Source of the DNA: Burkholderia pyrrocinia
GTDB lineage: Bacteria; Pseudomonadota; Gammaproteobacteria; Burkholderiales; Burkholderiaceae
Length of the DNA stretch: 64,000 nt
NCBI RefSeq assembly: GCF_001028665.1
Contig: NZ_CP011505.1
Coordinates: 620,001-684,000, forward strand
Reading direction: 5' to 3'
The notes below the pieces were generated by a model. It made no database searches. It saw nothing but the letters and a program-made list of their open reading frames with translations, and was not told the DNA's origin. The position numbers and the translations under genes are program-made. This document shows positions 1 through 64,000 of the stretch, piece by piece. Positions within the stretch are counted from its first letter, which is position 1; each line of letters opens with the position of its first letter.

Positions 1-1767
1 GTCGGGCTGCGGCGCGATTGCCGCTTCCGGTGCGGGCGTCTTCTGCGGCTCGGCCGGCACCGGCGGCTGTGCGTCCGTGCCTTGCGGCGCGCGCGGCGCG
101 GGCAGCGCGGCGGATGCGGCCGGCGCGTCCGGTTGCGGTGCCGGAGCCGGCCCCTGCGCCGGTGCCTGGGCCGGTGCCTGCGGTGCAGCTGCCGCGCCAC
201 TGTCGGGTTGTGCGCCCGGCTTGCGGACCCCGCGGCGGCCTTCCATGTTGCCCGTTGCGTACACGTCGACTTCGTTCGGCTTCGAGAAGCTGTCGGTCGG
301 CAGCGGCACGTCCGCGGTCTGCATCTGCAGCGGCTTCACGAGGTGCGGCGTGATCAGGAAGATCAGCTCGGTGCGGTCCTGCTGGAACGACGTGCTGCGG
401 AACAGCGCGCCGAGCACCGGCACTTCGCCGACGCCCGGGATCGCCTTCAGCGCGCCGGTCGCGTTGTCCTTGATCAGCCCGCCGATCGCGAACGATTCGC
501 CGTCGCTCATCTGGACCGTCGTCGACGCACGCCGCGTCGTGATCAGCGGCAGGATCGACGTGCCGCCGATGTTGGACGCGCTCAGCGTGACGCCCGTCTG
601 CGACAGCTCCGACACTTCCGGTGCGACCTTCAGGCTGATCCGGCCGTTCGCCAGCACCGTCGGCGTGAACTTCAGCGCGACGCCGAACTCCTCTTCCTGC
701 AGCGTGATCGACGAGATGCCGTTGCCGCTGCTTTGCGGGATCGGGATGAAGATCTTCCCGCCGGCGAGGAACGTCGCTTCCTGGCCGCTGATCGTCACGA
801 GATTCGGCTCCGCGAGGATCTTGACGAGGTTGTCGGTGTTCTGCGCGTCGGCCGCGATGCTGAACGGCCGGTTATTCGCCTTGCTGAAGGCGACCGCGCT
901 CGACACGCCCGCCAGCAGGCTGCTGACCAGCGCACCGCTCCACGAGCCGAAGCCGCCCTGGATGTTGAGCGCGCTGCCCATCTGGTTGATCAGCGTCTTC
1001 GACACCTCGGCGACCTTCACCTCCAGCATCACCTGCTGCGGCGACGTGACGCTCAGCATGTTCAGCACGCCGCCGCCCGGCTTGCCGCCCCCGGCGGGGT
1101 CGCCCGCACTGTCGCCGTACGCGTGCGCGATCTGCACGGCCTGCTGCGCGGCCTGCGAGCTCGACACGCTGCCCGCCAGCACGATCGTGCCGGCGGCGGT
1201 CGACACATGGATGTCGCGCTCGCCCGGCATCAGCTGCTGCAGCGATGCCTGCAGGCCGCCGGCGTCCGCGCCGACCGCAACGTCGATCACGCGGCAGGCG
1301 CCGCTCTTGCCCTGCACGATCATGTTGGTCGTGCCGACCGACAGCCCGAGGATGTACAGCGTCTGCGGCGACACCATCGTCGCCTGCGCGACGGCCGGAT
1401 TGCCGATCGTCCGATTGCGGACCGGCTCCGGCATCGGCACCAGCAGCGACTTGCCGAGCGGCACGCTGACGCTGGTCGACTCGCGCACGGCGCCGATGCA
1501 GTTCGGCCCGCGCAGCGGCCCAGCCGTTGCGGCGGCCGCAGCGACCGGCGCCGGCGCCATGCTGATGGTCATCTGCACGGGCCCCTTGCCGACCGCAGCC
1601 GGCGCGCTGGCGCCGCCCTTCGTCAGCACGCCCGCCTCGATGCCTTCCTGGGCCAGTGCGCCGTAGACGGTCAGCCATCCTGAACAGAGGATCGCGGCCA
1701 TCATCGTGCCCCGTGCGACGCGCGTCCGCAGTGGGCCGCTACCTGTACATTGCGGTTTGATCTTCAT
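1..1767 (-). CDS. cpaC: Tad/Flp pilus outer-membrane secretin CpaC (RcpA), 3' end outside window
   Basis: This gene encodes the outer-membrane secretin channel through which the Flp pilus leaves the cell. The start ATG at 1765-1767 opens a signal-peptide-like N-terminus. It is followed by a pilus-assembly N domain (VRNRTIGNPAVA, then a BON-like stretch around VSTAAGTIVLAGSV). The secretin domain then contains VMLEVKVAEV, ILAEPNLVTISGQEATFLAGG and GLIKDNATGALKAIPGVGEVPVLGALFRS. After the secretin fold comes a long Ala/Pro/Gln-rich tail that is still open at base 1, so 589 codons are visible and the stop lies to the left of the window. It follows cpaB in the same operon after a gap of about 100 bases. 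Family assignment is secure. The length of the low-complexity tail is unknown. Confidence 0.93.
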   Translation of the reverse strand, partial: MKIKPQCTGSGPLRTRVARGTMMAAILCSGWLTVYGALAQEGIEAGVLTKGGASAPAAVGKGPVQMTISMAPAPVAAAAATAGPLRGPNCIGAVRESTSVSVPLGKSLLVPMPEPVRNRTIGNPAVAQATMVSPQTLYILGLSVGTTNMIVQGKSGACRVIDVAVGADAGGLQASLQQLMPGERDIHVSTAAGTIVLAGSVSSSQAAQQAVQIAHAYGDSAGDPAGGGKPGGGVLNMLSVTSPQQVMLEVKVAEVSKTLINQMGSALNIQGGFGSWSGALVSSLLAGVSSAVAFSKANNRPFSIAADAQNTDNLVKILAEPNLVTISGQEATFLAGGKIFIPIPQSSGNGISSITLQEEEFGVALKFTPTVLANGRISLKVAPEVSELSQTGVTLSASNIGGTSILPLITTRRASTTVQMSDGESFAIGGLIKDNATGALKAIPGVGEVPVLGALFRSTSFQQDRTELIFLITPHLVKPLQMQTADVPLPTDSFSKPNEVDVYATGNMEGRRGVRKPGAQPDSGAAAAPQAPAQAPAQGPAPAPQPDAPAASAALPAPRAPQGTDAQPPVPAEPQKTPAPEAAIAPQPD

Positions 1768-1871
1768 TTTCTTTGATCCCCCGAGAGACCGGCGCCGTGC
1801 CGGTTGTCGACTTCCAACGCCGCCGTGCCCTGCTGGCGGCCGATCTGTTTATCTGGCTGTGTTGATCTGCT

Positions 1872-2711
1872 TCAGAAACATTCGACGCTGCCCTTCACGC
1901 CCGACAGCACGCCGACGCAGTCGCGCCGCGCTTGCGGCGCAGCGTGCGACGCGACGTGCACCGTCCGCACGCGTGTGGCAACGGGAAGCGGCGGCAGGTC
2001 GGGTACGGGCGGCTTGCCGAGCAGCGTCAGCTTGGTCGCGCCGTCCGTGTTCATCGTCTTCTGGTCGACCTGGTTGCGCAGCACCAGCGACAGCGTGCCG
2101 ACGCTGCGCGCGAGGTCGAGCCGTTCGGCCTGGTCGGGCGTGACTTCCAGCGTGACCGCGTTGACGACCTTCGGTGCGGTGTCGTCGCGGCTGACCTGCT
2201 GCGCGACGGCGAGCACGAGAATGTGCTCGAGCACGATCTTCGAGATGCTCTGCCCGTCGGTCTTGCCCTGCTGCTCCTGCGTGTTGACGATCACGTCGAC
2301 GTAGGTGCCCGGCAGCGCGAAGCCCGCGACGCCGACCACGTCGTTCACGCGCACCGTGATCGCGCGGCTGCCGTCGGCGATCACCGCGGACAGCCCGCCC
2401 TTCGTGCCGAGCGGTGCGAGCTTCGACTCGATCACCGGCTCGCCGCGTGCCAGGCTGGTCCGGACGACGCGTCCTTCGAGCGCCTTCGTATCGGTGAATG
2501 CGCCGGTCGGCACGCTGCCCGACGGCCAGCTCACCATGTGGATCTGGTTCTGCCCGAGCGGTTCGCCCAGGTTCAGGTCGATGGCCGCCACCGCAACCGG
2601 CGTCACCGAACTCGTGGATGTCTGCACCAGCCAGTGGGACGCGAACACGACCGCGGCAAGACCCGCGACCATCGCGACGACCAGCATCATGAGCGCTCGA
2701 CTGTTTTTCAT
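1872..2711 (-). CDS. cpaB: Flp pilus assembly protein CpaB (RcpC)
   Basis: This 279-residue periplasmic protein is the usual partner of the CpaC secretin in Tad systems. The start chosen is MKNSRALMM, with GAGGAG seven bases upstream. A further in-frame start 13 codons upstream is less likely. One N-terminal membrane anchor (about residues 7-25) is followed by a SAF/AFP-III-like segment (VAAIDLNLGEPLGQNQI, then EPVIESKLAPLG) and the RcpC core (AVIADGSRAITVRVNDVVGVAGFALPGTYVDVIV). Length and domain order are normal for the family. It lies 35 bases downstream of the ATPase gene and ahead of cpaC, so it should be co-transcribed with them. Confidence 0.92.
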   Translation of the reverse strand: MKNSRALMMLVVAMVAGLAAVVFASHWLVQTSTSSVTPVAVAAIDLNLGEPLGQNQIHMVSWPSGSVPTGAFTDTKALEGRVVRTSLARGEPVIESKLAPLGTKGGLSAVIADGSRAITVRVNDVVGVAGFALPGTYVDVIVNTQEQQGKTDGQSISKIVLEHILVLAVAQQVSRDDTAPKVVNAVTLEVTPDQAERLDLARSVGTLSLVLRNQVDQKTMNTDGATKLTLLGKPPVPDLPPLPVATRVRTVHVASHAAPQARRDCVGVLSGVKGSVECF

Positions 2712-2746
2712 GGCAATGCTCCTCGACGAATCGTGAAAGAAACGGC

Positions 2747-4147
2747 TCAACCGGTAATGAACGTACGTCCACCCCGCTCAATGGGCGGCGGATGGCTGCC
2801 GTCCCGTTCGGGCGCTGCGCCGAAATAGCTCGCCCAAGCGTCATACAACGCGTCGTGCGTCACCTCGAGCGGATCGCCGCGGTAACGCGCGCCGGCGGCC
2901 ACGAGGCGCAGCAGGTCCGCCGGAAAGCACGCGAGAAACGCCTTGCCGGTCGGCAGATGCAGCCGGTGCAGCAGGAACTCGAACGCATCGTGCGCCGATA
3001 CGAGACCGAGCGATGCGCAGGCCGCGTCGTACACGGCGCGGTAGTCGTCGACCGACATCGCACCGACGTGAAGCTTCGAGCCGAGGCGGCGCAGGAACGC
3101 TTCGTCGCAGAACTGCTCCGGCGCGAGGTTGCTCGAGAACACCGGCCACACGTCGAACGGCAGCACGAAGCGGTTGCCGGATTCGAGCGTCAGGAAATCG
3201 ACGCCGCGATCGAGCGGGCGCAGCCAGCGGTTGAGCAGGTCGCGCGGCTCGACGCGCTGGCGGCCGAGATCGTCGATGATGTACATGCCCATGTTCGCCT
3301 TCATGTGCGGCGGCGCCTGGTAGAAACCGGCGGCCTCGTCACGGCGCAGGTCGAGCTCGTCGAGCGTCAGTTCGCCGCCCGACATCACGACCGGCCGCTT
3401 GCACAGGCGCCAGCGGCGATCGACCGACTGGCCGCCGGATTGCGGCCCCGCGTCGACATGCACGAGCGGGTCGTAGATCTGGATCACTTCACCTGCCGCG
3501 CAGATCGCATGCGGCACCGGCACGCGGCCGTGCATCAGCGCGCCGAGCCGCTCGGCGAGGAAGGTCTTGCCGCTGCCGGCCGGGCCGTAGATCAGCAGCG
3601 GACGGCCCGCGTTCAGCGCCGCGGCCGCCGCGTCGAGCACCGACGTGTCGATCACGATGCCTTCGAACGCGGCCCACACGTCGCTCTGGACGATGTGCAG
3701 CTTGCGCACCGAATGCGTGCTCAAGCATTCCAGATACGCGTCGAGCGTCACCGGCGCGGGCCCGCTGTAGCCGCTGCGCGCGCGTTCCTCGAGCGCGAGC
3801 ACGCGGCCCGCGTCGGTCAGGCGGAACGTCACGTCGAGATCGGTCGCGCCGCGATGCGTGAGCTCGACGAGATGCTCGCGCACCAGGAACGCGAAGACGT
3901 CGTCGAGCACCGCGAGCGGCAGGCAGTGCCGCTCGACCAGGTCGCCGTACGACGGGCGGCCGAGCACCAGCGTCGACTTCAGCACGAGCCCGGCGACGAA
4001 CGCCATGCTCAGCCCGGTTTCGCTGAGCGAGCGCGGCGCCGCCGGCAACTGCGTGCCCTTCTTCGTATTGGCTTCCCGCGACGGCAACGGATCCGGCAGT
4101 TTGGACACCTGCGCGTCGCGTCTCGGTTCGGTGTGGTTCGTGTTCAT
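2747..4147 (-). CDS. AAA-type ATPase of the Tad/Flp pilus operon, function unknown
   Basis: This 466-residue cytoplasmic protein starts at MNTNHTE, preceded by AGGAGG. The N-terminal third has no recognised fold but includes a winged-helix-like stretch (about residues 40-125). An ATPase core follows, with Walker A GPAGSGKT at residues 188-195, a Walker-B-like MYIIDDLGRQR about 90 residues later, and an arginine-rich region that could hold the sensor. It is not the pilus motor: CpaF is a secretion ATPase with a different layout and is not seen here. The gene sits between cpaA and cpaB with gaps of about 32 and 35 bases, which ties it to pilus production. From memory such ATPases occur in burkholderial Tad loci, but I know of no defined role. 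A regulatory or assembly-chaperone role is an inference. Confidence 0.8.
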   Translation of the reverse strand: MNTNHTEPRRDAQVSKLPDPLPSREANTKKGTQLPAAPRSLSETGLSMAFVAGLVLKSTLVLGRPSYGDLVERHCLPLAVLDDVFAFLVREHLVELTHRGATDLDVTFRLTDAGRVLALEERARSGYSGPAPVTLDAYLECLSTHSVRKLHIVQSDVWAAFEGIVIDTSVLDAAAAALNAGRPLLIYGPAGSGKTFLAERLGALMHGRVPVPHAICAAGEVIQIYDPLVHVDAGPQSGGQSVDRRWRLCKRPVVMSGGELTLDELDLRRDEAAGFYQAPPHMKANMGMYIIDDLGRQRVEPRDLLNRWLRPLDRGVDFLTLESGNRFVLPFDVWPVFSSNLAPEQFCDEAFLRRLGSKLHVGAMSVDDYRAVYDAACASLGLVSAHDAFEFLLHRLHLPTGKAFLACFPADLLRLVAAGARYRGDPLEVTHDALYDAWASYFGAAPERDGSHPPPIERGGRTFITG

Positions 4148-4179
4148 GTTCGGTTCGTCCTCCTTGCGGGCTCGTCGCG

Positions 4180-4719
4180 CTATGCGCACGTCGCGAACAG
4201 CATGCCCAGCGTGCCGGCTGCGATTGCCACGCCGTACGGCAGCGTGCCGACCGACGCGATGTCCGCGGGGCCGTCGGCTGCCCCTGCGCGCGCCCCTTGC
4301 GAACGGCGTGCGAGCAGCGCGCGGACGTTCGCCCACATCTGGCGCATCCGCCCGCGCAACAGCGCGAACGCGATGGCGCCGATCCCGCCGGCCACGAAGG
4401 TGGCCAGCACGATGTAAAACGTCATTTCCGCGCCGACCCATGCGCCGATCGCGAGCATCAGCTTCACGTCGCCGGCCGCCATCCCGCGCAACAGGTAGAA
4501 CGGCAGCAGCAGGCCGAAGCCGGTCGCTGCGCCCGCGAGCCATCCGAGCGCACCTGCCAGGACGCCGTGCAGCATGCACTGGGCGACCAGCGCGCCGGCC
4601 AGGCCGACCGCGACGAGGCGGTTCGGAATGCGGCGGGCCGCGATGTCCGTGCTGGCCGCGGCGACCGCGAGCAGCGTCACGCACAACGGAACCGGGTAAG
4701 GCGGCGCAACAGGTAACAT
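4180..4719 (-). CDS. cpaA: Prepilin peptidase CpaA/TadV
   Basis: This 179-residue inner-membrane aspartic protease would cleave the leader of Flp prepilins. It has about five hydrophobic segments. The two catalytic aspartates appear in STDIAARRIPN near residue 25 and in GMAAGDVKL near residue 85, matching the GxGD-type peptidase pattern with the first position changed (AAGD). It lacks the N-terminal methyltransferase domain of PilD, as is usual for CpaA. The ATG at 4717-4719 has GAGG at a good distance. It lies directly downstream of the three pilin genes. Confidence 0.92.
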   Translation of the reverse strand: MLPVAPPYPVPLCVTLLAVAAASTDIAARRIPNRLVAVGLAGALVAQCMLHGVLAGALGWLAGAATGFGLLLPFYLLRGMAAGDVKLMLAIGAWVGAEMTFYIVLATFVAGGIGAIAFALLRGRMRQMWANVRALLARRSQGARAGAADGPADIASVGTLPYGVAIAAGTLGMLFATCA

Positions 4720-4747
4720 GGCGAACCTCGCGGATCGAATCGATGGA

Positions 4748-4957
4748 TCAGGAAACCATGGCCAGCGCGGTGGTCACGGCAGCCGACACGGCCGCCGCGA
4801 TCGCCTCGTACGCATCGGCCAGCGAGCCTTTCAGCGTGACGACGCTGCCCAGCACCGCAACGGCGAACATCGCCGCGAGCAACGCGTACTCGATCGCCGT
4901 CACGCCCTGCTCGTCGCCGATCCAGCGGCGACATACGACACGCACCTTGGCTAGCAT
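4748..4957 (-). CDS. Flp-family pilin (divergent third copy)
   Basis: This 69-residue pilin-like protein starts at MLAKVRVV. It has a short basic leader, the cleavage region GVTAIEYALLAA (cleavage expected after Gly, mature protein starting VTAIEY) and one hydrophobic segment. It differs from the two upstream copies in its C-terminal half (ALLAAMFAVAVLGSVVTLKG, then an Ala-rich end), so it may be a minor pilin or pseudopilin rather than the main subunit. It lies 29 bases ahead of cpaA. Confidence 0.88.
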   Translation of the reverse strand: MLAKVRVVCRRWIGDEQGVTAIEYALLAAMFAVAVLGSVVTLKGSLADAYEAIAAAVSAAVTTALAMVS

Positions 4958-5039
4958 GATGGTCTCCGGTTCCGGGTTGATCAGATGACCGGGGACGGCT
5001 CGAGCACTGCACCGGCCGAGCCGTCCACGGCATGGCCCT

Positions 5040-5231
5040 TCAAAGACCGGCAACCGCCGAATCCAGATCGGCCGCGATCGTGCTGAACACGGTCTTGAGG
5101 TCCTTGCCGACCGTCGTCAGCGCGGCGATGATGCCGATCGCGATCAGTGCGGCGATCAGGCCGTATTCGATGGCCGTCACGCCATCTTCATCACGGACGA
5201 AACGGCTGACTTGTTGAATGAACTTGGACAT
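5040..5231 (-). CDS. flp: Flp pilin subunit
   Basis: This is a 63-residue type IVb pilin. A basic leader (MSKFIQQVSRFVRDEDG) ends at the glycine before VTAIEYGLIAALIAIGIIAAL, the conserved Flp cleavage and membrane segment with Glu and Tyr at +5 and +6. It is near-identical in its core to the copy at 5373-5564, including DLKTVFSTIAA. Either could be the major structural pilin; I cannot rank them by sequence. Confidence 0.93.
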   Translation of the reverse strand: MSKFIQQVSRFVRDEDGVTAIEYGLIAALIAIGIIAALTTVGKDLKTVFSTIAADLDSAVAGL

Positions 5232-5372
5232 GATGATCTCCTTGCGTAGTTACTTTCAAAGTCCTCGCGTGCCGGCTGGATCGATCGATCTGGCTTCGAT
5301 ACGTCGAGGAAAGGTGTTGATGCCGTGTGGTGCCGACCAACGATTCGGAGGAGCCGTTCGTCGTACCGTCCA

Positions 5373-5564
5373 TCAGATTGCTGCTACCGCCGAGTCCAAA
5401 GATGCGGCGATCGTGCTGAACACCGTCTTCAGATCCGTACCGATCGTCGACAACGCGGCGATGATGCCGATTGCGATCAGCGCAGCGATCAGGCCGTATT
5501 CGATGGCCGTCACACCGCTCTGGTCCCGCGCGAACCAGGCGATCTTTTCGATGATTCTTTTCAT
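5373..5564 (-). CDS. flp: Flp pilin subunit, first gene of the Tad operon
   Basis: This 63-residue type IVb prepilin starts at MKRIIEK. An ATG two codons upstream is also open, but the GGAGA Shine-Dalgarno abuts it; the chosen start has a spacing of about eight bases and gives the same length as the neighbouring copy. The cleavage and core motif is GVTAIEYGLIAALIAIGIIAAL. As the most upstream gene it should lie next to the operon promoter in the non-coding stretch up to 6615. Confidence 0.93.
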   Translation of the reverse strand: MKRIIEKIAWFARDQSGVTAIEYGLIAALIAIGIIAALSTIGTDLKTVFSTIAASLDSAVAAI

Positions 5565-6615
5565 GCGCATTCTCCTTTCGGACTGCTATTGAATTCCCTT
5601 CGTCGATCATGACGTCGGGGACGGGCACCACCGGCACTACAAGAAAATCGAAACGCGACGCTCAGCTGCGAGGGCAGGGATGCACACACCTGTCCGTGCG
5701 AACGGATTTCAGAAAGAGGGAACGCAAGAGATGCGCGTACGGTTCGACCAGCCGGACAAACCGGGCAGGTAGATCGACCTGAACGGCGTGACTGCCGTTC
5801 GGCGCATGGAATCCAGTTGAACGGGAGACAAACTCCCGGCGATGCGGTAATTCGCTTTTAACGCGACCAGCCGGCCGCGATGTGCTGTGGTCTTTCATTT
5901 TTTTCCCCATGTGCTGCCATGCCGCTCTTCTTGTTGCCCTGACGCTACCGGGTCTCATCGGTCGATCGACGAAGGTTCTCGCGGTTCATCGACCTGGAGC
6001 TGCGTGTTCCCCGACGCGCTCCGGCCTTCCTTTCCGCAGGTGATTCCGAAGCCGGTTCAGTCTGTCTGTTCCTGGAACCGCCCGGTCGTCACGTCGTCGA
6101 CTGCCGTGCCATCGCTAACGCAAAGAGCAGGCCATCTCAAGCGAAATCGAGGCGTATCAAGGGTTCCGGCGATCCCCGGGGGCGCGTGTCAGGGGCGTGA
6201 CGGCCGAAATGTTTCAAATTTGATATATGTTTTTCCCGCGAGCGAGGTACGCCGGAACGCTCGCCGACGCGCTGCACCAAGGACCCCAAAAAATTTTCTC
6301 GGGACTTTCCCGAACGCGGGCAGCCGGTTGCGTTTCACGGGATCGGCGGGACACCACACCGTTCAAAAGTGCGGAATGTTTCAAGCCAGAAACATAAAAC
6401 CCGGCCGAGTGGTTTTCTCATACCTGAAAACGCGGCTTTCTCGCCTGTCACCGATTGATCGGAATCCAGACTTTCGGAGCGCGGTTTGCATCACGCGATT
6501 TTTTCTTCAACAATGAGTTCACCGGACAACGCCATTCAGAGCGAATCGATCCGGATGCAAGACAACATGAAACGGCTGCGACTGACCAAGCAGCCTTCAC
6601 CACAGACGGGGAATC
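5565..6615. other. Long non-coding stretch between the Flp operon and the glycosylation cassette
   Basis: About 1.05 kb separates the first flp gene (minus) from the first GT87 gene (plus), so promoters for both directions should lie here. Short open frames in it show no protein-like composition. Locally AT-rich patches occur near 6209-6235 and 6360-6425 and are plausible promoter zones. I found no tRNA, no clear sigma-54 site and no insertion sequence. Confidence 0.6.
6376..6395. promoter_or_regulatory. Perfect dyad ATGTTTC-N6-GAAACAT, possible operator
   Basis: Two 7-base arms (ATGTTTC and GAAACAT) flank a 6-base spacer in the divergent intergenic region. The half-site sequence ATGTTTCAA recurs at 6209-6217. 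This has the shape of a dimeric regulator site. The regulator and the direction it controls are unknown. Confidence 0.4.
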
Positions 6616-7854
6616 ATGTACACAGCCAATCGTGGGACGCGCGATCGCGCCAAATGCTGTGCTCAATGGCTGACAGCCGACCGGATCGTTCCGTACAGCT
6701 GCATCATGCTGATGCTCTTCGCCGCGCTGCTGGCCGTGTGGGGCATCGTGACGGACGGCTTCACGTCGAGTGCCATCGCCCGTCCGGGCGTCGACTTCTC
6801 GGTCTTCTGGACCGCATCGCATCTGGTGTTGCAAGGCCATGCCGCAGCGGCCTACGACCCTTCGTCATTCCTGCAGGCCGAGTTCGCGCACTTCGGTGCG
6901 TTTCTGCAGCACCGGCCGCTTCCCTGGCTCTATCCGCCGACGATGTTGCTGTTCATCGCGCCGGTTGCCCTCGTGCCTTTCCTGCCCGCATATTTCCTCT
7001 TTTTCGCGGGCAGTCTTTTATGCTACGCGTTCGCCGTCTCGCGCTTGTCGGGATTGCGCGCGCATCTTCCCCACCCGCACGCCGCGGCGCTCGTCGTGGT
7101 CGCGTATTCGGCAGTGTGCATGTCCACGCTGTTCGGCCAGAACAGCGTCCTGACCGCCGGCCTCGCCGCGCTCGCGCTGCATCTGCTCGGCAAACGTCCG
7201 GTGGTTGCCGGCGTGCTCATCGGGCTGCTCGCGATCAAGCCGCAACTCGCCATCGTGTTCCCGTTCGTGCTGATCGCGGCGCGGGCATGGCGCACGTTCG
7301 CGGCCGCGGCGATCAGCGCGACGCTGTTCGCCGCGGCCGGGATTGCACTGGCCGGCCCCGGCGCGCTGCACGGCCTGAGCGCCACGATGTCGACCGTACG
7401 CGACCAGCATTTCATGCTCCCGTCGTACTGGCTCGCGTCGCCGACGCCGTTCGCCGCGTTGCGGCTCGCGGGTGCGCCGGTGGCGGCCGCGCTGGCCGCG
7501 CAAGCGGCGGTCGCGCTGCTCGCGATCGCCGCGGCCGTCGACGTATGGCGCCGCACGCGCGACATGCGCCTGCGCGGCGCGGTGCTGGCGGTCGCGACGC
7601 TGCTGACGACGCCGTATCTGTGGAACTACGAACTGACGTGGCTCGGCATCGCGATCTTCTGCCTGATCGCGCACGGCCTCGACGAAGGCTGGCTGCCCGG
7701 CGACCAGGGCATCCTCCTGCTCGCGTGGCTGCTGCCGATCTTCGAGATGTTCAACCGGTTGATGAAGCTGCCGCAGATCGGGCCGGTCGTACTGCTCGCG
7801 GTACTGTTCGTCGTCGTGCGTCGCACGGCACTCGCGTCACGGAGCACGCGATGA
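6616..7854 (+). CDS. GT87 (DUF2029) integral-membrane glycosyltransferase
   Basis: This 412-residue polytopic inner-membrane protein has about ten hydrophobic segments. It resembles GT-C fold glycosyltransferases of family GT87, known from polyprenyl-phosphate-mannose-dependent mannosyltransferases. Typical points are an acidic residue in the first periplasmic loop (PGVDFSVFWTASHL), the PLPWLYPPT motif, LFGQNS and AIKPQLAIVFPF. The start ATG follows GGGGAATC. It overlaps the next gene by four bases, so the two are translationally coupled. The acceptor is unknown. Closeness to the pilus operon suggests surface glycosylation, but that is inference. Confidence 0.82.
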   Translation: MYTANRGTRDRAKCCAQWLTADRIVPYSCIMLMLFAALLAVWGIVTDGFTSSAIARPGVDFSVFWTASHLVLQGHAAAAYDPSSFLQAEFAHFGAFLQHRPLPWLYPPTMLLFIAPVALVPFLPAYFLFFAGSLLCYAFAVSRLSGLRAHLPHPHAAALVVVAYSAVCMSTLFGQNSVLTAGLAALALHLLGKRPVVAGVLIGLLAIKPQLAIVFPFVLIAARAWRTFAAAAISATLFAAAGIALAGPGALHGLSATMSTVRDQHFMLPSYWLASPTPFAALRLAGAPVAAALAAQAAVALLAIAAAVDVWRRTRDMRLRGAVLAVATLLTTPYLWNYELTWLGIAIFCLIAHGLDEGWLPGDQGILLLAWLLPIFEMFNRLMKLPQIGPVVLLAVLFVVVRRTALASRSTR

Positions 7855-9230
7855 AAGCGCCTTCGTTCGCCCGCCACGCGCATTCCGCGATCGATCTGCA
7901 CCCGGAACTCCCGATCGCGGGCCCGCACCGCTATCCGCACTGGCTCAATCGCGAGCGCGTGCGCCTCTATGCCGGTGCCGTGCTGCTGGCCGAGCTGCTG
8001 TTCATCGGCATCTACCTGGTCCGCCTGTTCCTGTCGCACAAAACCGCACTGGAGCCGCTGTCGCAGGATTTCTCGCCGATCTGGAGCGCCGCGTGGCTCG
8101 CCGCGCACGGGCAAGGCGCCGATGCGTGGCATTTCCCCGCGCTGTTCGCGGTCCAGAAGCTGGCGGTCCCGACGATGACGCTCGCGGACGGCACGCTGCC
8201 GTGGCTCTATCCGCCAACGACGCTGCTGCTGGTACTGCCGCTCGGCTGGCTGCCCTACACGCTGGCGCTCGTGCTGTGGCTCGGCGTCACGTATGCGCTG
8301 TTCGCCGCAACGATCCGCGCGACCGTGCAGCGCGATGCCGCCTGGCTGTGCGCGCTCGCGTTCCCCGGCGCGTTCGTCACCGTGATCGTCGGCCAGACCA
8401 GCCTCTTTACCGCGATGCTCGCCGGCGCCGGCCTGCTCGCGCTGAACCGCCGCCCCGTCTGCGCCGGGATCTGCTTCGGCTTGCTGACGATGAAGCCGCA
8501 GCTCGCGGTGCTGTTCCCGTTCGCGCTGCTGTGCGCGGGCCAGTGGCGCGCGCTGGCCGCGTGGGCCGCGACGATCGCCGGCAGCGCCGCGCTCGCGACG
8601 CTCGCATTCGGTATCGGCCCGTGGGTCACGTTCGCACATGTGATCGGCAACGTGTACGCGATCGTCGGCACCGGTCACGCGAAGCTCGCCCGCATGCCGA
8701 CCGTGTTTGCGCTTGCGACGATGGCCGGCTGGCCCGCGATCGTCGCACGAAGCCTTCAATTGCTGTCGGCCGCGGTCGCCGCGATCGCCGTCGTCTACGC
8801 GTGGCGCGGCGCATGTTCGTACGCGCTGCGCGCCGCGACGCTCGCATGCGCATGCCTGCTGGTCAGCCCTTATCTGTACGACTACGACCTGACCTGGTAC
8901 GGCATCGTGATCGCGTGGTACGCGCGCTATGCATGGACGCACGGCTGGCGGCATTTCGATCGCGAATGGCTGATGCTGCTGTGGCCGATGCCGCTCGCGG
9001 GCCTCTTTGTCGTGCCGCATCTGTCGTTCCAGTTCATGCCGCTCGTGACGCTCGCGTCGCTCGCGCTGCTCGTCGGCCGGATCGCGCAGGAACGGCACGA
9101 CGTGCCGTCGATGCCCGACGCACGCGACGACTCGACCGAGACCGGTTTCACGCATCCGGTCCGACCGCACCACCGCCCGGCGTACGGAATGCGCCGCACC
9201 GGCCGCCCGATCATCGGCGCCGACCGGTGA
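7851..9230 (+). CDS. GT87 (DUF2029) integral-membrane glycosyltransferase, second copy
   Basis: This 459-residue paralogue of the preceding gene starts at the ATG within the ATGA overlap. It shares the same signatures in the same order: LSQDFSPIWSAAWL, TLPWLYPPTT, IVGQTSLFTAMLAG and MKPQLAVLFPFALL. It has an extra N-terminal cytoplasmic stretch of about 40 residues and a polar C-terminal tail. Two consecutive diverged GT87 enzymes suggest that successive sugars, or two acceptors, are handled. A frame open far upstream of the chosen start is a shadow of the first gene. Confidence 0.82.
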   Translation: MKAPSFARHAHSAIDLHPELPIAGPHRYPHWLNRERVRLYAGAVLLAELLFIGIYLVRLFLSHKTALEPLSQDFSPIWSAAWLAAHGQGADAWHFPALFAVQKLAVPTMTLADGTLPWLYPPTTLLLVLPLGWLPYTLALVLWLGVTYALFAATIRATVQRDAAWLCALAFPGAFVTVIVGQTSLFTAMLAGAGLLALNRRPVCAGICFGLLTMKPQLAVLFPFALLCAGQWRALAAWAATIAGSAALATLAFGIGPWVTFAHVIGNVYAIVGTGHAKLARMPTVFALATMAGWPAIVARSLQLLSAAVAAIAVVYAWRGACSYALRAATLACACLLVSPYLYDYDLTWYGIVIAWYARYAWTHGWRHFDREWLMLLWPMPLAGLFVVPHLSFQFMPLVTLASLALLVGRIAQERHDVPSMPDARDDSTETGFTHPVRPHHRPAYGMRRTGRPIIGADR

Positions 9231-9254
9231 CGCGACATCACAAGGGGAATCATC

Positions 9255-10298
9255 ATGCGGGAATCACTCTACAAGCCGCTCGTCTCGCTGGTCGTGCCGT
9301 TCTATAACGAAGGCGAAGCCGTCGAGCGTTTCTTCGACGTCGTGCTTCCGTTGCTGACGGCGATCGACGCGATCCGCTTCGAGATCGTCTGCGTGAATGA
9401 CGGCAGCCGCGACGACACGCTCGAACGCCTGATCCGGATCAGCACCGGCGAGCGGCGCGTGCGCGTCATCGATCTCACCCGCAACTTCGGCAAGGAAGCC
9501 GCGCTGACGGCCGGCCTCGACGAAGCCACCGGCGACGCGGTGATCCCGCTCGACGCCGACCTGCAGGACCCGCCGAGCCTGATCCCGGTGATGATCGAAC
9601 ACTGGCGCGACGGCGCGGAAGTCGTGGCGGCGAAGCGCAGCAACCGCGCGTGCGATTCGTTCGCGAAGCGCACCGCAGCCGCGATCTACTACCGCGTGCA
9701 CAACCTGCTGTCGGACGTGAAGCTGCCCGAGAACGTCGGCGATTTCCGGCTGATGGACCGCAAGGTCGTGAACGCGCTGCGCAGCCTGCCCGAGCGGCAC
9801 CGCTTCATGAAGGGGCTGTTTGCGTGGGTCGGCTACAAGACCGTGATCGTCGAATACCAGCGCGACCCGCGCAGCGCCGGGCACTCGAAGTTCTCCGGCT
9901 GGAAGCTGTGGAATTTCGCGCTGGAAGGGATCACCAGCTTCAGCACGGTGCCGCTGCGCAGCTGGACCTACATCGGCGTCGGCATCGCCGCGCTCGCGTT
10001 CCTGTACGGCTCGTTCATCATCTTCCGCACGCTGCTGTTCGGCAATCCGGTGCTCGGTTACGCGTCGCTGATCTCGGTCACGCTGTTCATCGGCGGCATC
10101 GAACTGATCGGGATCGGTGTCGTCGGCGAATACATCGGGCGGATCTACGACGAGTCGAAGCAACGGCCCGTCTACCTGATCCGCCGCCGCTACCAGGCGC
10201 ACGGCAAGGTGATCGAACTCCCGGTCGCGCGCGATGCGCGCCGCCAGATTGCACGCCGGCGCGTGCAGCCGACCCGGGCGCGGATCGACGCTCGCTGA
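9255..10298 (+). CDS. GtrB-like polyprenyl-phosphate glycosyltransferase (GT2)
   Basis: This 347-residue GT2 enzyme transfers a sugar from a nucleotide donor to polyprenyl phosphate on the cytoplasmic face. The fold begins VSLVVPFYNEGE (residues 10-21), then NDGSRDDT, and the metal-binding DxD is at D100-A-D102 in LDADLQDPP. FRLMDRKVV and HSKFSGWKLWNFALEGI are typical of the DPM1/GtrB group. Two C-terminal membrane helices (about residues 230-250 and 265-290) place it with GtrB. It would supply the lipid-linked sugar used by the two GT87 proteins, with the GtrA-like flippase encoded 15 bases downstream. AAGGGGAAT precedes the start. Confidence 0.9.
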   Translation: MRESLYKPLVSLVVPFYNEGEAVERFFDVVLPLLTAIDAIRFEIVCVNDGSRDDTLERLIRISTGERRVRVIDLTRNFGKEAALTAGLDEATGDAVIPLDADLQDPPSLIPVMIEHWRDGAEVVAAKRSNRACDSFAKRTAAAIYYRVHNLLSDVKLPENVGDFRLMDRKVVNALRSLPERHRFMKGLFAWVGYKTVIVEYQRDPRSAGHSKFSGWKLWNFALEGITSFSTVPLRSWTYIGVGIAALAFLYGSFIIFRTLLFGNPVLGYASLISVTLFIGGIELIGIGVVGEYIGRIYDESKQRPVYLIRRRYQAHGKVIELPVARDARRQIARRRVQPTRARIDAR

Positions 10299-10313
10299 CG
10301 CGCGCAAGCAACC

Positions 10314-10697
10314 ATGATCGACCTGCTTCATGCGGAGCGCACGCGGCTCGTGCGCTTCGGCTTGTCCGGGCTCTGTTCGACCGCGATCCATACGCTGGTC
10401 GCGTCGGCGCTGTTCGCGCTGTTCGATGCGACGCTGGTCGCCGCGAACGCGGTCGCGTTTCTCTGCGCCACCGCGTTCTCGTATCTCGCGAATACGCTGT
10501 GGAGTTTCTCGTCGACGGTACGCACGCGCAACGCGCTGCGCTTTCTCGTCGTCACGCTGGCCGGCTTCGTCGAAACGCTGCTGCTCGCGCGTGCCGCCGA
10601 GGCGCTCGACGTGTCGCGCACGATGAGCATCGTCGCGATCGCGCTGCTGATCCCGCCGACGACATTCGTGCTGCATCGGCTCTGGACCTACCGGTAA
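10314..10697 (+). CDS. GtrA family membrane protein (probable lipid-linked sugar flippase)
   Basis: This 127-residue protein has four hydrophobic helices and the GtrA pattern: RFGLSGLCSTAIHTLVASAL at the start, NAVAFLCATAFSYLANTLWSF in the middle, and a basic RLWTYR end. GtrA proteins are thought to flip polyprenyl-phosphate sugars across the inner membrane. It directly follows the GtrB-like gene, completing a gtrA/gtrB pair with two GT87 enzymes as the acceptor-side transferases. Confidence 0.87.
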   Translation: MIDLLHAERTRLVRFGLSGLCSTAIHTLVASALFALFDATLVAANAVAFLCATAFSYLANTLWSFSSTVRTRNALRFLVVTLAGFVETLLLARAAEALDVSRTMSIVAIALLIPPTTFVLHRLWTYR

Positions 10698-10928
10698 GCG
10701 CTGGATCGCCCGCCGCCCGGCGGCCCGATACCTGCCGCGAATCGCCCCCCTTCCCGCTCCCGAATCGTCGCGCCGCCGCGGCGGCGATCGCGCCGTCCAT
10801 CGGCCCTTTCGCATTTCGAAAATAATCGGCCAACCAATTAACAGATTCAATGTCGCTCTATTTATGCAATGCATCCATTGGATTGAATCCGATTTCAAAA
10901 TTAACCTCCGAAAATTATTTTCTCGACC

Positions 10929-10971
10929 CTGTTTACCTTTACAGCTCTCATCATTAACCGAACGGGATAAT
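10929..10971 (+). promoter_or_regulatory. Lux/cep-box-like dyad with -10 element upstream of the AidA gene
   Basis: CTGTTTACCTTTACAG at 10929-10944 has the CTG-N10-CAG layout of LuxR-type boxes, with CTGT/ACAG arms. GATAAT at 10966-10971 fits a -10 hexamer, which would place the transcript start near 10978 and the dyad centre near -41.5, the usual place for LuxR-family activators. AidA of B. cenocepacia is a known CepR-activated gene. CTGT-N8-ACAG also fits a LexA core, although the AT-poor interior and the context favour quorum sensing. Confidence 0.6.
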
Positions 10972-11094
10972 CTGCATTCGCCGTCGCGCCTGGTCGCGCC
11001 ATATCGCGCACGAAGCCTTGCAGGACAAGGAGATGGCGGCTGCACGAAGCAAATCGCGCAACGATAAGTCCCATTACTTGAAACGGGAGCTTCT

Positions 11095-11598
11095 ATGTCA
11101 CGCATTACCGATGTGCTCGTCTCGATCGACACCGAAACCATTCTGAAAAATTATCCGAATCCCAGCAGGAATCCGAATAGTCCGACGCTGATCGACTGGA
11201 AGCACGTGTACATGGTCACGAACCAGGACAACGTGGTGTCCGGGCAGGCGGGCGGCGAACTCGACCTGAAGGCGCAGGTCGGCGACCTGATCCGCTGGCG
11301 CGAAACGAGCCTGTCGCTGGGCTTCGAGAAACAGGTGGTCTTCTACGGCTTCATCGCCAACCAGGGCAAGGACCTGATTTCGACACCCACGCCGCGCAAG
11401 GCCACCGCATCGGTTCCGATTCCGAACCCGAGCTCGCCGTCGACGCCGACCTGCCAGAAGATCGACAACTATTACTGGTCGTCGGAAACGCTGTCGGAAG
11501 GGCGCGTCACCTACCACTTCTACTTCCAGATCATCGACCGCAACTGCCAGTCGCTGGGCTGCTACCAGTGGGATCCGTTCATCTCGATCCACAACTGA
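11095..11598 (+). CDS. AidA/PixA family (inclusion body) protein
   Basis: This 167-residue cytoplasmic-type protein has no signal peptide. It matches the AidA/PixA family by ITDVLVSIDTETILKNYPN, a PTLIDWKHVYMVTNQDNVVSGQAGGELDL block, DLIRWRETSLSL, YYWSS, and a C-terminal ISIHN-type strand. PixA forms inclusion bodies in Xenorhabdus. AidA in Burkholderia is quorum-sensing regulated and needed for slow killing of nematodes. The start follows CGGGAG. The lectin-fused paralogue begins 65 bases downstream and probably shares the transcript. Confidence 0.85.
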   Translation: MSRITDVLVSIDTETILKNYPNPSRNPNSPTLIDWKHVYMVTNQDNVVSGQAGGELDLKAQVGDLIRWRETSLSLGFEKQVVFYGFIANQGKDLISTPTPRKATASVPIPNPSSPSTPTCQKIDNYYWSSETLSEGRVTYHFYFQIIDRNCQSLGCYQWDPFISIHN

Positions 11599-11663
11599 TC
11601 GCGGCAGGCGGGCGGCCGCGCCGCGGTCGCCCGCGTCATTCCCTTGTTGCGGAGGAAGCGACC

Positions 11664-12554
11664 ATGTCTGGTCTTCGTTGCGATGTGCTCGCAATCGTCG
11701 ATGCCGTCACGCTGCTGTCGGCCTACCCCGATGCGAGCGGGAACGCCGACGCGCCGACCGTGATCGACGGCCGGCACATCTACGTGGTGAGCCCCGGCGA
11801 GACCGGGCAGCTCGGCCACAACGACAGCCGGCTCTTTGCCGGCCTGTCGCCGGGCGACCAGCTCCACCTGCGCGAAACCGCGCTGGCGCTGCGTGCCGAG
11901 GTGAGCGTGCTGTTCGTCCGGTTCGCCTTGAAGGACGCCGGCATCGTCGCGCCGATCGAACCGGAAGTGCGCGACGCCACCACGCCGGTGCCGAATGCCG
12001 ACGACCTGCTTCATCCGCCGTGCCAGCCGATGAAAGACCACTACTGGCGCAGCGACGTGCTCGCCGCGGGCACCACCACGTGTACGGCCGACTTCGCCGT
12101 GCTCGACCGCGACGGCGCCGTGTTGGCCTATTTCCGCTGGGAAACGTCGGTCGAGATCGCCGGCAGCCGGCCGGATACGAAACAGCCCGGCTTCAAGCCG
12201 TCGTCGGACCGCAACGGCAACTTCAGCCTGCCGCCGAATACCGACTTCAAGGCGACCTTCTACGCGAATGCCGCCGACCGGCAGGACCTGAAGCTGTTCA
12301 TCGACGACGCGCCGGAACCGGCCGCGTCGTTCGTCGGCAATGGCAACGACGGCGTCAGGCAGTTCACGCTGAACTCGAAAGGCGGCAAGATCCGCATCGA
12401 CGCATCGGCCAACGGCAGGAAATCCGCGACCGATGCGCGCCTCGCGCCGCTGTCCGCGGGCGACCAGGTGTGGCTCGGCTGGCTCGGCGCCGAGGACGGC
12501 GCCGACAGCGACTACAACGACGGGATCGTCATTCTTCAGTGGCCGATCACCTGA
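11664..12554 (+). CDS. AidA/PixA-like protein fused to a C-terminal LecB/BC2L-type calcium lectin domain
   Basis: This 296-residue, two-domain protein starts at an ATG preceded by GGAGGAAG. Residues 1 to about 165 are an AidA/PixA domain (CDVLAIVDAVTLLSAYPD, PTVIDGRHIYVVSPG, LRETALAL, HYWRSD). Residues about 183-296 match Burkholderia BC2L-A and Pseudomonas LecB. Calcium ligands equivalent to LecB N21, E95, D99, D101, N103 and D104 are present as N202, E277, D281, D283, N285 and D286 in EDGADSDYNDG. The sugar-specificity loop is A203-A204-D205, close to the mannose-preferring BC2L-A loop. The protein ends WPIT rather than WPIG or WPLG, so the terminal glycine whose carboxylate binds calcium across the dimer is a threonine. 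No signal peptide is seen, as for other BC2L lectins. Confidence 0.88.
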   Translation: MSGLRCDVLAIVDAVTLLSAYPDASGNADAPTVIDGRHIYVVSPGETGQLGHNDSRLFAGLSPGDQLHLRETALALRAEVSVLFVRFALKDAGIVAPIEPEVRDATTPVPNADDLLHPPCQPMKDHYWRSDVLAAGTTTCTADFAVLDRDGAVLAYFRWETSVEIAGSRPDTKQPGFKPSSDRNGNFSLPPNTDFKATFYANAADRQDLKLFIDDAPEPAASFVGNGNDGVRQFTLNSKGGKIRIDASANGRKSATDARLAPLSAGDQVWLGWLGAEDGADSDYNDGIVILQWPIT

Positions 12555-12584
12555 GCGTCCGGGCGTCATCACCGCGTGCCGCGC

Positions 12585-13523
12585 TCAGGTGCGCGGCAGC
12601 CCCGGCGGATTGGTCTGCGACCGGTCGACCGCTTCGGCGTCGAGGCTCCAGCGGCCGAGCACTTTCCGGTAGCTGCCGTTCGCGATCAGCGCATTGACCG
12701 CGAGCGTCAGCGGATCGGCGAGGCCGCTGCCCTTGCGCGTCGTGATCGCGATGTCCGCGGTGCGCGGCCAGCCGCCGCTCACGGTGCCGATGAGCTTCGC
12801 ATCGCCGCGCAGCGACGCCTGGTACGCAAGCATCGAATTCACGCTGAAGATCGTGTCGACGCGGCCCGACTGCAGCGCGACCCAGCGCTCCGCCGCATCG
12901 GCGTAGTACTGGATCTCGACTGGTGCGAGGCCGCGCGCGACGTTCTGCCGGTTCCATTCGAGCAGGATCTTTTCCTGGTTCGTGCCCGAATCGGTCACGA
13001 CGCGCAGCCCCGCGACGTCCTTCGGCTCGCGGATCGCGGTTATCCGGCTGCTGGTTTTCACGTAGAAGCCGAGCTGATCCTTCCGGTAGGTCGAGAAGTC
13101 GAATTTTTCCTTGCGCTGCTCGGTGACCGTCACGTTCGAGATCACCGCGTCGACCTTGCCGGACTGCAGCGCGAGCGGCCAGTCGGCCCACGCGAGCGGC
13201 ACGATCTTCAGCTTGCGCCCGGCGCTGTCCGCGATGAGCTGCGCGAGATCGGGATCGAAGCCGACCACCGTCCGCGCGTCGGTCGCATACGTGCTGAGCG
13301 GCGGCAGGTTCGGCGCGATGCCGATCGTCAGCGTGTTCGCTTCGGCAAACCTGAAGCCGCCCGGCAACGCCTGCTCGACCGCCGGGTTCACGGTGCCGCG
13401 CTGCCGGCCGGGCTGCTCGGGGCTCAGGTCGAACGTCGCGGCCTGTGCGGCGACGCTGCCGCCGATCAGCACGGCGGCCAGCATCCGAACGACGCGTGCA
13501 ACGGGAAATGCTGTTCTTGTCAT
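12585..13523 (-). CDS. Amino-acid-type ABC transporter periplasmic binding protein
   Basis: This 312-residue protein has a Sec signal (MTRTAFPVARVVRMLAAVLIGGSVAAQA) and an SBP_bac_3 fold: LTIGIAPNLPPLSTY, VVGFDPDLAQLIAD, LVPLAWADWPLALQSGKVDAVISNVTVTEQRKEKFDFSTYRKDQLGF read as the usual core (with IVPLAW here), and a GLRVVTDSGTNQEKIL hinge. The start at 13521-13523 has AAGGAA upstream. No permease or ATPase gene is adjacent, so it either uses a distant ABC transporter or acts as a binding or sensing protein. It lies about 110 bases downstream of the oxygenase gene in the same direction. Confidence 0.87.
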   Translation of the reverse strand: MTRTAFPVARVVRMLAAVLIGGSVAAQAATFDLSPEQPGRQRGTVNPAVEQALPGGFRFAEANTLTIGIAPNLPPLSTYATDARTVVGFDPDLAQLIADSAGRKLKIVPLAWADWPLALQSGKVDAVISNVTVTEQRKEKFDFSTYRKDQLGFYVKTSSRITAIREPKDVAGLRVVTDSGTNQEKILLEWNRQNVARGLAPVEIQYYADAAERWVALQSGRVDTIFSVNSMLAYQASLRGDAKLIGTVSGGWPRTADIAITTRKGSGLADPLTLAVNALIANGSYRKVLGRWSLDAEAVDRSQTNPPGLPRT

Positions 13524-13631
13524 GTTTGACGGGTTCCTTCTTGTTCGATGATGCATTGGGCGAACGCGAGTCGCGGCAGCGCGATGATCGACGCTGGAAT
13601 ACGCAGCCACCGCCCCGCGTTCCCGGCCCTC

Positions 13632-14753
13632 TTACGCGGGCGTCGCTTCGAGTTCGGCCGCAGCGGTGCGCTGAGGCGCCGGCTGCGCGACCGGCGACGG
13701 GCGCGTCGCTTGCGACGATTCGCCCGCATACAGCGCCTTCGGATCGAACACACGCGCCTGCAGCGGCGTAAACGCGCGGAAATTCCACAGGCTGCGCGCG
13801 ACGAACACGCGCTGCACCCAGCGGAACGCGCGGTCGTTCTCGTCGTATTGCGGATCGAAGCGGTCGCGCGAATGCAGCGTGAAATGGTTGTTGATCAGCA
13901 CCAGCTTGCCCGGCGACACCTGCACGCCGAACGACACCTCGCGCACCGCGCGATACAGGTTGGCCAGCGCTTCCTGCGCACGCGTATTGACCGCCAGCAC
14001 CATGTCCGGATAGAACGCGACCGTCACGCGCGGCGCATCGAGCGGCCCCGACAGCACGGCGCTCAGGTCGGTGTTGTCGCGCGGCGTCGGCGCCGCGCCG
14101 CGCCACCGGTACGGCACGCGGATGATGTAGTGCTCGCCGTAGAGCTGCGCGATATCGTCCGGCGACAGCAGTTGCAGCGCGCGGCGCGCATCCGCGAGCC
14201 GCGTGTACGGGCCGCCGCCGGCTTCGCTGCGCACGCCGAGCAGCAGCAACGCGAACGGCGACGTGTCGCCTTCGGGCATGTGCGCCTGCGCGGCATTCTC
14301 GATATGGAAATCCAGCTCGACCTCGGAGCCGAGGCCCGTGTATTCGCGCGCGGTCGTCTTGTGCGGCGTCAGGTTGTTCACGAGCTCGCGGCCTTCGTGC
14401 GCGATCGAATACGGCTCGCCGGCCAGCGTGCTCAGCGCGACCAGTACGTTCTCGCTCAGCACGCCGGACTTGAACGAGCGGCCGGTCTCCTCGAACCTCG
14501 GGCTGCCGTTCACATCGCCGTCGATCGGCAGGTTGTCGATCTCGATCGACCCGTGCGCGTCCGCGGTCGGCGCCTTCGCGCGGTCGAAGGCGTCGACGAT
14601 CCGGTCGGGAAACGCGTTGTAGGCCAGCTTGCGGACTGCGCTGATGTAGCCGGCGCCGCCGGCGGGATCGTAAGCGAGCGCGCCGAGCGTCTTCCGGATG
14701 TGACCGGACTCCACTGCCGTCAAGACGATACGTTCATCTGCAAGGTAGGTCAT
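13632..14753 (-). CDS. Fe(II)/2-oxoglutarate oxygenase, TauD/clavaminate-synthase-like (amino-acid hydroxylase type)
   Basis: This 373-residue enzyme belongs to the clavaminate synthase-like group that includes VioC and AsnO, which hydroxylate free arginine or asparagine. The iron ligands appear as the HxE pair in ELDFHIENAAQAH (near residue 155) and the distal histidine in NNHFTLHSRDRF, followed by the arginine that holds 2-oxoglutarate in DRAFRWVQRVFV. A proline/alanine-rich tail of about 35 residues follows. The substrate cannot be read from sequence; a free or carrier-bound amino acid is likely. It is transcribed divergently from the MFS exporter and two ATP-grasp genes. Confidence 0.82.
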   Translation of the reverse strand: MTYLADERIVLTAVESGHIRKTLGALAYDPAGGAGYISAVRKLAYNAFPDRIVDAFDRAKAPTADAHGSIEIDNLPIDGDVNGSPRFEETGRSFKSGVLSENVLVALSTLAGEPYSIAHEGRELVNNLTPHKTTAREYTGLGSEVELDFHIENAAQAHMPEGDTSPFALLLLGVRSEAGGGPYTRLADARRALQLLSPDDIAQLYGEHYIIRVPYRWRGAAPTPRDNTDLSAVLSGPLDAPRVTVAFYPDMVLAVNTRAQEALANLYRAVREVSFGVQVSPGKLVLINNHFTLHSRDRFDPQYDENDRAFRWVQRVFVARSLWNFRAFTPLQARVFDPKALYAGESSQATRPSPVAQPAPQRTAAAELEATPA

Positions 14754-15194
14754 AGGTCTCTCGTAAAAAGATCTTGGGTCGAAGTGCGGTGGGCACCACC
14801 GCCGCGCTTTGCCGTCCTCGGTGCGAAGCGCTCGACAAGACTAGGAGACCGTCATTGCATTGCGAAATGATATTAAATCGATTGCTAACAAAAATTAGCG
14901 ATATAAGTTCAGCAATTCCGACCGCACCATGTTGCGTCTCTCGCGCCGGTCCTTAACACGAATGCTTGTTAAAAAATCACTGGTTATTATTTGTATTCGC
15001 TAGCGGGTCGATGCTAGTTTTCTGTCGGATTCGACGATGCGGCTCGCTTCGATGGGCAGCCGCCCCCTCATCCGCCAACCGGGAACTCGCCATATGAACC
15101 GATACCGCCTGCTGCGCTGCTTCTTCGGATACGCCGGATGCGACGCTTCGCCGCCGGCACGCCGCCTCGCGACCCACGCGGCGCGGGGGCAGCA
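14754..15194. promoter_or_regulatory. AT-rich divergent control region with GCTAA-N6-TTAGC dyad
   Basis: The 440-base region between the oxygenase (minus) and the MFS gene (plus) is much more AT-rich than its surroundings from 14860 to 15010. At 14884-14899 there is a perfect dyad, GCTAA-CAAAAA-TTAGC, of the T-N11-A type bound by LysR regulators. It is a candidate site for the LysR protein encoded at 17999-18874. No protein gene is evident in it. Confidence 0.45.
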
Positions 15195-16622
15195 ATGAGC
15201 GAACGCGTTCCGGCGCTCGACAGCGCACTGGCCGCCGCCGCGCCGCCGCATCGCTCGTCGCTGCGTACGATCTTCCCGACCGTCGCGGCCGCGAGCCTCG
15301 GCTTCGCGATCGTCCAGCTCGACGTGACCGTCGTCAACGTCGCGATTCCGAGCCTCGGCCATTCGTTCGGATCGAGCGTCCACGGGCTGCAGTGGATCGT
15401 CGATGCGTACACGCTGTCGTTCGCCGCGCTGCTGCTGACGTCCGGCACGCTGGCCGACCGCTTCGGCAGCCGCCGGCTGTTCGCGTACGGCCTCGCGCTG
15501 TTCCTGTTCGCGTCGCTCGGCTGCGCGCTCGCGCCGTCGCTCGCGGCGCTGATCGCCGCGCGTGTCGCGCAAGGCGTCGGCGCTGCGATGATCCTGCCCA
15601 CGTCGCTCGCGCTCATCACGCATGCTTGCGCGAACGACACCGCCGCGCGCGTGAAGGCCGTCGCGTGGTGGAGCGCGACCGGCGGTGCGATCAGCGCGGC
15701 CGGGCCAACGCTCGGCGGGCTGCTGATCGATTCGCTCGGCTGGCGCGCGATCTTCTTCATCAACCTGCCGATCTGCGCGGCCGGGCTGTGGCTTACGCTG
15801 CGCCACGTGCAGGATTCGGCCGCCGCGCGCACGCGGCTGTTCGATCCGGCCGGCCAGATCGTCGCGGTGCTCGTGCTCGCACTGCTGACGGGCGGGATCA
15901 TCCGGGCCGGCGCACATGGGCCGGGGGACCCATATGCGGCCGGCGCGCTGGTTGCATCGGTCGTGCTCGGCGCGCTGTTCATCGCGATCGAGCGGCGCGT
16001 GGCCGCGCCGATGCTGCAGCTCGCGTTCTTCAGGATCGCGCGCGTGCCGGGCGTGCTCGCGATCGGTGCGGTCACGAATGCCGCGTTCTACGGGCTGATC
16101 TTCTCGCTGAGCCTCTATTTCCAGAACGCGCGCGGCTTCACGGCAACCGAATCGGGGCTCGCACTCGCGCCGCTCACGATCATCATGCTCGCCAACATCG
16201 CGAGTGCGCGGCTCGCCGTCCGGTACGGATTCCGCGCGACCGTCATCGTCGGCCTCGGCGTATCGCTCGCGGGCTACGTGTGGCTGTGGCAAACGCTTGC
16301 AGCGCACACGCCGTATGCACTGCTGGCGCCCGGGCTCGCGGCGATGGCGATCGGCGGCGGCATCGCGATTCCCGCGCTGACGTCGACGATGCTCGGCAGC
16401 GTCGAAGCCGGCCGCTCGGCCACCGCGTCCGCGATCCTCAATACCGCGCGCCAAGTCGGCGCCGCCGTCGGCGTCGCGGCGCTCGGTGCGCTGGTCGCGG
16501 GCCAGGGCGCGGCGATCGTGGCCGGTGCGTCGCGTGCGTTTGCCGTCGCGGCCGCGCTCGTCGCCGTGTGCATCGTGCTGGCCGCGCGCTGGCCCGGCGA
16601 CGCGCCGGACGCCGGCACGTGA
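15195..16622 (+). CDS. MFS drug/metabolite exporter, DHA2 (14-TMS) type
   Basis: This inner-membrane proton-driven exporter is about 475 residues long. The start chosen is MSERVPAL after GGGGGC. An ATG-free extension of 19 codons upstream is open but lacks family character. DHA2 motifs are visible: LDVTVVNVAIPSLGH (motif D1), GTLADRFGSRR (motif A) and LPTSLALITH after GVGAAM. Fourteen hydrophobic stretches can be counted roughly. The gene is followed by an ATP-grasp ligase gene after 58 bases, so the exporter probably removes the product of this cluster. Confidence 0.88.
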   Translation: MSERVPALDSALAAAAPPHRSSLRTIFPTVAAASLGFAIVQLDVTVVNVAIPSLGHSFGSSVHGLQWIVDAYTLSFAALLLTSGTLADRFGSRRLFAYGLALFLFASLGCALAPSLAALIAARVAQGVGAAMILPTSLALITHACANDTAARVKAVAWWSATGGAISAAGPTLGGLLIDSLGWRAIFFINLPICAAGLWLTLRHVQDSAAARTRLFDPAGQIVAVLVLALLTGGIIRAGAHGPGDPYAAGALVASVVLGALFIAIERRVAAPMLQLAFFRIARVPGVLAIGAVTNAAFYGLIFSLSLYFQNARGFTATESGLALAPLTIIMLANIASARLAVRYGFRATVIVGLGVSLAGYVWLWQTLAAHTPYALLAPGLAAMAIGGGIAIPALTSTMLGSVEAGRSATASAILNTARQVGAAVGVAALGALVAGQGAAIVAGASRAFAVAAALVAVCIVLAARWPGDAPDAGT

Positions 16623-16680
16623 TCCTGAGCACGTGCCGCCCGCCTCTTTTCAACCGATCCCACAGCCGAGCGAGGAATCC

Positions 16681-17949
16681 ATGCAGCATCGCTTCATCGA
16701 TACCGTCCTGATCGTCGACGGCGCGTCGACGGCCGCCTATCTGGCGCCCGCGTTTCGCGCATACGGCATCCGTTGCGCGCACGTGATCAGCGACCCCGAT
16801 TTGCCGGAAATCTACCGGAACCAGTTCGTCGCGTCCGACTACATCCGCCAGGTCCAGCATCGCGGCGACCTCGACGCGACGCTCGCGCAATTGAGCGACC
16901 TGCGGATCGGCGCGGTGCTGCACGGCCTGGACGCGGCGCTCGAACTCGCCGACACGCTGGCCGAGCGGCTCGACGTGCCATATCGCAACAACCTCGCGAC
17001 GTCGGCCGCGCGACGCGACAAGTTCGCGATGAACGAGCGCATCCGCCAGGCCGGCCTGCGCGCACCCGCGCATTTTCACAGTACGTCGGTCGACGAAACG
17101 CTCGCATGGGCACGTGCGTACGGCACGCTGCCGCTCGTGGTGAAGCCGGCGCGCAGCGCGGGCGTAGCCGGCGTGAAGATCTGCCGGACGCTCGAGCAGG
17201 TCGAGCACGCCGCGCGCGACGTGCTGGCCACCCGTTCGCTGTACAACCAGCCGAACGACGACATCGTGATCCAGAGCTATTCCGAGGGGCAGGAATACAT
17301 CGTCGATTCGGTGTCGTTCGAGGGCCGCCATCGCGTGGTCAGCCTGTGGGAGGTGCATCGCGACCGTACGCACGCGCCGCGGCTCGACAAGATGCTGGTG
17401 CTGAACCATGCCGACCCGCGCTACGCGCCGCTGCTCGATTACGCGGCCGACGTGCTCGATGCGCTCGACGTCCGCTTCGGGCCGACCCATCTCGAACTGT
17501 TCGATACGGCCGACGGCCCGACGATCGTCGAACTGAACGCGCGGCTGCACGGCAGCCTCGACCCGCGGCTGACGAGTGCGGTCAGCGGCGAGAATCACGT
17601 GTCGGCCGCCGTCGAAGCCGTGCTGCATCCGGAGCGGCTGTTCGGCGAAGCCGCCGCGCCGACGGATTTTCGCGGCTACTGCGGACACGTGCTGCTGCTG
17701 TCGTCGCGCAACGGCGTGCTCGCGCAGGACTTCACGTGGCAGGCGATCCAGGCGCTGCCGTCGTTCGTCGGGCTGAAGCAGTGGATCAAGGTCGGCGACA
17801 CGCTGCGCGTGACCACCGACCTGCAGACGGCGCTCGGCACGGTCGGCCTCTACAGCCCGACGTTCGAGCGGCTGCTCGAGGATTGCCGGCGCATCCGCGA
17901 AATCGAGGCCGATTTCTTCGCGGACGAACGCGCCGTCGCGCTGGCGTAG
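16681..17949 (+). CDS. ATP-grasp domain ligase (first of two)
   Basis: This 422-residue cytoplasmic enzyme starts MQHRFIDTVLIVDG after GAGGAAT. It has a Rossmann-like preATP-grasp domain (residues 1 to about 110), then the grasp fold with LPLVVKPARSAGVAGVKICRT, the metal-binding segment FGPTHLELFDTADGPTIVELNARLHGSLDP and a C-terminal domain. It resembles ATP-grasp proteins that make amide bonds through acyl-phosphates, such as L-amino-acid ligases of the BacD type. The substrate is unknown. It lies just after the MFS gene, probably in one operon. Confidence 0.82.
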   Translation: MQHRFIDTVLIVDGASTAAYLAPAFRAYGIRCAHVISDPDLPEIYRNQFVASDYIRQVQHRGDLDATLAQLSDLRIGAVLHGLDAALELADTLAERLDVPYRNNLATSAARRDKFAMNERIRQAGLRAPAHFHSTSVDETLAWARAYGTLPLVVKPARSAGVAGVKICRTLEQVEHAARDVLATRSLYNQPNDDIVIQSYSEGQEYIVDSVSFEGRHRVVSLWEVHRDRTHAPRLDKMLVLNHADPRYAPLLDYAADVLDALDVRFGPTHLELFDTADGPTIVELNARLHGSLDPRLTSAVSGENHVSAAVEAVLHPERLFGEAAAPTDFRGYCGHVLLLSSRNGVLAQDFTWQAIQALPSFVGLKQWIKVGDTLRVTTDLQTALGTVGLYSPTFERLLEDCRRIREIEADFFADERAVALA

Positions 17950-17998
17950 CGTTGCTGGCACCGCGCGCCCGAGCCCTCGAGTTCCCGCTTCTCCGGCG

Positions 17999-18874
17999 CT
18001 AGCGCGCGAGCAACGCCCCCGCCTGCCGGCCCAGCACCGCGCGCAATGCGTCGAGTTCGGACAGCGCGGGCGCTTCCTCGGGCGTGACGAGGTAGGTCGT
18101 CACGCTGTCGAGATCGTCGAACGCGTGCGCGCGCAGTTCCTTGCGGGCCACGTGTTCGGTGGTGATCCGCTTCGGCAGGATCGCGACGCCCATTCCGGCC
18201 GCCACGCAGCCGAGGATTGCGCCGAACGTGCCGAACGACGACACCGATTCGATCGCGAACCCGCGCGCCTTCAGCCAGTGCTCGGCGACCGCGCGATACG
18301 GGCAGCCGTCGTGAAACGCCAGCAGCCGCACCGTGCTGTCGGCCAGCAATTGGCGGCGCGTGACCGTGGCCGCGCTCACCAGCACCATGTCCTCGGCGAA
18401 CGCGGGCTCGTAGCGCAGCCCCGGCCGGACGACCGCGCGCGCGGTGAGCGCGGCGTCGATCCGGCCGCGCAGCAGCGCGTCGGCCAGCTCCGGTTCGCTG
18501 CCGATCTGCACCGCGAGGCCGAGTGCCGGATCGTGCGCCTTCAGCGCGGCGGCGAGCGCCGGCAGCCGCGTGGCCGCCGTGCTTTCCATCGAACCGAGCC
18601 GGAAGCTGCGTGCGACCGGCGTCTCGCGCACCACCTGCGTCGCTTCGTCGACGAGGCGCAGGATGCGGTCGCAATACGGGATCAGCCGGCGCCCGGCTTC
18701 GTTCAGCACCAGCCGCTTGCCGTGCCGGTCGAACAGCGGCGCGTCGAGCGACTCTTCGAGCTGGCGAAGCCGCGCGGTCACGTTCGACTGCGTGCAGCCG
18801 AGCCGTTCGGCCGCGCGCAACGCGCTGCCTTCCTGCACGACGGCCCGGAAGGTTTCGAGCAGAGGTATGTTCAT
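17999..18874 (-). CDS. LysR-family transcriptional regulator of the oxygenase/ATP-grasp cluster
   Basis: This 291-residue protein has an N-terminal winged helix-turn-helix (LLETFRAVVQEGSALRAAERLGCTQSNVTARLRQLEESLDAPLF) and a C-terminal effector domain. It is encoded opposite the flanking genes, between the first ATP-grasp gene and the BASS transporter gene. Its own start faces the transporter across 78-170 bases, the common arrangement for a LysR protein that controls its divergent neighbour. The effector is unknown. Confidence 0.9.
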   Translation of the reverse strand: MNIPLLETFRAVVQEGSALRAAERLGCTQSNVTARLRQLEESLDAPLFDRHGKRLVLNEAGRRLIPYCDRILRLVDEATQVVRETPVARSFRLGSMESTAATRLPALAAALKAHDPALGLAVQIGSEPELADALLRGRIDAALTARAVVRPGLRYEPAFAEDMVLVSAATVTRRQLLADSTVRLLAFHDGCPYRAVAEHWLKARGFAIESVSSFGTFGAILGCVAAGMGVAILPKRITTEHVARKELRAHAFDDLDSVTTYLVTPEEAPALSELDALRAVLGRQAGALLAR

Positions 18875-19041
18875 ATCACCTTCTCTTGTTACTGATCCAG
18901 TTTATATCATTTTACTTCGCGAATCATCGGGATTAGCCTAGCGGACATTCCATGCTGGCCGGCCCCTTTCCGAGGAATCCGCATGTCATCCGCTGTCTGT
19001 TCCGGCTTCACCTCCGTGCGCCGTCGGCGCGAGGCTTGCCC

Positions 19042-19986
19042 GTGCGTGCACTGATCGCCGCACTGGTGCGGCGCGGCCCGACCGTGCTCGCGTGCGGCGT
19101 CGGCCTCGGTCTGCTGATTCCGCCGCTCGCGAACCTCGCACGGCCGCTGATGCCCGTTACCGTGTTCCTGTTCGTGCTCGGCACGCTGCTGCGCGTCGAA
19201 CCGAGCGCCGTGCGCGCGGTCGCGCGGCGGCCGGCCGTGTCGCTGCTGCTGCCCGCCGCGACGATGATTGCCTGCCCGGTCGCGCTCGGCATCGCGGCGC
19301 GGCTCGCCGGCATGCCGGACGAGTGGGTCGTCGCGCTGGTGATCGCGTACTGCGCGCCGCCGTCGAGCGGTACGTCGACGATCGCGCGGATGCTGTCTCT
19401 CGACGCGAGCGTCGCGCTCGTCGCGACCCTCGCGTCGATGGCGTTCGTTCCGCTCACCGCGCCGCTGCTGACGGCCTGGTTCAGCCATGATGCGGCCGTG
19501 TCGATCTCGCCGTTGAGTCTCGCGTTGCGGCTCGCGCTGCTGATCGGCAGCGCCGAAGGCGTCGCGCTGCTCGTGCGGCGGCTCGCCGGCTCGCGGCTCG
19601 ATCGCTATGCGACGACTATCGACGCGATCGTCGTCGTCGCACTGCTGGTGTTCGCGCTCGGCACGATGGCCGGCATGCAGCAGTCGATCATCGATGCGCC
19701 GCAGCGCGCGTTGAGCGCGATCGCACTCGCGTTCGCCGTCAACGCGGGCTTCCAGATCATCGCGTACGGGCTCACGCCCGGCGACGTCCGCACGCGGCTC
19801 AATGTCGCGCTGATCGTCGCCAATCGCAATGTCGGGCTGATGTGGGCCGCGCTCGGGCTCGCGGCCACGCCGACCATGGCGCTCGTGTTCACGTGCGCGC
19901 AACTGCCGATCTACACGCTGCCGCGCGTCGTCCAGCACCTGCTGCCGCGCCTCGAAGCGCAGCGCCTGCGCAGGCGTGCACGCTAG
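19042..19986 (+). CDS. Bile acid:sodium symporter (BASS) family transporter
   Basis: This membrane protein is about 314 residues long with nine or ten hydrophobic segments. BASS features include GLGLLIPPLANLARPLMPVTVFLF near the start, AYCAPPSSGTSTIARMLSLDASVALVATLASM in the centre and VANRNVGLMWAALG in the second repeat. The start chosen is GTG at 19042 with GAGG seven bases upstream. An ATG at 18952 would add 30 residues without membrane or family character. BASS members also carry organic acids and amino-acid derivatives, so this could import a precursor or export a product. Confidence 0.82.
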   Translation: MRALIAALVRRGPTVLACGVGLGLLIPPLANLARPLMPVTVFLFVLGTLLRVEPSAVRAVARRPAVSLLLPAATMIACPVALGIAARLAGMPDEWVVALVIAYCAPPSSGTSTIARMLSLDASVALVATLASMAFVPLTAPLLTAWFSHDAAVSISPLSLALRLALLIGSAEGVALLVRRLAGSRLDRYATTIDAIVVVALLVFALGTMAGMQQSIIDAPQRALSAIALAFAVNAGFQIIAYGLTPGDVRTRLNVALIVANRNVGLMWAALGLAATPTMALVFTCAQLPIYTLPRVVQHLLPRLEAQRLRRRAR

Positions 19987-20028
19987 CCGGCACCGCCCCG
20001 CTCTCCCGTCCTCGATCAAGGATCCAGC

Positions 20029-21237
20029 ATGAAGCGACTCATCGTGATCGGCGCACGCGCCACCGGCAGCAGCCTCGCACTCGTGCGTGCCGCCCTCGCG
20101 CGCCAGGTGGCCGTGACCGTCGTCACCGCGCCCGGCCATCGTCTCGACGGCGTGTTTCCCGACGGCGTCGAGACTATCAACCTCGAACCCGACGCCGGCC
20201 AGCTCGCCGGCTGGCTGCGCACGCGTTTTCAGGGTGAACTCGACACGCTGCGCGTGACGACCGCCCACGACACCTATGCGCGCACCGCCGCGTGGGTCGC
20301 CGACGCGCTCGGCCTGCCCGGCCCCGATGCACGGCACGTCGCGCACGCGGTATCGAAGTCGAACCAGAAGGCCTTGCTCGCCGCGCACGGCATCCCCGCC
20401 GCGCAATTCGTCACGGGCACGCTGGGCGCGCCGGCAGCGCTCGCCGCCGCGGCCGCCCCGTTGCGTTTTCCGGTCGTCGTCAAGCCGTCGGAGGGATCGG
20501 CGAGCGATGGCGTCCGGCGCTGCGAGGACATCGCCGAAGTGCGCGCGCAACTCGACGCGCTCGCCGCCGCGCAAACCGATGCGCGGACGCTCGCGACGGA
20601 GCGCGTCGTCATCGAGGAATTCCTGAGCGGCAGCGAATACTGCGTCGAGTATTTCGACGGCCGCTACGTCGGCGCGCTGCGCAAGCTGAAGCGGCATGGC
20701 GCCGGCTTTCTCGAACGCGGCTATACCTCCGAACTCGATCTCGATGCCGACACGCTGCGCGCGCTGATCGACGTCGGCACGCGCGCGACCGCAGCCGCCG
20801 GGCTCACGTGGGGGCCCGTGCATCTTGATTGCATCGTGCACGACGGCGTGCCGCACGTGATCGAACTGAATCCGCGCATCGCAGGCAGCTTCATCTGCGA
20901 CATCGTGCGCGACGGATACGGCTTCAACGTGGTCGATGCATTGCTCGACAAACTCGACGGACGGACGGTGACGATTCCCGAACTGTTCGAGCCGCACGCG
21001 TATGCGCGCGCCGAATTCCTGCTCGACAGCGATCCGCGCGCGTGGCGTTTCGCGCAGGCTGGCGAGATCAACGACGGCGCAGTCACGATCAGTTACGGGC
21101 CGCAAGTGTTGCCGGATCGCGAACGGCGCGCGTTTCTTTATGTGCGTGTCGCGTCGCCGGCCGCGCACGAGGTGGCGAAAAGGCCGGGCTCATCGACCGA
21201 TAGCGGCGACGTCCGGCAGCCGACGCCGGCCGGATAG
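20029..21237 (+). CDS. ATP-grasp domain ligase (second of two)
   Basis: This 402-residue enzyme starts MKRLIVIGARATGSSLALVRAAL. Like the first copy it has a preATP-grasp domain, then FPVVVKPSEGSASDGVRRCE (nucleotide loop), ERVVIEEFLSGSEYCVEYF and the metal-ligand segment GPVHLDCIVHDGVPHVIELNPRIAGSFI. It resembles carbamoyl-phosphate-synthetase-like and amino-acid ligase ATP-grasp proteins. It follows the BASS transporter gene after 42 bases. Two non-identical ligases in one cluster would allow two successive couplings. Confidence 0.82.
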   Translation: MKRLIVIGARATGSSLALVRAALARQVAVTVVTAPGHRLDGVFPDGVETINLEPDAGQLAGWLRTRFQGELDTLRVTTAHDTYARTAAWVADALGLPGPDARHVAHAVSKSNQKALLAAHGIPAAQFVTGTLGAPAALAAAAAPLRFPVVVKPSEGSASDGVRRCEDIAEVRAQLDALAAAQTDARTLATERVVIEEFLSGSEYCVEYFDGRYVGALRKLKRHGAGFLERGYTSELDLDADTLRALIDVGTRATAAAGLTWGPVHLDCIVHDGVPHVIELNPRIAGSFICDIVRDGYGFNVVDALLDKLDGRTVTIPELFEPHAYARAEFLLDSDPRAWRFAQAGEINDGAVTISYGPQVLPDRERRAFLYVRVASPAAHEVAKRPGSSTDSGDVRQPTPAG

Positions 21238-21573
21238 CGCGTCGGCCAGCGCGGCTGGACGGGAGCGGTACGCCCTCCCGTCCAGCCGGTACTCGGCGTC
21301 TATGGGCAGCTCGCGGCCCCGTCCGCCGGAAAATGGGTCGTCAGTTGCTCCGAACGAACATACGCGCATGCTCCAGATCCAGCATCACAGGTCGGATCGC
21401 GGCACGAAGCCGTTCCGTTCATGGAAGCAGTTCGGTTCGCTGCCGCGCAATGCGTCGACGCGCAGGCACCTGCGTTGCGCATTCGCCTGCGCAAAAATCT
21501 CACGCGGCACGGCGGCGCCAATGCCCTTTGAGCACGCGCTTCCCGCACACGCACGGCGCTCCCGATCGCCGCC
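21238..21573. other. Intergenic stretch without recognised gene
   Basis: This 336-base gap lies between the convergent ATP-grasp and histidine kinase genes. Frames open on both strands show no protein-family character. No strong hairpin with a T-run was found. Confidence 0.5.
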
Positions 21574-23343
21574 TCACGCCCGCTGCGCCAGCGCCGCCGC
21601 GTTCGCGTTGTCGCGTGCCCGCCGGACCGGCAGCCGCACGCAGAACGTCGTGCCGCGCCCGGGTTCGCTCGTCACGTCGATTGCGCCGCGATGGCGCTCG
21701 ACGATGCCGTGCGATACCGACAAGCCAAGCCCCGTTCCCTGCCCGACCGGCTTGGTCGTGAAGAACGGATCGAAGATCCGCCGGACGACGTCGGGCGACA
21801 TGCCCGTTCCGGTGTCGCTGATCGCGATCGACACCTGTTCGCCCTCGCTCGACGTGCGGATCGTGATGACGCCGCGCTCGGGAATCGCCTGCACCGCGTT
21901 GACCAGCAGGTTCATGAATACCTGGTTCAGTTGCGACGGCAGGCATTCGACCTGCGGCAGGTCGCCATAATCGCGCACGATGTCGGCCTTGTACTTGAGT
22001 TCGTTATGAACGACGTTGAGCGTGCTCTCGAGGCCCGCGTGGAGATCGACCACGCTCCACTCGTCGCTGACCGGGCGCGAGAAATCGCGCAGGTCCTGCA
22101 CGATGCGCCGCACCCGCACCGCGCCATCGATCGATTCGTCGATCAGCGTCACGATCTCGTCGCGGACGTAGTCCAGATCCGCCGCGCGGCCCATCGCCGT
22201 CAGCGCATCGCGGGCGGCGGGGTCGAGCTGCGGCAGCACGGCCTCATGCGCCGCGACCACGTCGAGCAGGCTTCGCACCCAGGTCTTCAACGTATTGAGG
22301 TTCGCGCTGACGAAGCCGATCGGATTGTTGATCTCGTGCGCGACGCCCGCCGCGAGCTGGCCGATCGACGCGAGTTTTTCCGACTGCAGCAACTGCACGT
22401 GGGTTTCCTCGAGCGCATGCAGCAGGCGCCGCTGTTCCTCCCGCTCCTGTTCGAGCCGTGCCTGTGCCGCCTTGCGTTCGTCGATCTCGGTCGCCATGTT
22501 CTCGCGCGTGCGCTGCAGCATCTCCGTCGACTGCTCGTAGCGATGCAACGCACGCTCGAGTTCGGCGGTTCGCATTTTCACGAGCCGTTCGAGCGTGTCG
22601 GTCATCCCGCGCAGAAAGGTTGTGCGCGCATCGAAGCGGCTGAGCAGCAGCGTGACGATCAGCGTCGCCATCGTAAACAGCGCGACGGTCGTCGCGAGCC
22701 ACGGCGCGTCGATCCCGTTCGCGGCGCCGCATCGAACGTCCGGCGCAAAATGGGCGGCCGCCATCCCCGTATAGTGCATGCCGGTAATGGCGATGCCCAT
22801 GATGACGGCCGCGCCGACGCGTTGCGCGGTCGCATGACGTGCCTGCTGCGCGCGCAGCGCCTGCGCAATCCATAGCGCGGCGGTCGATGCGATCACCGCG
22901 ATGCCGATCGATGCGGCGAACAGCGCGGGATCGTAGCGAATGCCGGGTTGCATGTGCATCGCAGCCATCCCCGCGTAGTGCATGCCGGCAATCCCGCCGC
23001 CCATCAGCGCACCGCCCGCGAACAGTCGCCGCCAGCCCAGCCGCGCTCGCGTGACGACGTTCAGCGCGAAATACGACACGAGCACGGCGATCGCCAGCGA
23101 TGCGCCCGTGTCCGGCAGTGCATAGCCGAGCGGGATCGGCAGCGAGAACGCGAGCATGCCGACGAAATGCATCGACCAGATCCCGGTTCCCATCGCGGCC
23201 GCGCCGCCGCCCAGCCACGCACGCTTGAGCTTCGGGTTGTCGAGCAGCGAAATGAACGCGGCCAGATCGAGCGTCGTATAGGAAGCCAGCGTCGCGATGG
23301 CGAGCGACAGCAGGACGAGCGGGAGATTGTAGGTGCCGTGCAT
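21574..23343 (-). CDS. MHYT-domain membrane sensor histidine kinase
   Basis: This 589-residue inner-membrane kinase starts MHGTYNLPLVLLSLAIA, the standard opening of MHYT sensors. Seven helices carry the repeated metal-binding motif as WSMHFVGM, AGMHYAGMAAMH and TGMHYTGMAAAH. MHYT domains are proposed to bind copper and sense O2, CO or NO. A long coiled-coil stretch follows, then the dimerisation box AAGVAHEINNPIGF with the phospho-accepting histidine, and an ATPase domain with NLLVNAVQAI, SDTGTGM, IFDPFFTTKPVGQGTGLGL. It lies 84 bases downstream of the HD-GYP response regulator gene, which should be its partner. Confidence 0.92.
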   Translation of the reverse strand: MHGTYNLPLVLLSLAIATLASYTTLDLAAFISLLDNPKLKRAWLGGGAAAMGTGIWSMHFVGMLAFSLPIPLGYALPDTGASLAIAVLVSYFALNVVTRARLGWRRLFAGGALMGGGIAGMHYAGMAAMHMQPGIRYDPALFAASIGIAVIASTAALWIAQALRAQQARHATAQRVGAAVIMGIAITGMHYTGMAAAHFAPDVRCGAANGIDAPWLATTVALFTMATLIVTLLLSRFDARTTFLRGMTDTLERLVKMRTAELERALHRYEQSTEMLQRTRENMATEIDERKAAQARLEQEREEQRRLLHALEETHVQLLQSEKLASIGQLAAGVAHEINNPIGFVSANLNTLKTWVRSLLDVVAAHEAVLPQLDPAARDALTAMGRAADLDYVRDEIVTLIDESIDGAVRVRRIVQDLRDFSRPVSDEWSVVDLHAGLESTLNVVHNELKYKADIVRDYGDLPQVECLPSQLNQVFMNLLVNAVQAIPERGVITIRTSSEGEQVSIAISDTGTGMSPDVVRRIFDPFFTTKPVGQGTGLGLSVSHGIVERHRGAIDVTSEPGRGTTFCVRLPVRRARDNANAAALAQRA

Positions 23344-23427
23344 GATCGAGCGCCCGAATCGGTATGAATGCGTTGCCGCGACGTGCGCTCGAGCGCGCAC
23401 CGCGGCCGTCAGGCCGCGTATCCGACG

Positions 23428-24840
23428 TCAGGCGGGCGGCGTGCCTGCAGCGGGCGTCTGCTTCGACGCGGCCGCGCCGGCCAGGACGAGGATGTCGAAC
23501 GGCGTCCCTTCCCGCGTCTCGAAGCGGCGCACGAGCTCGATCTGGTGTGCCGACATCACGCTGCCTTTCGTCATCAGCAGCACGCCGCGATGCGTGCGCA
23601 GATCGTCGGCGAGCTGCATCCCTTCACGCAACTGCGTGGACTTGATCTCCGCGACGGACGCCGCGATGCCGAGACTCGCCGGGTCCCGCATCAGCTCGAC
23701 GAAGCGCTCGACGAGCTGCGGGTCATACCGCACGCCGGCCTGCGACCGCAGCGCATCGAGCGCCTGCTCGAGCGAATGCGGCGCACCGATTTCGCCGTTG
23801 CGCAGCCCTTCGAAATCGCGTGCGATCGCAACGATCCGCGAACCGGGCGGGATCGCGTCGCCGGCCAGCCCGTCCGGCGTGCCGCGTCCGTTGAAGCGCT
23901 CGTACTGGTGAAGCACGATCGACGCGACCTTGTGCAGTTGCGCGACCGGCGTCAGCACCATCTGCGCGCGCAGCGGATGCTGCTGGAACAGGCGGTGTTC
24001 GTCCGTCGTCATCCGCGTGAGCGGCTTGTGCAGCAATTCGTCGGGCAGCGACAACTTGCCGATGCCGTGCAGCAGCCCCGCGAAATAGACGTCCTGCGCG
24101 TGCAGCTCGCTCATCTCCGACGCCAGCGCGAGCCGGCGCGCAATCTCGCCGACCCGCATCGCGTGTCCGCCGGCGGTCCCGCAACGCAGTTCGATCATGC
24201 TCGCGCAGACCTGGACCATCGCCGTGAAACTGCTTTTCAGGTCGCGTTGCGCGGCTTCGAGGAACATCACGGTCTGGCCGAGTTCCTCGGTGCGCGCGCG
24301 CACCTGCGTTTCGAGTTCCGTATTGAAACGGCGCAGCGCATCGTTCTGCGCCTCGGTCAGCGCGGCCAGCCGGATCGCTTCGCGGCGCAAATGCCGCTGC
24401 TCCAGCGCCTGTTCGATGGTCAGCAGCAGGTCGTGATCGTCCCACGGCTTGTTCAGGTAGCGATACACGCCGCCTTCGTTGACGGCCTGCACGACCGACG
24501 CGATCTCCGCATAACCGGTCAGCAGGATGCGCATCGTGTCCGGGTACAGCGCCCGCGCGCGAGCCAGGAATTCCGCGCCGCTCATGTGCGGCATCCGCAT
24601 GTCGGACACGATCAGGTCGACTTCGGTCGACGCCAGGATCTCGAGTGCGGCCTCGCCGCTGTCGGCGGTCAGGATCTCGTAGCGTGCGGGACGGAACACG
24701 CGCTTGAGCGCCGACAGCACGTTCGGTTCGTCGTCGACCAGCAGGATCGACGGTGCGGGACATGCGTCGCCGGATGCGGCTGCCGCGTCGGGCGTTTCAG
24801 GCGATATGGCATTCACGCCGTTTGTTGCAGATGTCGTCAT
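23428..24840 (-). CDS. Response regulator with degenerate HD-GYP domain
   Basis: This 470-residue protein has a receiver domain (residues 31-150, acidic pair D36/D37, phosphorylation site D80 in IVSDMRMPHMSG, K131 in LNKPW), a coiled linker and a C-terminal HD-GYP region (about 205-400). HD-GYP phosphodiesterases degrade cyclic-di-GMP, but here the HD pair reads H258-G259 (LLHGIGK), the HHE motif reads H311-Q312 (LHQYERF) and GYP reads G320-T-P. Several metal ligands are therefore gone. It is probably a non-catalytic signalling or binding protein. GAGG precedes the ATG. The adjacent MHYT kinase is the likely partner. Confidence 0.9.
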   Translation of the reverse strand: MTTSATNGVNAISPETPDAAAASGDACPAPSILLVDDEPNVLSALKRVFRPARYEILTADSGEAALEILASTEVDLIVSDMRMPHMSGAEFLARARALYPDTMRILLTGYAEIASVVQAVNEGGVYRYLNKPWDDHDLLLTIEQALEQRHLRREAIRLAALTEAQNDALRRFNTELETQVRARTEELGQTVMFLEAAQRDLKSSFTAMVQVCASMIELRCGTAGGHAMRVGEIARRLALASEMSELHAQDVYFAGLLHGIGKLSLPDELLHKPLTRMTTDEHRLFQQHPLRAQMVLTPVAQLHKVASIVLHQYERFNGRGTPDGLAGDAIPPGSRIVAIARDFEGLRNGEIGAPHSLEQALDALRSQAGVRYDPQLVERFVELMRDPASLGIAASVAEIKSTQLREGMQLADDLRTHRGVLLMTKGSVMSAHQIELVRRFETREGTPFDILVLAGAAASKQTPAAGTPPA

Positions 24841-25077
24841 AATCGGCCTCGGATCAATTATTTACATCTTCTCTCTTTGCAACATCGGCTCGTGCGGCGA
24901 TTTTTATATTGGGAGAAACGCTGATACGTGCTTGTCACGGGGTCTTGATTCGTTCCGTCCGCATGGCAAGGAATCGCAAGTACTTGCCGTGCTCGCCCTC
25001 GAAAAGCTCCGGCACGCCGCCCACACCTGACGGATCCGGACGCATCGGCCACCGATAGCTGAAGACGATACGACAGG

Positions 25078-25983
25078 TCAGTGCGAATTGCCAAACAGCT
25101 CAACCACCAAACCGCGCAGCCAGCGATTGCCGGCTTCGTGGTGATATCTGGCGTGCCAGTGCTGCCGCACGGCAAAGCCCTCGACGGGAATCGGGCATGG
25201 ATGGACTGACAGGTCGTTGGCCTTGGCCAGTGTCTCGCCGATATGTCGCGGCAGCGTCGCAATCAGGTCGGTGGTCTGGATGATCGCGGCCAACCCGAGA
25301 AAGCCCGGCAACTCCAGCACCACCTGCCGCTCGACGTGCTCACGCACGAGCGCCTGCTCCAGCAATTGCGCCCCGGTCCCCGCCGTGATCGCGACATGCC
25401 CCGCCGCGCGGTATTGCTTCGCCCCGAGCTTTGCGCGCAACCGCGGATGATGCCGGTTGGTCAGGCATACCCAATCCTGCAAATACAACTGCTGCTGGTA
25501 AATGCCGCCGCCTAGCCACGGCACATGGCCGATTGCGAGATCGGCTTCGCCGGATTCCAGCGCTCGTTCGGTATTGCCGTCGATTCCCGCCACCTCCAGA
25601 CGGATTCCGGGCGCTTGCGCGCGTACGTGCGCAAGCAAGCGCGGAAGCAGCGTGATGTGACTCGCGTCGGTCATGCAGATGCGGAAACGCCGCTGCGCGG
25701 TAACGGGATCGAATGCGATTTCCCACGCCGCGAAACGCCGCAACGATTCGAGAATCTCCCGGCATGGCCCGATCATGGCGTCGGCGTGCGGCGTCGGCGC
25801 CATGCCGCCCGGCGTACGGACGAACAACGGATCCTGCAGGAATTCGCGCAGACGTCCGAGCCAGATGCTGACCGTCGGCTGGCTTTGCCCGAGTTGTTCC
25901 GCCGCGCGCGTGACGCTGCGGGTGTCGTACAGGAGATCGAAGAGCTGCAGCAGCTTCAGTTCGGGGAGATCGGTCGGCGTCAT
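25078..25983 (-). CDS. LysR-family regulator divergent from the CoA-transferase operon
   Basis: This regulator of about 301 residues has the helix-turn-helix LLQLFDLLYDTRSVTRAAEQLGQSQPTVSIWLGRLREFLQDPLFVRT and an effector domain of the NahR/NodD type (FRICMTDASHITLLPRLLAHVRAQAPGIRLEV). The chosen ATG is at 25981-25983; a GTG six codons upstream is also possible, and neither has a clear Shine-Dalgarno. The gene faces the ketopantoate-reductase-like gene across about 95 bases, so it probably controls that operon. NodD/NahR relatives usually bind aromatic or aromatic-derived inducers. Confidence 0.9.
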   Translation of the reverse strand: MTPTDLPELKLLQLFDLLYDTRSVTRAAEQLGQSQPTVSIWLGRLREFLQDPLFVRTPGGMAPTPHADAMIGPCREILESLRRFAAWEIAFDPVTAQRRFRICMTDASHITLLPRLLAHVRAQAPGIRLEVAGIDGNTERALESGEADLAIGHVPWLGGGIYQQQLYLQDWVCLTNRHHPRLRAKLGAKQYRAAGHVAITAGTGAQLLEQALVREHVERQVVLELPGFLGLAAIIQTTDLIATLPRHIGETLAKANDLSVHPCPIPVEGFAVRQHWHARYHHEAGNRWLRGLVVELFGNSH

Positions 25984-26078
25984 GGCGTTATTGCGAAACA
26001 CAATGATGTCATTGTAGTCATTGCATTGCCGGCATGAACAGCAACTCGTATCGTGGATTCCATGTCAAGGAGATGCCA

Positions 26079-27038
26079 TTGAAGATCGCGATTCTGGGTG
26101 CCGGCGCACTGGGCTGTGCCATTGGCGCGGCGCTCACCGAAGCCGGCCACGAGACCTGGTTGCTCAACCGCTCGATGGCGCACGTCGAGGCGATGTGTCG
26201 CGACGGTCTGCGGGTGGACGACGACGCCGGATCGCGGCGCGTCATGGTCCGTGCCACTACGCGGGCCGCCGAGGCCGGCACTGCGGATCTGGTCGTCGTG
26301 TTGGTCAAGTCATTCCATACCGAATCGGCGATGCGCGGCGCGCAAGCGCTGATCGGGCCCGATACGCTGGTGCTGTCGTTGCAGAACGGCCTCGGGCACG
26401 AAGATGTGCTCGCCGACATCGTCGGCCGCGAGCGGGTGTTGGCGGGCAAGACCTACGTCGGCGGCGTCATGCGCGGCCCGGGGCATATCCAGTCCGGCGT
26501 GGCCGGCAAGACCACTTACGTCGGCGAACTCGATGGCCGGCTCACGCCCCGCGTGCTGGCGATTGCCGATGCCTTCAATGCCGCCGGGCTGGACACCATC
26601 GTGAGCGACAACATCGTCGGCACGATGTGGGACAAGTTGCTCGTCAACGTCGCCACCGGCGCACTGACCGGCGTCACCGGCCTGACCTATGGGCAACTCT
26701 ACGACGAGCCGCTGCTGAAGGCGACCGCCCTCGCGGCGGTCGCCGAGGCGATGGCAGTCGCCCGGGCCGCCGGCGTGAAGCTCTCCATCACCGATTCCGA
26801 ACAGGCGTGGACGCTGGCCGCGGCGGGACTGTCTCCGGGCTTCAAGACTTCGATGCTGCAAAGCCTGGAGAAAGGTTCGGTCACCGAAATCGACTTCATC
26901 AACGGTTCGGTCGTGCGCCGGGGACAGCGGCATGGCGTGCCGACTCCGGTCAACGCGACGCTGGTGGCCTGCATCAAGGGCATCGAGCGCGCCATGGCCG
27001 ACCGACAACACTTCAACACCAGCATGAGACCGGAGTAA
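26079..27038 (+). CDS. Ketopantoate-reductase-like NAD(P)H oxidoreductase (ApbA/PanE family)
   Basis: This enzyme is about 319 residues long with an N-terminal Rossmann motif (MKIAILGAGALGCAIGAALTEAGH) and the PanE pattern LSLQNGLGHED, WDKLLVNVATGALTG and LEKGSVTEIDFINGSVV. The start is most likely TTG at 26079, which has a perfect AAGGAG six bases upstream and gives the canonical N-terminus; an ATG at 26034 would add 15 residues. As first gene of a catabolic-looking operon it probably reduces or oxidises a 2-oxo or 2-hydroxy acid other than ketopantoate. The true substrate is unknown. Confidence 0.85.
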   Translation: MKIAILGAGALGCAIGAALTEAGHETWLLNRSMAHVEAMCRDGLRVDDDAGSRRVMVRATTRAAEAGTADLVVVLVKSFHTESAMRGAQALIGPDTLVLSLQNGLGHEDVLADIVGRERVLAGKTYVGGVMRGPGHIQSGVAGKTTYVGELDGRLTPRVLAIADAFNAAGLDTIVSDNIVGTMWDKLLVNVATGALTGVTGLTYGQLYDEPLLKATALAAVAEAMAVARAAGVKLSITDSEQAWTLAAAGLSPGFKTSMLQSLEKGSVTEIDFINGSVVRRGQRHGVPTPVNATLVACIKGIERAMADRQHFNTSMRPE

Positions 27039-27079
27039 GCGCTGAAGCGCCAACCCCGGTAGACAAAGGAGACAACCCA

Positions 27080-27472
27080 ATGAATGTTCCAAAGGCCTAT
27101 CTGGAGCACGTTGCCATCCGGGTGAAGGACATCCGCTGGCACATCCGCTTTTTCGAGGAAGTGCTCGGCATGAGCATGCGCGAGGTGGACGGTACCCGCG
27201 AGGAACCCCGGCAGTACTGGACACTCGGCGGCCTGCAATTCATCCATGACCCACATCATGAAGGTCCGGAGGGCCGGCTCGCGCATCTCGGCGTGATGTG
27301 CGAAGACCTCGAGGCCGCACTGGCCGCGGCGCAAAAGCATGGCGTAAGCGAAATGCCGCAGGGGCGCAATTGGGTGCGCCTGCCGGACGGCCTCGCCGTC
27401 GAACTGATCCAGGCCAGGCCGGCAGCGTGCGTCGCGCAGGCGCTGGCGATCAACCCGCGCGCGGAGGCGTGA
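27080..27472 (+). CDS. VOC (glyoxalase/bleomycin resistance fold) family protein
   Basis: This 130-residue single VOC module begins YLEHVAIRVKDIRWHIRFFEEVLGMSMREV, with a metal-type histidine in the first strand, then QFIHDPHHEGPEGRLAHLGVMCEDLEAAL and a closing strand LPDGLAVELIQA. AAAGGAG precedes the ATG. The fold covers glyoxalases, dioxygenases and epimerases such as methylmalonyl-CoA epimerase. In a CoA-transferase operon an isomerase or epimerase role is possible but unproven. Confidence 0.85.
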   Translation: MNVPKAYLEHVAIRVKDIRWHIRFFEEVLGMSMREVDGTREEPRQYWTLGGLQFIHDPHHEGPEGRLAHLGVMCEDLEAALAAAQKHGVSEMPQGRNWVRLPDGLAVELIQARPAACVAQALAINPRAEA

Positions 27473-27474
27473 CC

Positions 27475-27933
27475 ATGACGATCGCCGAGAAATACTGGGA
27501 CGACGCCCGTGAGGGCGACGAATGCGTAAGCCCGGGCTACACCGTCACCCGAGCGCGCATTCTGGCCTACGCCGACCTCACCGGCGACCGCACGCCCGTG
27601 CACGTCGACGAGGAGTACGCCAATGCGAGCCACTTCGGCTGCCTCGTCGCGCACGGCCTGTTCGGGCTGTCGATCGCCGATGGGCTCAAGACGCAGAGCG
27701 ACTACCGCTTCCTGCCGGGGATGTCGCTCGGCTGGACGTGGGACTTTCTCCTGCCCATCAAGGTCGACGACGTGCTGCACGTCAAGTTCCGCGTGGGCTC
27801 GATGCGGGCAAGCAAGAGCCGCCCCGACTGGGGCATCGTCGTGCTGCCGTCCGAGCTGATCAATCAGGACGGGCAGGTCGTCCAGCGCGGCGAGCATCGC
27901 CTGATGGTGCCGCGCCGGCCGGGAGCGTTCTGA
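27475..27933 (+). CDS. MaoC-like (hot-dog fold) acyl-CoA hydratase/dehydratase
   Basis: This 152-residue protein carries the hydratase motif in TGDRTPVHVDEEYANASHFGCLVAHGLFGLSIADGL, with the catalytic Asp and His of (R)-specific enoyl-CoA hydratases. It starts two bases after the VOC stop and overlaps the CoA-transferase start by one base (TGATG), so it is tightly coupled in the operon. It should hydrate or dehydrate the CoA ester made by the next enzyme. Confidence 0.87.
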   Translation: MTIAEKYWDDAREGDECVSPGYTVTRARILAYADLTGDRTPVHVDEEYANASHFGCLVAHGLFGLSIADGLKTQSDYRFLPGMSLGWTWDFLLPIKVDDVLHVKFRVGSMRASKSRPDWGIVVLPSELINQDGQVVQRGEHRLMVPRRPGAF

Positions 27934-29144
27934 TGCAAGCCCGCCCTCTCGAAGGTATTCGCGTCGTCGACTACAGCCATTTTCTGGCCGGCCCCTACGT
28001 GGGACGCTGCCTCGCGGCGCTCGGCGCCGAAGTCATCAAGGTCGAGCGCCCGGGCAGCGGCGATGCAGGGCGCCAGCACGCCACCGTGCTCGACGACCGG
28101 CAAAGCGGCTACTTCCTGCAGCTCAACATGGGCAAGCGCGGCGTCAGCGTCAACATGAAGGACCCGCGCGGCAAGGATTTCATGCAGCGTCTGTGCGACT
28201 CGGCGGACGTGTTCGTCGAGAACTACCGGCCGGGCGCGCTCGACAAGCTGGGGCTCGGATATGCCGAGTTGTCGGCACGCAATCCGCGCCTCGTCTATTG
28301 CTCGATCTCCGCTTACGGCCATACCGGACCGGATGCTCATCGCGCCGGCTTCGGCCTGATCGCCGAGGCCAGGAGCGGCATCATGCAGATGGTCGGCACG
28401 CCGGGCGAACCGCCGCCGCTGCTGCGCATCTCGCTGGGCGACATGTACACCGGCATTCATGCGGTGGCGGCCATCAACGCCGCGCTGCTCGGGCGCGCGA
28501 GTAGCGGCCGGGGCCAGCATATCGACATGGCGTTGTACGACACGCTGGTGTCGATGCACGAGTACGCGGTGCAGTGCTACACGTTGCAGGGCGTGCTACC
28601 CGAACAGACGGGTCACGACATGCCGAACTCGACGCTCTACGGCGTGTTCCGTGCCGCCGACGGCGATCTCGTGATCGCGGCGCAGGTGGACGATGCCTGG
28701 AAACGCTTCGCAGCCTTGGTCGAGGCTCATGGCGGGCCGGCCGGTTTCGGTACCGACGAGCGATTCCACGACAGTGTGGGGCGCAATGCCCATCGGTCGA
28801 ACATCCTGTCCGTGGTGCAACCATGGGTCGCCGCTCGTTCCGTGACGTCAATATTGGCGCTGCTGGACGCGATCGACGTTCCGTGCGCGAAAGTGCAGCG
28901 CATCGACGAGGTGCTTGCCGATCCGCAGATCCGGGCGCGCGGCATGGTGGTCGAGCAGCAGCATCCGCGCTACGGCACGCTGCGCTTGCCCAACCTGCCG
29001 TTCCGCTTCTCGGATTGCGATACGACGATCCGCGACGTCGCGCCTGACCTCGGTCAGCACAACGCGGAAGTGGCGCAGTCGCTGGGCTTTGGCCCTGCCG
29101 AGATCGACGCCATGCAGACCGACGGCGTTCTTTTTTCGAAGTGA
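27933..29144 (+). CDS. Class III CoA-transferase (CaiB/BaiF family)
   Basis: This 403-residue enzyme moves CoA between carboxylic acids through an aspartyl-CoA thioester. Family features are GIRVVDYSHFLAGPYVGRCLAALGAEVIKVERPGSGD, NMGKRGVSVNMKDPRG, FVENYRPGALDKLGLGY and the catalytic aspartate in QHIDMALYDTLVSMHEYA. C-terminal IDVPCAKVQRIDEVLADPQIRARGMVV is typical. It probably activates the organic acid handled by this operon. Confidence 0.92.
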   Translation: MQARPLEGIRVVDYSHFLAGPYVGRCLAALGAEVIKVERPGSGDAGRQHATVLDDRQSGYFLQLNMGKRGVSVNMKDPRGKDFMQRLCDSADVFVENYRPGALDKLGLGYAELSARNPRLVYCSISAYGHTGPDAHRAGFGLIAEARSGIMQMVGTPGEPPPLLRISLGDMYTGIHAVAAINAALLGRASSGRGQHIDMALYDTLVSMHEYAVQCYTLQGVLPEQTGHDMPNSTLYGVFRAADGDLVIAAQVDDAWKRFAALVEAHGGPAGFGTDERFHDSVGRNAHRSNILSVVQPWVAARSVTSILALLDAIDVPCAKVQRIDEVLADPQIRARGMVVEQQHPRYGTLRLPNLPFRFSDCDTTIRDVAPDLGQHNAEVAQSLGFGPAEIDAMQTDGVLFSK

Positions 29145-29151
29145 GGCCTTG

Positions 29152-29985
29152 ATGACGGACCAGTACGCGGTGATCGGCAACCCGATCGGACACACCAAAT
29201 CTCCGCTGATTCATGGACTCTTTGCGCAAGAGACGCAGCAAGACATGACCTACGCGGCCATCGAAGGCCCGCTGGAACCCGAGGAAGCCTTTGCAGAAAC
29301 CGTGCGGGCGTTCGTCGTGGCGGGCGGCAAGGGGATGAACGTCACCGCACCCTTCAAGCTGAAGGCCTTCGCGATGGCCGACGAACTCGGCGAAAGAGCG
29401 AAGCTTGCCGGAGCCGTCAATGCCATGAAGTTCGACAACGGCCGCATCGTCGCCGAGAACTTCGACGGAATCGGACTCGTGCGCGATATCGAGGTGAACC
29501 TCGGCCTGCCGCTCGACGGCAAACGCGTGTTGGTGCTCGGCGCAGGCGGAGCAGTACGCGGCGCATTGCTGCCGTTCCTGGCGGCGCGCCCCGCCGAGTT
29601 GGTCATCACGAATCGGGATCTGGCCAAAGCTCGAGCCCTCGCGTCTCAGGTCGACGCGTGCGGCCCGCTGCTCGCCTGCGGCTATGGCGATCTCGAGGCA
29701 ATGGGACGTTTCGATCTGGTGGTCAACGCAACGTCGGCCAGTCTCACCGGCGACCTGCCGCCCGTTCCGCCAAGTGTCTTCAGCACGGAGGGCGCAGCCT
29801 ATGAACTCGCTTACGGCAAGCGGCTGACACCTTTCCTGCGGCTCGCGCGCAATGCCGGCGTGCGGACTGTCGCGGACGGCGTGGGCATGCTGGTCGAGCA
29901 AGCAGCAGAAGCCTTCGACTGGTGGCGCGGCGTGCGCCCCGGGACGCGGGCCGTGATCGACCGGCTCACGGTGCCGTTGGACTGA
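29152..29985 (+). CDS. Shikimate/quinate dehydrogenase-like protein (AroE family, altered motif)
   Basis: This 277-residue NAD(P)-dependent enzyme has IGNPIGHTKSPLIHGLF (substrate serines, one changed to Thr), GKGMNVTAPFKLKAFA with the catalytic lysine, and LVLGAGGAVRGALLPFL for the cofactor. The usual NTDG substrate motif reads NFDG, keeping the catalytic aspartate but replacing threonine with phenylalanine. Being last in a catabolic operon and not near aromatic-biosynthesis genes, it is more likely a degradative paralogue than the housekeeping AroE. The closely spaced start (seven bases after the CoA-transferase stop) supports co-transcription. Confidence 0.87.
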   Translation: MTDQYAVIGNPIGHTKSPLIHGLFAQETQQDMTYAAIEGPLEPEEAFAETVRAFVVAGGKGMNVTAPFKLKAFAMADELGERAKLAGAVNAMKFDNGRIVAENFDGIGLVRDIEVNLGLPLDGKRVLVLGAGGAVRGALLPFLAARPAELVITNRDLAKARALASQVDACGPLLACGYGDLEAMGRFDLVVNATSASLTGDLPPVPPSVFSTEGAAYELAYGKRLTPFLRLARNAGVRTVADGVGMLVEQAAEAFDWWRGVRPGTRAVIDRLTVPLD

Positions 29986-29996
29986 AGGTGCGATGG

Positions 29997-30183
29997 CGAT
30001 ACGCATGAAGAAAATCCCGCTGCTGCACGGTGTCAAGCACAACGTATTCGGCAAGCGCCTCGAGCAAAGCGATCGCGATCGCGCTACCCGCTGCCCCGGC
30101 ACCGATCAGCAATGCGCGGCCATCTTTCACGCATGCACCGTGGTCGATCTGCGCCTTCACGAGCACGAAAGCTGCCGGGATTC
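29997..30183 (-). pseudogene. Relic of a second AroE (shikimate dehydrogenase) on the opposite strand
   Basis: The minus-strand frame reads FVLVKAQIDHG, then DGRALLIGAGAAGSAIAIA and VVLDTVQQR, which is the middle and NAD(P)-binding part of an AroE-type protein. The catalytic N-terminus and the rest of the C-terminus are missing, and the frame is bounded by stops about 65 codons apart. It converges on the intact AroE-like gene but is clearly a different family member. It looks like debris of an earlier gene. Confidence 0.55.
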
Positions 30184-30245
30184 ATGAAAATACCCGGCAC
30201 TGAATCAAAGCGGGGGGCTGGCGTTCGGGCGCGTCGCGACCAGCG

Positions 30246-30536
30246 TCATGAAGTCCCTTCGAGGATGACAAAGGTCCCGGTCGCTGCCCCGGCGCGGAGC
30301 GCCTTGGCCGCCTGATATTCGGGGCTTTCATAGAAACGCCTGGCCTCGGCCAGCGAATCGAACTCGAGGACCACATGCCGCTCGTGGGCCTCGCCTTCGA
30401 GGTTTTCATACGCTCCCCAACCAGCGATGACCTTGGGGCTGTAATGCTTCATTGCATCGCCTGCGGCTGTTGCGTAGGCGGCGTAAGCAGTTGCGTCCGA
30501 GACGCTGACGTGTGCGATCAGATAACCCTTTGGCAT
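30246..30536 (-). CDS. DUF1330 domain protein
   Basis: This 96-residue protein of the dimeric alpha-beta barrel type starts MPKGYLIAHVSVSDATAYAAYA. It contains the DUF1330 features KVIAGWGAYENLEGEAHERHVVLEFDSLAEARRFYESPEYQAAKALR. GAGG precedes the ATG. Members are small, stand-alone and of unknown activity. It lies downstream of the aldo/keto reductase gene in the same direction. Confidence 0.87.
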   Translation of the reverse strand: MPKGYLIAHVSVSDATAYAAYATAAGDAMKHYSPKVIAGWGAYENLEGEAHERHVVLEFDSLAEARRFYESPEYQAAKALRAGAATGTFVILEGTS

Positions 30537-30628
30537 GTCTATGCCTCGTTCAGTGGCCGCATTCAACTCGATGCGGGGGCATTCGAATAACCGCCGATGT
30601 CGATGGTATGGTTGTGCAGTAGCCGGTT

Positions 30629-31684
30629 CTAATTCGACGCATCGGGCCTGAACGGCAAGGGGCGCCTGCTCGCGTCCTGACGATCGATCATCCAGCCGGG
30701 ATAGCAGCGAGGCAAGGCACTCACGGCTTCAAGACGCGCAAGTTCGTCCTCGGTGAGAGCGACATCGACCGCGCCGAGATTGTCTTCGAGCTGTTCGATC
30801 CGTTTGGCGCCGATAATGACGCTCGTGACAAACGGCTTGGCGAGCAACCACGCAAGCGCGATCCGGGCGACCGAGACACCGCGCGCGTCAGCGATGGCAC
30901 GCATCTCCGCAACGCACGGCCAGGCCTGACCGAGATCGACCGGCGGAAAATCGAAATGGCTGCGCCGCGAACCTTCTTCGGCAGGTGCCCCGGGACCAAA
31001 CTTCCCGGAAAGCAATCCGCCGGCGAGGGGCGACCAGACGAGCAGCCCCATCCGCTCCTCGACAACGAGTGGCACCAGTTCGCGCTCCACGTCCCGCCCG
31101 GCGATCGAATAATAGGCCTGGAGCGTCTCGAAGCGCGTGGCGTGTAGCGCCGCACTCAGTCCGAGCGCCTTACCGATCCTGCCTGCGCGCCAATTCGAGA
31201 CGCCGACATAACGAACCAGCCCCTGCCGCGTGAGATCGTCGAGGGCCCGCAGCGTTTCTTCGATCGGCGTGACAGAATCGTTCGCGTGTATCTGGTAAAG
31301 ATCGATATGGTCGACCTGGAGCCGTTCCAGGCTCCGCTGCACGGAATCCATGATGTGACCGCGCGACGCCCCCTGCTCGTTGGGTTTCGGGCCCATCACG
31401 CCGGCCGTCTTCGTCGCCAGCACGATCTCGCTGCGCGGTACTCCGATGTCTCTCAGCGCCTGTCCGACGACACGTTCAGACTGACCGAAGGAATAGATAT
31501 CGGCGGTGTCGATGAAATTGATTCCGTCGGCAAGCGCGCGGGCGATCAACCGGTTCGCGTCGTCCTGACCGAGTGCGCCGATCGCCTTCCACATGCCGGC
31601 GTCGGCATTGCCGCCCAGCGTCATCGTGCCGAGACACAGCTCGGAGACGTACAGGCCGGTGCGGCCGAGTTGCTTGTATTTCAT
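30629..31684 (-). CDS. Aldo/keto reductase
   Basis: This 351-residue NADPH-dependent (beta/alpha)8-barrel enzyme starts MKYKQLGRTGLYVSELCLGTMTLGG after AAGGGA. The catalytic tetrad is visible as D and Y in INFIDTADIYSFGQSE, K in IVLATKTAG and H in LYQIHAND. The cofactor end has SVIIGAKRIEQLEDNL. It groups with oxidoreductases of the AKR11/YhdN style acting on small carbonyls. It is encoded next to a flavodoxin-like protein and opposite a LysR regulator. Confidence 0.92.
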   Translation of the reverse strand: MKYKQLGRTGLYVSELCLGTMTLGGNADAGMWKAIGALGQDDANRLIARALADGINFIDTADIYSFGQSERVVGQALRDIGVPRSEIVLATKTAGVMGPKPNEQGASRGHIMDSVQRSLERLQVDHIDLYQIHANDSVTPIEETLRALDDLTRQGLVRYVGVSNWRAGRIGKALGLSAALHATRFETLQAYYSIAGRDVERELVPLVVEERMGLLVWSPLAGGLLSGKFGPGAPAEEGSRRSHFDFPPVDLGQAWPCVAEMRAIADARGVSVARIALAWLLAKPFVTSVIIGAKRIEQLEDNLGAVDVALTEDELARLEAVSALPRCYPGWMIDRQDASRRPLPFRPDASN

Positions 31685-31756
31685 GGCCATTCCCTTCAAG
31701 GTTGGCTGGATAAAATGCGGCGGCGTCCGGGCTGTCACGTCCCGCGCGCGAGGATT

Positions 31757-32347
31757 TCAGTTGCCTTGGGATTTTCCGGACCGGAACTGTCCGGCGATCA
31801 TCGCGACGCGAGCGCCATAGCGGCGTGCCGTCTCGAGGTCCCCCGGCGACATCTCGGCAGGCGACGCATCGGCAGGCGTCTGCGCCATCGGCGCGATATA
31901 GGAGCCCATGCGATTCAGGTCGTCACGCATCGAGGCTTTCACATTCGCCGGCTTGATATCCATGCTGACCCAGATGCCGCCGTGCTGCCCGGCAAGCAGA
32001 ACGAAGTGTTCGAGCGTATTGAGCTTGTCGCCGTTGATGCTTGCGCTGTTGGTGAAGCCGCCGAAGATCTTGTTTTGCCACGCACCTTCGAACCAGGGCT
32101 TCGACGATGAGTCGGCAAACTTCTTGAACTGCCAGCTGGGGCCGCCCATGTAGGTCGGCGAGCCGAACAGGATCGCATCCGCGCCGGCAAGCGTATTCCA
32201 CGCATCCTCGGCCATGTTTCCGTCGGTGTCGATTGCGACGAGTACCGCGCCGGCGCCTTCGGCGACAGCACTTGCCATGCGCTCGGTATGCCCATAGCCG
32301 GAGTGGTAGACGACGGCCGCTTTAACCGGAGAAGTGTGTTGTGTCAT
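31757..32347 (-). CDS. Flavodoxin-like NAD(P)H:quinone oxidoreductase (WrbA-like)
   Basis: This 196-residue flavoprotein has the FMN phosphate loop YHSGYGHTERMA and the second FMN contact LFGSPTYMGGPSWQFKKFAD, followed by GGFTNSASINGDK. Length and motifs suit the WrbA/flavodoxin_2 group that reduces quinones by two electrons. GGGAG precedes the ATG at 32345-32347. It is divergent from the LysR gene at 32466, with 118 bases between them. Confidence 0.9.
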   Translation of the reverse strand: MTQHTSPVKAAVVYHSGYGHTERMASAVAEGAGAVLVAIDTDGNMAEDAWNTLAGADAILFGSPTYMGGPSWQFKKFADSSSKPWFEGAWQNKIFGGFTNSASINGDKLNTLEHFVLLAGQHGGIWVSMDIKPANVKASMRDDLNRMGSYIAPMAQTPADASPAEMSPGDLETARRYGARVAMIAGQFRSGKSQGN

Positions 32348-32465
32348 GGTGGCTCCCTTTCGTTCGAATCGTCCGCTGTGGACGACATGGGAAGCCACTC
32401 TACTGAGTCACAACTGAGTTATAAATGATGACAAATTGAACGTTCTGTTACTCCCTGGGTGAACA

Positions 32466-33371
32466 ATGCAAAACCTTGACGCGCTTTTGATCTTTGCCCG
32501 TGTCGCCGAAATGACGAGCTTCACGCGTGCGGCCGAAAGCCTCGGTATTCAGAAGGGACGTGTCTCGATGGTGATCCGTGAACTTGAGCGAGATGTGGGT
32601 GTTGCGCTCCTGCACCGGACCACGAGGAGCGTGCAGCTAACCGAAGACGGACGCGCCTTTTATTTGCGCGCACGGGACCTGCTGGCCGAAGTACAGGAAT
32701 TGCAATCGATGTTCTCGGGTCATGGCACGCCACTGCGGGGAAGGTTGCGCGTCGACATGCCCACCGAGTTGGCACGAAGCGTCGTGGTGCCCGCGCTCCC
32801 GCAACTGATGGCGGCACATCCGGATCTGGAACTGGAGCTTTCCAGCACCGATCGGCGTGTCGATCTCGTGCAGGAAGGGTTCGATTGCGTGATCCGTCTG
32901 GGTCCGATCGTCGACGAGACGCTGATTGCCCGACCGCTGGGCAAGCTGCGCATGACAAATGCGGCGAGCCCGAGCTATCTGGCACGGTACGGCATACCGC
33001 ACACGCTCGACGATCTGCGCAGCCAGGGGCACCGGATGATCCACTACACGCTGACACTCGGCGCCAGGCATGCCGGTTGGGAATACCCGAATGGCGACGG
33101 CTATGCGTCGCTTCCGTTGCCAAGCGCGATGCAGGTCAACAGTGTGCAGACCTATCATGCAGCCGGGCTTGCGGGCATCGGGTTGATCCAGGCGGGATAT
33201 TCGGCGCTCGCGCATCACATCGAAAGCGGCGCGCTAGTGGAGGTTCTGCCGGACTTGCGTCCTGAGCCCCTCCCCGCGTCGCTCGTCGTGGCCCATCGGC
33301 GTAACCTGTCGCCACGCGTCCGGGCCTTCATGGATTGGATCGAGCGGGTATTGGAGCCCTATTTTGATTGA
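32466..33371 (+). CDS. LysR-family regulator of the quinone/aldehyde redox genes
   Basis: This 301-residue protein has the helix-turn-helix IFARVAEMTSFTRAAESLGIQKGRVSMVIRELERDVGVALLHRTTRSV and an effector domain typical of the large CrgA/DmlR-like group (LRGRLRVDMPTELARSVVVPALPQLM). Its promoter faces the flavodoxin gene, so it probably controls the flavodoxin, aldo/keto reductase and DUF1330 genes, perhaps in response to electrophiles. Confidence 0.92.
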   Translation: MQNLDALLIFARVAEMTSFTRAAESLGIQKGRVSMVIRELERDVGVALLHRTTRSVQLTEDGRAFYLRARDLLAEVQELQSMFSGHGTPLRGRLRVDMPTELARSVVVPALPQLMAAHPDLELELSSTDRRVDLVQEGFDCVIRLGPIVDETLIARPLGKLRMTNAASPSYLARYGIPHTLDDLRSQGHRMIHYTLTLGARHAGWEYPNGDGYASLPLPSAMQVNSVQTYHAAGLAGIGLIQAGYSALAHHIESGALVEVLPDLRPEPLPASLVVAHRRNLSPRVRAFMDWIERVLEPYFD

Positions 33372-33551
33372 CCTTCGGGAGTAGCGGCTCGGAGGGGCAG
33401 TGGACGAGTTGTCAGGTATCCGGGGCATGGCAGCCATTGGAGCGTCGGTGCACGAGCCTGGCCGAGCGGCAGAAAATGGCCGAACCCGGAAGCGCGAAGT
33501 CGGACGCCGGTCGCGCGCCCTGGCGCAAGTGGCCGAACTACCTCAGTCGAC

Positions 33552-33611
33552 TGCGGACTCAACCCGTCGATGCAACACACTTGAGGCTGCATGGCAGCGA
33601 GGCGTGTTGCA
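33552..33611 (-). repeat. Truncated copy of the 27-bp inverted-repeat element
   Basis: This segment carries one full arm (TGCGGACTCAACCCGTCGAT and on to CAACAC) with one mismatch to the complete element at 44066-44144. The 25-base interior follows in reverse orientation, then only 8 bases (GTGTTGCA) of the other arm. The truncated side abuts a LysR gene relic. It looks like a decayed mobile-element end, possibly of IS30 type; the family is uncertain. Confidence 0.6.
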
Positions 33612-33740
33612 ACGAAACCGAGACGCGCGGCCTCGCGCATCGCAACGGGATCATTCACGACGACGGTTTCGTCGAGCGCGCCCGCGATCTCGATACTGTT
33701 CGCATTCCGTAACATCCAGTCACGACCTCGCCCCGTGCGC
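33612..33740 (-). pseudogene. Relic of a LysR effector domain
   Basis: The minus-strand frame reads DWMLRNANSIEIAGALDETV, then VNDPVAMREAARLGF, which matches the loop and second lobe of many LysR effector domains (usual text: NDPxAMxxAALxGxGVA). It stops being LysR-like exactly where the truncated inverted-repeat element begins. No helix-turn-helix part is found upstream. From 33741 to 34031 I see nothing recognisable. Confidence 0.45.
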
Positions 33741-34031
33741 GGCGAGTGCTTGGCGATGCCGTTGCTGGCAGTGGGTCCTGAAGGATCGGCCGGCGGCGGC
33801 CGGCCGGATATCCGAAAAACTGCCGCCCTCCGCCCCCGTCCCTGCTCGTACCCCAACCGAACGGCTGGCCATCGCGGGCGGGAAACCGGTGACGGGGCGG
33901 GCCCGTCAGCCTGCTCCGAACGCTGCTGACCGGGCTGTATGGAAAGGCGTACGATGAAGAAATCATCGAACGCCAGGCTCATCCGCGCCGCGCTTGAGTG
34001 TGTAACGTCTCCCCAGTCAGGAGGTCTTGCC

Positions 34032-34388
34032 ATGATCCAGTATCGCACCGAGCCCGATTCCCCTGTCATCGAAATTTCCGTCGAAGGCAAAATCACCGAC
34101 CACGAACTGCGCGAGGCCATCGAGCGCATGCGTGGCGATCTCGAGCTGAACGGCAAGACCCGCGTGCTCGAACGCATCGAGCATTTCACCGGCATCGAGC
34201 CGAAGGCGCTGTGGACCGACATAACGCTCGGCGTTCCCGTGAGTCGCAAGGTCACGCGCGCCGCCGTGGTGGCCGATGCAGGCTGGATCCGAGCGTCGAT
34301 ACATCTGGCGCGGTTCTTTACGAAGGCCGAAGTCAAGGTATTCCACGTCGACGAGCTGGAGCAGGCGCGCGTCTGGATCAACACCTGA
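34032..34388 (+). CDS. SpoIIAA-like (STAS-fold) protein
   Basis: This 118-residue protein starts MIQYRTEPDSPVIEISVEGKITDHELREAI with AGGAGG upstream, then LERIEHFTGIEPKALW and a C-terminal RFFTKAEVKVFHVDELEQARVWI. The pattern matches the SpoIIAA-like family (formerly DUF3478), a STAS/CRAL-TRIO-like fold thought to bind lipids or partners. It is stand-alone. The next 290 bases hold no gene I can recognise. Confidence 0.85.
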   Translation: MIQYRTEPDSPVIEISVEGKITDHELREAIERMRGDLELNGKTRVLERIEHFTGIEPKALWTDITLGVPVSRKVTRAAVVADAGWIRASIHLARFFTKAEVKVFHVDELEQARVWINT

Positions 34389-34679
34389 ACGCCACCAGGC
34401 GAATTTCGTAGCAGTCCGGACGCACGTCCGAGCGCGATTGACCGTAGGCGGTCCGTAAGCGACGCCTGTTGGATCGGTATGCACGGAATCGGAATGCGTC
34501 TTCCCGGGATGACGAATGATTCTTTACGGAATACTTACCGTCAACCGTAGCGTCCCGAGGACCGTTCATACGTTGCAAAGCGGCTTTCTCCCGGCGGCGC
34601 GTTCAGCGTACGCCGGTTCCTGTTCGAATCCATGCTGGCTCTTTCTCGGCAAGACCAGCGCAATCATTATCGGACCCAT

Positions 34680-35948
34680 ATGGCATTTCGCCTGTCCTTG
34701 CGAGCAGCAGCCACGATTCCCGTTCTTAGCATCGTGATGCTCGGCGGGTGCACTGCCGCGACGCAGCACCATACCGACGCGACCGGTACGTATCAGTCAC
34801 ACACCGACGCACATCCGAAGCCTGCGCCCGGCGCCCGCGTGGCCGGCGCACCTTTTGTCCACCCCGGCCTGCTGCATACGGAGAGCGATTTCACGCGCAT
34901 GCGCGTGAACGTCGCCGCGCGGCGGCAGCCGTGGTTCGACGGCTGGCAACGCCTGGTTGCCAACCGGCATGCATCGCTCGACTGGAAGCCGAATCCGCAG
35001 CCGGCCATCTATCGCGGACGCAACCCCGACCACGCAGAGAATTACGCCACGCTCTTCAACGATGCCGCTGCGGCCTACGCGCTTGCGCTTCGATGGAAGA
35101 TCACCGGCGACGACGCCTACGCGCAACACGCCATAGACGTCCTGAATGCGTGGTCGCGCACGCTGACGACGATCGATGGCAGTTCCGACAAGTTCCTGGC
35201 TTCCGGTATTTACGGCTACCAGCTGGCGAACGCCGGCGAAATCCTGCGCACGTCCCCGCAGTGGCGCGCCGACGATTTCCGGCGCTTCCAGTCGATGATG
35301 CTGGGCGTGTTCTATCCGATGAACCACGACTTCCTGACGCGCCACAACGGCGCAAGGATCGACCACTACTGGGCTAACTGGGATCTCGCAAACATGGCAT
35401 CCATGCTGGCGATCGGGGTCCTGACCGACCGTCACGACATCTATGCCGAAGCGGTCGACTATTTCAGGCATGGCGCCGGCAACGGTTCAATCGAACACGT
35501 GGTGTGGAAGCTGTATCCGGATGGGCTGGGTCAGGTGCAGGAAAGCGGGCGAGACCAGGGGCATACCATGCTCGATATCGCGCTGCTCGGGCCGTTCTGC
35601 CAGATGGCCTGGAGCCAGGGGGACGATCTGTACGGATATGACGACAACCGGTTCCTGCGCGGAGCGGAATACGCCGCCCGATACAACCTCGGGAAGGACG
35701 TGCCTTACACGCAATACACGAACAGCGACGTCACGCAGCCCGTCATCTCGCCGGGTTCACGCGGTGACGGGCGTCCGATCTGGGCACTCGTCTACAACCA
35801 TTACGTCGTGCTCAAGGGGCTCTCCGCGCCGGACGTCGAGGCTTATGCCCGCAAGGTCGCGCCGGAAGGCGGCGGTGGCGACTACGGTCCCAACAGCGGC
35901 GGCTTCGATCAGCTCGGATATGGGACGTTGACATATACGCTCAAATGA
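34680..35948 (+). CDS. Alginate-lyase-like (PF05426) lipoprotein
   Basis: This 422-residue protein has a lipoprotein signal peptide: MAFRLSLRAAATIPVLSIVM then LGGC as lipobox, so it should be anchored in the outer membrane or periplasm. The (alpha/alpha) toroid domain begins FVHPGLLHTESDFTRMRVNV and includes ATLFNDAAAAYALALRWKITGD, SGIYGYQLANAGEI, HYWANWDLANMASMLAIGVL and VQESGRDQGHTMLDIALL. The ATG at 34680 is chosen because it starts the signal; an ATG 16 codons upstream is open. It probably degrades a uronic-acid-containing polysaccharide. The substrate is not certain, because the usual NNHSYW motif of AlgL is not intact. Confidence 0.83.
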   Translation: MAFRLSLRAAATIPVLSIVMLGGCTAATQHHTDATGTYQSHTDAHPKPAPGARVAGAPFVHPGLLHTESDFTRMRVNVAARRQPWFDGWQRLVANRHASLDWKPNPQPAIYRGRNPDHAENYATLFNDAAAAYALALRWKITGDDAYAQHAIDVLNAWSRTLTTIDGSSDKFLASGIYGYQLANAGEILRTSPQWRADDFRRFQSMMLGVFYPMNHDFLTRHNGARIDHYWANWDLANMASMLAIGVLTDRHDIYAEAVDYFRHGAGNGSIEHVVWKLYPDGLGQVQESGRDQGHTMLDIALLGPFCQMAWSQGDDLYGYDDNRFLRGAEYAARYNLGKDVPYTQYTNSDVTQPVISPGSRGDGRPIWALVYNHYVVLKGLSAPDVEAYARKVAPEGGGGDYGPNSGGFDQLGYGTLTYTLK

Positions 35949-36009
35949 CGGCCAGCGGGCCGCAAACCGCCAGCGCTGGAACAGCGCCGGCGTGACTCAT
36001 TCCCACGGA

Positions 36010-37455
36010 TCAGGGCTGACGTTTGCCGCGGCCACCAGCGGGCTTGCCAGCCGGCTTGCGTGAACCCGCGGCCGACTTGCCGGCGGGTTTGCTGCGTGGC
36101 TTCTGCACGCCGAATGGGTTACCGCTGGACAAACCTGCGCCTTTACCTGCGGCTACTGCGCGCTGCGCCGCAGGCTTGCGTTTGTTTTCGCCGCCTTGCG
36201 GGCGCGGCTTTTTGCCGGGCACCTGCGTGGCGCCCGACGCAGCTTGCGGCACTTTGGGCTTCTTCGGCTTTTTGGGCTTCTTGACGATCTGGCCCGTTGC
36301 GCTGGTTTCCGGCACGCGGTGTTCGGCTTCAAAACCCGGCTCTTCTTCACGGGGCAGCGTTTGCCGGATCAGCGCTTCGATCGCGGCCAGTTGCGGCGCT
36401 TCGTCGGCACACACGAGGGACACCGCCACGCCGCTGGCGCCCGCGCGGCCGGTACGGCCGATACGGTGCACATAGTCTTGCGCCACGATCGGCAGATCGA
36501 CGTTGATCACCAGCGGCAGATCGTCGATATCCAGCCCGCGCGCAGCCACATCGGTGGCGACCAGCATATTGACTTCGCCCGTCTTGAAGCGCTCCAGCGC
36601 ACGCAGGCGCGCGGGTTGCGGTTTGTCGCCGTGGATGGTGTCGATCGCATAGCCCGCTTCATCCAGCATGGCCGCCAGGTAATCCACGCCTTTGCGGGTT
36701 TTGACGAACACCAGCGCGTGCTCCCAGTTGTTCTCGGCCACGAGGTGCATGAAGAGGTCGGGCTTGTTCCTTTTATCCACCGTCACCACCCACTGCTTGA
36801 TCTTGCTGGCCGTGACATTGGGCGGGCTGACGCTGATATTGACCGGGCCGCGCAGAATGCCCGCCGCCATCGTGCGGATATCGTCGGTAAACGTGGCGGA
36901 GAACAGCAGAGTCTGGCGCTGGGTGGGCAACGCAGCAAAGACAGCATTGAGTTCGCGCGCAAAGCCGAGATCCAGCATGCGGTCGGCTTCATCCAGCACC
37001 AGCGTTTGTACCTGATCGAACTGCACTGCGTTCTGGCGATTGAGATCCAGCAAACGGCCCGGCGTGGCAACGAGCACATCCACGCCCTTGCGCAACTTCA
37101 TCATCTGCGGGTTGATGCTCACACCGCCGTAGGCGGCCAGAAATCGCAAGTCGAGGCCTTTGCCGTAATCGACAAAGCTTTGCAGCACCTGTTCAGCCAG
37201 CTCACGCGTGGGCACCAGCACCAGAACGCGCACGCGGTTGCTGGACACCGCCGGCCCGTGTTGCACCAGCCGCTGCAACAGGGGAAGCGCGAAACCCGCC
37301 GTCTTGCCGGTGCCGGTCTGTGCCGCGGCCATGACGTCCTTGCCGCTGAGCACTGCAGGAATCGCCTTGGCCTGCACCGGCGTGGGTGTCTGGTAATTGC
37401 GGTCCTGCACATTACGCAGCAGGGGATCGATCAGGCCAAGCGAGGCAAAAGACAT
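36010..37455 (-). CDS. DEAD-box ATP-dependent RNA helicase, RhlE type
   Basis: This 481-residue helicase starts MSFASLGLIDPLLRNVQDRNYQTPTPVQAKAIP. All motifs are present: AQTGTGKT, PTRELA, TPGRLLD, DEAD (VLDEADRMLD), SATF, ARGLDI and HRIGRTGRAG. A Lys/Pro/Ala-rich basic tail of about 100 residues follows, as in RhlE proteins acting on rRNA. Codon and base use look somewhat less GC-biased than in its neighbours, and it borders an aldo/keto reductase relic, so it may have been inserted. No cold-shock element was identified. Confidence 0.93.
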   Translation of the reverse strand: MSFASLGLIDPLLRNVQDRNYQTPTPVQAKAIPAVLSGKDVMAAAQTGTGKTAGFALPLLQRLVQHGPAVSSNRVRVLVLVPTRELAEQVLQSFVDYGKGLDLRFLAAYGGVSINPQMMKLRKGVDVLVATPGRLLDLNRQNAVQFDQVQTLVLDEADRMLDLGFARELNAVFAALPTQRQTLLFSATFTDDIRTMAAGILRGPVNISVSPPNVTASKIKQWVVTVDKRNKPDLFMHLVAENNWEHALVFVKTRKGVDYLAAMLDEAGYAIDTIHGDKPQPARLRALERFKTGEVNMLVATDVAARGLDIDDLPLVINVDLPIVAQDYVHRIGRTGRAGASGVAVSLVCADEAPQLAAIEALIRQTLPREEEPGFEAEHRVPETSATGQIVKKPKKPKKPKVPQAASGATQVPGKKPRPQGGENKRKPAAQRAVAAGKGAGLSSGNPFGVQKPRSKPAGKSAAGSRKPAGKPAGGRGKRQP

Positions 37456-37473
37456 GGGGGCATTCCGGGCTAA

Positions 37474-37809
<336 letters not shown>

Positions 37810-37935
37810 TACGCGATCGGGGGGCGTCCGGCCAATCAAGCCGGCCGCCCCTTCGCCGAAAGTGGTAACGCGCATGCGTCGGGTTCGCTGCGCTCGGTCG
37901 TCAGGCCTTAAAACTCGTCAACCTCTCTACGGCGC

Positions 37936-38250
37936 TTATCGTGTCGCCGCCAAGGAATCCTGCCCTGCCCGCGTCTTGCCCACTCGGACGAAATCGGAAA
38001 TGTTCAGAGGGACCGTATCCGCCTTGGCACTCGAGCGCGTCTTCCTGGCGGCACCCAGGATCGGCCCCAGGTGTTCATAAAAGCACTCGAGCTGTCGCGC
38101 ATCGGACGCCAGTCGCTCGAGATCGAGCGCCCTCTCAAGAACCATCCGCGCAATATGAAAGCGCTGAAGGCCGCGCCCCACGCGAACCTGGAAGACCACA
38201 CCATCGCTGTTGTGCGGCACTCCTGCCCAAACAAGCGAACCGCTGTCCAT
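37936..38250 (-). CDS. Small unknown protein, possibly DUF1488-like
   Basis: This 104-residue soluble protein starts MDSGSLVWAGVPHNSDGVVF with GGAGG before the ATG. It contains VVFQVRVGRGLQRFHIARMV and RQLECFYEHLGPILGAARKT. The order (a strand pair, a helix ending in Cys-Phe, a helix with I..A) resembles DUF1488 proteins, but I am not sure. It diverges from two other small genes to its right. Confidence 0.6.
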   Translation of the reverse strand: MDSGSLVWAGVPHNSDGVVFQVRVGRGLQRFHIARMVLERALDLERLASDARQLECFYEHLGPILGAARKTRSSAKADTVPLNISDFVRVGKTRAGQDSLAATR

Positions 38251-38453
38251 GACGCCTCCGAAGAATCACAATCGTCACATCAATATGCCAGCAAGCTCTC
38301 ACGGCGCATATCGGTATTTCAAAATTGTGACGCTTGGCGCATCGGAACTTTTACAGCAACTCGTATATTGCGGCGCAGCAAAAATGCCCGTAGACTGAGT
38401 TCGCACCTTCGATGTAGTTGCCCCGCAGTCGCCCCATGACGGGAGAGCACGCC

Positions 38454-38669
38454 ATGACGACTTCTTCACCCGCACCGAGCCAGGCGCCCCCCGCCCTCCA
38501 CGTATTCGAACAAGATGGGGGTTGGCATTGGGGCATCACGGTTCCTCGCTCCACGGGAAGCGGCTTCAAACTGATCGCATTCAGCGAGCACGTCTTTTCC
38601 GCTGAAGACACTGCCCAGCGCGACGGCGATCGAGCGTTGGCCTCCATCGCGGCAAGTGACGGGAACTGA
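38454..38669 (+). CDS. Small hypothetical protein
   Basis: This 71-residue soluble protein starts MTTSSPAPSQAPPALHVFEQ, with GGGAGAG upstream of the ATG. The middle reads GWHWGITVPRSTGSGFKLIAF and the end is acidic-alanine. I do not recognise a family. It precedes another small gene by 42 bases and could be co-transcribed with it. Confidence 0.6.
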   Translation: MTTSSPAPSQAPPALHVFEQDGGWHWGITVPRSTGSGFKLIAFSEHVFSAEDTAQRDGDRALASIAASDGN

Positions 38670-38711
38670 GCGTTTCCGGCAGTTGCACGCACCTTGAGTT
38701 TTCACATCCAG

Positions 38712-39026
38712 ATGCAATACTCCTATCACCCTCCGATGCGAGACCACTCACCGCACGCCATGACGGACCTCGCCACTCGTCTGACATGCCCGATCGTCTG
38801 CGACGATCTGAGCCTGTCGTTCTCTGCCTATGGCACCGGTTGGGGGTACGTTGCGATCAAGCTCCCGTCCGACATCATTCGAGACAAGCTCGGCGCAGAC
38901 ACGGCGACACCCGAGCAGTTGCTCACTGCATTTGAAAGCAATCGCGAGAAGATCACGGTCGCGGTCAACCGACATGCATTGCCGAACGACGGCCGCCACA
39001 TCCAGCTCGACAAATCAGACTTCTAG
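38712..39026 (+). CDS. Small protein, possibly DUF1488-like
   Basis: This protein is up to 104 residues long. The body LTCPIVCDDLSLSFSAYGTGWGYVAIKLPSDIIRD, then TPEQLLTAFESNREKITVAV and a closing LDKSDF fits the DUF1488 outline (strand-strand-helix, NREKI motif, terminal acidic-Phe). Three ATGs (38712, 38736, 38760) are possible and none has a strong ribosome site. The pstS gene follows 51 bases later with its own AGGAGG, so read-through from here into pstS is possible. Confidence 0.55.
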   Translation: MQYSYHPPMRDHSPHAMTDLATRLTCPIVCDDLSLSFSAYGTGWGYVAIKLPSDIIRDKLGADTATPEQLLTAFESNREKITVAVNRHALPNDGRHIQLDKSDF

Positions 39027-39077
39027 ATCGAAACCAGCGTGTGGGCCCGCATGCCGACCGTAGACAGGAGGTAACAC

Positions 39078-40103
39078 ATGAACATCCGGATCCTGGTTCC
39101 CTGCGCCCTCGCGCTTGTTGCCCTCTCCGCTCGAGCTGCCGATATCACCGGTGCAGGGAGTACGTTTGCCACGCCGATTTACACAAAATGGGCCGAAGCG
39201 TACAAGAAGGCGGGCGGCGGCAAGGTCAACTATCAAGGCATCGGTTCGTCGGGTGGTTTGAAGCAGATCAACGCGAAGACGATCGATTTTGCCGGTTCGG
39301 ACGCGCCGCTGAAGGATGACGAGCTCGCGAAGGCAGGCCTGTTCCAGTTCCCGACGGTGATCGGCGGCGTGGTGCCGGTCGTCAATGTGCCGGGCGTGAA
39401 GTCAGGCGAGCTGACGCTGTCGGGCCCGGTGCTCGGCGACATCTACCTCGGCAAGATCAAGAAGTGGAACGACCCGGCGATCGCCGCACTGAACCCGAAG
39501 GTCAAGCTGCCGGATGCGGACATCGCCGTCGTTCGCCGCGCCGATGGCTCGGGCACGAGCTTCATCTGGACGAACTACCTGTCGAAGGTCAACGGCGAGT
39601 GGAAGTCGAAGGTCGGCGAAGGCACGACGGTCAACTGGCCGACGGGCACCGGCGGCAAGGGCAACGACGGCGTCGCAGCCTTCGTGCAGCGCCTGCCGGG
39701 CGCGATCGGCTACGTCGAGTGGGCGTACGCGAAGAAGAACAACATGACCTACACCGCGCTGAAGAACTCGACGGGCACGGTGGTCGAGCCGAAGACGGAA
39801 ACGTTCAAGGCCGCTGCCGCCGGCGCGAACTGGTCGAAGTCGTTCTACCAGATCCTGACGGACGAGCCGGGCAAGGACGCATGGCCCGTCGTCGGCGCGA
39901 CGTTCGTGCTGCTGTACGCGAAGCAGGAGAAGCCGGAACAGGGCGCGGAAACGCTGAAGTTCTTCGACTGGGCATTCCGCAATGGCAACCAGGCCGCCAC
40001 GGATCTCGATTACATCTCGCTTCCGGATCCGGTCGTGTCCGAAATCCGCAAGCAATGGAAAGCGAAAATCAAGGACGCCTCCGGTAAAGCGCTGACGGAT
40101 TGA
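39078..40103 (+). CDS. pstS: Phosphate ABC transporter substrate-binding protein PstS (orphan copy)
   Basis: This 341-residue periplasmic protein has a signal peptide ending ARAA before [19 protein letters not shown]. Phosphate-binding motifs are all present: [29 protein letters not shown] and [19 protein letters not shown]. It starts after AGGAGG. No pstC, pstA, pstB or phoU gene is nearby, so it must work with a transporter encoded elsewhere, or serve as a surplus high-affinity scavenging protein. No clear pho box was seen in the 51 bases upstream. Confidence 0.93.
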
Positions 40104-40344
40104 GCGCGTTGGGCGGGATGCGATGTCGACCTGATATGTCGCGTGGCGAAACGAAAGCGTCTGTTCAAGAATCCTTCCCCGATTTCCGTTATGGCCAGCA
40201 GCGGCCGATCCAGTCGAGCAAGCGCCGAAATCCAGCCGATCTTGGCCTTGCCTCGGTACCGGCACAGCGCTTGCGCCGTCGCGGCAGCCGTAATTTAGGT
40301 TTGGTAGGCTGCACGGCTTGATCCTTGACGTTCTCGCCGAGTTT

Positions 40345-41250
40345 ATGACTACTGCACAATCGGACAACGCTTCTTCCGAGTTCATTCCGGCCGACGTGAG
40401 GCAGAGTGTCGTCACCCAAACATTGCCATTCGCGCAGATCGGCATCAGTCGGCTGAAGTCGGCGCGGAGAAATATGGGCCGGACCGCGCCCTATGACCTC
40501 GAAGACGCCGATCTCATCGTGTTGCAATTGCGCGCTTTCGGCGAACAGGAATTGTGGCTTGACGGACGCGCCGCTCGCTTCGTCCCCTACCAGGCCGGGA
40601 CCGTGACGATTCACGACCTCGACCGCAGGTGGGTGGCGGATCTGAAGGGGGCGTTTGATTGCATCCACTTCCATCTGCCTCGCCGAACGCTGGAGGAGAC
40701 GGCCGATGAAATCGGCGGCCGGCGACGACCGCAGCTTTATTTGCCGCCGCACTTGAGTGAAACCGACCCGATCATTCATCACCTCGGACAATCATTGCTG
40801 CCCGCGTTGGCGCAGCCCGAATATGCGTCGCAACTCTTCATCGACCATGTCGCGCTCGCTTTCCAGGCGCATATCGCACATCAGTACGGCGGCATCGGCG
40901 CACAGCAGGAAAAGCAGACCGGCAAACTCACGCCGTGGCAGGAGCGGCAGGCAAAAGGGCTTCTGTTCGAACACCTCAACGGAAAAATTTCGCTTGTCGA
41001 TGTGGCGAAAGCCTGCGGTATGTCCCGCAGCCATTTCGTCAAATCCTTTCATCAGACCACGGGACTGCCCCCGCATCGCTGGCTGATCAATCAACGCGTA
41101 GAGCTGGCAAAAAAGTACCTGCGCACGTCCCCCATGCCGCTGAACATGATCTCGGATTTGTGTGGCTTTGCGGACCCAAGCCACTTCACGAGGACATTCA
41201 CGCGCCTGACCGGCGTCACACCTCGTCAATGGCGCGCGGACAACCGTTGA
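40345..41250 (+). CDS. AraC/XylS-family transcriptional regulator
   Basis: This 301-residue protein starts MTTAQSDNASS. The N-terminal 190 residues are a sensing domain. The C-terminal 100 carry two helix-turn-helices: KISLVDVAKACGMSRSHFVKSFHQTTGLPPHRWLINQRVELAKKYL and the second one in MISDLCGFADPSHFTRTFTRLTGVTPRQWRA. Target genes are not obvious; the preceding pstS and the following convergent gene are both possible. The inducer is unknown. Confidence 0.9.
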   Translation: MTTAQSDNASSEFIPADVRQSVVTQTLPFAQIGISRLKSARRNMGRTAPYDLEDADLIVLQLRAFGEQELWLDGRAARFVPYQAGTVTIHDLDRRWVADLKGAFDCIHFHLPRRTLEETADEIGGRRRPQLYLPPHLSETDPIIHHLGQSLLPALAQPEYASQLFIDHVALAFQAHIAHQYGGIGAQQEKQTGKLTPWQERQAKGLLFEHLNGKISLVDVAKACGMSRSHFVKSFHQTTGLPPHRWLINQRVELAKKYLRTSPMPLNMISDLCGFADPSHFTRTFTRLTGVTPRQWRADNR

Positions 41251-41412
41251 TTGAGCACCGCGGTGCTGCTGCGATGCTTTGCAGGTTCGTTTTCAGGACA
41301 TGACGCAACAGAAACCGACGTTCGAACCGGCACGGCAAGGGGCCGTTCCGGGCCGGCCGCGGGCTTTGTGTGATTGACGCAACTGCCCGCGCCAACTCTG
41401 TCGCAAGGCAAC

Positions 41413-41438
41413 TGTCAGTGCCCCAAAGGCCACTGACA
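41413..41438. terminator. Hairpin between convergent genes
   Basis: TGTCAGTG and CACTGACA form a perfect 8-bp stem around a 10-base loop with further GC pairing. It lies between the AraC gene (plus) and the unknown gene (minus). There is no strong T-run on either side, so it may be a weak or factor-assisted terminator. Confidence 0.4.
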
Positions 41439-41478
41439 ACTCAGCCACCGCCGACGGCCTGCTTACCGTCGACTTCGG

Positions 41479-42282
41479 TCAGGGCTTCACATCCCCTTGC
41501 CTGGCGCCCATGGCCGCAGCAATGCGGCTTTGTGCAGCGACGAGTTGGTCATCCGTGGTCGCCACCAGCCACAGACGCGCCTGCTCCTCGATCTGGCGGT
41601 TGTGGTCCTTCAACGGACCCATCGTGGCAGCGGCCTTCCAGACCACTGGGCCGATTCGGCTTTTCCTGCCCGACGGCGCGCCTACCAGCAGGCAGTATGG
41701 TCCCAGCGGAAGCGATACAAACGGGAGTGCCGGACTGGCACGCACGCGCCAGTCAATGAAGGGCGTGTCTCCGATCAGCAACGGCATGGGCAAGCCGTAA
41801 AGCACACTGAAATCGTAAAGCGCCAGTTGCTCCCGCATGCCGACGTAAATACGCCGGATGTCGGCGACAACCGCGGCGCGGATCTCGTCATCGAACATCG
41901 GTTCCTGCGCGTAGCGGGCAAAGGCCTTTCGAGCCTCCGATTGATATGCGCTGAACAGGCCAATCTCCACGCAATCCTGCACGGCGCGCTGTACATCCGC
42001 TACGGAACCGGCTTCCTCTGGCTTACCCAACTGAGCAGCCCGCAAAAACCGGGCAAGTCCTGCGTCGTGGATCGCAGGACGGTCCGCGGATGCATCGTCT
42101 TCAGCGCCGTTGCCAAGGGGCACGTAGACATATTCCTCGGCTGCGAAATGCGATTTCTTGCCTTCATCGAACTTGATTTCGCCATCGACGCAGTCCAGAT
42201 AGCGCGTCCCGATTCGGCCGTGCTCCCAAACCCAATTTTTCAGGAACGGACGTAGCGGATGCAAGCTCTCGTGATCGGTCAT
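41479..42282 (-). CDS. Hypothetical protein of the accessory patch
   Basis: This 267-residue soluble protein starts MTDHESLHPLRPFLKNWVWE with GGAGG before the ATG. It contains EYVYVPLGNGAED, YGLPMPLLIGDTPFIDWRVR and ALPFVSLPLGPYCLLVGAPSG. The last resembles the part of DUF4238-type proteins where a target position is displayed, but the match is weak. The body is mixed alpha-beta with no signal peptide. Lower GC and unusual codons fit acquired DNA. Confidence 0.7.
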   Translation of the reverse strand: MTDHESLHPLRPFLKNWVWEHGRIGTRYLDCVDGEIKFDEGKKSHFAAEEYVYVPLGNGAEDDASADRPAIHDAGLARFLRAAQLGKPEEAGSVADVQRAVQDCVEIGLFSAYQSEARKAFARYAQEPMFDDEIRAAVVADIRRIYVGMREQLALYDFSVLYGLPMPLLIGDTPFIDWRVRASPALPFVSLPLGPYCLLVGAPSGRKSRIGPVVWKAAATMGPLKDHNRQIEEQARLWLVATTDDQLVAAQSRIAAAMGARQGDVKP

Positions 42283-42426
42283 TGAATCCTCCAGGTTGCC
42301 CAGTATAGTTCCAAGTTGCCGATTGTCCCGTGGAGGACATGGCGATCGATCAAACCAATGGGTCAGCCCTTTCCGATCAGCCGAGCGGAGGCCGGCGAGC
42401 TCAGCAGCGACCGGCACGACAGGCGA

Positions 42427-42490
42427 CACTCCGATGATGCAGCAGTACCTGAAGCCCGCCTGACAAGGCATAACTGCAAAAGCCACGCCA
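42427..42490 (+). repeat. Partial copy (A) of the mutS-leader repeat
   Basis: ATGATGCAGCAGTACCTG at 42434-42451 is identical to the end of the mutS-like leader in copies B, C and D. It is followed, as in B and C, by a CTGACAAGG-type segment and ACGCCAAG. The upstream half (promoter and first 14 codons) is missing. The downstream half supplies the AAGGAG ribosome site of the cupin gene. Confidence 0.7.
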
Positions 42491-42503
42491 AGGAGAACCA
42501 CCG

Positions 42504-42986
42504 ATGAACCGCCCCGATTTCATCAAGCATTGGACTGAGCTCGAAGAACCGGATGCGCATTGTTATCGCGGCGATACCGAGCCCATGGCGCTGGACGCGC
42601 CGCTCTCCGCCGCGCTCGGCATTACACGTATCGGTATTCATCACGTGAGGCTTCTGCCGGGCCGGCGGACGTCATATCCGCATGCCGAAAGTACCGAGCA
42701 GGAGTTCGTGTACGTGCTCGAGGGCAAGCCCGATGTCTGGATCGACGGCGTGCTTCACCCCATTGCCGAAGGAGACTCCGTCGCGTTTCCTGCGGGCACC
42801 GGAATCTGCCACACCTTCATCAACAATACGCAGGACGAAGTCAGGCTGATGGTGATCGGCGAACGTCCGCGCGACGACAACCGGATTCGCTACCCGCTCA
42901 ACCAGGCGTATGAACTTACCCGCGCGGACCGCTGGGTAGACTGGCCCGACAGACCGCTCGGGGACCATAACGGGATGCCGGACTAA
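42504..42986 (+). CDS. Cupin-domain protein
   Basis: This 160-residue protein starts MNRPDFIKHWTELEEPDAHC with AAGGAG upstream. A single cupin barrel has motif 1 around IHHVRLLPGRRTSYPHAESTEQEFVYVLEGKP (with H and E metal-type ligands) and motif 2 around PAGTGICHTFINNT. The end is polar and Arg/Asp-rich. Such proteins may be isomerases, dioxygenases or simple binding proteins; the substrate is unknown. The gene lies between repeat copies A and B. Confidence 0.85.
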   Translation: MNRPDFIKHWTELEEPDAHCYRGDTEPMALDAPLSAALGITRIGIHHVRLLPGRRTSYPHAESTEQEFVYVLEGKPDVWIDGVLHPIAEGDSVAFPAGTGICHTFINNTQDEVRLMVIGERPRDDNRIRYPLNQAYELTRADRWVDWPDRPLGDHNGMPD

Positions 42987-43084
42987 CGCTTGCGCGGAGG
43001 ATCGCAGTGGTTGACGACTTGCCGGATCGAACCTGCGTTTCGATAGCCGGTATCCGAGCGTAGCCAACGCTCGAATGTCCACCT

Positions 43085-43325
43085 GAGAGCATTGGCGAAC
43101 GGCCACATGTGACCAGCGGCCGCCGTTCCTGATCACCGGCAACTGGCCGCACGGCGTACCTCGCGCTTGAATGTCCGGACCGTGGGTAAACTCGGGCGAC
43201 CAAAGCAACTTCCCCCGGTCACATGAGCACGCAACCCACCGACGTACCTGCTAACGTCACCCCAATGATGCAGCAGTACCTGCGCCTTGCCTGACAAGGA
43301 TCAGCCCGAAAAGCTACGCCAAGAC
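43085..43325 (+). repeat. mutS-leader repeat copy B
   Basis: A 98-base core (43185-43282) is identical to copy D and 12 bases different from copy C. It contains an ATG at 43223 that encodes MSTQPTDVPANVTPMMQQYL, the expected N-terminus of a beta-proteobacterial MutS, then RLA and a stop. Weaker similarity to the other copies extends about 45-100 bases upstream (ACTGGCC, CGGCG). Downstream it shares CTGACAAGG and TACGCCAAGACCTACGC with copy C. There is no MutS body. Confidence 0.8.
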
Positions 43326-43391
43326 CTACGCTCACCCTTTTCAGAATCTGTCGTTAGCCGAAAAGGGCATGGCATCGAACGTGTCACAATC

Positions 43392-43754
43392 ATGCGTCGT
43401 CGCGAAAAACCAACTGGGCAACTTGTGAAGTCACTACTCATTCTGGTTGCATTAACAGGCTTGTCGGTCGTTTCGACAGCGCAGGGACAGAACGCTGCGA
43501 CTCTCATCGGGTTATCAAAGGACCTATCTAGGCATATGAATGGCCCGGACGGCGAGTACGGGTTCATTCGTGTCGAGACGCCTCACTGCCGTCAGTTTGG
43601 ACTGGGAGCCAGCGACGATCTGCCACCTCCAAATCAATACCGTTTCGTAGATTTTAGTCACGCGCAGAATGCGAACGTCGATACGCGCGGAGTGACGTTT
43701 ACGATGCGGTCAATACCTTTGCCCTGGTGCAAGCCGGGCGAAGGTATGTACTAA
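43392..43754 (+). CDS. Small secreted hypothetical protein
   Basis: This 120-residue protein starts MRRREKPTGQ and has a signal peptide (LVKSLLILVALTGLSVVSTAQG). The mature part contains HMNGPDGEYGFIRVETPHCRQFGLGASDDLP and two cysteines near the ends (PHC and WCKPGEGMY), which could pair in the periplasm. I do not recognise a family. It lies between repeat copies B and C. Confidence 0.65.
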   Translation: MRRREKPTGQLVKSLLILVALTGLSVVSTAQGQNAATLIGLSKDLSRHMNGPDGEYGFIRVETPHCRQFGLGASDDLPPPNQYRFVDFSHAQNANVDTRGVTFTMRSIPLPWCKPGEGMY

Positions 43755-43849
43755 TGGTCCGTCTCTGATATTTTGTGATTGCTTGTTCGTTGTCTAGCGT
43801 CGCGAGAGTTTGGAAACGCTTGGCTGCCGCTCACCATCTCCCGCACCTG

Positions 43850-44040
43850 GCCAAACGGCGAACTTCGCGCGTGAACGCCGAAGCCACTGGTAAACTCGGG
43901 CAGCCAAAGCAACTGTTCCCGGTCACATGAGCACGCAACCCGCCGCAGCACCTGCCCCCGTCACCCCAATGATGCAGCAGTACCTGCACCTTATCTGATA
44001 AGGCTCTGTGAACAAACCTACGCCAAGACCTACGCCCGCC
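43850..44040 (+). repeat. mutS-leader repeat copy C
   Basis: The 98-base core is 43889-43986. The ATG at 43927 encodes MSTQPAAAPAPVTPMMQQYL, then HLI and a stop. It differs from B and D at 12 of 98 bases, mostly in the variable stretch after MSTQP, so the copies are not a recent duplication. Downstream it shares TACGCCAAGACCTACGC with copy B. The 27-bp inverted-repeat element begins 26 bases later. Confidence 0.8.
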
Positions 44041-44065
44041 TTTTTGAGGATCGTCCGCTAACGAC

Positions 44066-44144
44066 TGCGGATTCAACCCGTCGATGCAACACTCCTCGCT
44101 GCTATGCAGCCTCAAGTGTGTTGCATCGACGGGTTGAATCCGCA
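44066..44144. mobile_element. 79-bp element with perfect 27-bp inverted repeats
   Basis: The arms 44066-44092 and 44118-44144 (beginning TGCGGATTCAACCCGTCGAT) are perfect reverse complements. The 25-base interior holds a smaller palindrome, GCTGC-TAT-GCAGC. A degenerate relative lies at 33552-33611. It carries no gene, and it could fold as one long cruciform or hairpin. It may be a MITE or a solo end pair of an IS30-like element; the family is uncertain. Confidence 0.7.
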
Positions 44145-44269
44145 ACCCTGAAGAGACAGTCGCGGAAAGCGAAAGCGGACATTCGCATCGTCGTTAGGCG
44201 CGAATCTGTCCTATTGGGCTCGGCGTCTATCTTGCCTAAATTCCAGAGCGCCTGAATCGCCGTCCCTGA

Positions 44270-44833
44270 TCACGGCGTGACAGGCAGTTGCTTCCATGCG
44301 CCGGCTATGCGTCGGTACAAGTGAGGGAGCAGTCGATGGTCGCAATCCCCGGACCGCTCTACGACTTGCCGAAGTTCCACTAACCCTTGTGCGGAAGATG
44401 AGTCGCAGAATGCAAGGAGGTCACGCGCTGGAGCAACCGCGACAAAGCCCTGTGGGGCGACATGGGCATACCAGTGATTCCACATGGCATCAAGCGTGAG
44501 AAGACTCGCCTCGAAGTTACCTCCCATGAGTGCAACATACATGGAACCGTACTCGCGAACAACCAGCTTTTCTTCCGCAAGAGTCTGCAAATTTGAAACG
44601 GCGATTGAATGAAGCTGATCAGCCGAAACACACTCCTGTTCCAGATGCCGGTGCTGAACGAAAGCCAAATGATCAGATGCGTCTACGACATACGAAACCA
44701 ATAGGTCGTCACTTAGAGGACGGAGAACAGGCGAGTCCTCGCCTGACAACGATATTGCTGGCGTTGAGTCTTGCACCAAGGGCTTCAGATAAGCGATGGC
44801 GCGGGCACAGATGCCGCCTTCTCTCACGGTCAT
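44270..44833 (-). CDS. DUF1444-like protein, possibly 5'-truncated
   Basis: This 187-residue soluble protein starts at MTVREGGICARAIAYL. It includes SPVLRPLSDDLLVSYVVDASDHLAFVQHRHLEQE then SADQLHSIAVSNLQTLAEEK, which fits the core of DUF1444 (YtpQ-like) proteins. The usual N-terminal third is missing and the ATG has no good ribosome site, so the gene may be truncated; an open stretch of the minus strand at 44848-45045 ends in a stop just before it. DUF1444-like proteins are often found near polymorphic toxin loci, so an immunity role is possible. Confidence 0.65.
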   Translation of the reverse strand: MTVREGGICARAIAYLKPLVQDSTPAISLSGEDSPVLRPLSDDLLVSYVVDASDHLAFVQHRHLEQECVSADQLHSIAVSNLQTLAEEKLVVREYGSMYVALMGGNFEASLLTLDAMWNHWYAHVAPQGFVAVAPARDLLAFCDSSSAQGLVELRQVVERSGDCDHRLLPHLYRRIAGAWKQLPVTP

Positions 44834-45064
44834 AGGGCGATATTCAATCAATCCGAAAATACTGCTAGAACCATCCTCGGAGGATGGTCAACGATTCGGG
44901 TCGTGATGTCGAATGGCTGGTTGTGGCCGAACGCGGCCGGCCGCCACCCCGCGACGCGGTCAGCACATGCTGCCATGACCAGACCTTCGCCCAGTTCTAA
45001 AGGAAATGCAAAGCGTCGAGGAGCATCCTGCTTCCACTCCGTCAAAGCCCGCAGCGCTTCGCTG

Positions 45065-45277
45065 CTAACCGAAACTCGCCGCTATCAGGTGCCGTTCAGA
45101 GTATGCAATCAAGGCGAATATGATCAGCCCTGTCACGATCCCTGCAACGCGCCCGGTCGTGACATTCGTCGATTTGGCCATGATATCGCCGGCATTGCGC
45201 CGTTCTTTAAGGCGATTCATGGCGTAAAGCACGGCAGCCAATGCCGCCGCCCGGACAATTGCACTCTGAATAGTCAT
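45065..45277 (-). CDS. Small membrane protein
   Basis: This 70-residue protein starts MTIQSAIVRAAALAAVLYAM with GGGGGA upstream. Two hydrophobic segments (about 5-19 and 46-62) are separated by a basic-polar loop (NRLKERRNAGDIMAKSTN). No family recognised. It lies upstream of the DUF1444-like gene in the same direction. Confidence 0.6.
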   Translation of the reverse strand: MTIQSAIVRAAALAAVLYAMNRLKERRNAGDIMAKSTNVTTGRVAGIVTGLIIFALIAYSERHLIAASFG

Positions 45278-45438
45278 ATATCCCCCGGCTGATCTGTTTG
45301 ATCTAGTGTGTCGTCGATAGACGGTTATCAGGCGACGGCGAACCATTTTGTTGGTATGCGCCTTTGAGATGCTCGCGAGGGCAATTGTGGACGAATTGAG
45401 TCACGGTGTCGAACGACCGTTCATGGCCGGCCTCGTCC

Positions 45439-46440
45439 TTACGAAGAAGGTTCGAGGCAATCACTTCGACGGATCAAGACCCTTACCGCGCGCATGAGGT
45501 GATGGTTTATCGTCGGAATCAGTGTTGCCGGAATCTCATAAGGGCCAGCGGTCCGAAAATCGGCTGCGTGCAAAATGTGAGCCCGCCCACCGTTGAACTG
45601 AACGAACGCTTCGATCGTTGGATCGTCCCGCATAGCCGCTTTCATTTCATCTTCCCCGAACCAGGGTGACGAATAGAGGGTGAACGTCGGTCCATCGAAT
45701 GGCGGTAGCGCTCGGAAACCCGCGTGAACGAGCCAGTCGAATTGCGCCCGATTCACCTTAACGATACTAGACGCGCCGTAAAGACTGCTACCGCTGCGCG
45801 CGAGATAGTCGATCCACCAGTCGTTTTGCCATGGCTCGTAACCAAGCAACGCACCCTCCAGTCGCTCCATGTTTTCGCAGCCGTCGCCTTGTCGGTTGAG
45901 ATTCTGGCGGAAAAACTCCAGAGCCGGGATGCGCCACTCCTCGCCTTTGAGCGTATATAGGACTTGCCTGATTCGACGTGCTGGACGGCCTTGACGCACC
46001 GGTGCGTCGACGATGATTTCCTGCGAGTGCAAGACACCTTGAGCCACATACTCGTCAAAGCGAGCCTTCAGTTCGACCGACGGCCGGCATTCGCTGTCGA
46101 AATCGATGAACCCGAATGGTTTACGCCCTTGCACCATCAAAGCCAGTTCGTAACCGGTATGGACAAGGTACGGTACGGGAACACGGGCTTCTACATACTT
46201 CGTGAGGATGGTTTCGCGTGAACGGTGTTCAAAGTCGATCGCGAAGAATTCGCAAACGTCGGCGACCTGTATCGGCGACAGAAGATACCAATCGTCAAGC
46301 GCGGCATCCTCCAGGGCGTCCGGGTCGACCAGCTGCCGCAGCGCCGCAACATCGTCGATTTCGAATCGGATCTGAAGGCACGGGTACAGAAGATCAGGAT
46401 CGATCGCCGTCAGAATGAACGAGTTTCTCGGATCTCTCAT
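45439..46440 (-). CDS. Hypothetical protein, accessory patch
   Basis: This 333-residue soluble protein starts MRDPRNSFILTAIDPDLLYP with GGGAAG upstream. It contains KPFGFIDFDSECRPSVELKARFDEYVAQGVLHSQE and, near the end, APSPWFGEDEMKAAMRDDP read as SSPWFGEDEMKAAM in the sequence, with RAHILHAADF. Composition is aromatic and acidic with lower GC than the genome. I do not recognise a family. Its company of small orphan genes suggests toxin-immunity cargo, but that is a guess. Confidence 0.7.
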   Translation of the reverse strand: MRDPRNSFILTAIDPDLLYPCLQIRFEIDDVAALRQLVDPDALEDAALDDWYLLSPIQVADVCEFFAIDFEHRSRETILTKYVEARVPVPYLVHTGYELALMVQGRKPFGFIDFDSECRPSVELKARFDEYVAQGVLHSQEIIVDAPVRQGRPARRIRQVLYTLKGEEWRIPALEFFRQNLNRQGDGCENMERLEGALLGYEPWQNDWWIDYLARSGSSLYGASSIVKVNRAQFDWLVHAGFRALPPFDGPTFTLYSSPWFGEDEMKAAMRDDPTIEAFVQFNGGRAHILHAADFRTAGPYEIPATLIPTINHHLMRAVRVLIRRSDCLEPSS

Positions 46441-46606
46441 GGCAGCTTCCCGTGCGTCAGTTTGAAGACTTCGATTCAATACGCGCGAAGATTTTCGACG
46501 ATCTACTGGCCTACACGCAATCAGAAACGATCCGGACTTCGGCGCCAGATTTACCTTTCAACGTCCGCCCTTGACCGAAGCCCGACGCATCTCGCTGTGG
46601 CCGCGT

Positions 46607-46873
46607 TCAGAATACCTCGAACGAGCACCAGTCTGGCACAAACCCCTCGAAGATAAAAAAGTCTTCGATATACGTGAGGCCAAGCTTTTCCAGAGATCTC
46701 ATGCATTCGTCGGCTGCATCACCTCCAAAAAAAGGACCAAGCGATACCAGATTGTCAGATTCGTCAAAGTATCTACCCAGATTGAATTCGGTCATGACCG
46801 TTGACAAGTCGACGTTCTTGGCCGAAAGCGCGGCCCGCCGGACAACAATTCCGAAATCCCGGGATACTTTCAT
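46607..46873 (-). CDS. Small acidic hypothetical protein (immunity-like)
   Basis: This 88-residue protein starts MKVSRDFGIVVRRAALSAKN. It is acidic (FDESDNLVSLGPFFGGDAAD, then ECMRSLEKLGLTYIEDFFIF) and ends WCSFEVF. Small acidic single-domain proteins of this kind are typical of immunity proteins for contact-dependent or type VI toxins. No toxin gene is seen here. The start has no strong ribosome site, and the frame stays open upstream into repeat copy D. Confidence 0.5.
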   Translation of the reverse strand: MKVSRDFGIVVRRAALSAKNVDLSTVMTEFNLGRYFDESDNLVSLGPFFGGDAADECMRSLEKLGLTYIEDFFIFEGFVPDWCSFEVF

Positions 46874-46949
46874 CGATGTGGAGCTTGAGTGAATGAGTCG
46901 CCACGATTGTCGGAGATCTATGTGCCGAGGTCGAGTGTCCGAAACTGGC

Positions 46950-47121
46950 CGGTAGCCGTCTCTCGCCATCGTCGGCGACAACTGGCCGGATGGCGAACTT
47001 CGAGCGGTCCCGTCCGGCCCACTGGTAAACTCGGGCGACCAAAGCAACTTCCCCCGGTCACATGAGCACGCAACCCACCGACGTACCTGCTAACGTCACC
47101 CCAATGATGCAGCAGTACCTG
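46950..47121 (+). repeat. mutS-leader repeat copy D
   Basis: The 98-base core (47024-47121) is identical to copy B. The ATG at 47062 encodes MSTQPTDVPANVTPMMQQYL and then diverges at codon 21 into an unrelated 39-residue frame, instead of the RLA-stop of B. The downstream CTGACAAGG/TACGCCAAG segment is absent. Weaker similarity extends left to about 46950. D therefore marks the right-hand end of the array. Confidence 0.8.
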
Positions 47122-47302
47122 TGCACCAGCCCTGACGAGAGCGTAAACGAAGTGCCAAGCGATCATGTGCACCCGAATAGCATGGCGACCAACTATCGCG
47201 CAGGCACACACCGCAACACGCTGCCCCCAACGGCCTGGTGATAAGCTCAACGTCGGTGCACCCGTCAGCCCCGACCGTCAATCCGCCCCAACGAGCCCCC
47301 TC

Positions 47303-48037
47303 ATGCCCCTCGCCCCCGCCATCCTCTCCGCCTTCGCCCCAACCGGCAAGCTGCGCGCGTCGATCAATCTCGGCAACCCGATCCTCGCGAACCGCGACCC
47401 GGCAACCGGCGAACCGTTCGGCGTATCGATTGACCTGGCGCGCGCGTTCGCGGAGCGTCTGTCGGCCGAGCTGGAACTCGTCGTATTCGACGCCGCCGGA
47501 AAATCGGTGCAGGCGCTGACCGAAGAGCGCGCCGATTTCGGCTTCTTCGCGGTCGATCCGCTGCGCGGAGAAACGGTCGCATTCACCGCGCCGTACGTGT
47601 TGATCGAGGGTTTCTATCTCGTGCGCGACGCTTCACCGATCCGCACGAACGCCGACGTCGACCAGCCGCACAACCGCGTGACCGTCGGCAAGGGCAGCGC
47701 ATACGACCTGTTCCTCACCCGTGAACTGAAAGCCGCGCAGATCGTGCGCGCGCCGACGTCGCAGGCCGTCGTGCAGACGTTCGTGGAACAGCAACTGGAA
47801 GTAGCGGCCGGCGTAAAACAGCAGCTCGAAGCCGACGCCGCTAAGACGGCAGGCCTGCGCCTGCTCGACGAGCGGTTCATGGTGATCCGGCAGGCGATGG
47901 GCGTGCCGAAAAGCCGCGGCGAGGCGGCCGCAGCGGTGCTGAACGAATTCGTCGAGGAAATGAAGGCATCAGGCTTCGTCGAAGATTCGCTGCAACGCCA
48001 CGGCATCACCGGCGCGTCCGTCGCACCGCCAGCCTGA
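47303..48037 (+). CDS. Substrate-binding domain protein without signal peptide (SBP_bac_3)
   Basis: This 244-residue protein starts MPLAPAILSAFAPTGKLRASINLGNPILANRD. It has the fold of amino-acid binding proteins (EPFGVSIDLARAFAERLSAELELVVFDAAGKSVQALTEERADFGFFAVDPLRGETVAFTAPY, then VTVGKGSAYDLFLTREL). No signal peptide or lipobox is visible at this start, and the upstream extension does not supply one. It could be cytoplasmic, for example an enzyme of the cyclohexadienyl dehydratase type or a ligand sensor. No transporter genes adjoin it. Confidence 0.83.
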   Translation: MPLAPAILSAFAPTGKLRASINLGNPILANRDPATGEPFGVSIDLARAFAERLSAELELVVFDAAGKSVQALTEERADFGFFAVDPLRGETVAFTAPYVLIEGFYLVRDASPIRTNADVDQPHNRVTVGKGSAYDLFLTRELKAAQIVRAPTSQAVVQTFVEQQLEVAAGVKQQLEADAAKTAGLRLLDERFMVIRQAMGVPKSRGEAAAAVLNEFVEEMKASGFVEDSLQRHGITGASVAPPA

Positions 48038-48061
48038 TCAAAAACGACCCGACATAAAAAC

Positions 48062-48091
48062 GGCCCCGGTGTCTCACTCGACACCGGGGCC
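48062..48091. terminator. Strong bidirectional terminator hairpin
   Basis: GGCCCCGGTGTC and GACACCGGGGCC form a perfect 12-bp stem with loop TCACTC between two convergent genes. A-rich DNA just left of it (CATAAAAAC) becomes a U-run for transcripts arriving from uvrA on the minus strand. It should also stop the plus-strand transcript of the substrate-binding protein gene less efficiently. Confidence 0.88.
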
Positions 48092-48111
48092 GCTCATTCG
48101 AAGCGCCGCAT

Positions 48112-51100
48112 TCAACCGACCCGCGCTTCTCCCTGGCGCTCGGCTTCCCCCTCATCCGCCCCCGTACGCGCGAGCACCGGCTTCAGCGCCTGCCCCGTAT
48201 GGCTCGCGCTCACCTTCACAAGCGCTTCGGGCGGCGCCGCCGCGACGATCGTGCCGCCGCCCACGCCGCCCTCCGGCCCGAGATCGATGATCCAGTCGGC
48301 TTCCGCGATCACGTCGAGGTCATGCTCGATCACGACGACGCTGTGCCCCGCATCGACCAGCCGGTGCAGCACCCGAATCAGCTTCGCGACATCCGCCATG
48401 TGCAGGCCGACCGTCGGCTCGTCGAGCACGTACAGCGTGTGCGGCGCCTTCTGGCCGCGCCGCGTGATGTCGTCGCGCACCTTCGTCAGCTCGGTGACGA
48501 GCTTGATGCGCTGCGCCTCGCCGCCGGACAGCGTCGGCGACGGCTGGCCGAGCGTCAGGTAGCCGAGCCCGACATCCTTCATCAGCTGCAGCGGATGCGC
48601 GATGTTCGAGATCGGCGCGAAAAACTCCACCGCCTCGTCGATCTCCATCGTCAGCACATCGCCGATGTTCCGGCCGCGCCACGTGACGGCGAGCGTCTCC
48701 GGGTTGAAGCGCTGCCCGTGGCACACGTCGCACGGCACCTTCACGTCGGGCAGGAAGCTCATGCCGATCGTGCGCACGCCTTGCCCTTCGCACGCGGGGC
48801 AGCGCCCGTCGCCGGTATTGAACGAGAAACGCGACGCCGTATAACCGCGGGCGCGCGCTTCGAGCGTATCCGCGAACAGCTTGCGGATCGTGTCCCACAC
48901 GCCGATATAGGTGGCCGGGCACGAACGCGGCGTCTTGCCGATCGGCGTTTGATCGACTTCGAGCACGCGATCGATCTGCTCCCAGCCGCTCAACGACTCG
49001 CAGCCCTGCCACGCATGCGTGACGTTCAGCGACGGCCGCGGCGCGCTGCGCGCGAGCACGCTCGAGCGCCGGTTGGCCGCCGGCGCGTCCTGCTGCGCGG
49101 CCTTGCGCGCGCGCCGCGTGGCCGGCGACGACAGCACCGAGCGGCCGACCGCGTCGAGCAGGTTCGTCATCAGCACGTCGCGCGCGAGCGTCGACTTGCC
49201 CGACCCGCTGACGCCCGTCACCGCGACGAGCCGCGCGAGCGGAATGCCGACCGTGACGTCGCGCAGGTTGTGCAACCGTGCGCCATGCACGGTCAGCCAC
49301 GCCTCCGGCACCGCGGCACCGCCCTTCTTGCCCGGCACGCTCACGCTGCGGCGCGGCTGCAGCGGATGCGTCATCGGCTGCGCGAGCAGGCGCCCCGTCA
49401 CCGAATCGGACTGCGCGGCGAGATCCGCGACCGCGCCCTGCGCGACCAGCGTGCCGCCGCGCTTGCCGGCGCCCGGGCCGACGTCGATGATGTGATCGGC
49501 GCGGCGGATCGTGTCCTCGTCATGCTCGACGACGACCAACGTATTGCCCTTGTCGCCGAGCTTGCGCAGCGCGTCCAGCAGGATCTGGTTGTCGCGCGGA
49601 TGCAGGCCGATCGTGGGCTCGTCGAGCACGTAGCAGACGCCCTGCAGGTTGCTGCCGAGCTGCGCGGCGAGCCGGATGCGCTGCGCTTCGCCGCCCGACA
49701 GGCTCGGCGCCGCGCGATCGAGGCTCAGGTAGCCGAGCCCGACTTCCTCGAGAAACGCGAGGCGGCTGCCGATCTCGCTGACGATGTCGCGCGCGATCTG
49801 CGCGTCGCGCCCGGTGAGTTCCAGCCCGTCGATCCAGCGCCGCGTGTCCGACACCGTCCACTGCGCGACCTCGACGATCGGATGCGCGTCGAACGTGACC
49901 GCGCGCGCGGACGGGTTCAGCCGCGTACCGCTGCAATCCGGGCACGGCTCGTTGCCGACGCCTTCCGGTTCCTGCTCGTCCGACGGCAGCGTCTGTTCGC
50001 GGCCGCGGCCGTCCTCGGCGAGCACCGTGTCGTCGTACGCGGCGCGCTGTTCGCGCGTGAGCGTGACGCCGGTGCCGACGCAGGTCGTGCACCAGCCGTG
50101 CTTGCTGTTGTACGAGAACATCCGCGGGTCCAGCTCCGGATAGCTCGTGCCGCACACCGGGCACGCACGCTTGACCGACAGCACCTTGACCGCACCGACG
50201 CGCGCGGTCGAATGATCGTTCTGCATCGCATCGTGCAGCCCGTCGAGCGGCGCGAGCAGGTGCATCACGCCCTTGCCGAGTTCGAGCGTCTCGTCGAGCA
50301 CGCGCCGCAACTCGGCCTCGTTGTCCGGCGATACGACAATGTCGGCAACCGGCAGCTCGATCGTGTGCTCGCGGAAGCGGTCGAGCTTCGGCCACGGGTC
50401 GACCGTCACGAACTCGCCGTCGACACGCAGATGCGTGCTGCCGCGCGCCTTCGCCCACTTCGCGAGATCCGTATACACGCCCTTGCGGTTGACGACGAGC
50501 GGCGCGAGCAGCCCGACGTGTTCGCCGCGATGGTCGCGCAGCAACTGCGCGGCGATCGATTCGACGGATTGCGACGTGACCGGCGTGCCGTCGTGGATGC
50601 AATGCTGCAGGCCGAGCTTTACGTACAGCAGCCGCAGGAAGTGCCAGACTTCGGACGTCGTCGCGACCGTACTCTTGCGGCCGCCGCGCGACAGCCGCTG
50701 CTCGATCGCGACGGTCGGCGGAATGCCGTACACCGCGTCGACTTCCGGTCGCCCGGCCGGCTGCACGATCGAGCGCGCATACGCATTCAGCGATTCGAGG
50801 TAGCGGCGCTGGCCTTCGTGGAACAGGATGTCGAACGCGAGCGTCGATTTGCCGGAGCCCGACACGCCGGTGATCACATTGAACTTGCCGTGCGGGATAT
50901 CGACGTCGAGCGACTTCAGGTTGTGCTCGCGCGCGTTGACGATCCGCACGACGTCCTCGCCTTCGATCGCACGGCGCTCGCGCGCGGCGTTCAGCACGGT
51001 CTGCAACGGCACGCCTTCGTCGGCGAACGGCGCTTCGGCGTCCATCGCGCGGTCGTATTGCAGCAGCGCCACGCCGGTATGCGATTCGGCGCAGGCCTTT

Positions 51101-54015
51101 ACCTCGTCGGGCGTGCCCGCGCACAGCACGAGGCCGCCGCCGTCGCCGCCTTCCGGGCCGAGATCGATCAGCCAGTCGGCCGCGCGGATCACGTCGAGGT
51201 TGTGCTCGATCACGATCAGCGAATGGCCGGCCGCGAGCAGCTTGCCGAACGCCAGCATCAGCTTCGCGATGTCGTCGAAGTGCAGCCCGGTGGTCGGCTC
51301 GTCGAACATGAACAACTTCGCGCGCGCGACGCGTGCTTCTTCCGTGACGACCCGGCGGCCGTTGACCGCCGCCGCGGATTCGGCGAGGAAGCCGGCCAGC
51401 TTCAGGCGCTGCGCTTCGCCGCCCGACAGCGTCGGCACCGGCTGGCCGAGCTTCACGTATTCGAGCCCGACGTCGACGATCGGCTGCAGCACGCGCAGCA
51501 CCTCGGCGTCGGTCGCAAAGAACGCGGCCGCTTCGCTGACGGTCAGGTCGAGCACGTCAGCGATGTTCAGCGCGCGACCGTCGCGCTCGATGCGCACTTC
51601 GAGAATCTCGGCGCGGTAGCGGCTGCCGTCGCAGTCCGGGCAACGCAGGTAGACGTCGCTCAGGAACTGCATCTCGATGTGCTCGAAGCCCGAGCCGCCG
51701 CAGGTCGGGCAACGGCCGTCGCCCGAGTTGAAGCTGAACGCGCCGGCGCCGTAGCCGCGTTGCAGCGCGAGCGGCGCCTTCGCGAACAGCTTGCGGATCT
51801 CGTCGAACGCACCGACATAACTCGCCGGGTTCGAGCGCGTGGTCTTGCCGATCGGCGACTGGTCGACGAACACGACGTCGCCCACCTGGTCAGCGCCTGC
51901 GAGATTGCGGTATGCGCCCGGCGACTCGGTCGCCTTGCCGTGGTGCCGCGCCATCGCCGGATAGAGCACGTCCTGCAACAGCGTGGATTTACCGGAACCG
52001 GACACGCCGGTCACGCACACGAGCCGCTGCAGCGGAATCTCGACCGTCACGTCGCGCAGGTTGTGTTCGCTCGCACCGTCGAGCACGATGCGCGGCGTAT
52101 CCGCGTCGACCGGCCGGCGTGCCCAGTTCGACGCATGCGCGACATGCTTGCGGCCACCGAGATATTCGCCCGTCAGCGTGTGCGCCGAACGGATGTCGCC
52201 CGGCGTGCCGTCGTAGACGATCGTGCCGCCGCGCTCGCCCGGGCCGGGGCCCATGTCGATCAGCCGGTCGGCCGCGAGCATCACCGACGGATCGTGTTCG
52301 ACGACGACCAGCGTATTGCCCGCGTCGCGCAGCCGCTGCATCGCCTCGACGATCCGCGTGAGATCGCGCGGATGCAGCCCGATGCTCGGTTCGTCGAGCA
52401 CGAACAGGGTTTTGGTGAGCGACGTGCCGAGCGCCGTCGTCAGGTTGATCCGCTGCACCTCGCCGCCCGACAGCGTGCGGCTCTGCCGGTCGAGCGTCAG
52501 GTAGCCGAGCCCCACGTCGCACAGGTATTTCAGGCGCGTGCGCACTTCGGCGAGCAGCAGCTTCAGCGCATCGTCGAGCAGCGCGCTCGGCAGGTTGATG
52601 TCGTCGAAGAAACGGCGGATGCGCTCGATCGGCAGCAGCATCAGGTCGTGCACGGTCAGGCCCGGCAGCGCTTCGAGCTGCGCGCGGTTCCAGTCGACGC
52701 CGCGCGGCATGAAACGGCCGGCCGGCGCGAGCACGCCGTCGGCATTCTCTTTCGAGCCGAGCCGCCATTGCAGCGATTCCGTCTTCAGGCGCGCGCCGCC
52801 GCACACGTCGCACGGCGTGTAGCTGCGGTATTTCGACAGCAGCACGCGGATATGCATCTTGTACGCTTTCGATTCGAGGTAGCCGAAGAAGCGCTTCACG
52901 CCGTACCACTGGCTCTGCCACTTGCCGTTCCAGTCCGGCGAACCGTTGACGACCCAGTCGCGCTCGGCGTCCGTCAGCTCGGCCCACGGCACGTCGCGCC
53001 GGATGTCGGCTTTCGCCGCATAGCGCATCAGGTCGTCCTGGCACTCTTTCCATGCGGGCGTCTGCATCGGCTTGATCGCGCCGCCGCGCAGCGTCTTGCG
53101 CGCGTCGGGAATCACGAGGCCGAGATCGACGCCGATCACACGGCCGAAGCCGCGGCAGGTTTCGCACGCGCCGTAGGCCGAGTTGAACGAGAACATCGCC
53201 GCCTGCGGCTCCGCGTAGCGCAGGTCGCTGTCGGGGTCATGGAGCCCGGTGGAGAAGCGCCACACCTGCGGCTCCGCGGCCGCGCCGCCGGCGGTTTCCG
53301 GCTCCGGCGCGAGCACGTACACGTTCGCCCGCCCGCCGCCGCGCTTCAGCGACGCCTCGATCGCCTCGACGACGCGCACCTTGTCGGCCTGCTGCACGCG
53401 GAAGCGGTCGGCCACCACGTCGAGCACCTTGCGCGGCCCGGTGGGCGACGCGACTTCGCGCCGCGCCTGCACGCGCGTATAGCCGCTCGCCGACAGCCAC
53501 TGCGTGATTTCGTCGTCGGACGCGGTTTCCGGCAGCTCGACCGGGAACGTGACGACGACGCGCGGATCGTCCGCCTGCGTGCGCGCGACGAGTTCCGCGT
53601 AGATCGTCTCCGGCGTGTCGTGTCGCACCTGCCGTGCGGTCTTGCGGTCGAACAACTCGGCCGCGCGCGCGTACAGCAGCTTCAGGTGATCGTTCAGCTC
53701 GGTCATCGTGCCGACCGTCGAGCGCGAGCTGCGTACGGGGTTGGTCTGGTCGATCGCGATCGCGGGCGGCACGCCGTCGACGCGCTCGACCTGCGGGCGG
53801 TCCATCCGGTCGAGGAACTGCCGCGCGTACGCGCTGAACGTCTCGACATAGCGCCGCTGGCCTTCCGCGTACAGCGTGTCGAACACGAGACTCGACTTGC
53901 CGGAGCCCGACGGGCCGGTGACGACCGTCATTTCGCCGGTGCGCAGGTCGAGATCGATATTCTTGAGGTTGTGCTGACGTGCTCCGCGAATGCGGATCAG
54001 ATTGCTGGATGACAA
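48112..54015 (-). CDS. uvrA: Double-length UvrA (tandem-duplicated excinuclease ABC subunit A)
   Basis: This is a 1967-residue protein, twice the usual 940 or so. UvrA is the damage-sensing ATPase of nucleotide excision repair. Two full UvrA units follow each other, giving four ABC ATPase modules: four Walker A loops (GPSGSGKSS, then GVSGSGKST three times) and four signatures (LSGGEVQR once, LSGGEAQR three times). Zinc-finger cysteines occur as CETCRGFG, CPTCGGSG with CPDCDGSRY, CPVCGTSYPE and CPACEGQG with CDVCHGQRF. Unit boundaries lie near residue 970. The only canonical start is TTG at 54013-54015; an in-frame stop lies 12 codons upstream with no ATG or GTG between. Double-length UvrA proteins are known in beta-proteobacteria besides the standard one. 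A LexA box lies 130 bases upstream. Confidence 0.95.
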   Translation of the reverse strand: MSSSNLIRIRGARQHNLKNIDLDLRTGEMTVVTGPSGSGKSSLVFDTLYAEGQRRYVETFSAYARQFLDRMDRPQVERVDGVPPAIAIDQTNPVRSSRSTVGTMTELNDHLKLLYARAAELFDRKTARQVRHDTPETIYAELVARTQADDPRVVVTFPVELPETASDDEITQWLSASGYTRVQARREVASPTGPRKVLDVVADRFRVQQADKVRVVEAIEASLKRGGGRANVYVLAPEPETAGGAAAEPQVWRFSTGLHDPDSDLRYAEPQAAMFSFNSAYGACETCRGFGRVIGVDLGLVIPDARKTLRGGAIKPMQTPAWKECQDDLMRYAAKADIRRDVPWAELTDAERDWVVNGSPDWNGKWQSQWYGVKRFFGYLESKAYKMHIRVLLSKYRSYTPCDVCGGARLKTESLQWRLGSKENADGVLAPAGRFMPRGVDWNRAQLEALPGLTVHDLMLLPIERIRRFFDDINLPSALLDDALKLLLAEVRTRLKYLCDVGLGYLTLDRQSRTLSGGEVQRINLTTALGTSLTKTLFVLDEPSIGLHPRDLTRIVEAMQRLRDAGNTLVVVEHDPSVMLAADRLIDMGPGPGERGGTIVYDGTPGDIRSAHTLTGEYLGGRKHVAHASNWARRPVDADTPRIVLDGASEHNLRDVTVEIPLQRLVCVTGVSGSGKSTLLQDVLYPAMARHHGKATESPGAYRNLAGADQVGDVVFVDQSPIGKTTRSNPASYVGAFDEIRKLFAKAPLALQRGYGAGAFSFNSGDGRCPTCGGSGFEHIEMQFLSDVYLRCPDCDGSRYRAEILEVRIERDGRALNIADVLDLTVSEAAAFFATDAEVLRVLQPIVDVGLEYVKLGQPVPTLSGGEAQRLKLAGFLAESAAAVNGRRVVTEEARVARAKLFMFDEPTTGLHFDDIAKLMLAFGKLLAAGHSLIVIEHNLDVIRAADWLIDLGPEGGDGGGLVLCAGTPDEVKACAESHTGVALLQYDRAMDAEAPFADEGVPLQTVLNAARERRAIEGEDVVRIVNAREHNLKSLDVDIPHGKFNVITGVSGSGKSTLAFDILFHEGQRRYLESLNAYARSIVQPAGRPEVDAVYGIPPTVAIEQRLSRGGRKSTVATTSEVWHFLRLLYVKLGLQHCIHDGTPVTSQSVESIAAQLLRDHRGEHVGLLAPLVVNRKGVYTDLAKWAKARGSTHLRVDGEFVTVDPWPKLDRFREHTIELPVADIVVSPDNEAELRRVLDETLELGKGVMHLLAPLDGLHDAMQNDHSTARVGAVKVLSVKRACPVCGTSYPELDPRMFSYNSKHGWCTTCVGTGVTLTREQRAAYDDTVLAEDGRGREQTLPSDEQEPEGVGNEPCPDCSGTRLNPSARAVTFDAHPIVEVAQWTVSDTRRWIDGLELTGRDAQIARDIVSEIGSRLAFLEEVGLGYLSLDRAAPSLSGGEAQRIRLAAQLGSNLQGVCYVLDEPTIGLHPRDNQILLDALRKLGDKGNTLVVVEHDEDTIRRADHIIDVGPGAGKRGGTLVAQGAVADLAAQSDSVTGRLLAQPMTHPLQPRRSVSVPGKKGGAAVPEAWLTVHGARLHNLRDVTVGIPLARLVAVTGVSGSGKSTLARDVLMTNLLDAVGRSVLSSPATRRARKAAQQDAPAANRRSSVLARSAPRPSLNVTHAWQGCESLSGWEQIDRVLEVDQTPIGKTPRSCPATYIGVWDTIRKLFADTLEARARGYTASRFSFNTGDGRCPACEGQGVRTIGMSFLPDVKVPCDVCHGQRFNPETLAVTWRGRNIGDVLTMEIDEAVEFFAPISNIAHPLQLMKDVGLGYLTLGQPSPTLSGGEAQRIKLVTELTKVRDDITRRGQKAPHTLYVLDEPTVGLHMADVAKLIRVLHRLVDAGHSVVVIEHDLDVIAEADWIIDLGPEGGVGGGTIVAAAPPEALVKVSASHTGQALKPVLARTGADEGEAERQGEARVG

Positions 54016-54143
54016 TTTGCCTGCCCGTCTGAATGAGTTAGCCAGAGTTCACGGTGCCGGAACGCTGCGGCGGATGCCCGCAGGCGCGGCGCACGTGCCG
54101 CCCGGGGTCGCACCTGGGCGGCTCGATTTCGACGGGTACTATA

Positions 54144-54159
54144 CTGTATATTCATACAG
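54144..54159 (-). promoter_or_regulatory. LexA (SOS) box upstream of double-length uvrA
   Basis: CTGTATATTCATACAG, flanked as TA...TT, is a near-perfect match to the E. coli-type LexA site TACTGTATATATATACAGTA. On the minus strand it overlaps TATAGT (54138-54143 area), a fair -10 for a transcript that enters uvrA after a leader of about 115 bases. Bound LexA would block this promoter until DNA damage. Confidence 0.8.
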
Positions 54160-54199
54160 TTTTCCATGGCCGGCGCGGATACCCCGGCAACGCGTCCGG

Positions 54200-54595
54200 T
54201 CATTCCGGCTTCGGCTTGACCGCGTTGGGCTTGCGTCCGCGCGTCGCCGGCTTGACCGGTACGCTGCGCCCATACTCGTTCCACCACGCTGTCAGCGCTT
54301 CCATCGTCGGTCCGAGACCGCGCGCCTTCGCGGTGATCGCGTATTCGACGCGCGGCGGCACTTCCGCGAAAACCGTGCGGGTAATCAGGCCGTCCGCCTC
54401 GAGTTCCCGCAACTGCGCCGTCAGCATGTGCTGGGTGATGCCCGGAATCGTCTTGCGTAGTTCTCCAAAGCGATAAACGCGCTGGTTGAGCAGCCACATG
54501 ATCTCCAGTTTCCACTTGCCTGACAGCAACGAAAATGCGCGTCGCATTTCGTCGTGCATGTTCACTTCATCGGCGTCATCAGTCATCTTTTCCAT
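54200..54595 (-). CDS. HxlR-family winged-helix regulator
   Basis: This 131-residue protein has AFSLLSGKWKLEIMWLLNQRVYRFGELRKTIPGITQHMLTAQLRELEADGLITRTVFAEVPPRVEYAIT, the full HxlR winged helix. It lacks the N-terminal cysteine found in redox or aldehyde-sensing HxlR/HypR members; the only start residues are MEKMTDDADEVNMHDE. A second ATG three codons in is also possible. It is divergent from the DoxX/SDR operon and probably controls it. Confidence 0.92.
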   Translation of the reverse strand: MEKMTDDADEVNMHDEMRRAFSLLSGKWKLEIMWLLNQRVYRFGELRKTIPGITQHMLTAQLRELEADGLITRTVFAEVPPRVEYAITAKARGLGPTMEALTAWWNEYGRSVPVKPATRGRKPNAVKPKPE

Positions 54596-54691
54596 ACCAA
54601 CAGACAGAAAATCATCCTACTTGCAGGCTTTCATCTTAGACGACATTCTTGAGCCAGGTCGACACCTAAAAACTTAAGGAACCCATAATAA

Positions 54692-55099
54692 ATGGCTGAG
54701 AACTACGCATACTGGATCAGTACGGCATTGCTGTCGCTGCTCTATCTGGCGTCCGCGACGCTGTACATCGCCAAGCGGGATTGGGTTCGCAAGAGCCTTG
54801 CCGGGTTCGGCTATCCCGCGTATCTCGTTTCGATCCTGACCGCCGCGAAGCTGCTCGCCGTGGCGGCCATCCTGACGCGTGTGGGCGTGCCGCTCAGCGA
54901 TCTCGCCTACGCCGGCGTCCTCTATCACCTGCTGCTTTCGGCACTCGCGCACGTCGGTGTGCGCCAACCGCGCGGCGCGCTGCCGGCCGCGGTCGGCCTC
55001 GTCTGTCTCGTCGTGTCATTCACCACGCAAAACGCGGCGCGCGACATCCCGTCGCCGTATGGCGCGCTCGCGACAACGCATCACGCAACCATTGACTGA
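54692..55099 (+). CDS. DoxX-like membrane protein
   Basis: This 135-residue protein has four hydrophobic helices. It carries the DoxX_2-like signature YLASATLYIAKRDWVRKSLAGFGYPAYLV, KLLAVAAILTRVGVPLSDLAYAGVLYHLLLSALAHVG. AAGGA lies 11 bases upstream. DoxX-like proteins often accompany HxlR regulators and oxidoreductases and may link electron carriers or oxidative stress to the membrane. It starts an apparent operon. Confidence 0.85.
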   Translation: MAENYAYWISTALLSLLYLASATLYIAKRDWVRKSLAGFGYPAYLVSILTAAKLLAVAAILTRVGVPLSDLAYAGVLYHLLLSALAHVGVRQPRGALPAAVGLVCLVVSFTTQNAARDIPSPYGALATTHHATID

Positions 55100-55110
55100 A
55101 GGAGAACGCC

Positions 55111-55854
55111 ATGGCCCGACTCAACGGGAAAATTGCCATCGTAACGGGCGCCGGTCGAGGAATCGGACGCGCCACCGCGAAACGATTCGCTGCCGAAGGC
55201 GCCACGGTAGCAGTCGTTTCGCTCACCCCCGCCAACGTCGACGCGGTAGTGGCCGACATCGAGGCGGCCGGCGGCAACGCACTCGGCGTGCCTTGCGATC
55301 TCGGCAACGCCGACCAGATCCAGGCAACTGTCGACAAGGTCGCCGCGACCTGCGGCGGCATCGACATACTCGTCAACAACGCCTTCGATCCATCGGCGCC
55401 GTTCTCGTCGATCGTCGATCTGCCGGTCGAGCAACTGCAGCGAAACTTCGAACTCGGGCCAATCGCGTATCTGAGGATGATGCAGGCGGCCTACCCGCAC
55501 CTGAAAGCGAGCGGCGAAGGACGCGTGATCAATTTCGGGTCCATGGCCGGGGTCATGGGGCTGGCAGGATACGGACCGTACAACATGGCGAAAGAAGCGG
55601 TGCGCGCGCTGACGAGAACCGCCGCACGCGAATGGGCCGCCGACAGGATCACGGTCAACAACGTCCTGCCGCTGGCGCAGACGTGGGGCGCGGACGCCGA
55701 CGTACCGCCGCCGACCAACCCGCTTGGCCGCTTCGGCACGCCGGACGACGACATCGCGCCTGTCGTCCTGTTCCTGGCGAGCAAGGACGCACAGTTCCTG
55801 ACCGGATACAGTCTCACGCCGGACGGCGGTTCGATCATCGACAGCGCGCGCTGA
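55111..55854 (+). CDS. Short-chain dehydrogenase/reductase (SDR)
   Basis: This 247-residue NAD(P)-dependent oxidoreductase has the cofactor motif VTGAGRGIGRATAKRFA, DILVNNAFDPSAPF, catalytic serine in VINFGSMAGVMG, and YxxxK in GYGPYNMAKEAVRALTRTAAREWA. The C-terminal LTGYSLTPDGGSIIDSAR is standard. GAAGGAG precedes the ATG and it follows the DoxX gene by 11 bases. The asparagine of the NNAG motif is retained although the glycine is changed (NNAF). Confidence 0.93.
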   Translation: MARLNGKIAIVTGAGRGIGRATAKRFAAEGATVAVVSLTPANVDAVVADIEAAGGNALGVPCDLGNADQIQATVDKVAATCGGIDILVNNAFDPSAPFSSIVDLPVEQLQRNFELGPIAYLRMMQAAYPHLKASGEGRVINFGSMAGVMGLAGYGPYNMAKEAVRALTRTAAREWAADRITVNNVLPLAQTWGADADVPPPTNPLGRFGTPDDDIAPVVLFLASKDAQFLTGYSLTPDGGSIIDSAR

Positions 55855-55905
55855 AGCGCGATCGTCATTGCCAGCGAGAATCAGCACGACGCGGTACGGC
55901 ATCAC

Positions 55906-56463
55906 TTGAAGGCTTGTCTGCATCTTAGCTGGACACGCAGCGAGCAGACGGAAGTGCTGATTCAACTCACCGGCTATATCGGCTGGCCGCTCGTGCTACC
56001 GGTGGCGCGCATCGCGCTTGACGTGTTCGATGCAGCAGAAGACAGCGCGACTGCAGAGCAAGCAGACACAATCGCCGAAACGGAATCGCTGGAACGCGAT
56101 CGGCGCGCACCGTACGCACCGACAGGCATCGCAGACATTTCGATCGACATCGCGCGTTGTATCGACGAAATGGGCGCCGCGACGACGCACCTCGAACCGT
56201 TCGAACATGCGAAGGCACGGCACCTGACAGCCATCGCCTGCCTGACGTGCCTCGCTCGAAATGCCGATGCGGAAGCGCTCGCCAAGCACATGCGCGACGC
56301 GCTCTCGTTGGGCGCGTCGCGGCAAGACATCGTCGAAGCAATCGTCGGAACACTGCCTCACGCAGGCGTACTCGCCGCGCAGTCGGCATTGCGTGTGGCA
56401 AATCAACTGTTTGCATCGACAGATTCGCACGCGGCGGGGGTACAGGAAACCACGGCGGCATAG
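55906..56463 (+). CDS. Carboxymuconolactone decarboxylase (CMD) family protein, N-terminus likely lost
   Basis: The first 45 residues (LHLSWTRSEQTEVLIQLTGYIGWPLVLPVARIALDVFDA) are the end of a CMD domain. A second, fuller CMD domain follows (ARHLTAIACLTCLARN, HMRDALSLGASRQDIVEAIVGTLPHAGVLAAQSALRVANQLF) with a CLTC pair. The only start is TTG at 55906 with no ribosome site. The frame is the same as that of the upstream SDR and is separated from it by the SDR stop only. The first domain therefore looks 5'-truncated, perhaps by a deletion that joined it to the SDR. It may still be translated. Confidence 0.7.
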   Translation: MKACLHLSWTRSEQTEVLIQLTGYIGWPLVLPVARIALDVFDAAEDSATAEQADTIAETESLERDRRAPYAPTGIADISIDIARCIDEMGAATTHLEPFEHAKARHLTAIACLTCLARNADAEALAKHMRDALSLGASRQDIVEAIVGTLPHAGVLAAQSALRVANQLFASTDSHAAGVQETTAA

Positions 56464-56525
56464 CGGGCGACGCCTCTCGATGCACCCATCAACACCAATC
56501 GGTACGAACGACACAGGAACAGACC

Positions 56526-56996
56526 ATGAACGACGAAGGTGGATACGACCTCGAAGACCTCATGCCGGGCATGACCGCGCAGTTCCTGAAGATTCTGTCC
56601 GAGCGCGACGTCTTCCTGTTTGCGAGCGCCTCCGGCGATCGGAATCCCGTGCATCTCGACGACGCCTATGCGCAGCGAACGCGTTTCGGCGGCCGCATCG
56701 CGCACGGCATGTTGTCCGCATCCGTGATCTCCGCGGCGATTGCGTCGCGTCTGCCTGGCCCCGGGTCGATCTATCTGTCGCAGGATCTGCAGTTTCGGCG
56801 GCCGGTAAAACTCGGCGAAACCGTATGCGCGACCGTGACGATCAAGGAGATTCTCGCGAATCGGCGGCGAGTCGTGCTCGATACCCGATGCGAAGTGAAT
56901 GGGCTCGTCGTTGTAGAAGGTACGGCGGTTGTCATGCCGACGACCGCCGCGGAACGCGTGAAAGAAGCGGAAAAATTGCAAGGTCAGGAAACCTGA
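56526..56996 (+). CDS. MaoC-like (R)-specific enoyl-CoA hydratase (PhaJ type)
   Basis: This 156-residue hot-dog protein has the hydratase motif ASASGDRNPVHLDDAYAQRTRFGGRIAHGMLSASVISAAIASRLPGPGSIYLSQDLQFRRPV. The catalytic Asp and His and the later (R)-hydratase pattern fit PhaJ, which makes (R)-3-hydroxyacyl-CoA. AGGAA precedes the ATG. It follows the CMD gene after 62 bases. A long frame open upstream is a shadow. Confidence 0.9.
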   Translation: MNDEGGYDLEDLMPGMTAQFLKILSERDVFLFASASGDRNPVHLDDAYAQRTRFGGRIAHGMLSASVISAAIASRLPGPGSIYLSQDLQFRRPVKLGETVCATVTIKEILANRRRVVLDTRCEVNGLVVVEGTAVVMPTTAAERVKEAEKLQGQET

Positions 56997-57120
56997 CAGT
57001 CGTGCGCCCGGGTTTCGGCCCCTCCGCGGCGATCTCGATTCGCCATGATCGCAGCGGAACTCGAGCCCCTAGCCGACACGCTATCGCCTGTCCCGTCACT
57101 CGGCTGGGTGCGACAATGTC

Positions 57121-57267
57121 GCCGCCGCATTCGAGCGCGGCACTGCATCGACCGTCATCACCTGCACCACGTTCTCGATCGACGGCGGCATGAGTGCCGC
57201 CTGGCAACGAACCGCATGCACGCGAGCGCCGTCGGATGACCAGCGCTCGCGGCACCCCGCCTGCTAG
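57121..57267 (+). pseudogene. C-terminal relic of an SDR/acetoacetyl-CoA-reductase-type gene
   Basis: The frame reads GTASTVITCTTFSIDGGMSAA and ends at TAG, which is the closing strand and typical VTG-x5-DGGMSA end of 3-ketoacyl reductases such as PhaB. Nothing upstream (56997-57120) continues it, and its 3' end touches the OmpA gene. With the PhaJ-like gene upstream it hints at a degraded acyl-CoA or PHB module. Confidence 0.4.
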
Positions 57268-57926
57268 TTCTGCAGCAAGATCTCCACGCGTCGATTGCTC
57301 GCTCGCCCTTCCGCGGTATCGTTTGAGCCCACCGGATCGGCTTCTCCCCTGCCGGCCGCCGTGACGGAATCCGCCTTCAGGCCATGTTCGCGCAAGTACG
57401 TCGCGACCGAGTCGGCCCGGCGTTGCGACAACGCAAGATTGTGCGCATCCGAACCGACCGAGTCGGTATAGCCCGTCACTTTCACCACCGAGAAATGCCG
57501 GTCCGCCTGACGGCTCAGCAATGCGTCGAGCGAAGCGCGGGCGGCGGGCGTCAGCGTTGCGGAGTCGGTCGCGAAATACGCGTCGCCGGTCAGGCTGACC
57601 TTTTCCGCGGCGGCAGGCGCGACCGCCACCGGCGCCGGAACCGGCGCGGGCGCCGCGCCGCACTGGAACTCGATCGACCGCGGATCGGCGCCGTCGCGGA
57701 ACGGCGCCGCCGAATCGACCAGACGTACCGGCTCCTTGTCGCACATGCGCGTCGCGACTTTCATGCAGGTCTTTTCGCTCGACAGGATGCCGTGACAATC
57801 GACACGGAACGTCCGAACGCCGTTTCTCGGTTGCAATTCGTACGCGCTGAACGTCGGCCCGGACGCGCTCGAGCATGCGGCGAGGGAGGCCACGGACACA
57901 AGCAGGGCAAGAGAATATTTGTTCAC
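57264..57926 (-). CDS. OmpA-family lipoprotein
   Basis: This 220-residue outer-membrane lipoprotein starts at GTG 57924-57926 (translated MNKYSLALLVSVASLAACSS), with GGAG eight bases upstream and the lipobox LAAC. An open frame further upstream has no signal. The C-terminal OmpA-like peptidoglycan-binding domain reads DAYFATDSATLTPAARASLDALLSRQ, VTGYTDSVGSDAHNLALSQRRADSVATYLREHG and GRGEADPVGSNDTAEGRASNRRVEI. It lies about 130 bases downstream of the giant adhesin in the same direction, an arrangement seen with burkholderial trimeric adhesins, and may anchor the outer membrane near it. Confidence 0.92.
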   Translation of the reverse strand: MNKYSLALLVSVASLAACSSASGPTFSAYELQPRNGVRTFRVDCHGILSSEKTCMKVATRMCDKEPVRLVDSAAPFRDGADPRSIEFQCGAAPAPVPAPVAVAPAAAEKVSLTGDAYFATDSATLTPAARASLDALLSRQADRHFSVVKVTGYTDSVGSDAHNLALSQRRADSVATYLREHGLKADSVTAAGRGEADPVGSNDTAEGRASNRRVEILLQN

Positions 57927-58054
57927 TGGATAACTCCGGAAATTCGATTCGATACCTCGCATGCGGCGCGGCAGCGCGGCTGCATGCGGATGCGTTCTCA
58001 CTCGGGGCGAACCCGTCCGGCGCGACACGCCGGACGGGTTCGGGGCACACGGAA

Positions 58055-61000
58055 TTACTTCCACTGGTACAACATGCCCCCGCCAACGACGCGTTGACTG
58101 CCGCTGAAACCGCCATTCAGCGTCGCCTTCAGGTTCTCCGTAATGCGCGCCTGCACGCCGACCGCCAGCGCTTTTTGACCGAGGAAGCTCGACGTACCGA
58201 CCCCCATCGCGAAATTCGAGTCGCGGTCCATGTGCGGGATCGACGCGATCGCAGCGGTTGCGGCGATCCCCTCGCGCGCCATCGAATCGGTCTGCTGAAT
58301 CTGCTGCTGCATCTGCGTGAGCTGATTGTTGACGGTGTTCAGCGACTGCGTGAACTGGTTCGACACCGCGTTGAGCTGGTTCACGTTGACCGCATCGGTA
58401 CCCTGCGTGCCGGCCGCGACGTTGACGACCTGGCGCGCAGAATCCGCCGAGCCGACCGCGACGACGTTCGACCGCCCGCCGTCGTTGCTGCCCGTGCCGA
58501 TCGCGGCCGAGTTGCCGCCCGACGCGGTCGACCCGACCCCGATCGCGGTCGACCCGTTGCCGGATGCCAGCGACCCGTTGCCGACCGCCGTGCTGTTCGA
58601 GCCCGATGCGACCGCGCCCGAGCCGCCCGCGGACGAGTTCACCCCCGTCGGGCCCGGCGGCACGTTCGTGCCGGCGGGATTCGAGTTGTACGAGCCGCCG
58701 AGGTTCGACGTGCGCTGGGTGATCAGCGTCGTCAGCTGGTTGGCGACCGAATCGAGCTGCGACACGTTCACCGCGTCGGTGCCGCTCTTGCCGGCCGCGA
58801 GGCCGGTGATCTGCCGGTTGCCGACGTTCACTTCGCCGGACGACGACTGCGGGCTGCTCAACCCGTACGCGATGTAGTTCGTCAGTGCGCCGACCGTGGT
58901 CAGCGAACCCGCGCCGAGCGCGACGCTGTTCGCGAGCGTCGCCGATGCGCCGGCGCCGAGCGCGAGCGCGTCGGTTGCATTGCTGTGCGCGCCCGATCCG
59001 AGCGCGACGCTGCCGACGCTGGCCGCGACCGCGTTGGCGCCCTGCGCGACCGACTGCGCGCCGGTGGCCGTCGCGCCGCTGCCGAGCGCGATCGCATCGG
59101 CCTGCGCGGAACTCGCCGCCTGCCCGATCGCCACGCCGCCGGGCGCGGTGGCGTCGACGATCGCGCCGTTGCCGATACCCACGCCGTGATCGCCGTTGAC
59201 GACCGTCGTCGGGCCGACCGCGATCGAATCCGCACCGACCGCGAGCGAATCCACGGCCGTCGAGTTCGCATGGAAATACTTCGTGGTGGTGACCGCGAAC
59301 GACTGCAGCGCGCCGGCCAGCTGCCGCACGGTCACCGCATCCTGCTGGCCGGTGCCGTCCGCGACGTTGGTGATCTGGCGATACGTCCTGCTCGTCGCGT
59401 CGCCGACCGATACCGCGCCCAGCAGCGTCTGGTCGGCCGTGTTGAACGGGATCGACGCGCTGCCGTTGCGGATGGTGCCGGAAGCCGGCACCGTCGCGCG
59501 ATCGGCCACCGAGCCGGCACCGAACGCGATGCTGCCGTCCACCTTCGCGATCGCGTTCGGGCCGATCGCGACGCTGTCGACGCCGAGCGCCTGGCTGTCC
59601 GGCGCGGTCGAGTTCGCGTGGAAATACTTGGTGCCGTGCGCGTTGATGTTGTCGATCGCCGAACCGACGTTGTTGTTGATCGTCGTCGAGCCGTCGCTGT
59701 TGTACGTCACGTACGACGGCGCCGAGATCGTCCCGGTCGTCGGGTTGTAGGTCGCGCCGCCGCCGATCGCACCGGCCGTGCTGTTGCCGAGATTGGTGTT
59801 GTTCGACCCGATCGAGCTGATGCTGGTCGACAACGAACCGATGCCCGTCGACGTCGCGGTGGACAGCGAAGTCAGGTTGCTGTTCGTGCTCGACAGGCCG
59901 GTGGACAGTGAACCGACGATCGTCGACGTCGAGGTCGACAGCGACGAGATCGAGCTCGTCGTCGAACTGAGGCCGGTGGACAGCGAACCGATGCTCGTCG
60001 ACGTTGCCGTGGACAGCGACGTCACGTTGCTGTTCGTCGTGCTCAGACCGGTCGACAGCGAAGCGACGCCCGTGGACAGCGAACCGACGCTCGTCGAGGT
60101 CGACGTCGACAGGGACGTGACCGCGCTGTTCGTGCTCGACAGGCCGGTGGACAACGAGCTGATGCCCGTCGACGTGGACGTCGACAACGACGTGACCGTG
60201 CTGTTCGTCGAACTCAAGCCGGTGGACAGCGAGCCGACCACCGTCGACGTCGACGTGGACAACGACGTGACCGAACTGTTGGTCGAACTCAGGCCGGTCG
60301 ACAGTGAGCCGACGACCGTCGACGTCGACGTGGACAGCGACGTGACCGAGCTGTTGGTCGAACTCAGGCCGGTCGACAGCGAACTGATGCCGGTCGACGT
60401 CGACGTGGACAGTGAAGTGATCGAGCTATTGGCCGACGACAACCCCGTCGACGTGGAAGTCGACAGTGACGTCACCGAGCTGTTGGTCGAACTCAGGCCG
60501 GTCGACAACGAGCTGATGCCCGTCGACGTCGACGTGGACAGTGAAGTGATCGAGCTATTGGCCGACGACAACCCCGTCGACGTGGAAGTCGACAACGACG
60601 TCACCGAGCTGTTGGTCGAACTCAGGCCGGTCGACAACGAGCTGATGCCCGTCGACGTCGACGTGGACAGCGACGTGATCGAGCTGTTCGCCGACGACAA
60701 CCCCGTCGACGTGGAAGTCGACAGCGAAGTCACCGAGCTGTTGGTCGAGCTCAACCCGGTCGACAACGACGACACACCCGTCGACAACGACGTAATGCTC
60801 GACGCCGTCGACGTCGACAGCGAATTGACCGCCTGATTCGTCGCATCGAGCTGCGACCCGTTGATCGCGTCCGTGCTCGCCGAATTGATGCGCCCGGCCG
60901 CGACGTTGGTGATCTGGCGTTCGGTGCCCGGCGCACCGACGCTGACGACGCTGGTCGGCGTCGTGCCCTGGAAGTTGTACGTGACGCCGCCGATCGTCGC

Positions 61001-62545
61001 GCTTGCCGTCGGATTCGGCGCGGCCGTCGTCGAGCCGGAGCCGAGCGCGACATCGCCCGCGTTGTTCGCCACGGCCGATGCGCCGAACGCCACCGCGCCC
61101 GCCGCCGCGGCCGTCGACGTGTTGCCGAGCGCGAGCGAGCCGACGCCCTGCGCGTTGTTCGAATTGCCGATTGCCACCGCGCCGTTGCCGTTCGCGGTGT
61201 TGTTCGAACCGGCGGTCACCGCGCCGGTGCCGATCGCGGTGCTCGGGTCGCCGATCGCCACTGCACCGTCGCCGCTGACCGTCTGGCCCTGGCCGAGCGC
61301 GACGGCGCCGATACCCGCCAGCACCTTCGAGTTGTTGCCGCCGGCGATCGAGCCCGCGCCCGCGGCAGCAGCGACCGAGTTGGTGGCGCCGATCGCGACC
61401 GTGGAACCCGCCGCCGCGACGCTGTTGATACCGATTGCGGTCGAATTGATGCCCGACGCCGTCGCGCCGGGGCCCAATGCGGTCGCCGATATGCCGCTTC
61501 CGAGCGCAAGATTGCCGAGCGCGACCGCGAACTGCTGCGTCGCGGTCGCCTGCACGCCCATCGCGACCGAACTGACGCCCGACGCATTGGCGCTCAGGCC
61601 GAGCGCCATCGCCTGGTTGGCGCCGGCCGTCGTGCTCGAACCCAGCGCGATCGAACTCGTGCCGAGCGACTGCGTGCCCGATCCGGGCACGCCGGCAACG
61701 CCGCCCCAGCCGATCGCGATCGACGTGCCGCCCTTCGCGCCGCTGTTGACGCCCATCGCGATACCCGAATTGCCGGACGCCAGCGCACCGCTGCCCACCG
61801 CAACGGCGGCCGCGCCGGAACTCGTCGACTGGTTGCCGAGCGCGATTGTCCCCTGGTTAGTCGCCTGTGACGAAAAACCGAGCGCCACGCTGCCAAGGCC
61901 CGACGAAACCGCGCCGAGCCCGAGTGCGGCTGCATTCTGGCCAGAGGCCGTCGCATTGTTCCCGAGCCCGATGGCGGAAACGCCGTTCGCGGTCGCGCCA
62001 CTGCCGATCGCCACCGTGCCGGACTGCGTCGCGAGGGATTGGTTACCGACGGCAACCGAGAACGCTCCCGAGCTGATCGCCTGCGAGCCGAGCGCCGCGC
62101 TATTGATGCCGGTCGCCTGCGAGTTGATGCCGACGGCCGTCGAAGCGTCGGCCATCGCATGAGCGCCCGGGCCCAGTGCGGTGGCGGAAACGCCCGCTGC
62201 CGTCGACAGGTTGCCAAATGCGGTGGAATTCACCTGCGTCGCGACCGAACCGTTACCGACCGCTATCGAACTGGCGCCGCCGGTTGCCGACCCGCCGCCC
62301 GCCGAGTACTGAGCGTGGGCAGCAACATGGAACAAGCCGAGATAAGCCGACGCCATCAGCACGGCCAGCCGCCGTAGCGACGGGAGAGAAGGCACTCCCG
62401 AGCGTGTCGCTGCGCCCCCGATCGCGGCGCGTTCCGGCACGCTACTCGACGACGCGACGCGCTTGCCGCGCGCACGGTCAAGCTCCGACGCCGCAACCCA
62501 GGCCCCCAGTGCTTCGTTCCAGATCGACTTGAACGACTTGTTCAT
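58055..62545 (-). CDS. Trimeric autotransporter adhesin (YadA-like), 1496 residues
   Basis: This surface adhesin forms a trimer whose C-terminal barrel exports the rest. It starts [28 protein letters not shown], the extended signal peptide region typical of type V systems, with cleavage near HVAAHA. YadA-like head repeats (AxGxxAxAxGxxSxA) fill about residues 85-540. A Ser/Thr-rich stalk built on [22 protein letters not shown] fills about 570-930. A second head and several neck motifs ([40 protein letters not shown]) follow, and the YadA anchor closes the protein ([20 protein letters not shown] to GGMLYQWK). The OmpA-like lipoprotein gene follows. Opposite-strand open frames here are shadows. 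Confidence 0.95.
60343..60729. repeat. Three 129-bp tandem repeats in the adhesin stalk
   Basis: Units begin at 60343, 60472 and 60601 with a partial fourth at 60730, each 129 bases (43 residues, [20 protein letters not shown] and so on). Unit-to-unit identity is high, with scattered silent changes. They lie inside a longer region (about 59800-60830) of related Ser/Thr repeats. Since 129 is a multiple of three, unit gain or loss changes stalk length without a frameshift. Confidence 0.85.
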
Positions 62546-64000
62546 CTCGTGTTCCCTCGGTTCTCATGTGCTGAATGACGCAACAGCGAACGCATCGACA
62601 AGCGACGACGCATCCCTCTGCGTTCCCGCCCGTGTTGCGACGCTCCGTTCTTCACTTTGGATAGCTAAATAAACGCTCGAACAACACTGCACGACATTCC
62701 CGATCGCTATCGCGATCGCGCGAACGCAGCCCGCACGTGCGCTTCGGCACGACGCGCGGCGGCAATCGCCGGTTATCGAATCACGGAAGCCGACATCGCA
62801 GGAAAGGCGGATTCGCGATGCACCGCGCACCGCAAATCCGCGCGCGCGTGCGCCGTCGCACCGAACCTGCGGCGACCTCGAATTTCATGGGAAAGCGTCG
62901 TTCAGACGCCGGATGGACGGATGCCGGCCCCAACCTCGGGGCGGCCCGTCATGGTTCATTCAGGAGGAGAAGGAGGATGACGCTGCGTCGTCCCCGGGGC
63001 TGAAGCATGCGCCGCCGGTTCGTTCGAACCGGTGCGTTGACCTGCCATGCCTGTCGTGCTCATATTTTTCGTGCCCGTCTGATTCGATAGCGCACCGCGC
63101 ACGATCGCGCCCGGGCGAATCAAACCGCCAGGCTGCCAACGCGAAGCCGCTCACCCTATCCGTTCGGCCGCCAAACGCACTTTCCGGATTTCCGGAAAAG
63201 AACCGCTGGCTTGCCGAACGACCCCTGCACCGAATTAATCGAACGAATTTCCTTGACGATTTCTTCTTGACAGATACTTCACATCATGACAAATCTCACA
63301 TTTCTCCGATTCATCTTATATATCAACACATTCGGAGAATTATGAAGTTTGCGTTACCTCGTGCCAATTATTCGTTCGCCACCGCATTCCCAGACTCTGA
63401 GAATTTCATCATTCAATGTCACATTGAATATTGCATTCGTCAAAATGCGACAGCGGCAAGCAATCCGCGCGGAATCGTTCACCTCGAAGAACCGATTCCA
63501 GCCGCGCCGGGGCTAGTGTGCGGGCATTCGCCGGAATAAACCTTTTCCCGAGCGGACAAACCCTTTTCCCGAGCGGACGACATTTACATTCATACATTTC
63601 GGCGGGAAATCCGACTTCGACGAGAAAGAAATTCTGAGTCGGAGATCAATAAACCATTAATCAGTCAAGCTTCGAATCGGCACGTTCAATTCGCATGGAA
63701 AGACACCGACTTTCGACACACGACGTCCGAATTCATCGCCCGGGCCATTTCAATCAGATAATCGACCTACCGGAAATAAAGACCGACATTAAAAGGTAAT
63801 TCGGCATGTTTTTCCACTTCTTTTCCTTCCGGCCGATCGCCGCTGCCGAAAAACGCGCCGCGCCCCGTCGGATATGCCCACACAGGCCGCACGGAATCCT
63901 CACAATCGGGCTGTTGCCGGCATATAATTTTTCGCAACAATCGCGCACATAGCGATGCTTTCAGCCTGTCAGGCCTACTACCCTACCCGTTTGCAACCAT
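62546..64000. other. Non-coding region upstream of the adhesin, with a 21-bp direct repeat
   Basis: This 1.45-kb stretch has no frame with convincing protein character. Several patches (63230-63420, 63590-63830) are AT-rich and should hold the adhesin promoter. CCTTTTCCCGAGCGGAC is repeated at 63541-63557 and 63562-63578 with a period of 21. No tRNA or insertion sequence was recognised up to the right edge. Confidence 0.55.

What the first reader, a model, noticed from the sequence alone, without database searches (positions are those of the whole stretch)
12585..21237. Candidate uncharacterised small-molecule cluster: oxygenase, two ATP-grasp ligases and transporters
An amino-acid-type Fe(II)/2-oxoglutarate oxygenase, two different ATP-grasp ligases, a DHA2 exporter, a BASS transporter, an amino-acid binding protein and a LysR regulator lie together around one AT-rich divergent promoter. 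Oxygenase plus ATP-grasp ligase plus exporter is the logic of hydroxylated-amino-acid dipeptides or related antimetabolites (compare bacilysin-type L-amino-acid ligases). No NRPS or PKS gene is present. The cluster also sits beside quorum-sensing-type AidA genes.
Basis: inference. Interest (0 to 1): 0.75.

Follow-up and report, generated by a model that had tools for sequence, protein, structure and literature searches.

The report
Uncharacterised NRPS-free peptide biosynthesis gene cluster
A small set of genes kept together from Burkholderia to Pantoea plasmids probably oxidises a free amino acid, most likely an acidic one, links it into a short peptide without the usual giant enzymes, and exports it; no product is known, so it is a well-supported lead for a new natural product.

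Summary
Window 12585-21237 carries an SBP, a clavaminate-synthase-like Fe(II)/2-oxoglutarate oxygenase (OXY), a DHA2-type MFS, ATP-grasp ligases AG1 and AG2, a LysR regulator and a distant BASS-type transporter. It is a real cluster: OXY, AG1 and AG2 share one contig in 24 of 65 Burkholderia genomes, and OXY-MFS-AG1-AG2 recurs, reordered, in Paraburkholderia, Robbsia and on Pantoea plasmids. Selection is purifying. A promoter palindrome occurs once in the 7.96 Mb genome and, in 65 genomes, only in cluster-bearing ones (23 of 24). No NCBIfam housekeeping cut-off shown is reached by either ligase. OXY lacks AsnO's pocket Asp and has the PYR[A/V]+Tyr signature of a group predicted to take acidic amino acids. 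Best reading: a free Glu/Asp-like amino acid is oxidised, joined into a di- or tripeptide, and exported. Pantoea and one B. cepacia strain add BioF-like and FMN-monooxygenase genes. AidA is a neighbour, not a part. Product and activity are unknown; the searches made found no paper on it, but identity of the Pantoea form with PNP-3 was not tested.

The parts
12585..13610 (-). SBP: periplasmic amino-acid-type solute-binding protein, downstream of OXY (start probably near 13523); its neighbours are AidA-like and OXY, not ABC transporter genes
   Evidence: PF00497 92.8 bits; matched in 14 of 14 Burkholderia loci L001-L013 and L015, not in the Paraburkholderia and Robbsia stretches and not annotated beside the Pantoea and Rahnella clusters
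13632..14753 (-). [quoted passage not shown]
   Evidence: TauD 39 bits against 27; nearest solved structure asparagine oxygenase, E 1.5e-17; H150, E152, H294, R311, R315 in 117 of 117 rows
14754..15194 (.). Divergent OXY/MFS promoter region with conserved AT-rich blocks
   Evidence: alignment of 15 sequences
14953..14972 (.). Palindrome TTAACA-N8-TGTTAA, candidate operator; cognate regulator unknown
   Evidence: once in the 7.96 Mb genome; in 23 of 65 genus genomes, all cluster-bearing; the reversed control pattern is in 2 of 65; the 24th cluster genome has one changed arm base
15195..16622 (+). MFS: DHA2-type exporter (mechanical ORF begins at 15138)
   Evidence: MFS_1 159.9 bits; efflux_EmrB 201.5 bits, below its cut-off of 230.2
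16681..17949 (+). AG1: ATP-grasp ligase, DdaF/PRK07206-like
   Evidence: PRK07206 310.5 bits against cut-off 302; DdaF 211.9 against 840; L-amino acid ligase 30vh E 9e-52
17999..18874 (-). LysR-type regulator, nearest PtrR
   Evidence: PutUtilRegPtrR 198.6 bits against cut-off 400; a 56% relative stands next to a 72% OXY in L074
18952..19986 (+). BASS-like transporter (distant member)
   Evidence: SBF 22.4 bits, below cut-off 24.3; solved transporters E 4e-5; 59% relative near the Paraburkholderia cluster
20029..21237 (+). AG2: second ATP-grasp ligase, nearest NCBIfam model PRK02186 (N-terminal part)
   Evidence: ATP-grasp_4 64.1 bits; PRK02186 149.7 against cut-off 625; L-amino acid ligase BL00235 E 3e-16

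Best explanation
The locus is a compact, NRPS-independent biosynthetic gene cluster for a small exported peptide. OXY oxidises (most simply beta-hydroxylates) a free amino acid with an acidic side chain, Glu or Asp or a larger acidic relative. AG1 and AG2 activate carboxylates as acyl phosphates with ATP and form one amide bond each, giving a di- or tripeptide that contains the oxidised residue. The DHA2 protein exports it. LysR probably controls the genes; SBP and the BASS-like protein probably handle uptake or sensing of the precursor or product. Shown: gene content, cross-genus conservation, purifying selection, intact metal-binding and pocket residues in OXY, a cluster-specific palindrome. 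Inferred: amino-acid substrate (from the family and the conserved alpha-amino and carboxylate contacts), acidic side chain (from published modelling of the same pocket type), peptide product (ligase homology), export, regulation.
For: Co-occurrence: OXY in 25 (E<=1e-20), AG2 in 24 (E<=1e-30) and AG1 in 25 (E<=1e-20) of 65 genus genomes; the same 24 have all three on one contig, 22 of them with OXY to AG2 within 7.8 kb. The four-gene core OXY, MFS, AG1, AG2 is kept with changed order in Paraburkholderia bryophila (L014), Robbsia andropogonis (L016) and on plasmids of Pantoea alfalfae, P. agglomerans and Rahnella sikkimica (identities measured on L081; the Rahnella AG1 copy is interrupted). AG1 and AG2 identities co-vary over 13 clusters (Mantel r 0.68, 0 of 5000 permutations as high; in nine of the 13 'same cluster' rests on equal longest-contig lengths). 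Median dN/dS 0.08-0.26 over 13 loci. OXY: metal triad, Glu120 (aligned with the alpha-amino Glu of AsnO and KDO1), R311 and R315 in 117 of 117 rows; P214, R216 and Y248 in 117, A246 as A (98) or V (19), which is the PYRA/V + Tyr motif of group G6 that PMC6224419 supposes to take Glu or Asp (section read). Best solved relatives of the ligases are L-amino acid ligases. In 65 genomes the palindrome occurs only in cluster-bearing ones.
Against: No product, activity or expression data. P13 is Tyr in 94, His in 20 and Phe in 3 of 117 rows, so the motif is not uniform. Close OXY relatives lie in stretches without AG1 or AG2 matches (Trinickia L017 70%, L074 72%, L076 48%), so OXY may serve other pathways too. 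AG2 is not congruent with AG1: window and Paraburkholderia group on AG1 but not on AG2 (modest support and long branches). The palindrome does not have the spacing of a canonical LysR T-N11-A box (recalled rule), so its regulator is unassigned. The cluster is rare at large: AG1 (E<=1e-90) in 1 of 399 genomes of the order draw, AG2 (E<=1e-40) in 1 of 369 of the class draw, each time only the query genome.
Confidence: 0.55

Rival explanations
1. The core in the window is the stripped-down remainder of a larger Pantoea-type pathway: the complete product needs the third ATP-grasp, the BioF-like alpha-oxoamine synthase and the NtaA/DmoA-type FMN monooxygenase, and most Burkholderia make only an intermediate or nothing useful.
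For: Pantoea and Rahnella plasmids carry OXY-MFS-AG-AG-AG-AOS-FMO in one direction. B. cepacia LK29 (L015; L091 is taken as the same record by its contig length) has AOS and FMO plus a 567-residue protein without a Pfam or NCBIfam match after AG2.
Against: Low dN/dS in all seven genes and conserved promoter blocks argue for use as they are. Of the loci held when one search ran (the 80), AOS and FMO matched at E<=1e-20 only in L015, so not in the Robbsia and P. bryophila stretches. In 65 genus genomes 4 have an AOS match at E<=1e-60, but only 1 at 54% identity; the others are 38-41%, as expected for an optional addition.
Confidence: 0.2
2. The genes form a nutrient or detoxification system: BASS, SBP, LysR (PtrR-like) and OXY import and oxidise an acidic compound, and the ATP-grasp enzymes conjugate it, with the MFS removing the conjugate.
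For: LysR resembles the putrescine-utilisation regulator PtrR. A 72% OXY stands next to LysR, an SBP, an MFS and an aspartoacylase-type gene in L074, without ligases. SBP and BASS are uptake-type families.
Against: In Paraburkholderia, Robbsia and Pantoea the constant set is OXY + exporter + two ligases; neither SBP nor LysR matched in L014 and L016, and in Pantoea and Rahnella a TetR gene precedes OXY while an annotated LysR gene lies several kb away (not compared with the window LysR). Distribution is patchy (24 of 65) and partly on plasmids, as for secondary metabolism.
Confidence: 0.15
3. OXY is an ordinary asparagine oxygenase and the product is a 3-hydroxyasparagine peptide.
For: AsnO is the best solved match (E 1.5e-17, profile 1e-28), and several sources name relatives 'L-asparagine oxygenase'.
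Against: The position aligned with AsnO's side-chain Asp (P15) is Ala or Val in 117 of 117 rows, and the lid is PYR, not PPS.
Confidence: 0.1

Closest known systems
Clavaminate-synthase-like (CSL) amino-acid oxygenases, group G6 of PMC6224419
   Same: His-Glu-His triad, two Arg, Glu at the alpha-amino position, PYR[A/V] lid and pocket motif, Tyr at P16
   Different: the passages and section read give G6 only a predicted substrate and no gene context; the figures and supplements were not seen
AsnO, asparagine oxygenase (2og5)
   Same: nearest solved structure, shared triad and alpha-amino Glu
   Different: side-chain Asp replaced by Ala/Val; lid sequence different
Dapdiamide cluster of Pantoea (DdaF)
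   Same: AG1 is a homologue of DdaF (211.9 bits); oxygenase and exporter logic (recalled)
   Different: far below the DdaF cut-off of 840; no NRPS domain among the nine genes scanned
Bacilysin-type and BL00235-type L-amino acid ligases
   Same: ATP-grasp fold; BL00235 is the best solved match of AG2 and second best of AG1
   Different: local matches only; no BacD-family match in the 15 families listed for AG1 nor in the 25 shown of 26 for AG2
Pantoea PNP-1 to PNP-5 and pantocin clusters
   Same: small Pantoea antibiotic clusters; the relative found here sits on Pantoea plasmids
   Different: PNP-1 and PNP-4 have other genes, PNP-5 is described as holomycin-like (passages); PNP-2 is 6 genes in 5,784 bp. 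PNP-3 (8 genes, 8,487 bp, 49% GC) is close in size and GC to the seven genes in 8,941 bp at 51% GC here and was not compared by sequence; it is reported from Pantoea only, while the cluster here is also in Rahnella

Membership tests
Clavaminate-synthase-like Fe(II)/2OG oxygenases | His-X-Glu ... His iron triad | tested here: met
   H150, E152, H294 in 117 of 117 rows
Clavaminate-synthase-like Fe(II)/2OG oxygenases | two Arg (P18, P19) for 2-oxoglutarate and substrate carboxylate | tested here: met
   R311, R315 in 117 of 117; roles after PMC6224419
CSL group G6 | P12-P15 motif PYRA/V and Tyr at P16 | tested here: met
   met by the window protein; family: P214 117, Y215 94 (His 20, Phe 3), R216 117, A246 98 + V 19, Y248 117 of 117; mapping by alignments
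CSL group G6 | acts on acidic amino acids | not testable with these tools
   published prediction only
AsnO-type asparagine oxygenase | Asp at P15 for the side chain | tested here: not met
   Ala or Val in 117 of 117
L-amino acid ligase (ATP-grasp) | ATP-grasp domain above Pfam cut-off | tested here: met
   AG1 40.0 and AG2 64.1 bits against 27
L-amino acid ligase (ATP-grasp) | forms a peptide bond between L-amino acids | not testable with these tools
   homology only
Dapdiamide A synthase DdaF | NCBIfam NF041595 cut-off of 840 bits | tested here: not met
   AG1 211.9, AG2 31.7
NRPS or PKS cluster | condensation, adenylation, carrier or ketosynthase domains | tested here: not met
   none among the nine genes scanned
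BASS transporters | PF01758 above gathering score | tested here: not met
   22.4 against 24.3 bits; solved transporters at E 4e-5
Pantoea PNP-3 cluster | sequence identity with MN807451 | not tested
   the record was not fetched; size and GC are similar

The most novel reading that the evidence does not exclude
This is a family of NRPS-free peptide pathways built on an oxygenase type for free acidic amino acids (Glu/Asp or larger) that has only a predicted substrate in the paper seen. OXY, AG1 and MFS form the constant part, while the AG2 slot, plus an optional third ligase, AOS and FMN monooxygenase, is exchanged between lineages to vary the second or third residue. The product would be an exported antimetabolite peptide of acidic amino-acid metabolism, shared between Burkholderia and Pantoea plasmids.
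Probability: 0.3. Interest if true: 0.72.

Novelty: new variant of a known kind. Interest (0 to 1): 0.56.

Why it matters
Clusters of this kind carry no NRPS or PKS signature and are easily missed (PMC7744662 reports that antiSMASH did not identify several small Pantoea antibiotic clusters; passages read). This one gives a testable substrate prediction for an oxygenase group that has only a predicted substrate in the paper seen, links Burkholderia to Pantoea and Rahnella plasmids, and offers natural variants of the same core for working out ligase specificity.

Tried and rejected
AidA as a cluster part: rejected; gene 1 matched beside the cluster in 9 of 14 Burkholderia loci and in neither L014 nor L016. 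Housekeeping role of the ligases: rejected on NCBIfam cut-offs, although fold-level Pfam models named after housekeeping enzymes pass narrowly or clearly. Asparagine as OXY substrate: made unlikely by the P15 exchange. Canonical LysR box reading of the palindrome: not accepted because of its even spacing (recalled rule). sigma-70 scan of 12500-21600: 0 promoter-like sites against 0.6 expected; 5 terminator-like sites against 4.9 expected, so uninformative. E. coli genomes: no match to the two Pantoea ligase genes by blastn. Literature: no paper for locus tags BCAS0286-0291, the tags expected beside aidA BCAS0293 (mapping inferred from gene order; BCAS0285 was not searched); BCAS0294-0299 gave two papers (listing only), not followed because by that mapping they lie on the far side of aidA; no paper with clavaminate synthase + ATP-grasp + Burkholderia or amino acid ligase + ATP-grasp + Burkholderia cepacia complex; the single paper with ATP-grasp + Burkholderia + oxygenase + dipeptide + gene cluster describes other systems in the passages seen. 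Pantoea searches led to the PNP clusters. Identity with PNP-3 was not tested by sequence: size and GC are similar; its reported restriction to Pantoea speaks against it, since the cluster here is also in Rahnella at 92% DNA identity. The structure model and fold search were not possible.
Full report
Setting. The window lies in a 7.96 Mb genome, contig C3; the nearest named OXY matches are Burkholderia species such as B. catarinensis, B. lata and B. cenocepacia. The seven genes of the finding are intact ORFs: SBP 12585-13610 (-), OXY 13632-14753 (-), MFS 15195-16622 (+), AG1 16681-17949 (+), LysR 17999-18874 (-), BASS 18952-19986 (+), AG2 20029-21237 (+). The BASS assignment is weak (below the Pfam cut-off) but is backed by solved transporters at E 4e-5.

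Is it a cluster? In 65 genus genomes OXY is found in 25, AG2 in 24 and AG1 in 25. The same 24 hold all three on one contig. The two extras are G022 with a 72% OXY elsewhere and G060 with a 33% ATP-grasp protein. From the listed coordinates, OXY to AG2 spans under 7.8 kb in 22 of 24; in G058 it is 8.8 kb and in G019 21.8 kb; G019 has further genes between the LysR-BASS-AG2 half and the other half, and the B. lata locus L004 shows only SBP, OXY, MFS and AG1 within its stretch. The table of loci (it replaces, which used a wrong AG1 frame) shows all seven genes in 13 of 14 Burkholderia loci. In a family draw OXY (E<=1e-20) is in 35 of 398 genomes: the 25 above and 10 others, five of them at only 30-35% identity.

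Beyond the genus. Paraburkholderia bryophila has OXY divergent from MFS-AG2-AG1, with a 59% BASS relative nearby; Robbsia andropogonis has OXY-MFS-AG1-AG2 in one direction. Plasmids of Pantoea alfalfae, P. agglomerans and Rahnella sikkimica have OXY, MFS, three ATP-grasp genes, an aminotransferase-fold gene and an NtaA/DmoA-type FMN monooxygenase gene. On the P. alfalfae locus the ATP-grasp genes are 53% to AG2, 51% to AG1 and 43% to AG2, in that order; the aminotransferase-fold protein is BioF-like. The AG1 copy is interrupted by stops in Rahnella. In 65 genus genomes four match the Pantoea synthase at E<=1e-60, one of them at 54% (G061), the rest at 38-41%. A luciferase-like gene (named by eye) in the P. 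bryophila stretch does not match the FMN monooxygenase at E<=1e-20. In the protein searches nine AG1/AG2 pairs share the same longest-contig length, three of them with an OXY of that length too, which suggests the same contig in further bacteria; this is an inference from the listing. OXY and AG2 relatives also bear Klebsiella, Providencia and Pantoea names. In the plasmid collection OXY matched 7 records (three Burkholderia, two Pantoea, Rahnella, and a partial 37.5% Vibrio match) and AG2 6. The cluster is rare at large: AG1 1 of 399 in the order draw, AG2 1 of 369 in the class draw, the query genome only.

Selection and regulation. Median dN/dS against 13 loci is 0.08 (LysR) to 0.26 (SBP); OXY 0.10, AG1 0.12, AG2 0.18. 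The OXY/MFS intergenic region keeps several blocks over 15 sequences. The palindrome TTAACA-N8-TGTTAA (14953-14972) is the only copy in the genome; it occurs in 23 of 65 genus genomes, every one cluster-bearing, and in none of the 41 without the cluster; the pattern read backwards, as control, is in 2 of 65. In G058 it lies about 1.4 kb from the OXY start instead of about 0.2 kb. The 24th, G008, has one changed arm base. The 8 inner bases vary. It has no exact match in L014, L016, L017, L074, L076 or L081, so it marks the Burkholderia form only. Its regulator is not known; LysR is the only regulator in the cluster, but the spacing is not that of a canonical LysR box (recalled rule).

The oxygenase. 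The best solved match is asparagine oxygenase. PMC6224419 (passages, section 12 whole) describes how the clavaminate-synthase-like family reads its substrate: a Glu/Gln at P2 for the alpha-amino group, two Arg at P18 and P19, and a side-chain pocket at P12-P16. In AsnO the pocket is PPSD. Group G6 has PYRA/V and a conserved Tyr at P16, is supposed to take Glu or Asp, and possibly a large substrate. By the alignments the window OXY has P214-Y215-R216, A246 and Y248. Over 117 rows P12, P14 and P16 are invariant, P15 is Ala 98 or Val 19, and P13 is Tyr 94, His 20, Phe 3. The metal triad, the two Arg and Glu120 are invariant. So OXY is a G6-type enzyme with contacts for a free amino acid and no AsnO-type Asp. 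That its substrate is acidic is a prediction.

The ligases. AG1 is nearest to an L-amino acid ligase structure (30vh, E 9e-52) and to DdaF far below its cut-off. AG2 is nearest to BL00235 (E 3e-16). The printed alignments show the usual ATP-grasp motifs (motifs recalled). AG1 and AG2 identities co-vary over 13 clusters, but in trees the window groups with Paraburkholderia on AG1 (99/99) and not on AG2; identities say the same (AG1 72%, MFS 68%, OXY 79%, AG2 47% to P. bryophila). With the long-branch warning in mind, this fits an AG2 slot that is exchanged or diverges more freely.

Mechanism. Most likely a free acidic amino acid is oxidised by OXY, AG1 and AG2 add one amide bond each, and MFS exports the peptide. 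SBP and BASS, present in the Burkholderia form, may bring in or sense precursor or product. Toxicity is not shown.

Known or new. aidA (BCAS0293) and BCAS0292 in B. cenocepacia are strongly quorum-regulated (PMC2753556, passages); the cluster was not among the passages seen, and no paper held BCAS0286-0291. Searches found no description of the cluster. Papers seen: PMC2922099, PMC2753556, PMC4010436, PMC11350110, PMC7744662 in passages; PMC6224419 in passages and one section; all others by listing only. Identity of the Pantoea form with PNP-3 remains untested. I rate it a new variant of a known kind: an NRPS-independent ATP-grasp peptide cluster with an oxygenase type whose substrate is so far only predicted in what I read.

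Noticed in passing
window 11568-12554: The second AidA-like gene encodes a PixA domain followed by a PA-IIL fucose-binding lectin domain; in L006, L008 and L013 only the first ~190 residues matched, so the lectin part may be optional.
   Followed up: partly
L079 6647-15541 (G140): A different cluster: AsnO-like oxygenase, ATP-grasp, methylaspartate mutase E chain and a B12-binding subunit, with MFS-, aspartokinase- and aspartate-semialdehyde-dehydrogenase-like genes (named by eye).
   Followed up: partly
L074 7751-13831 (G022): A 72% OXY next to a PtrR-type LysR, an SBP, an MFS and an aspartoacylase-type gene, without AG1 or AG2 matches.
   Followed up: partly
L078 9644-10344 (G322): Pieces of OXY (75%) and LysR (47%) near fragments that look by eye like diaminopimelate epimerase, radical SAM and Mur ligase genes.
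   Followed up: no
L091 8914-10617: 567-residue protein between AG2 and the BioF-like gene in B. cepacia LK29 with no Pfam, NCBIfam or PDB match.
   Followed up: partly
window 43001-47000 and 63001-64000: Stretches of 51-57% GC in a window of 65% GC; possible acquired DNA.
   Followed up: no
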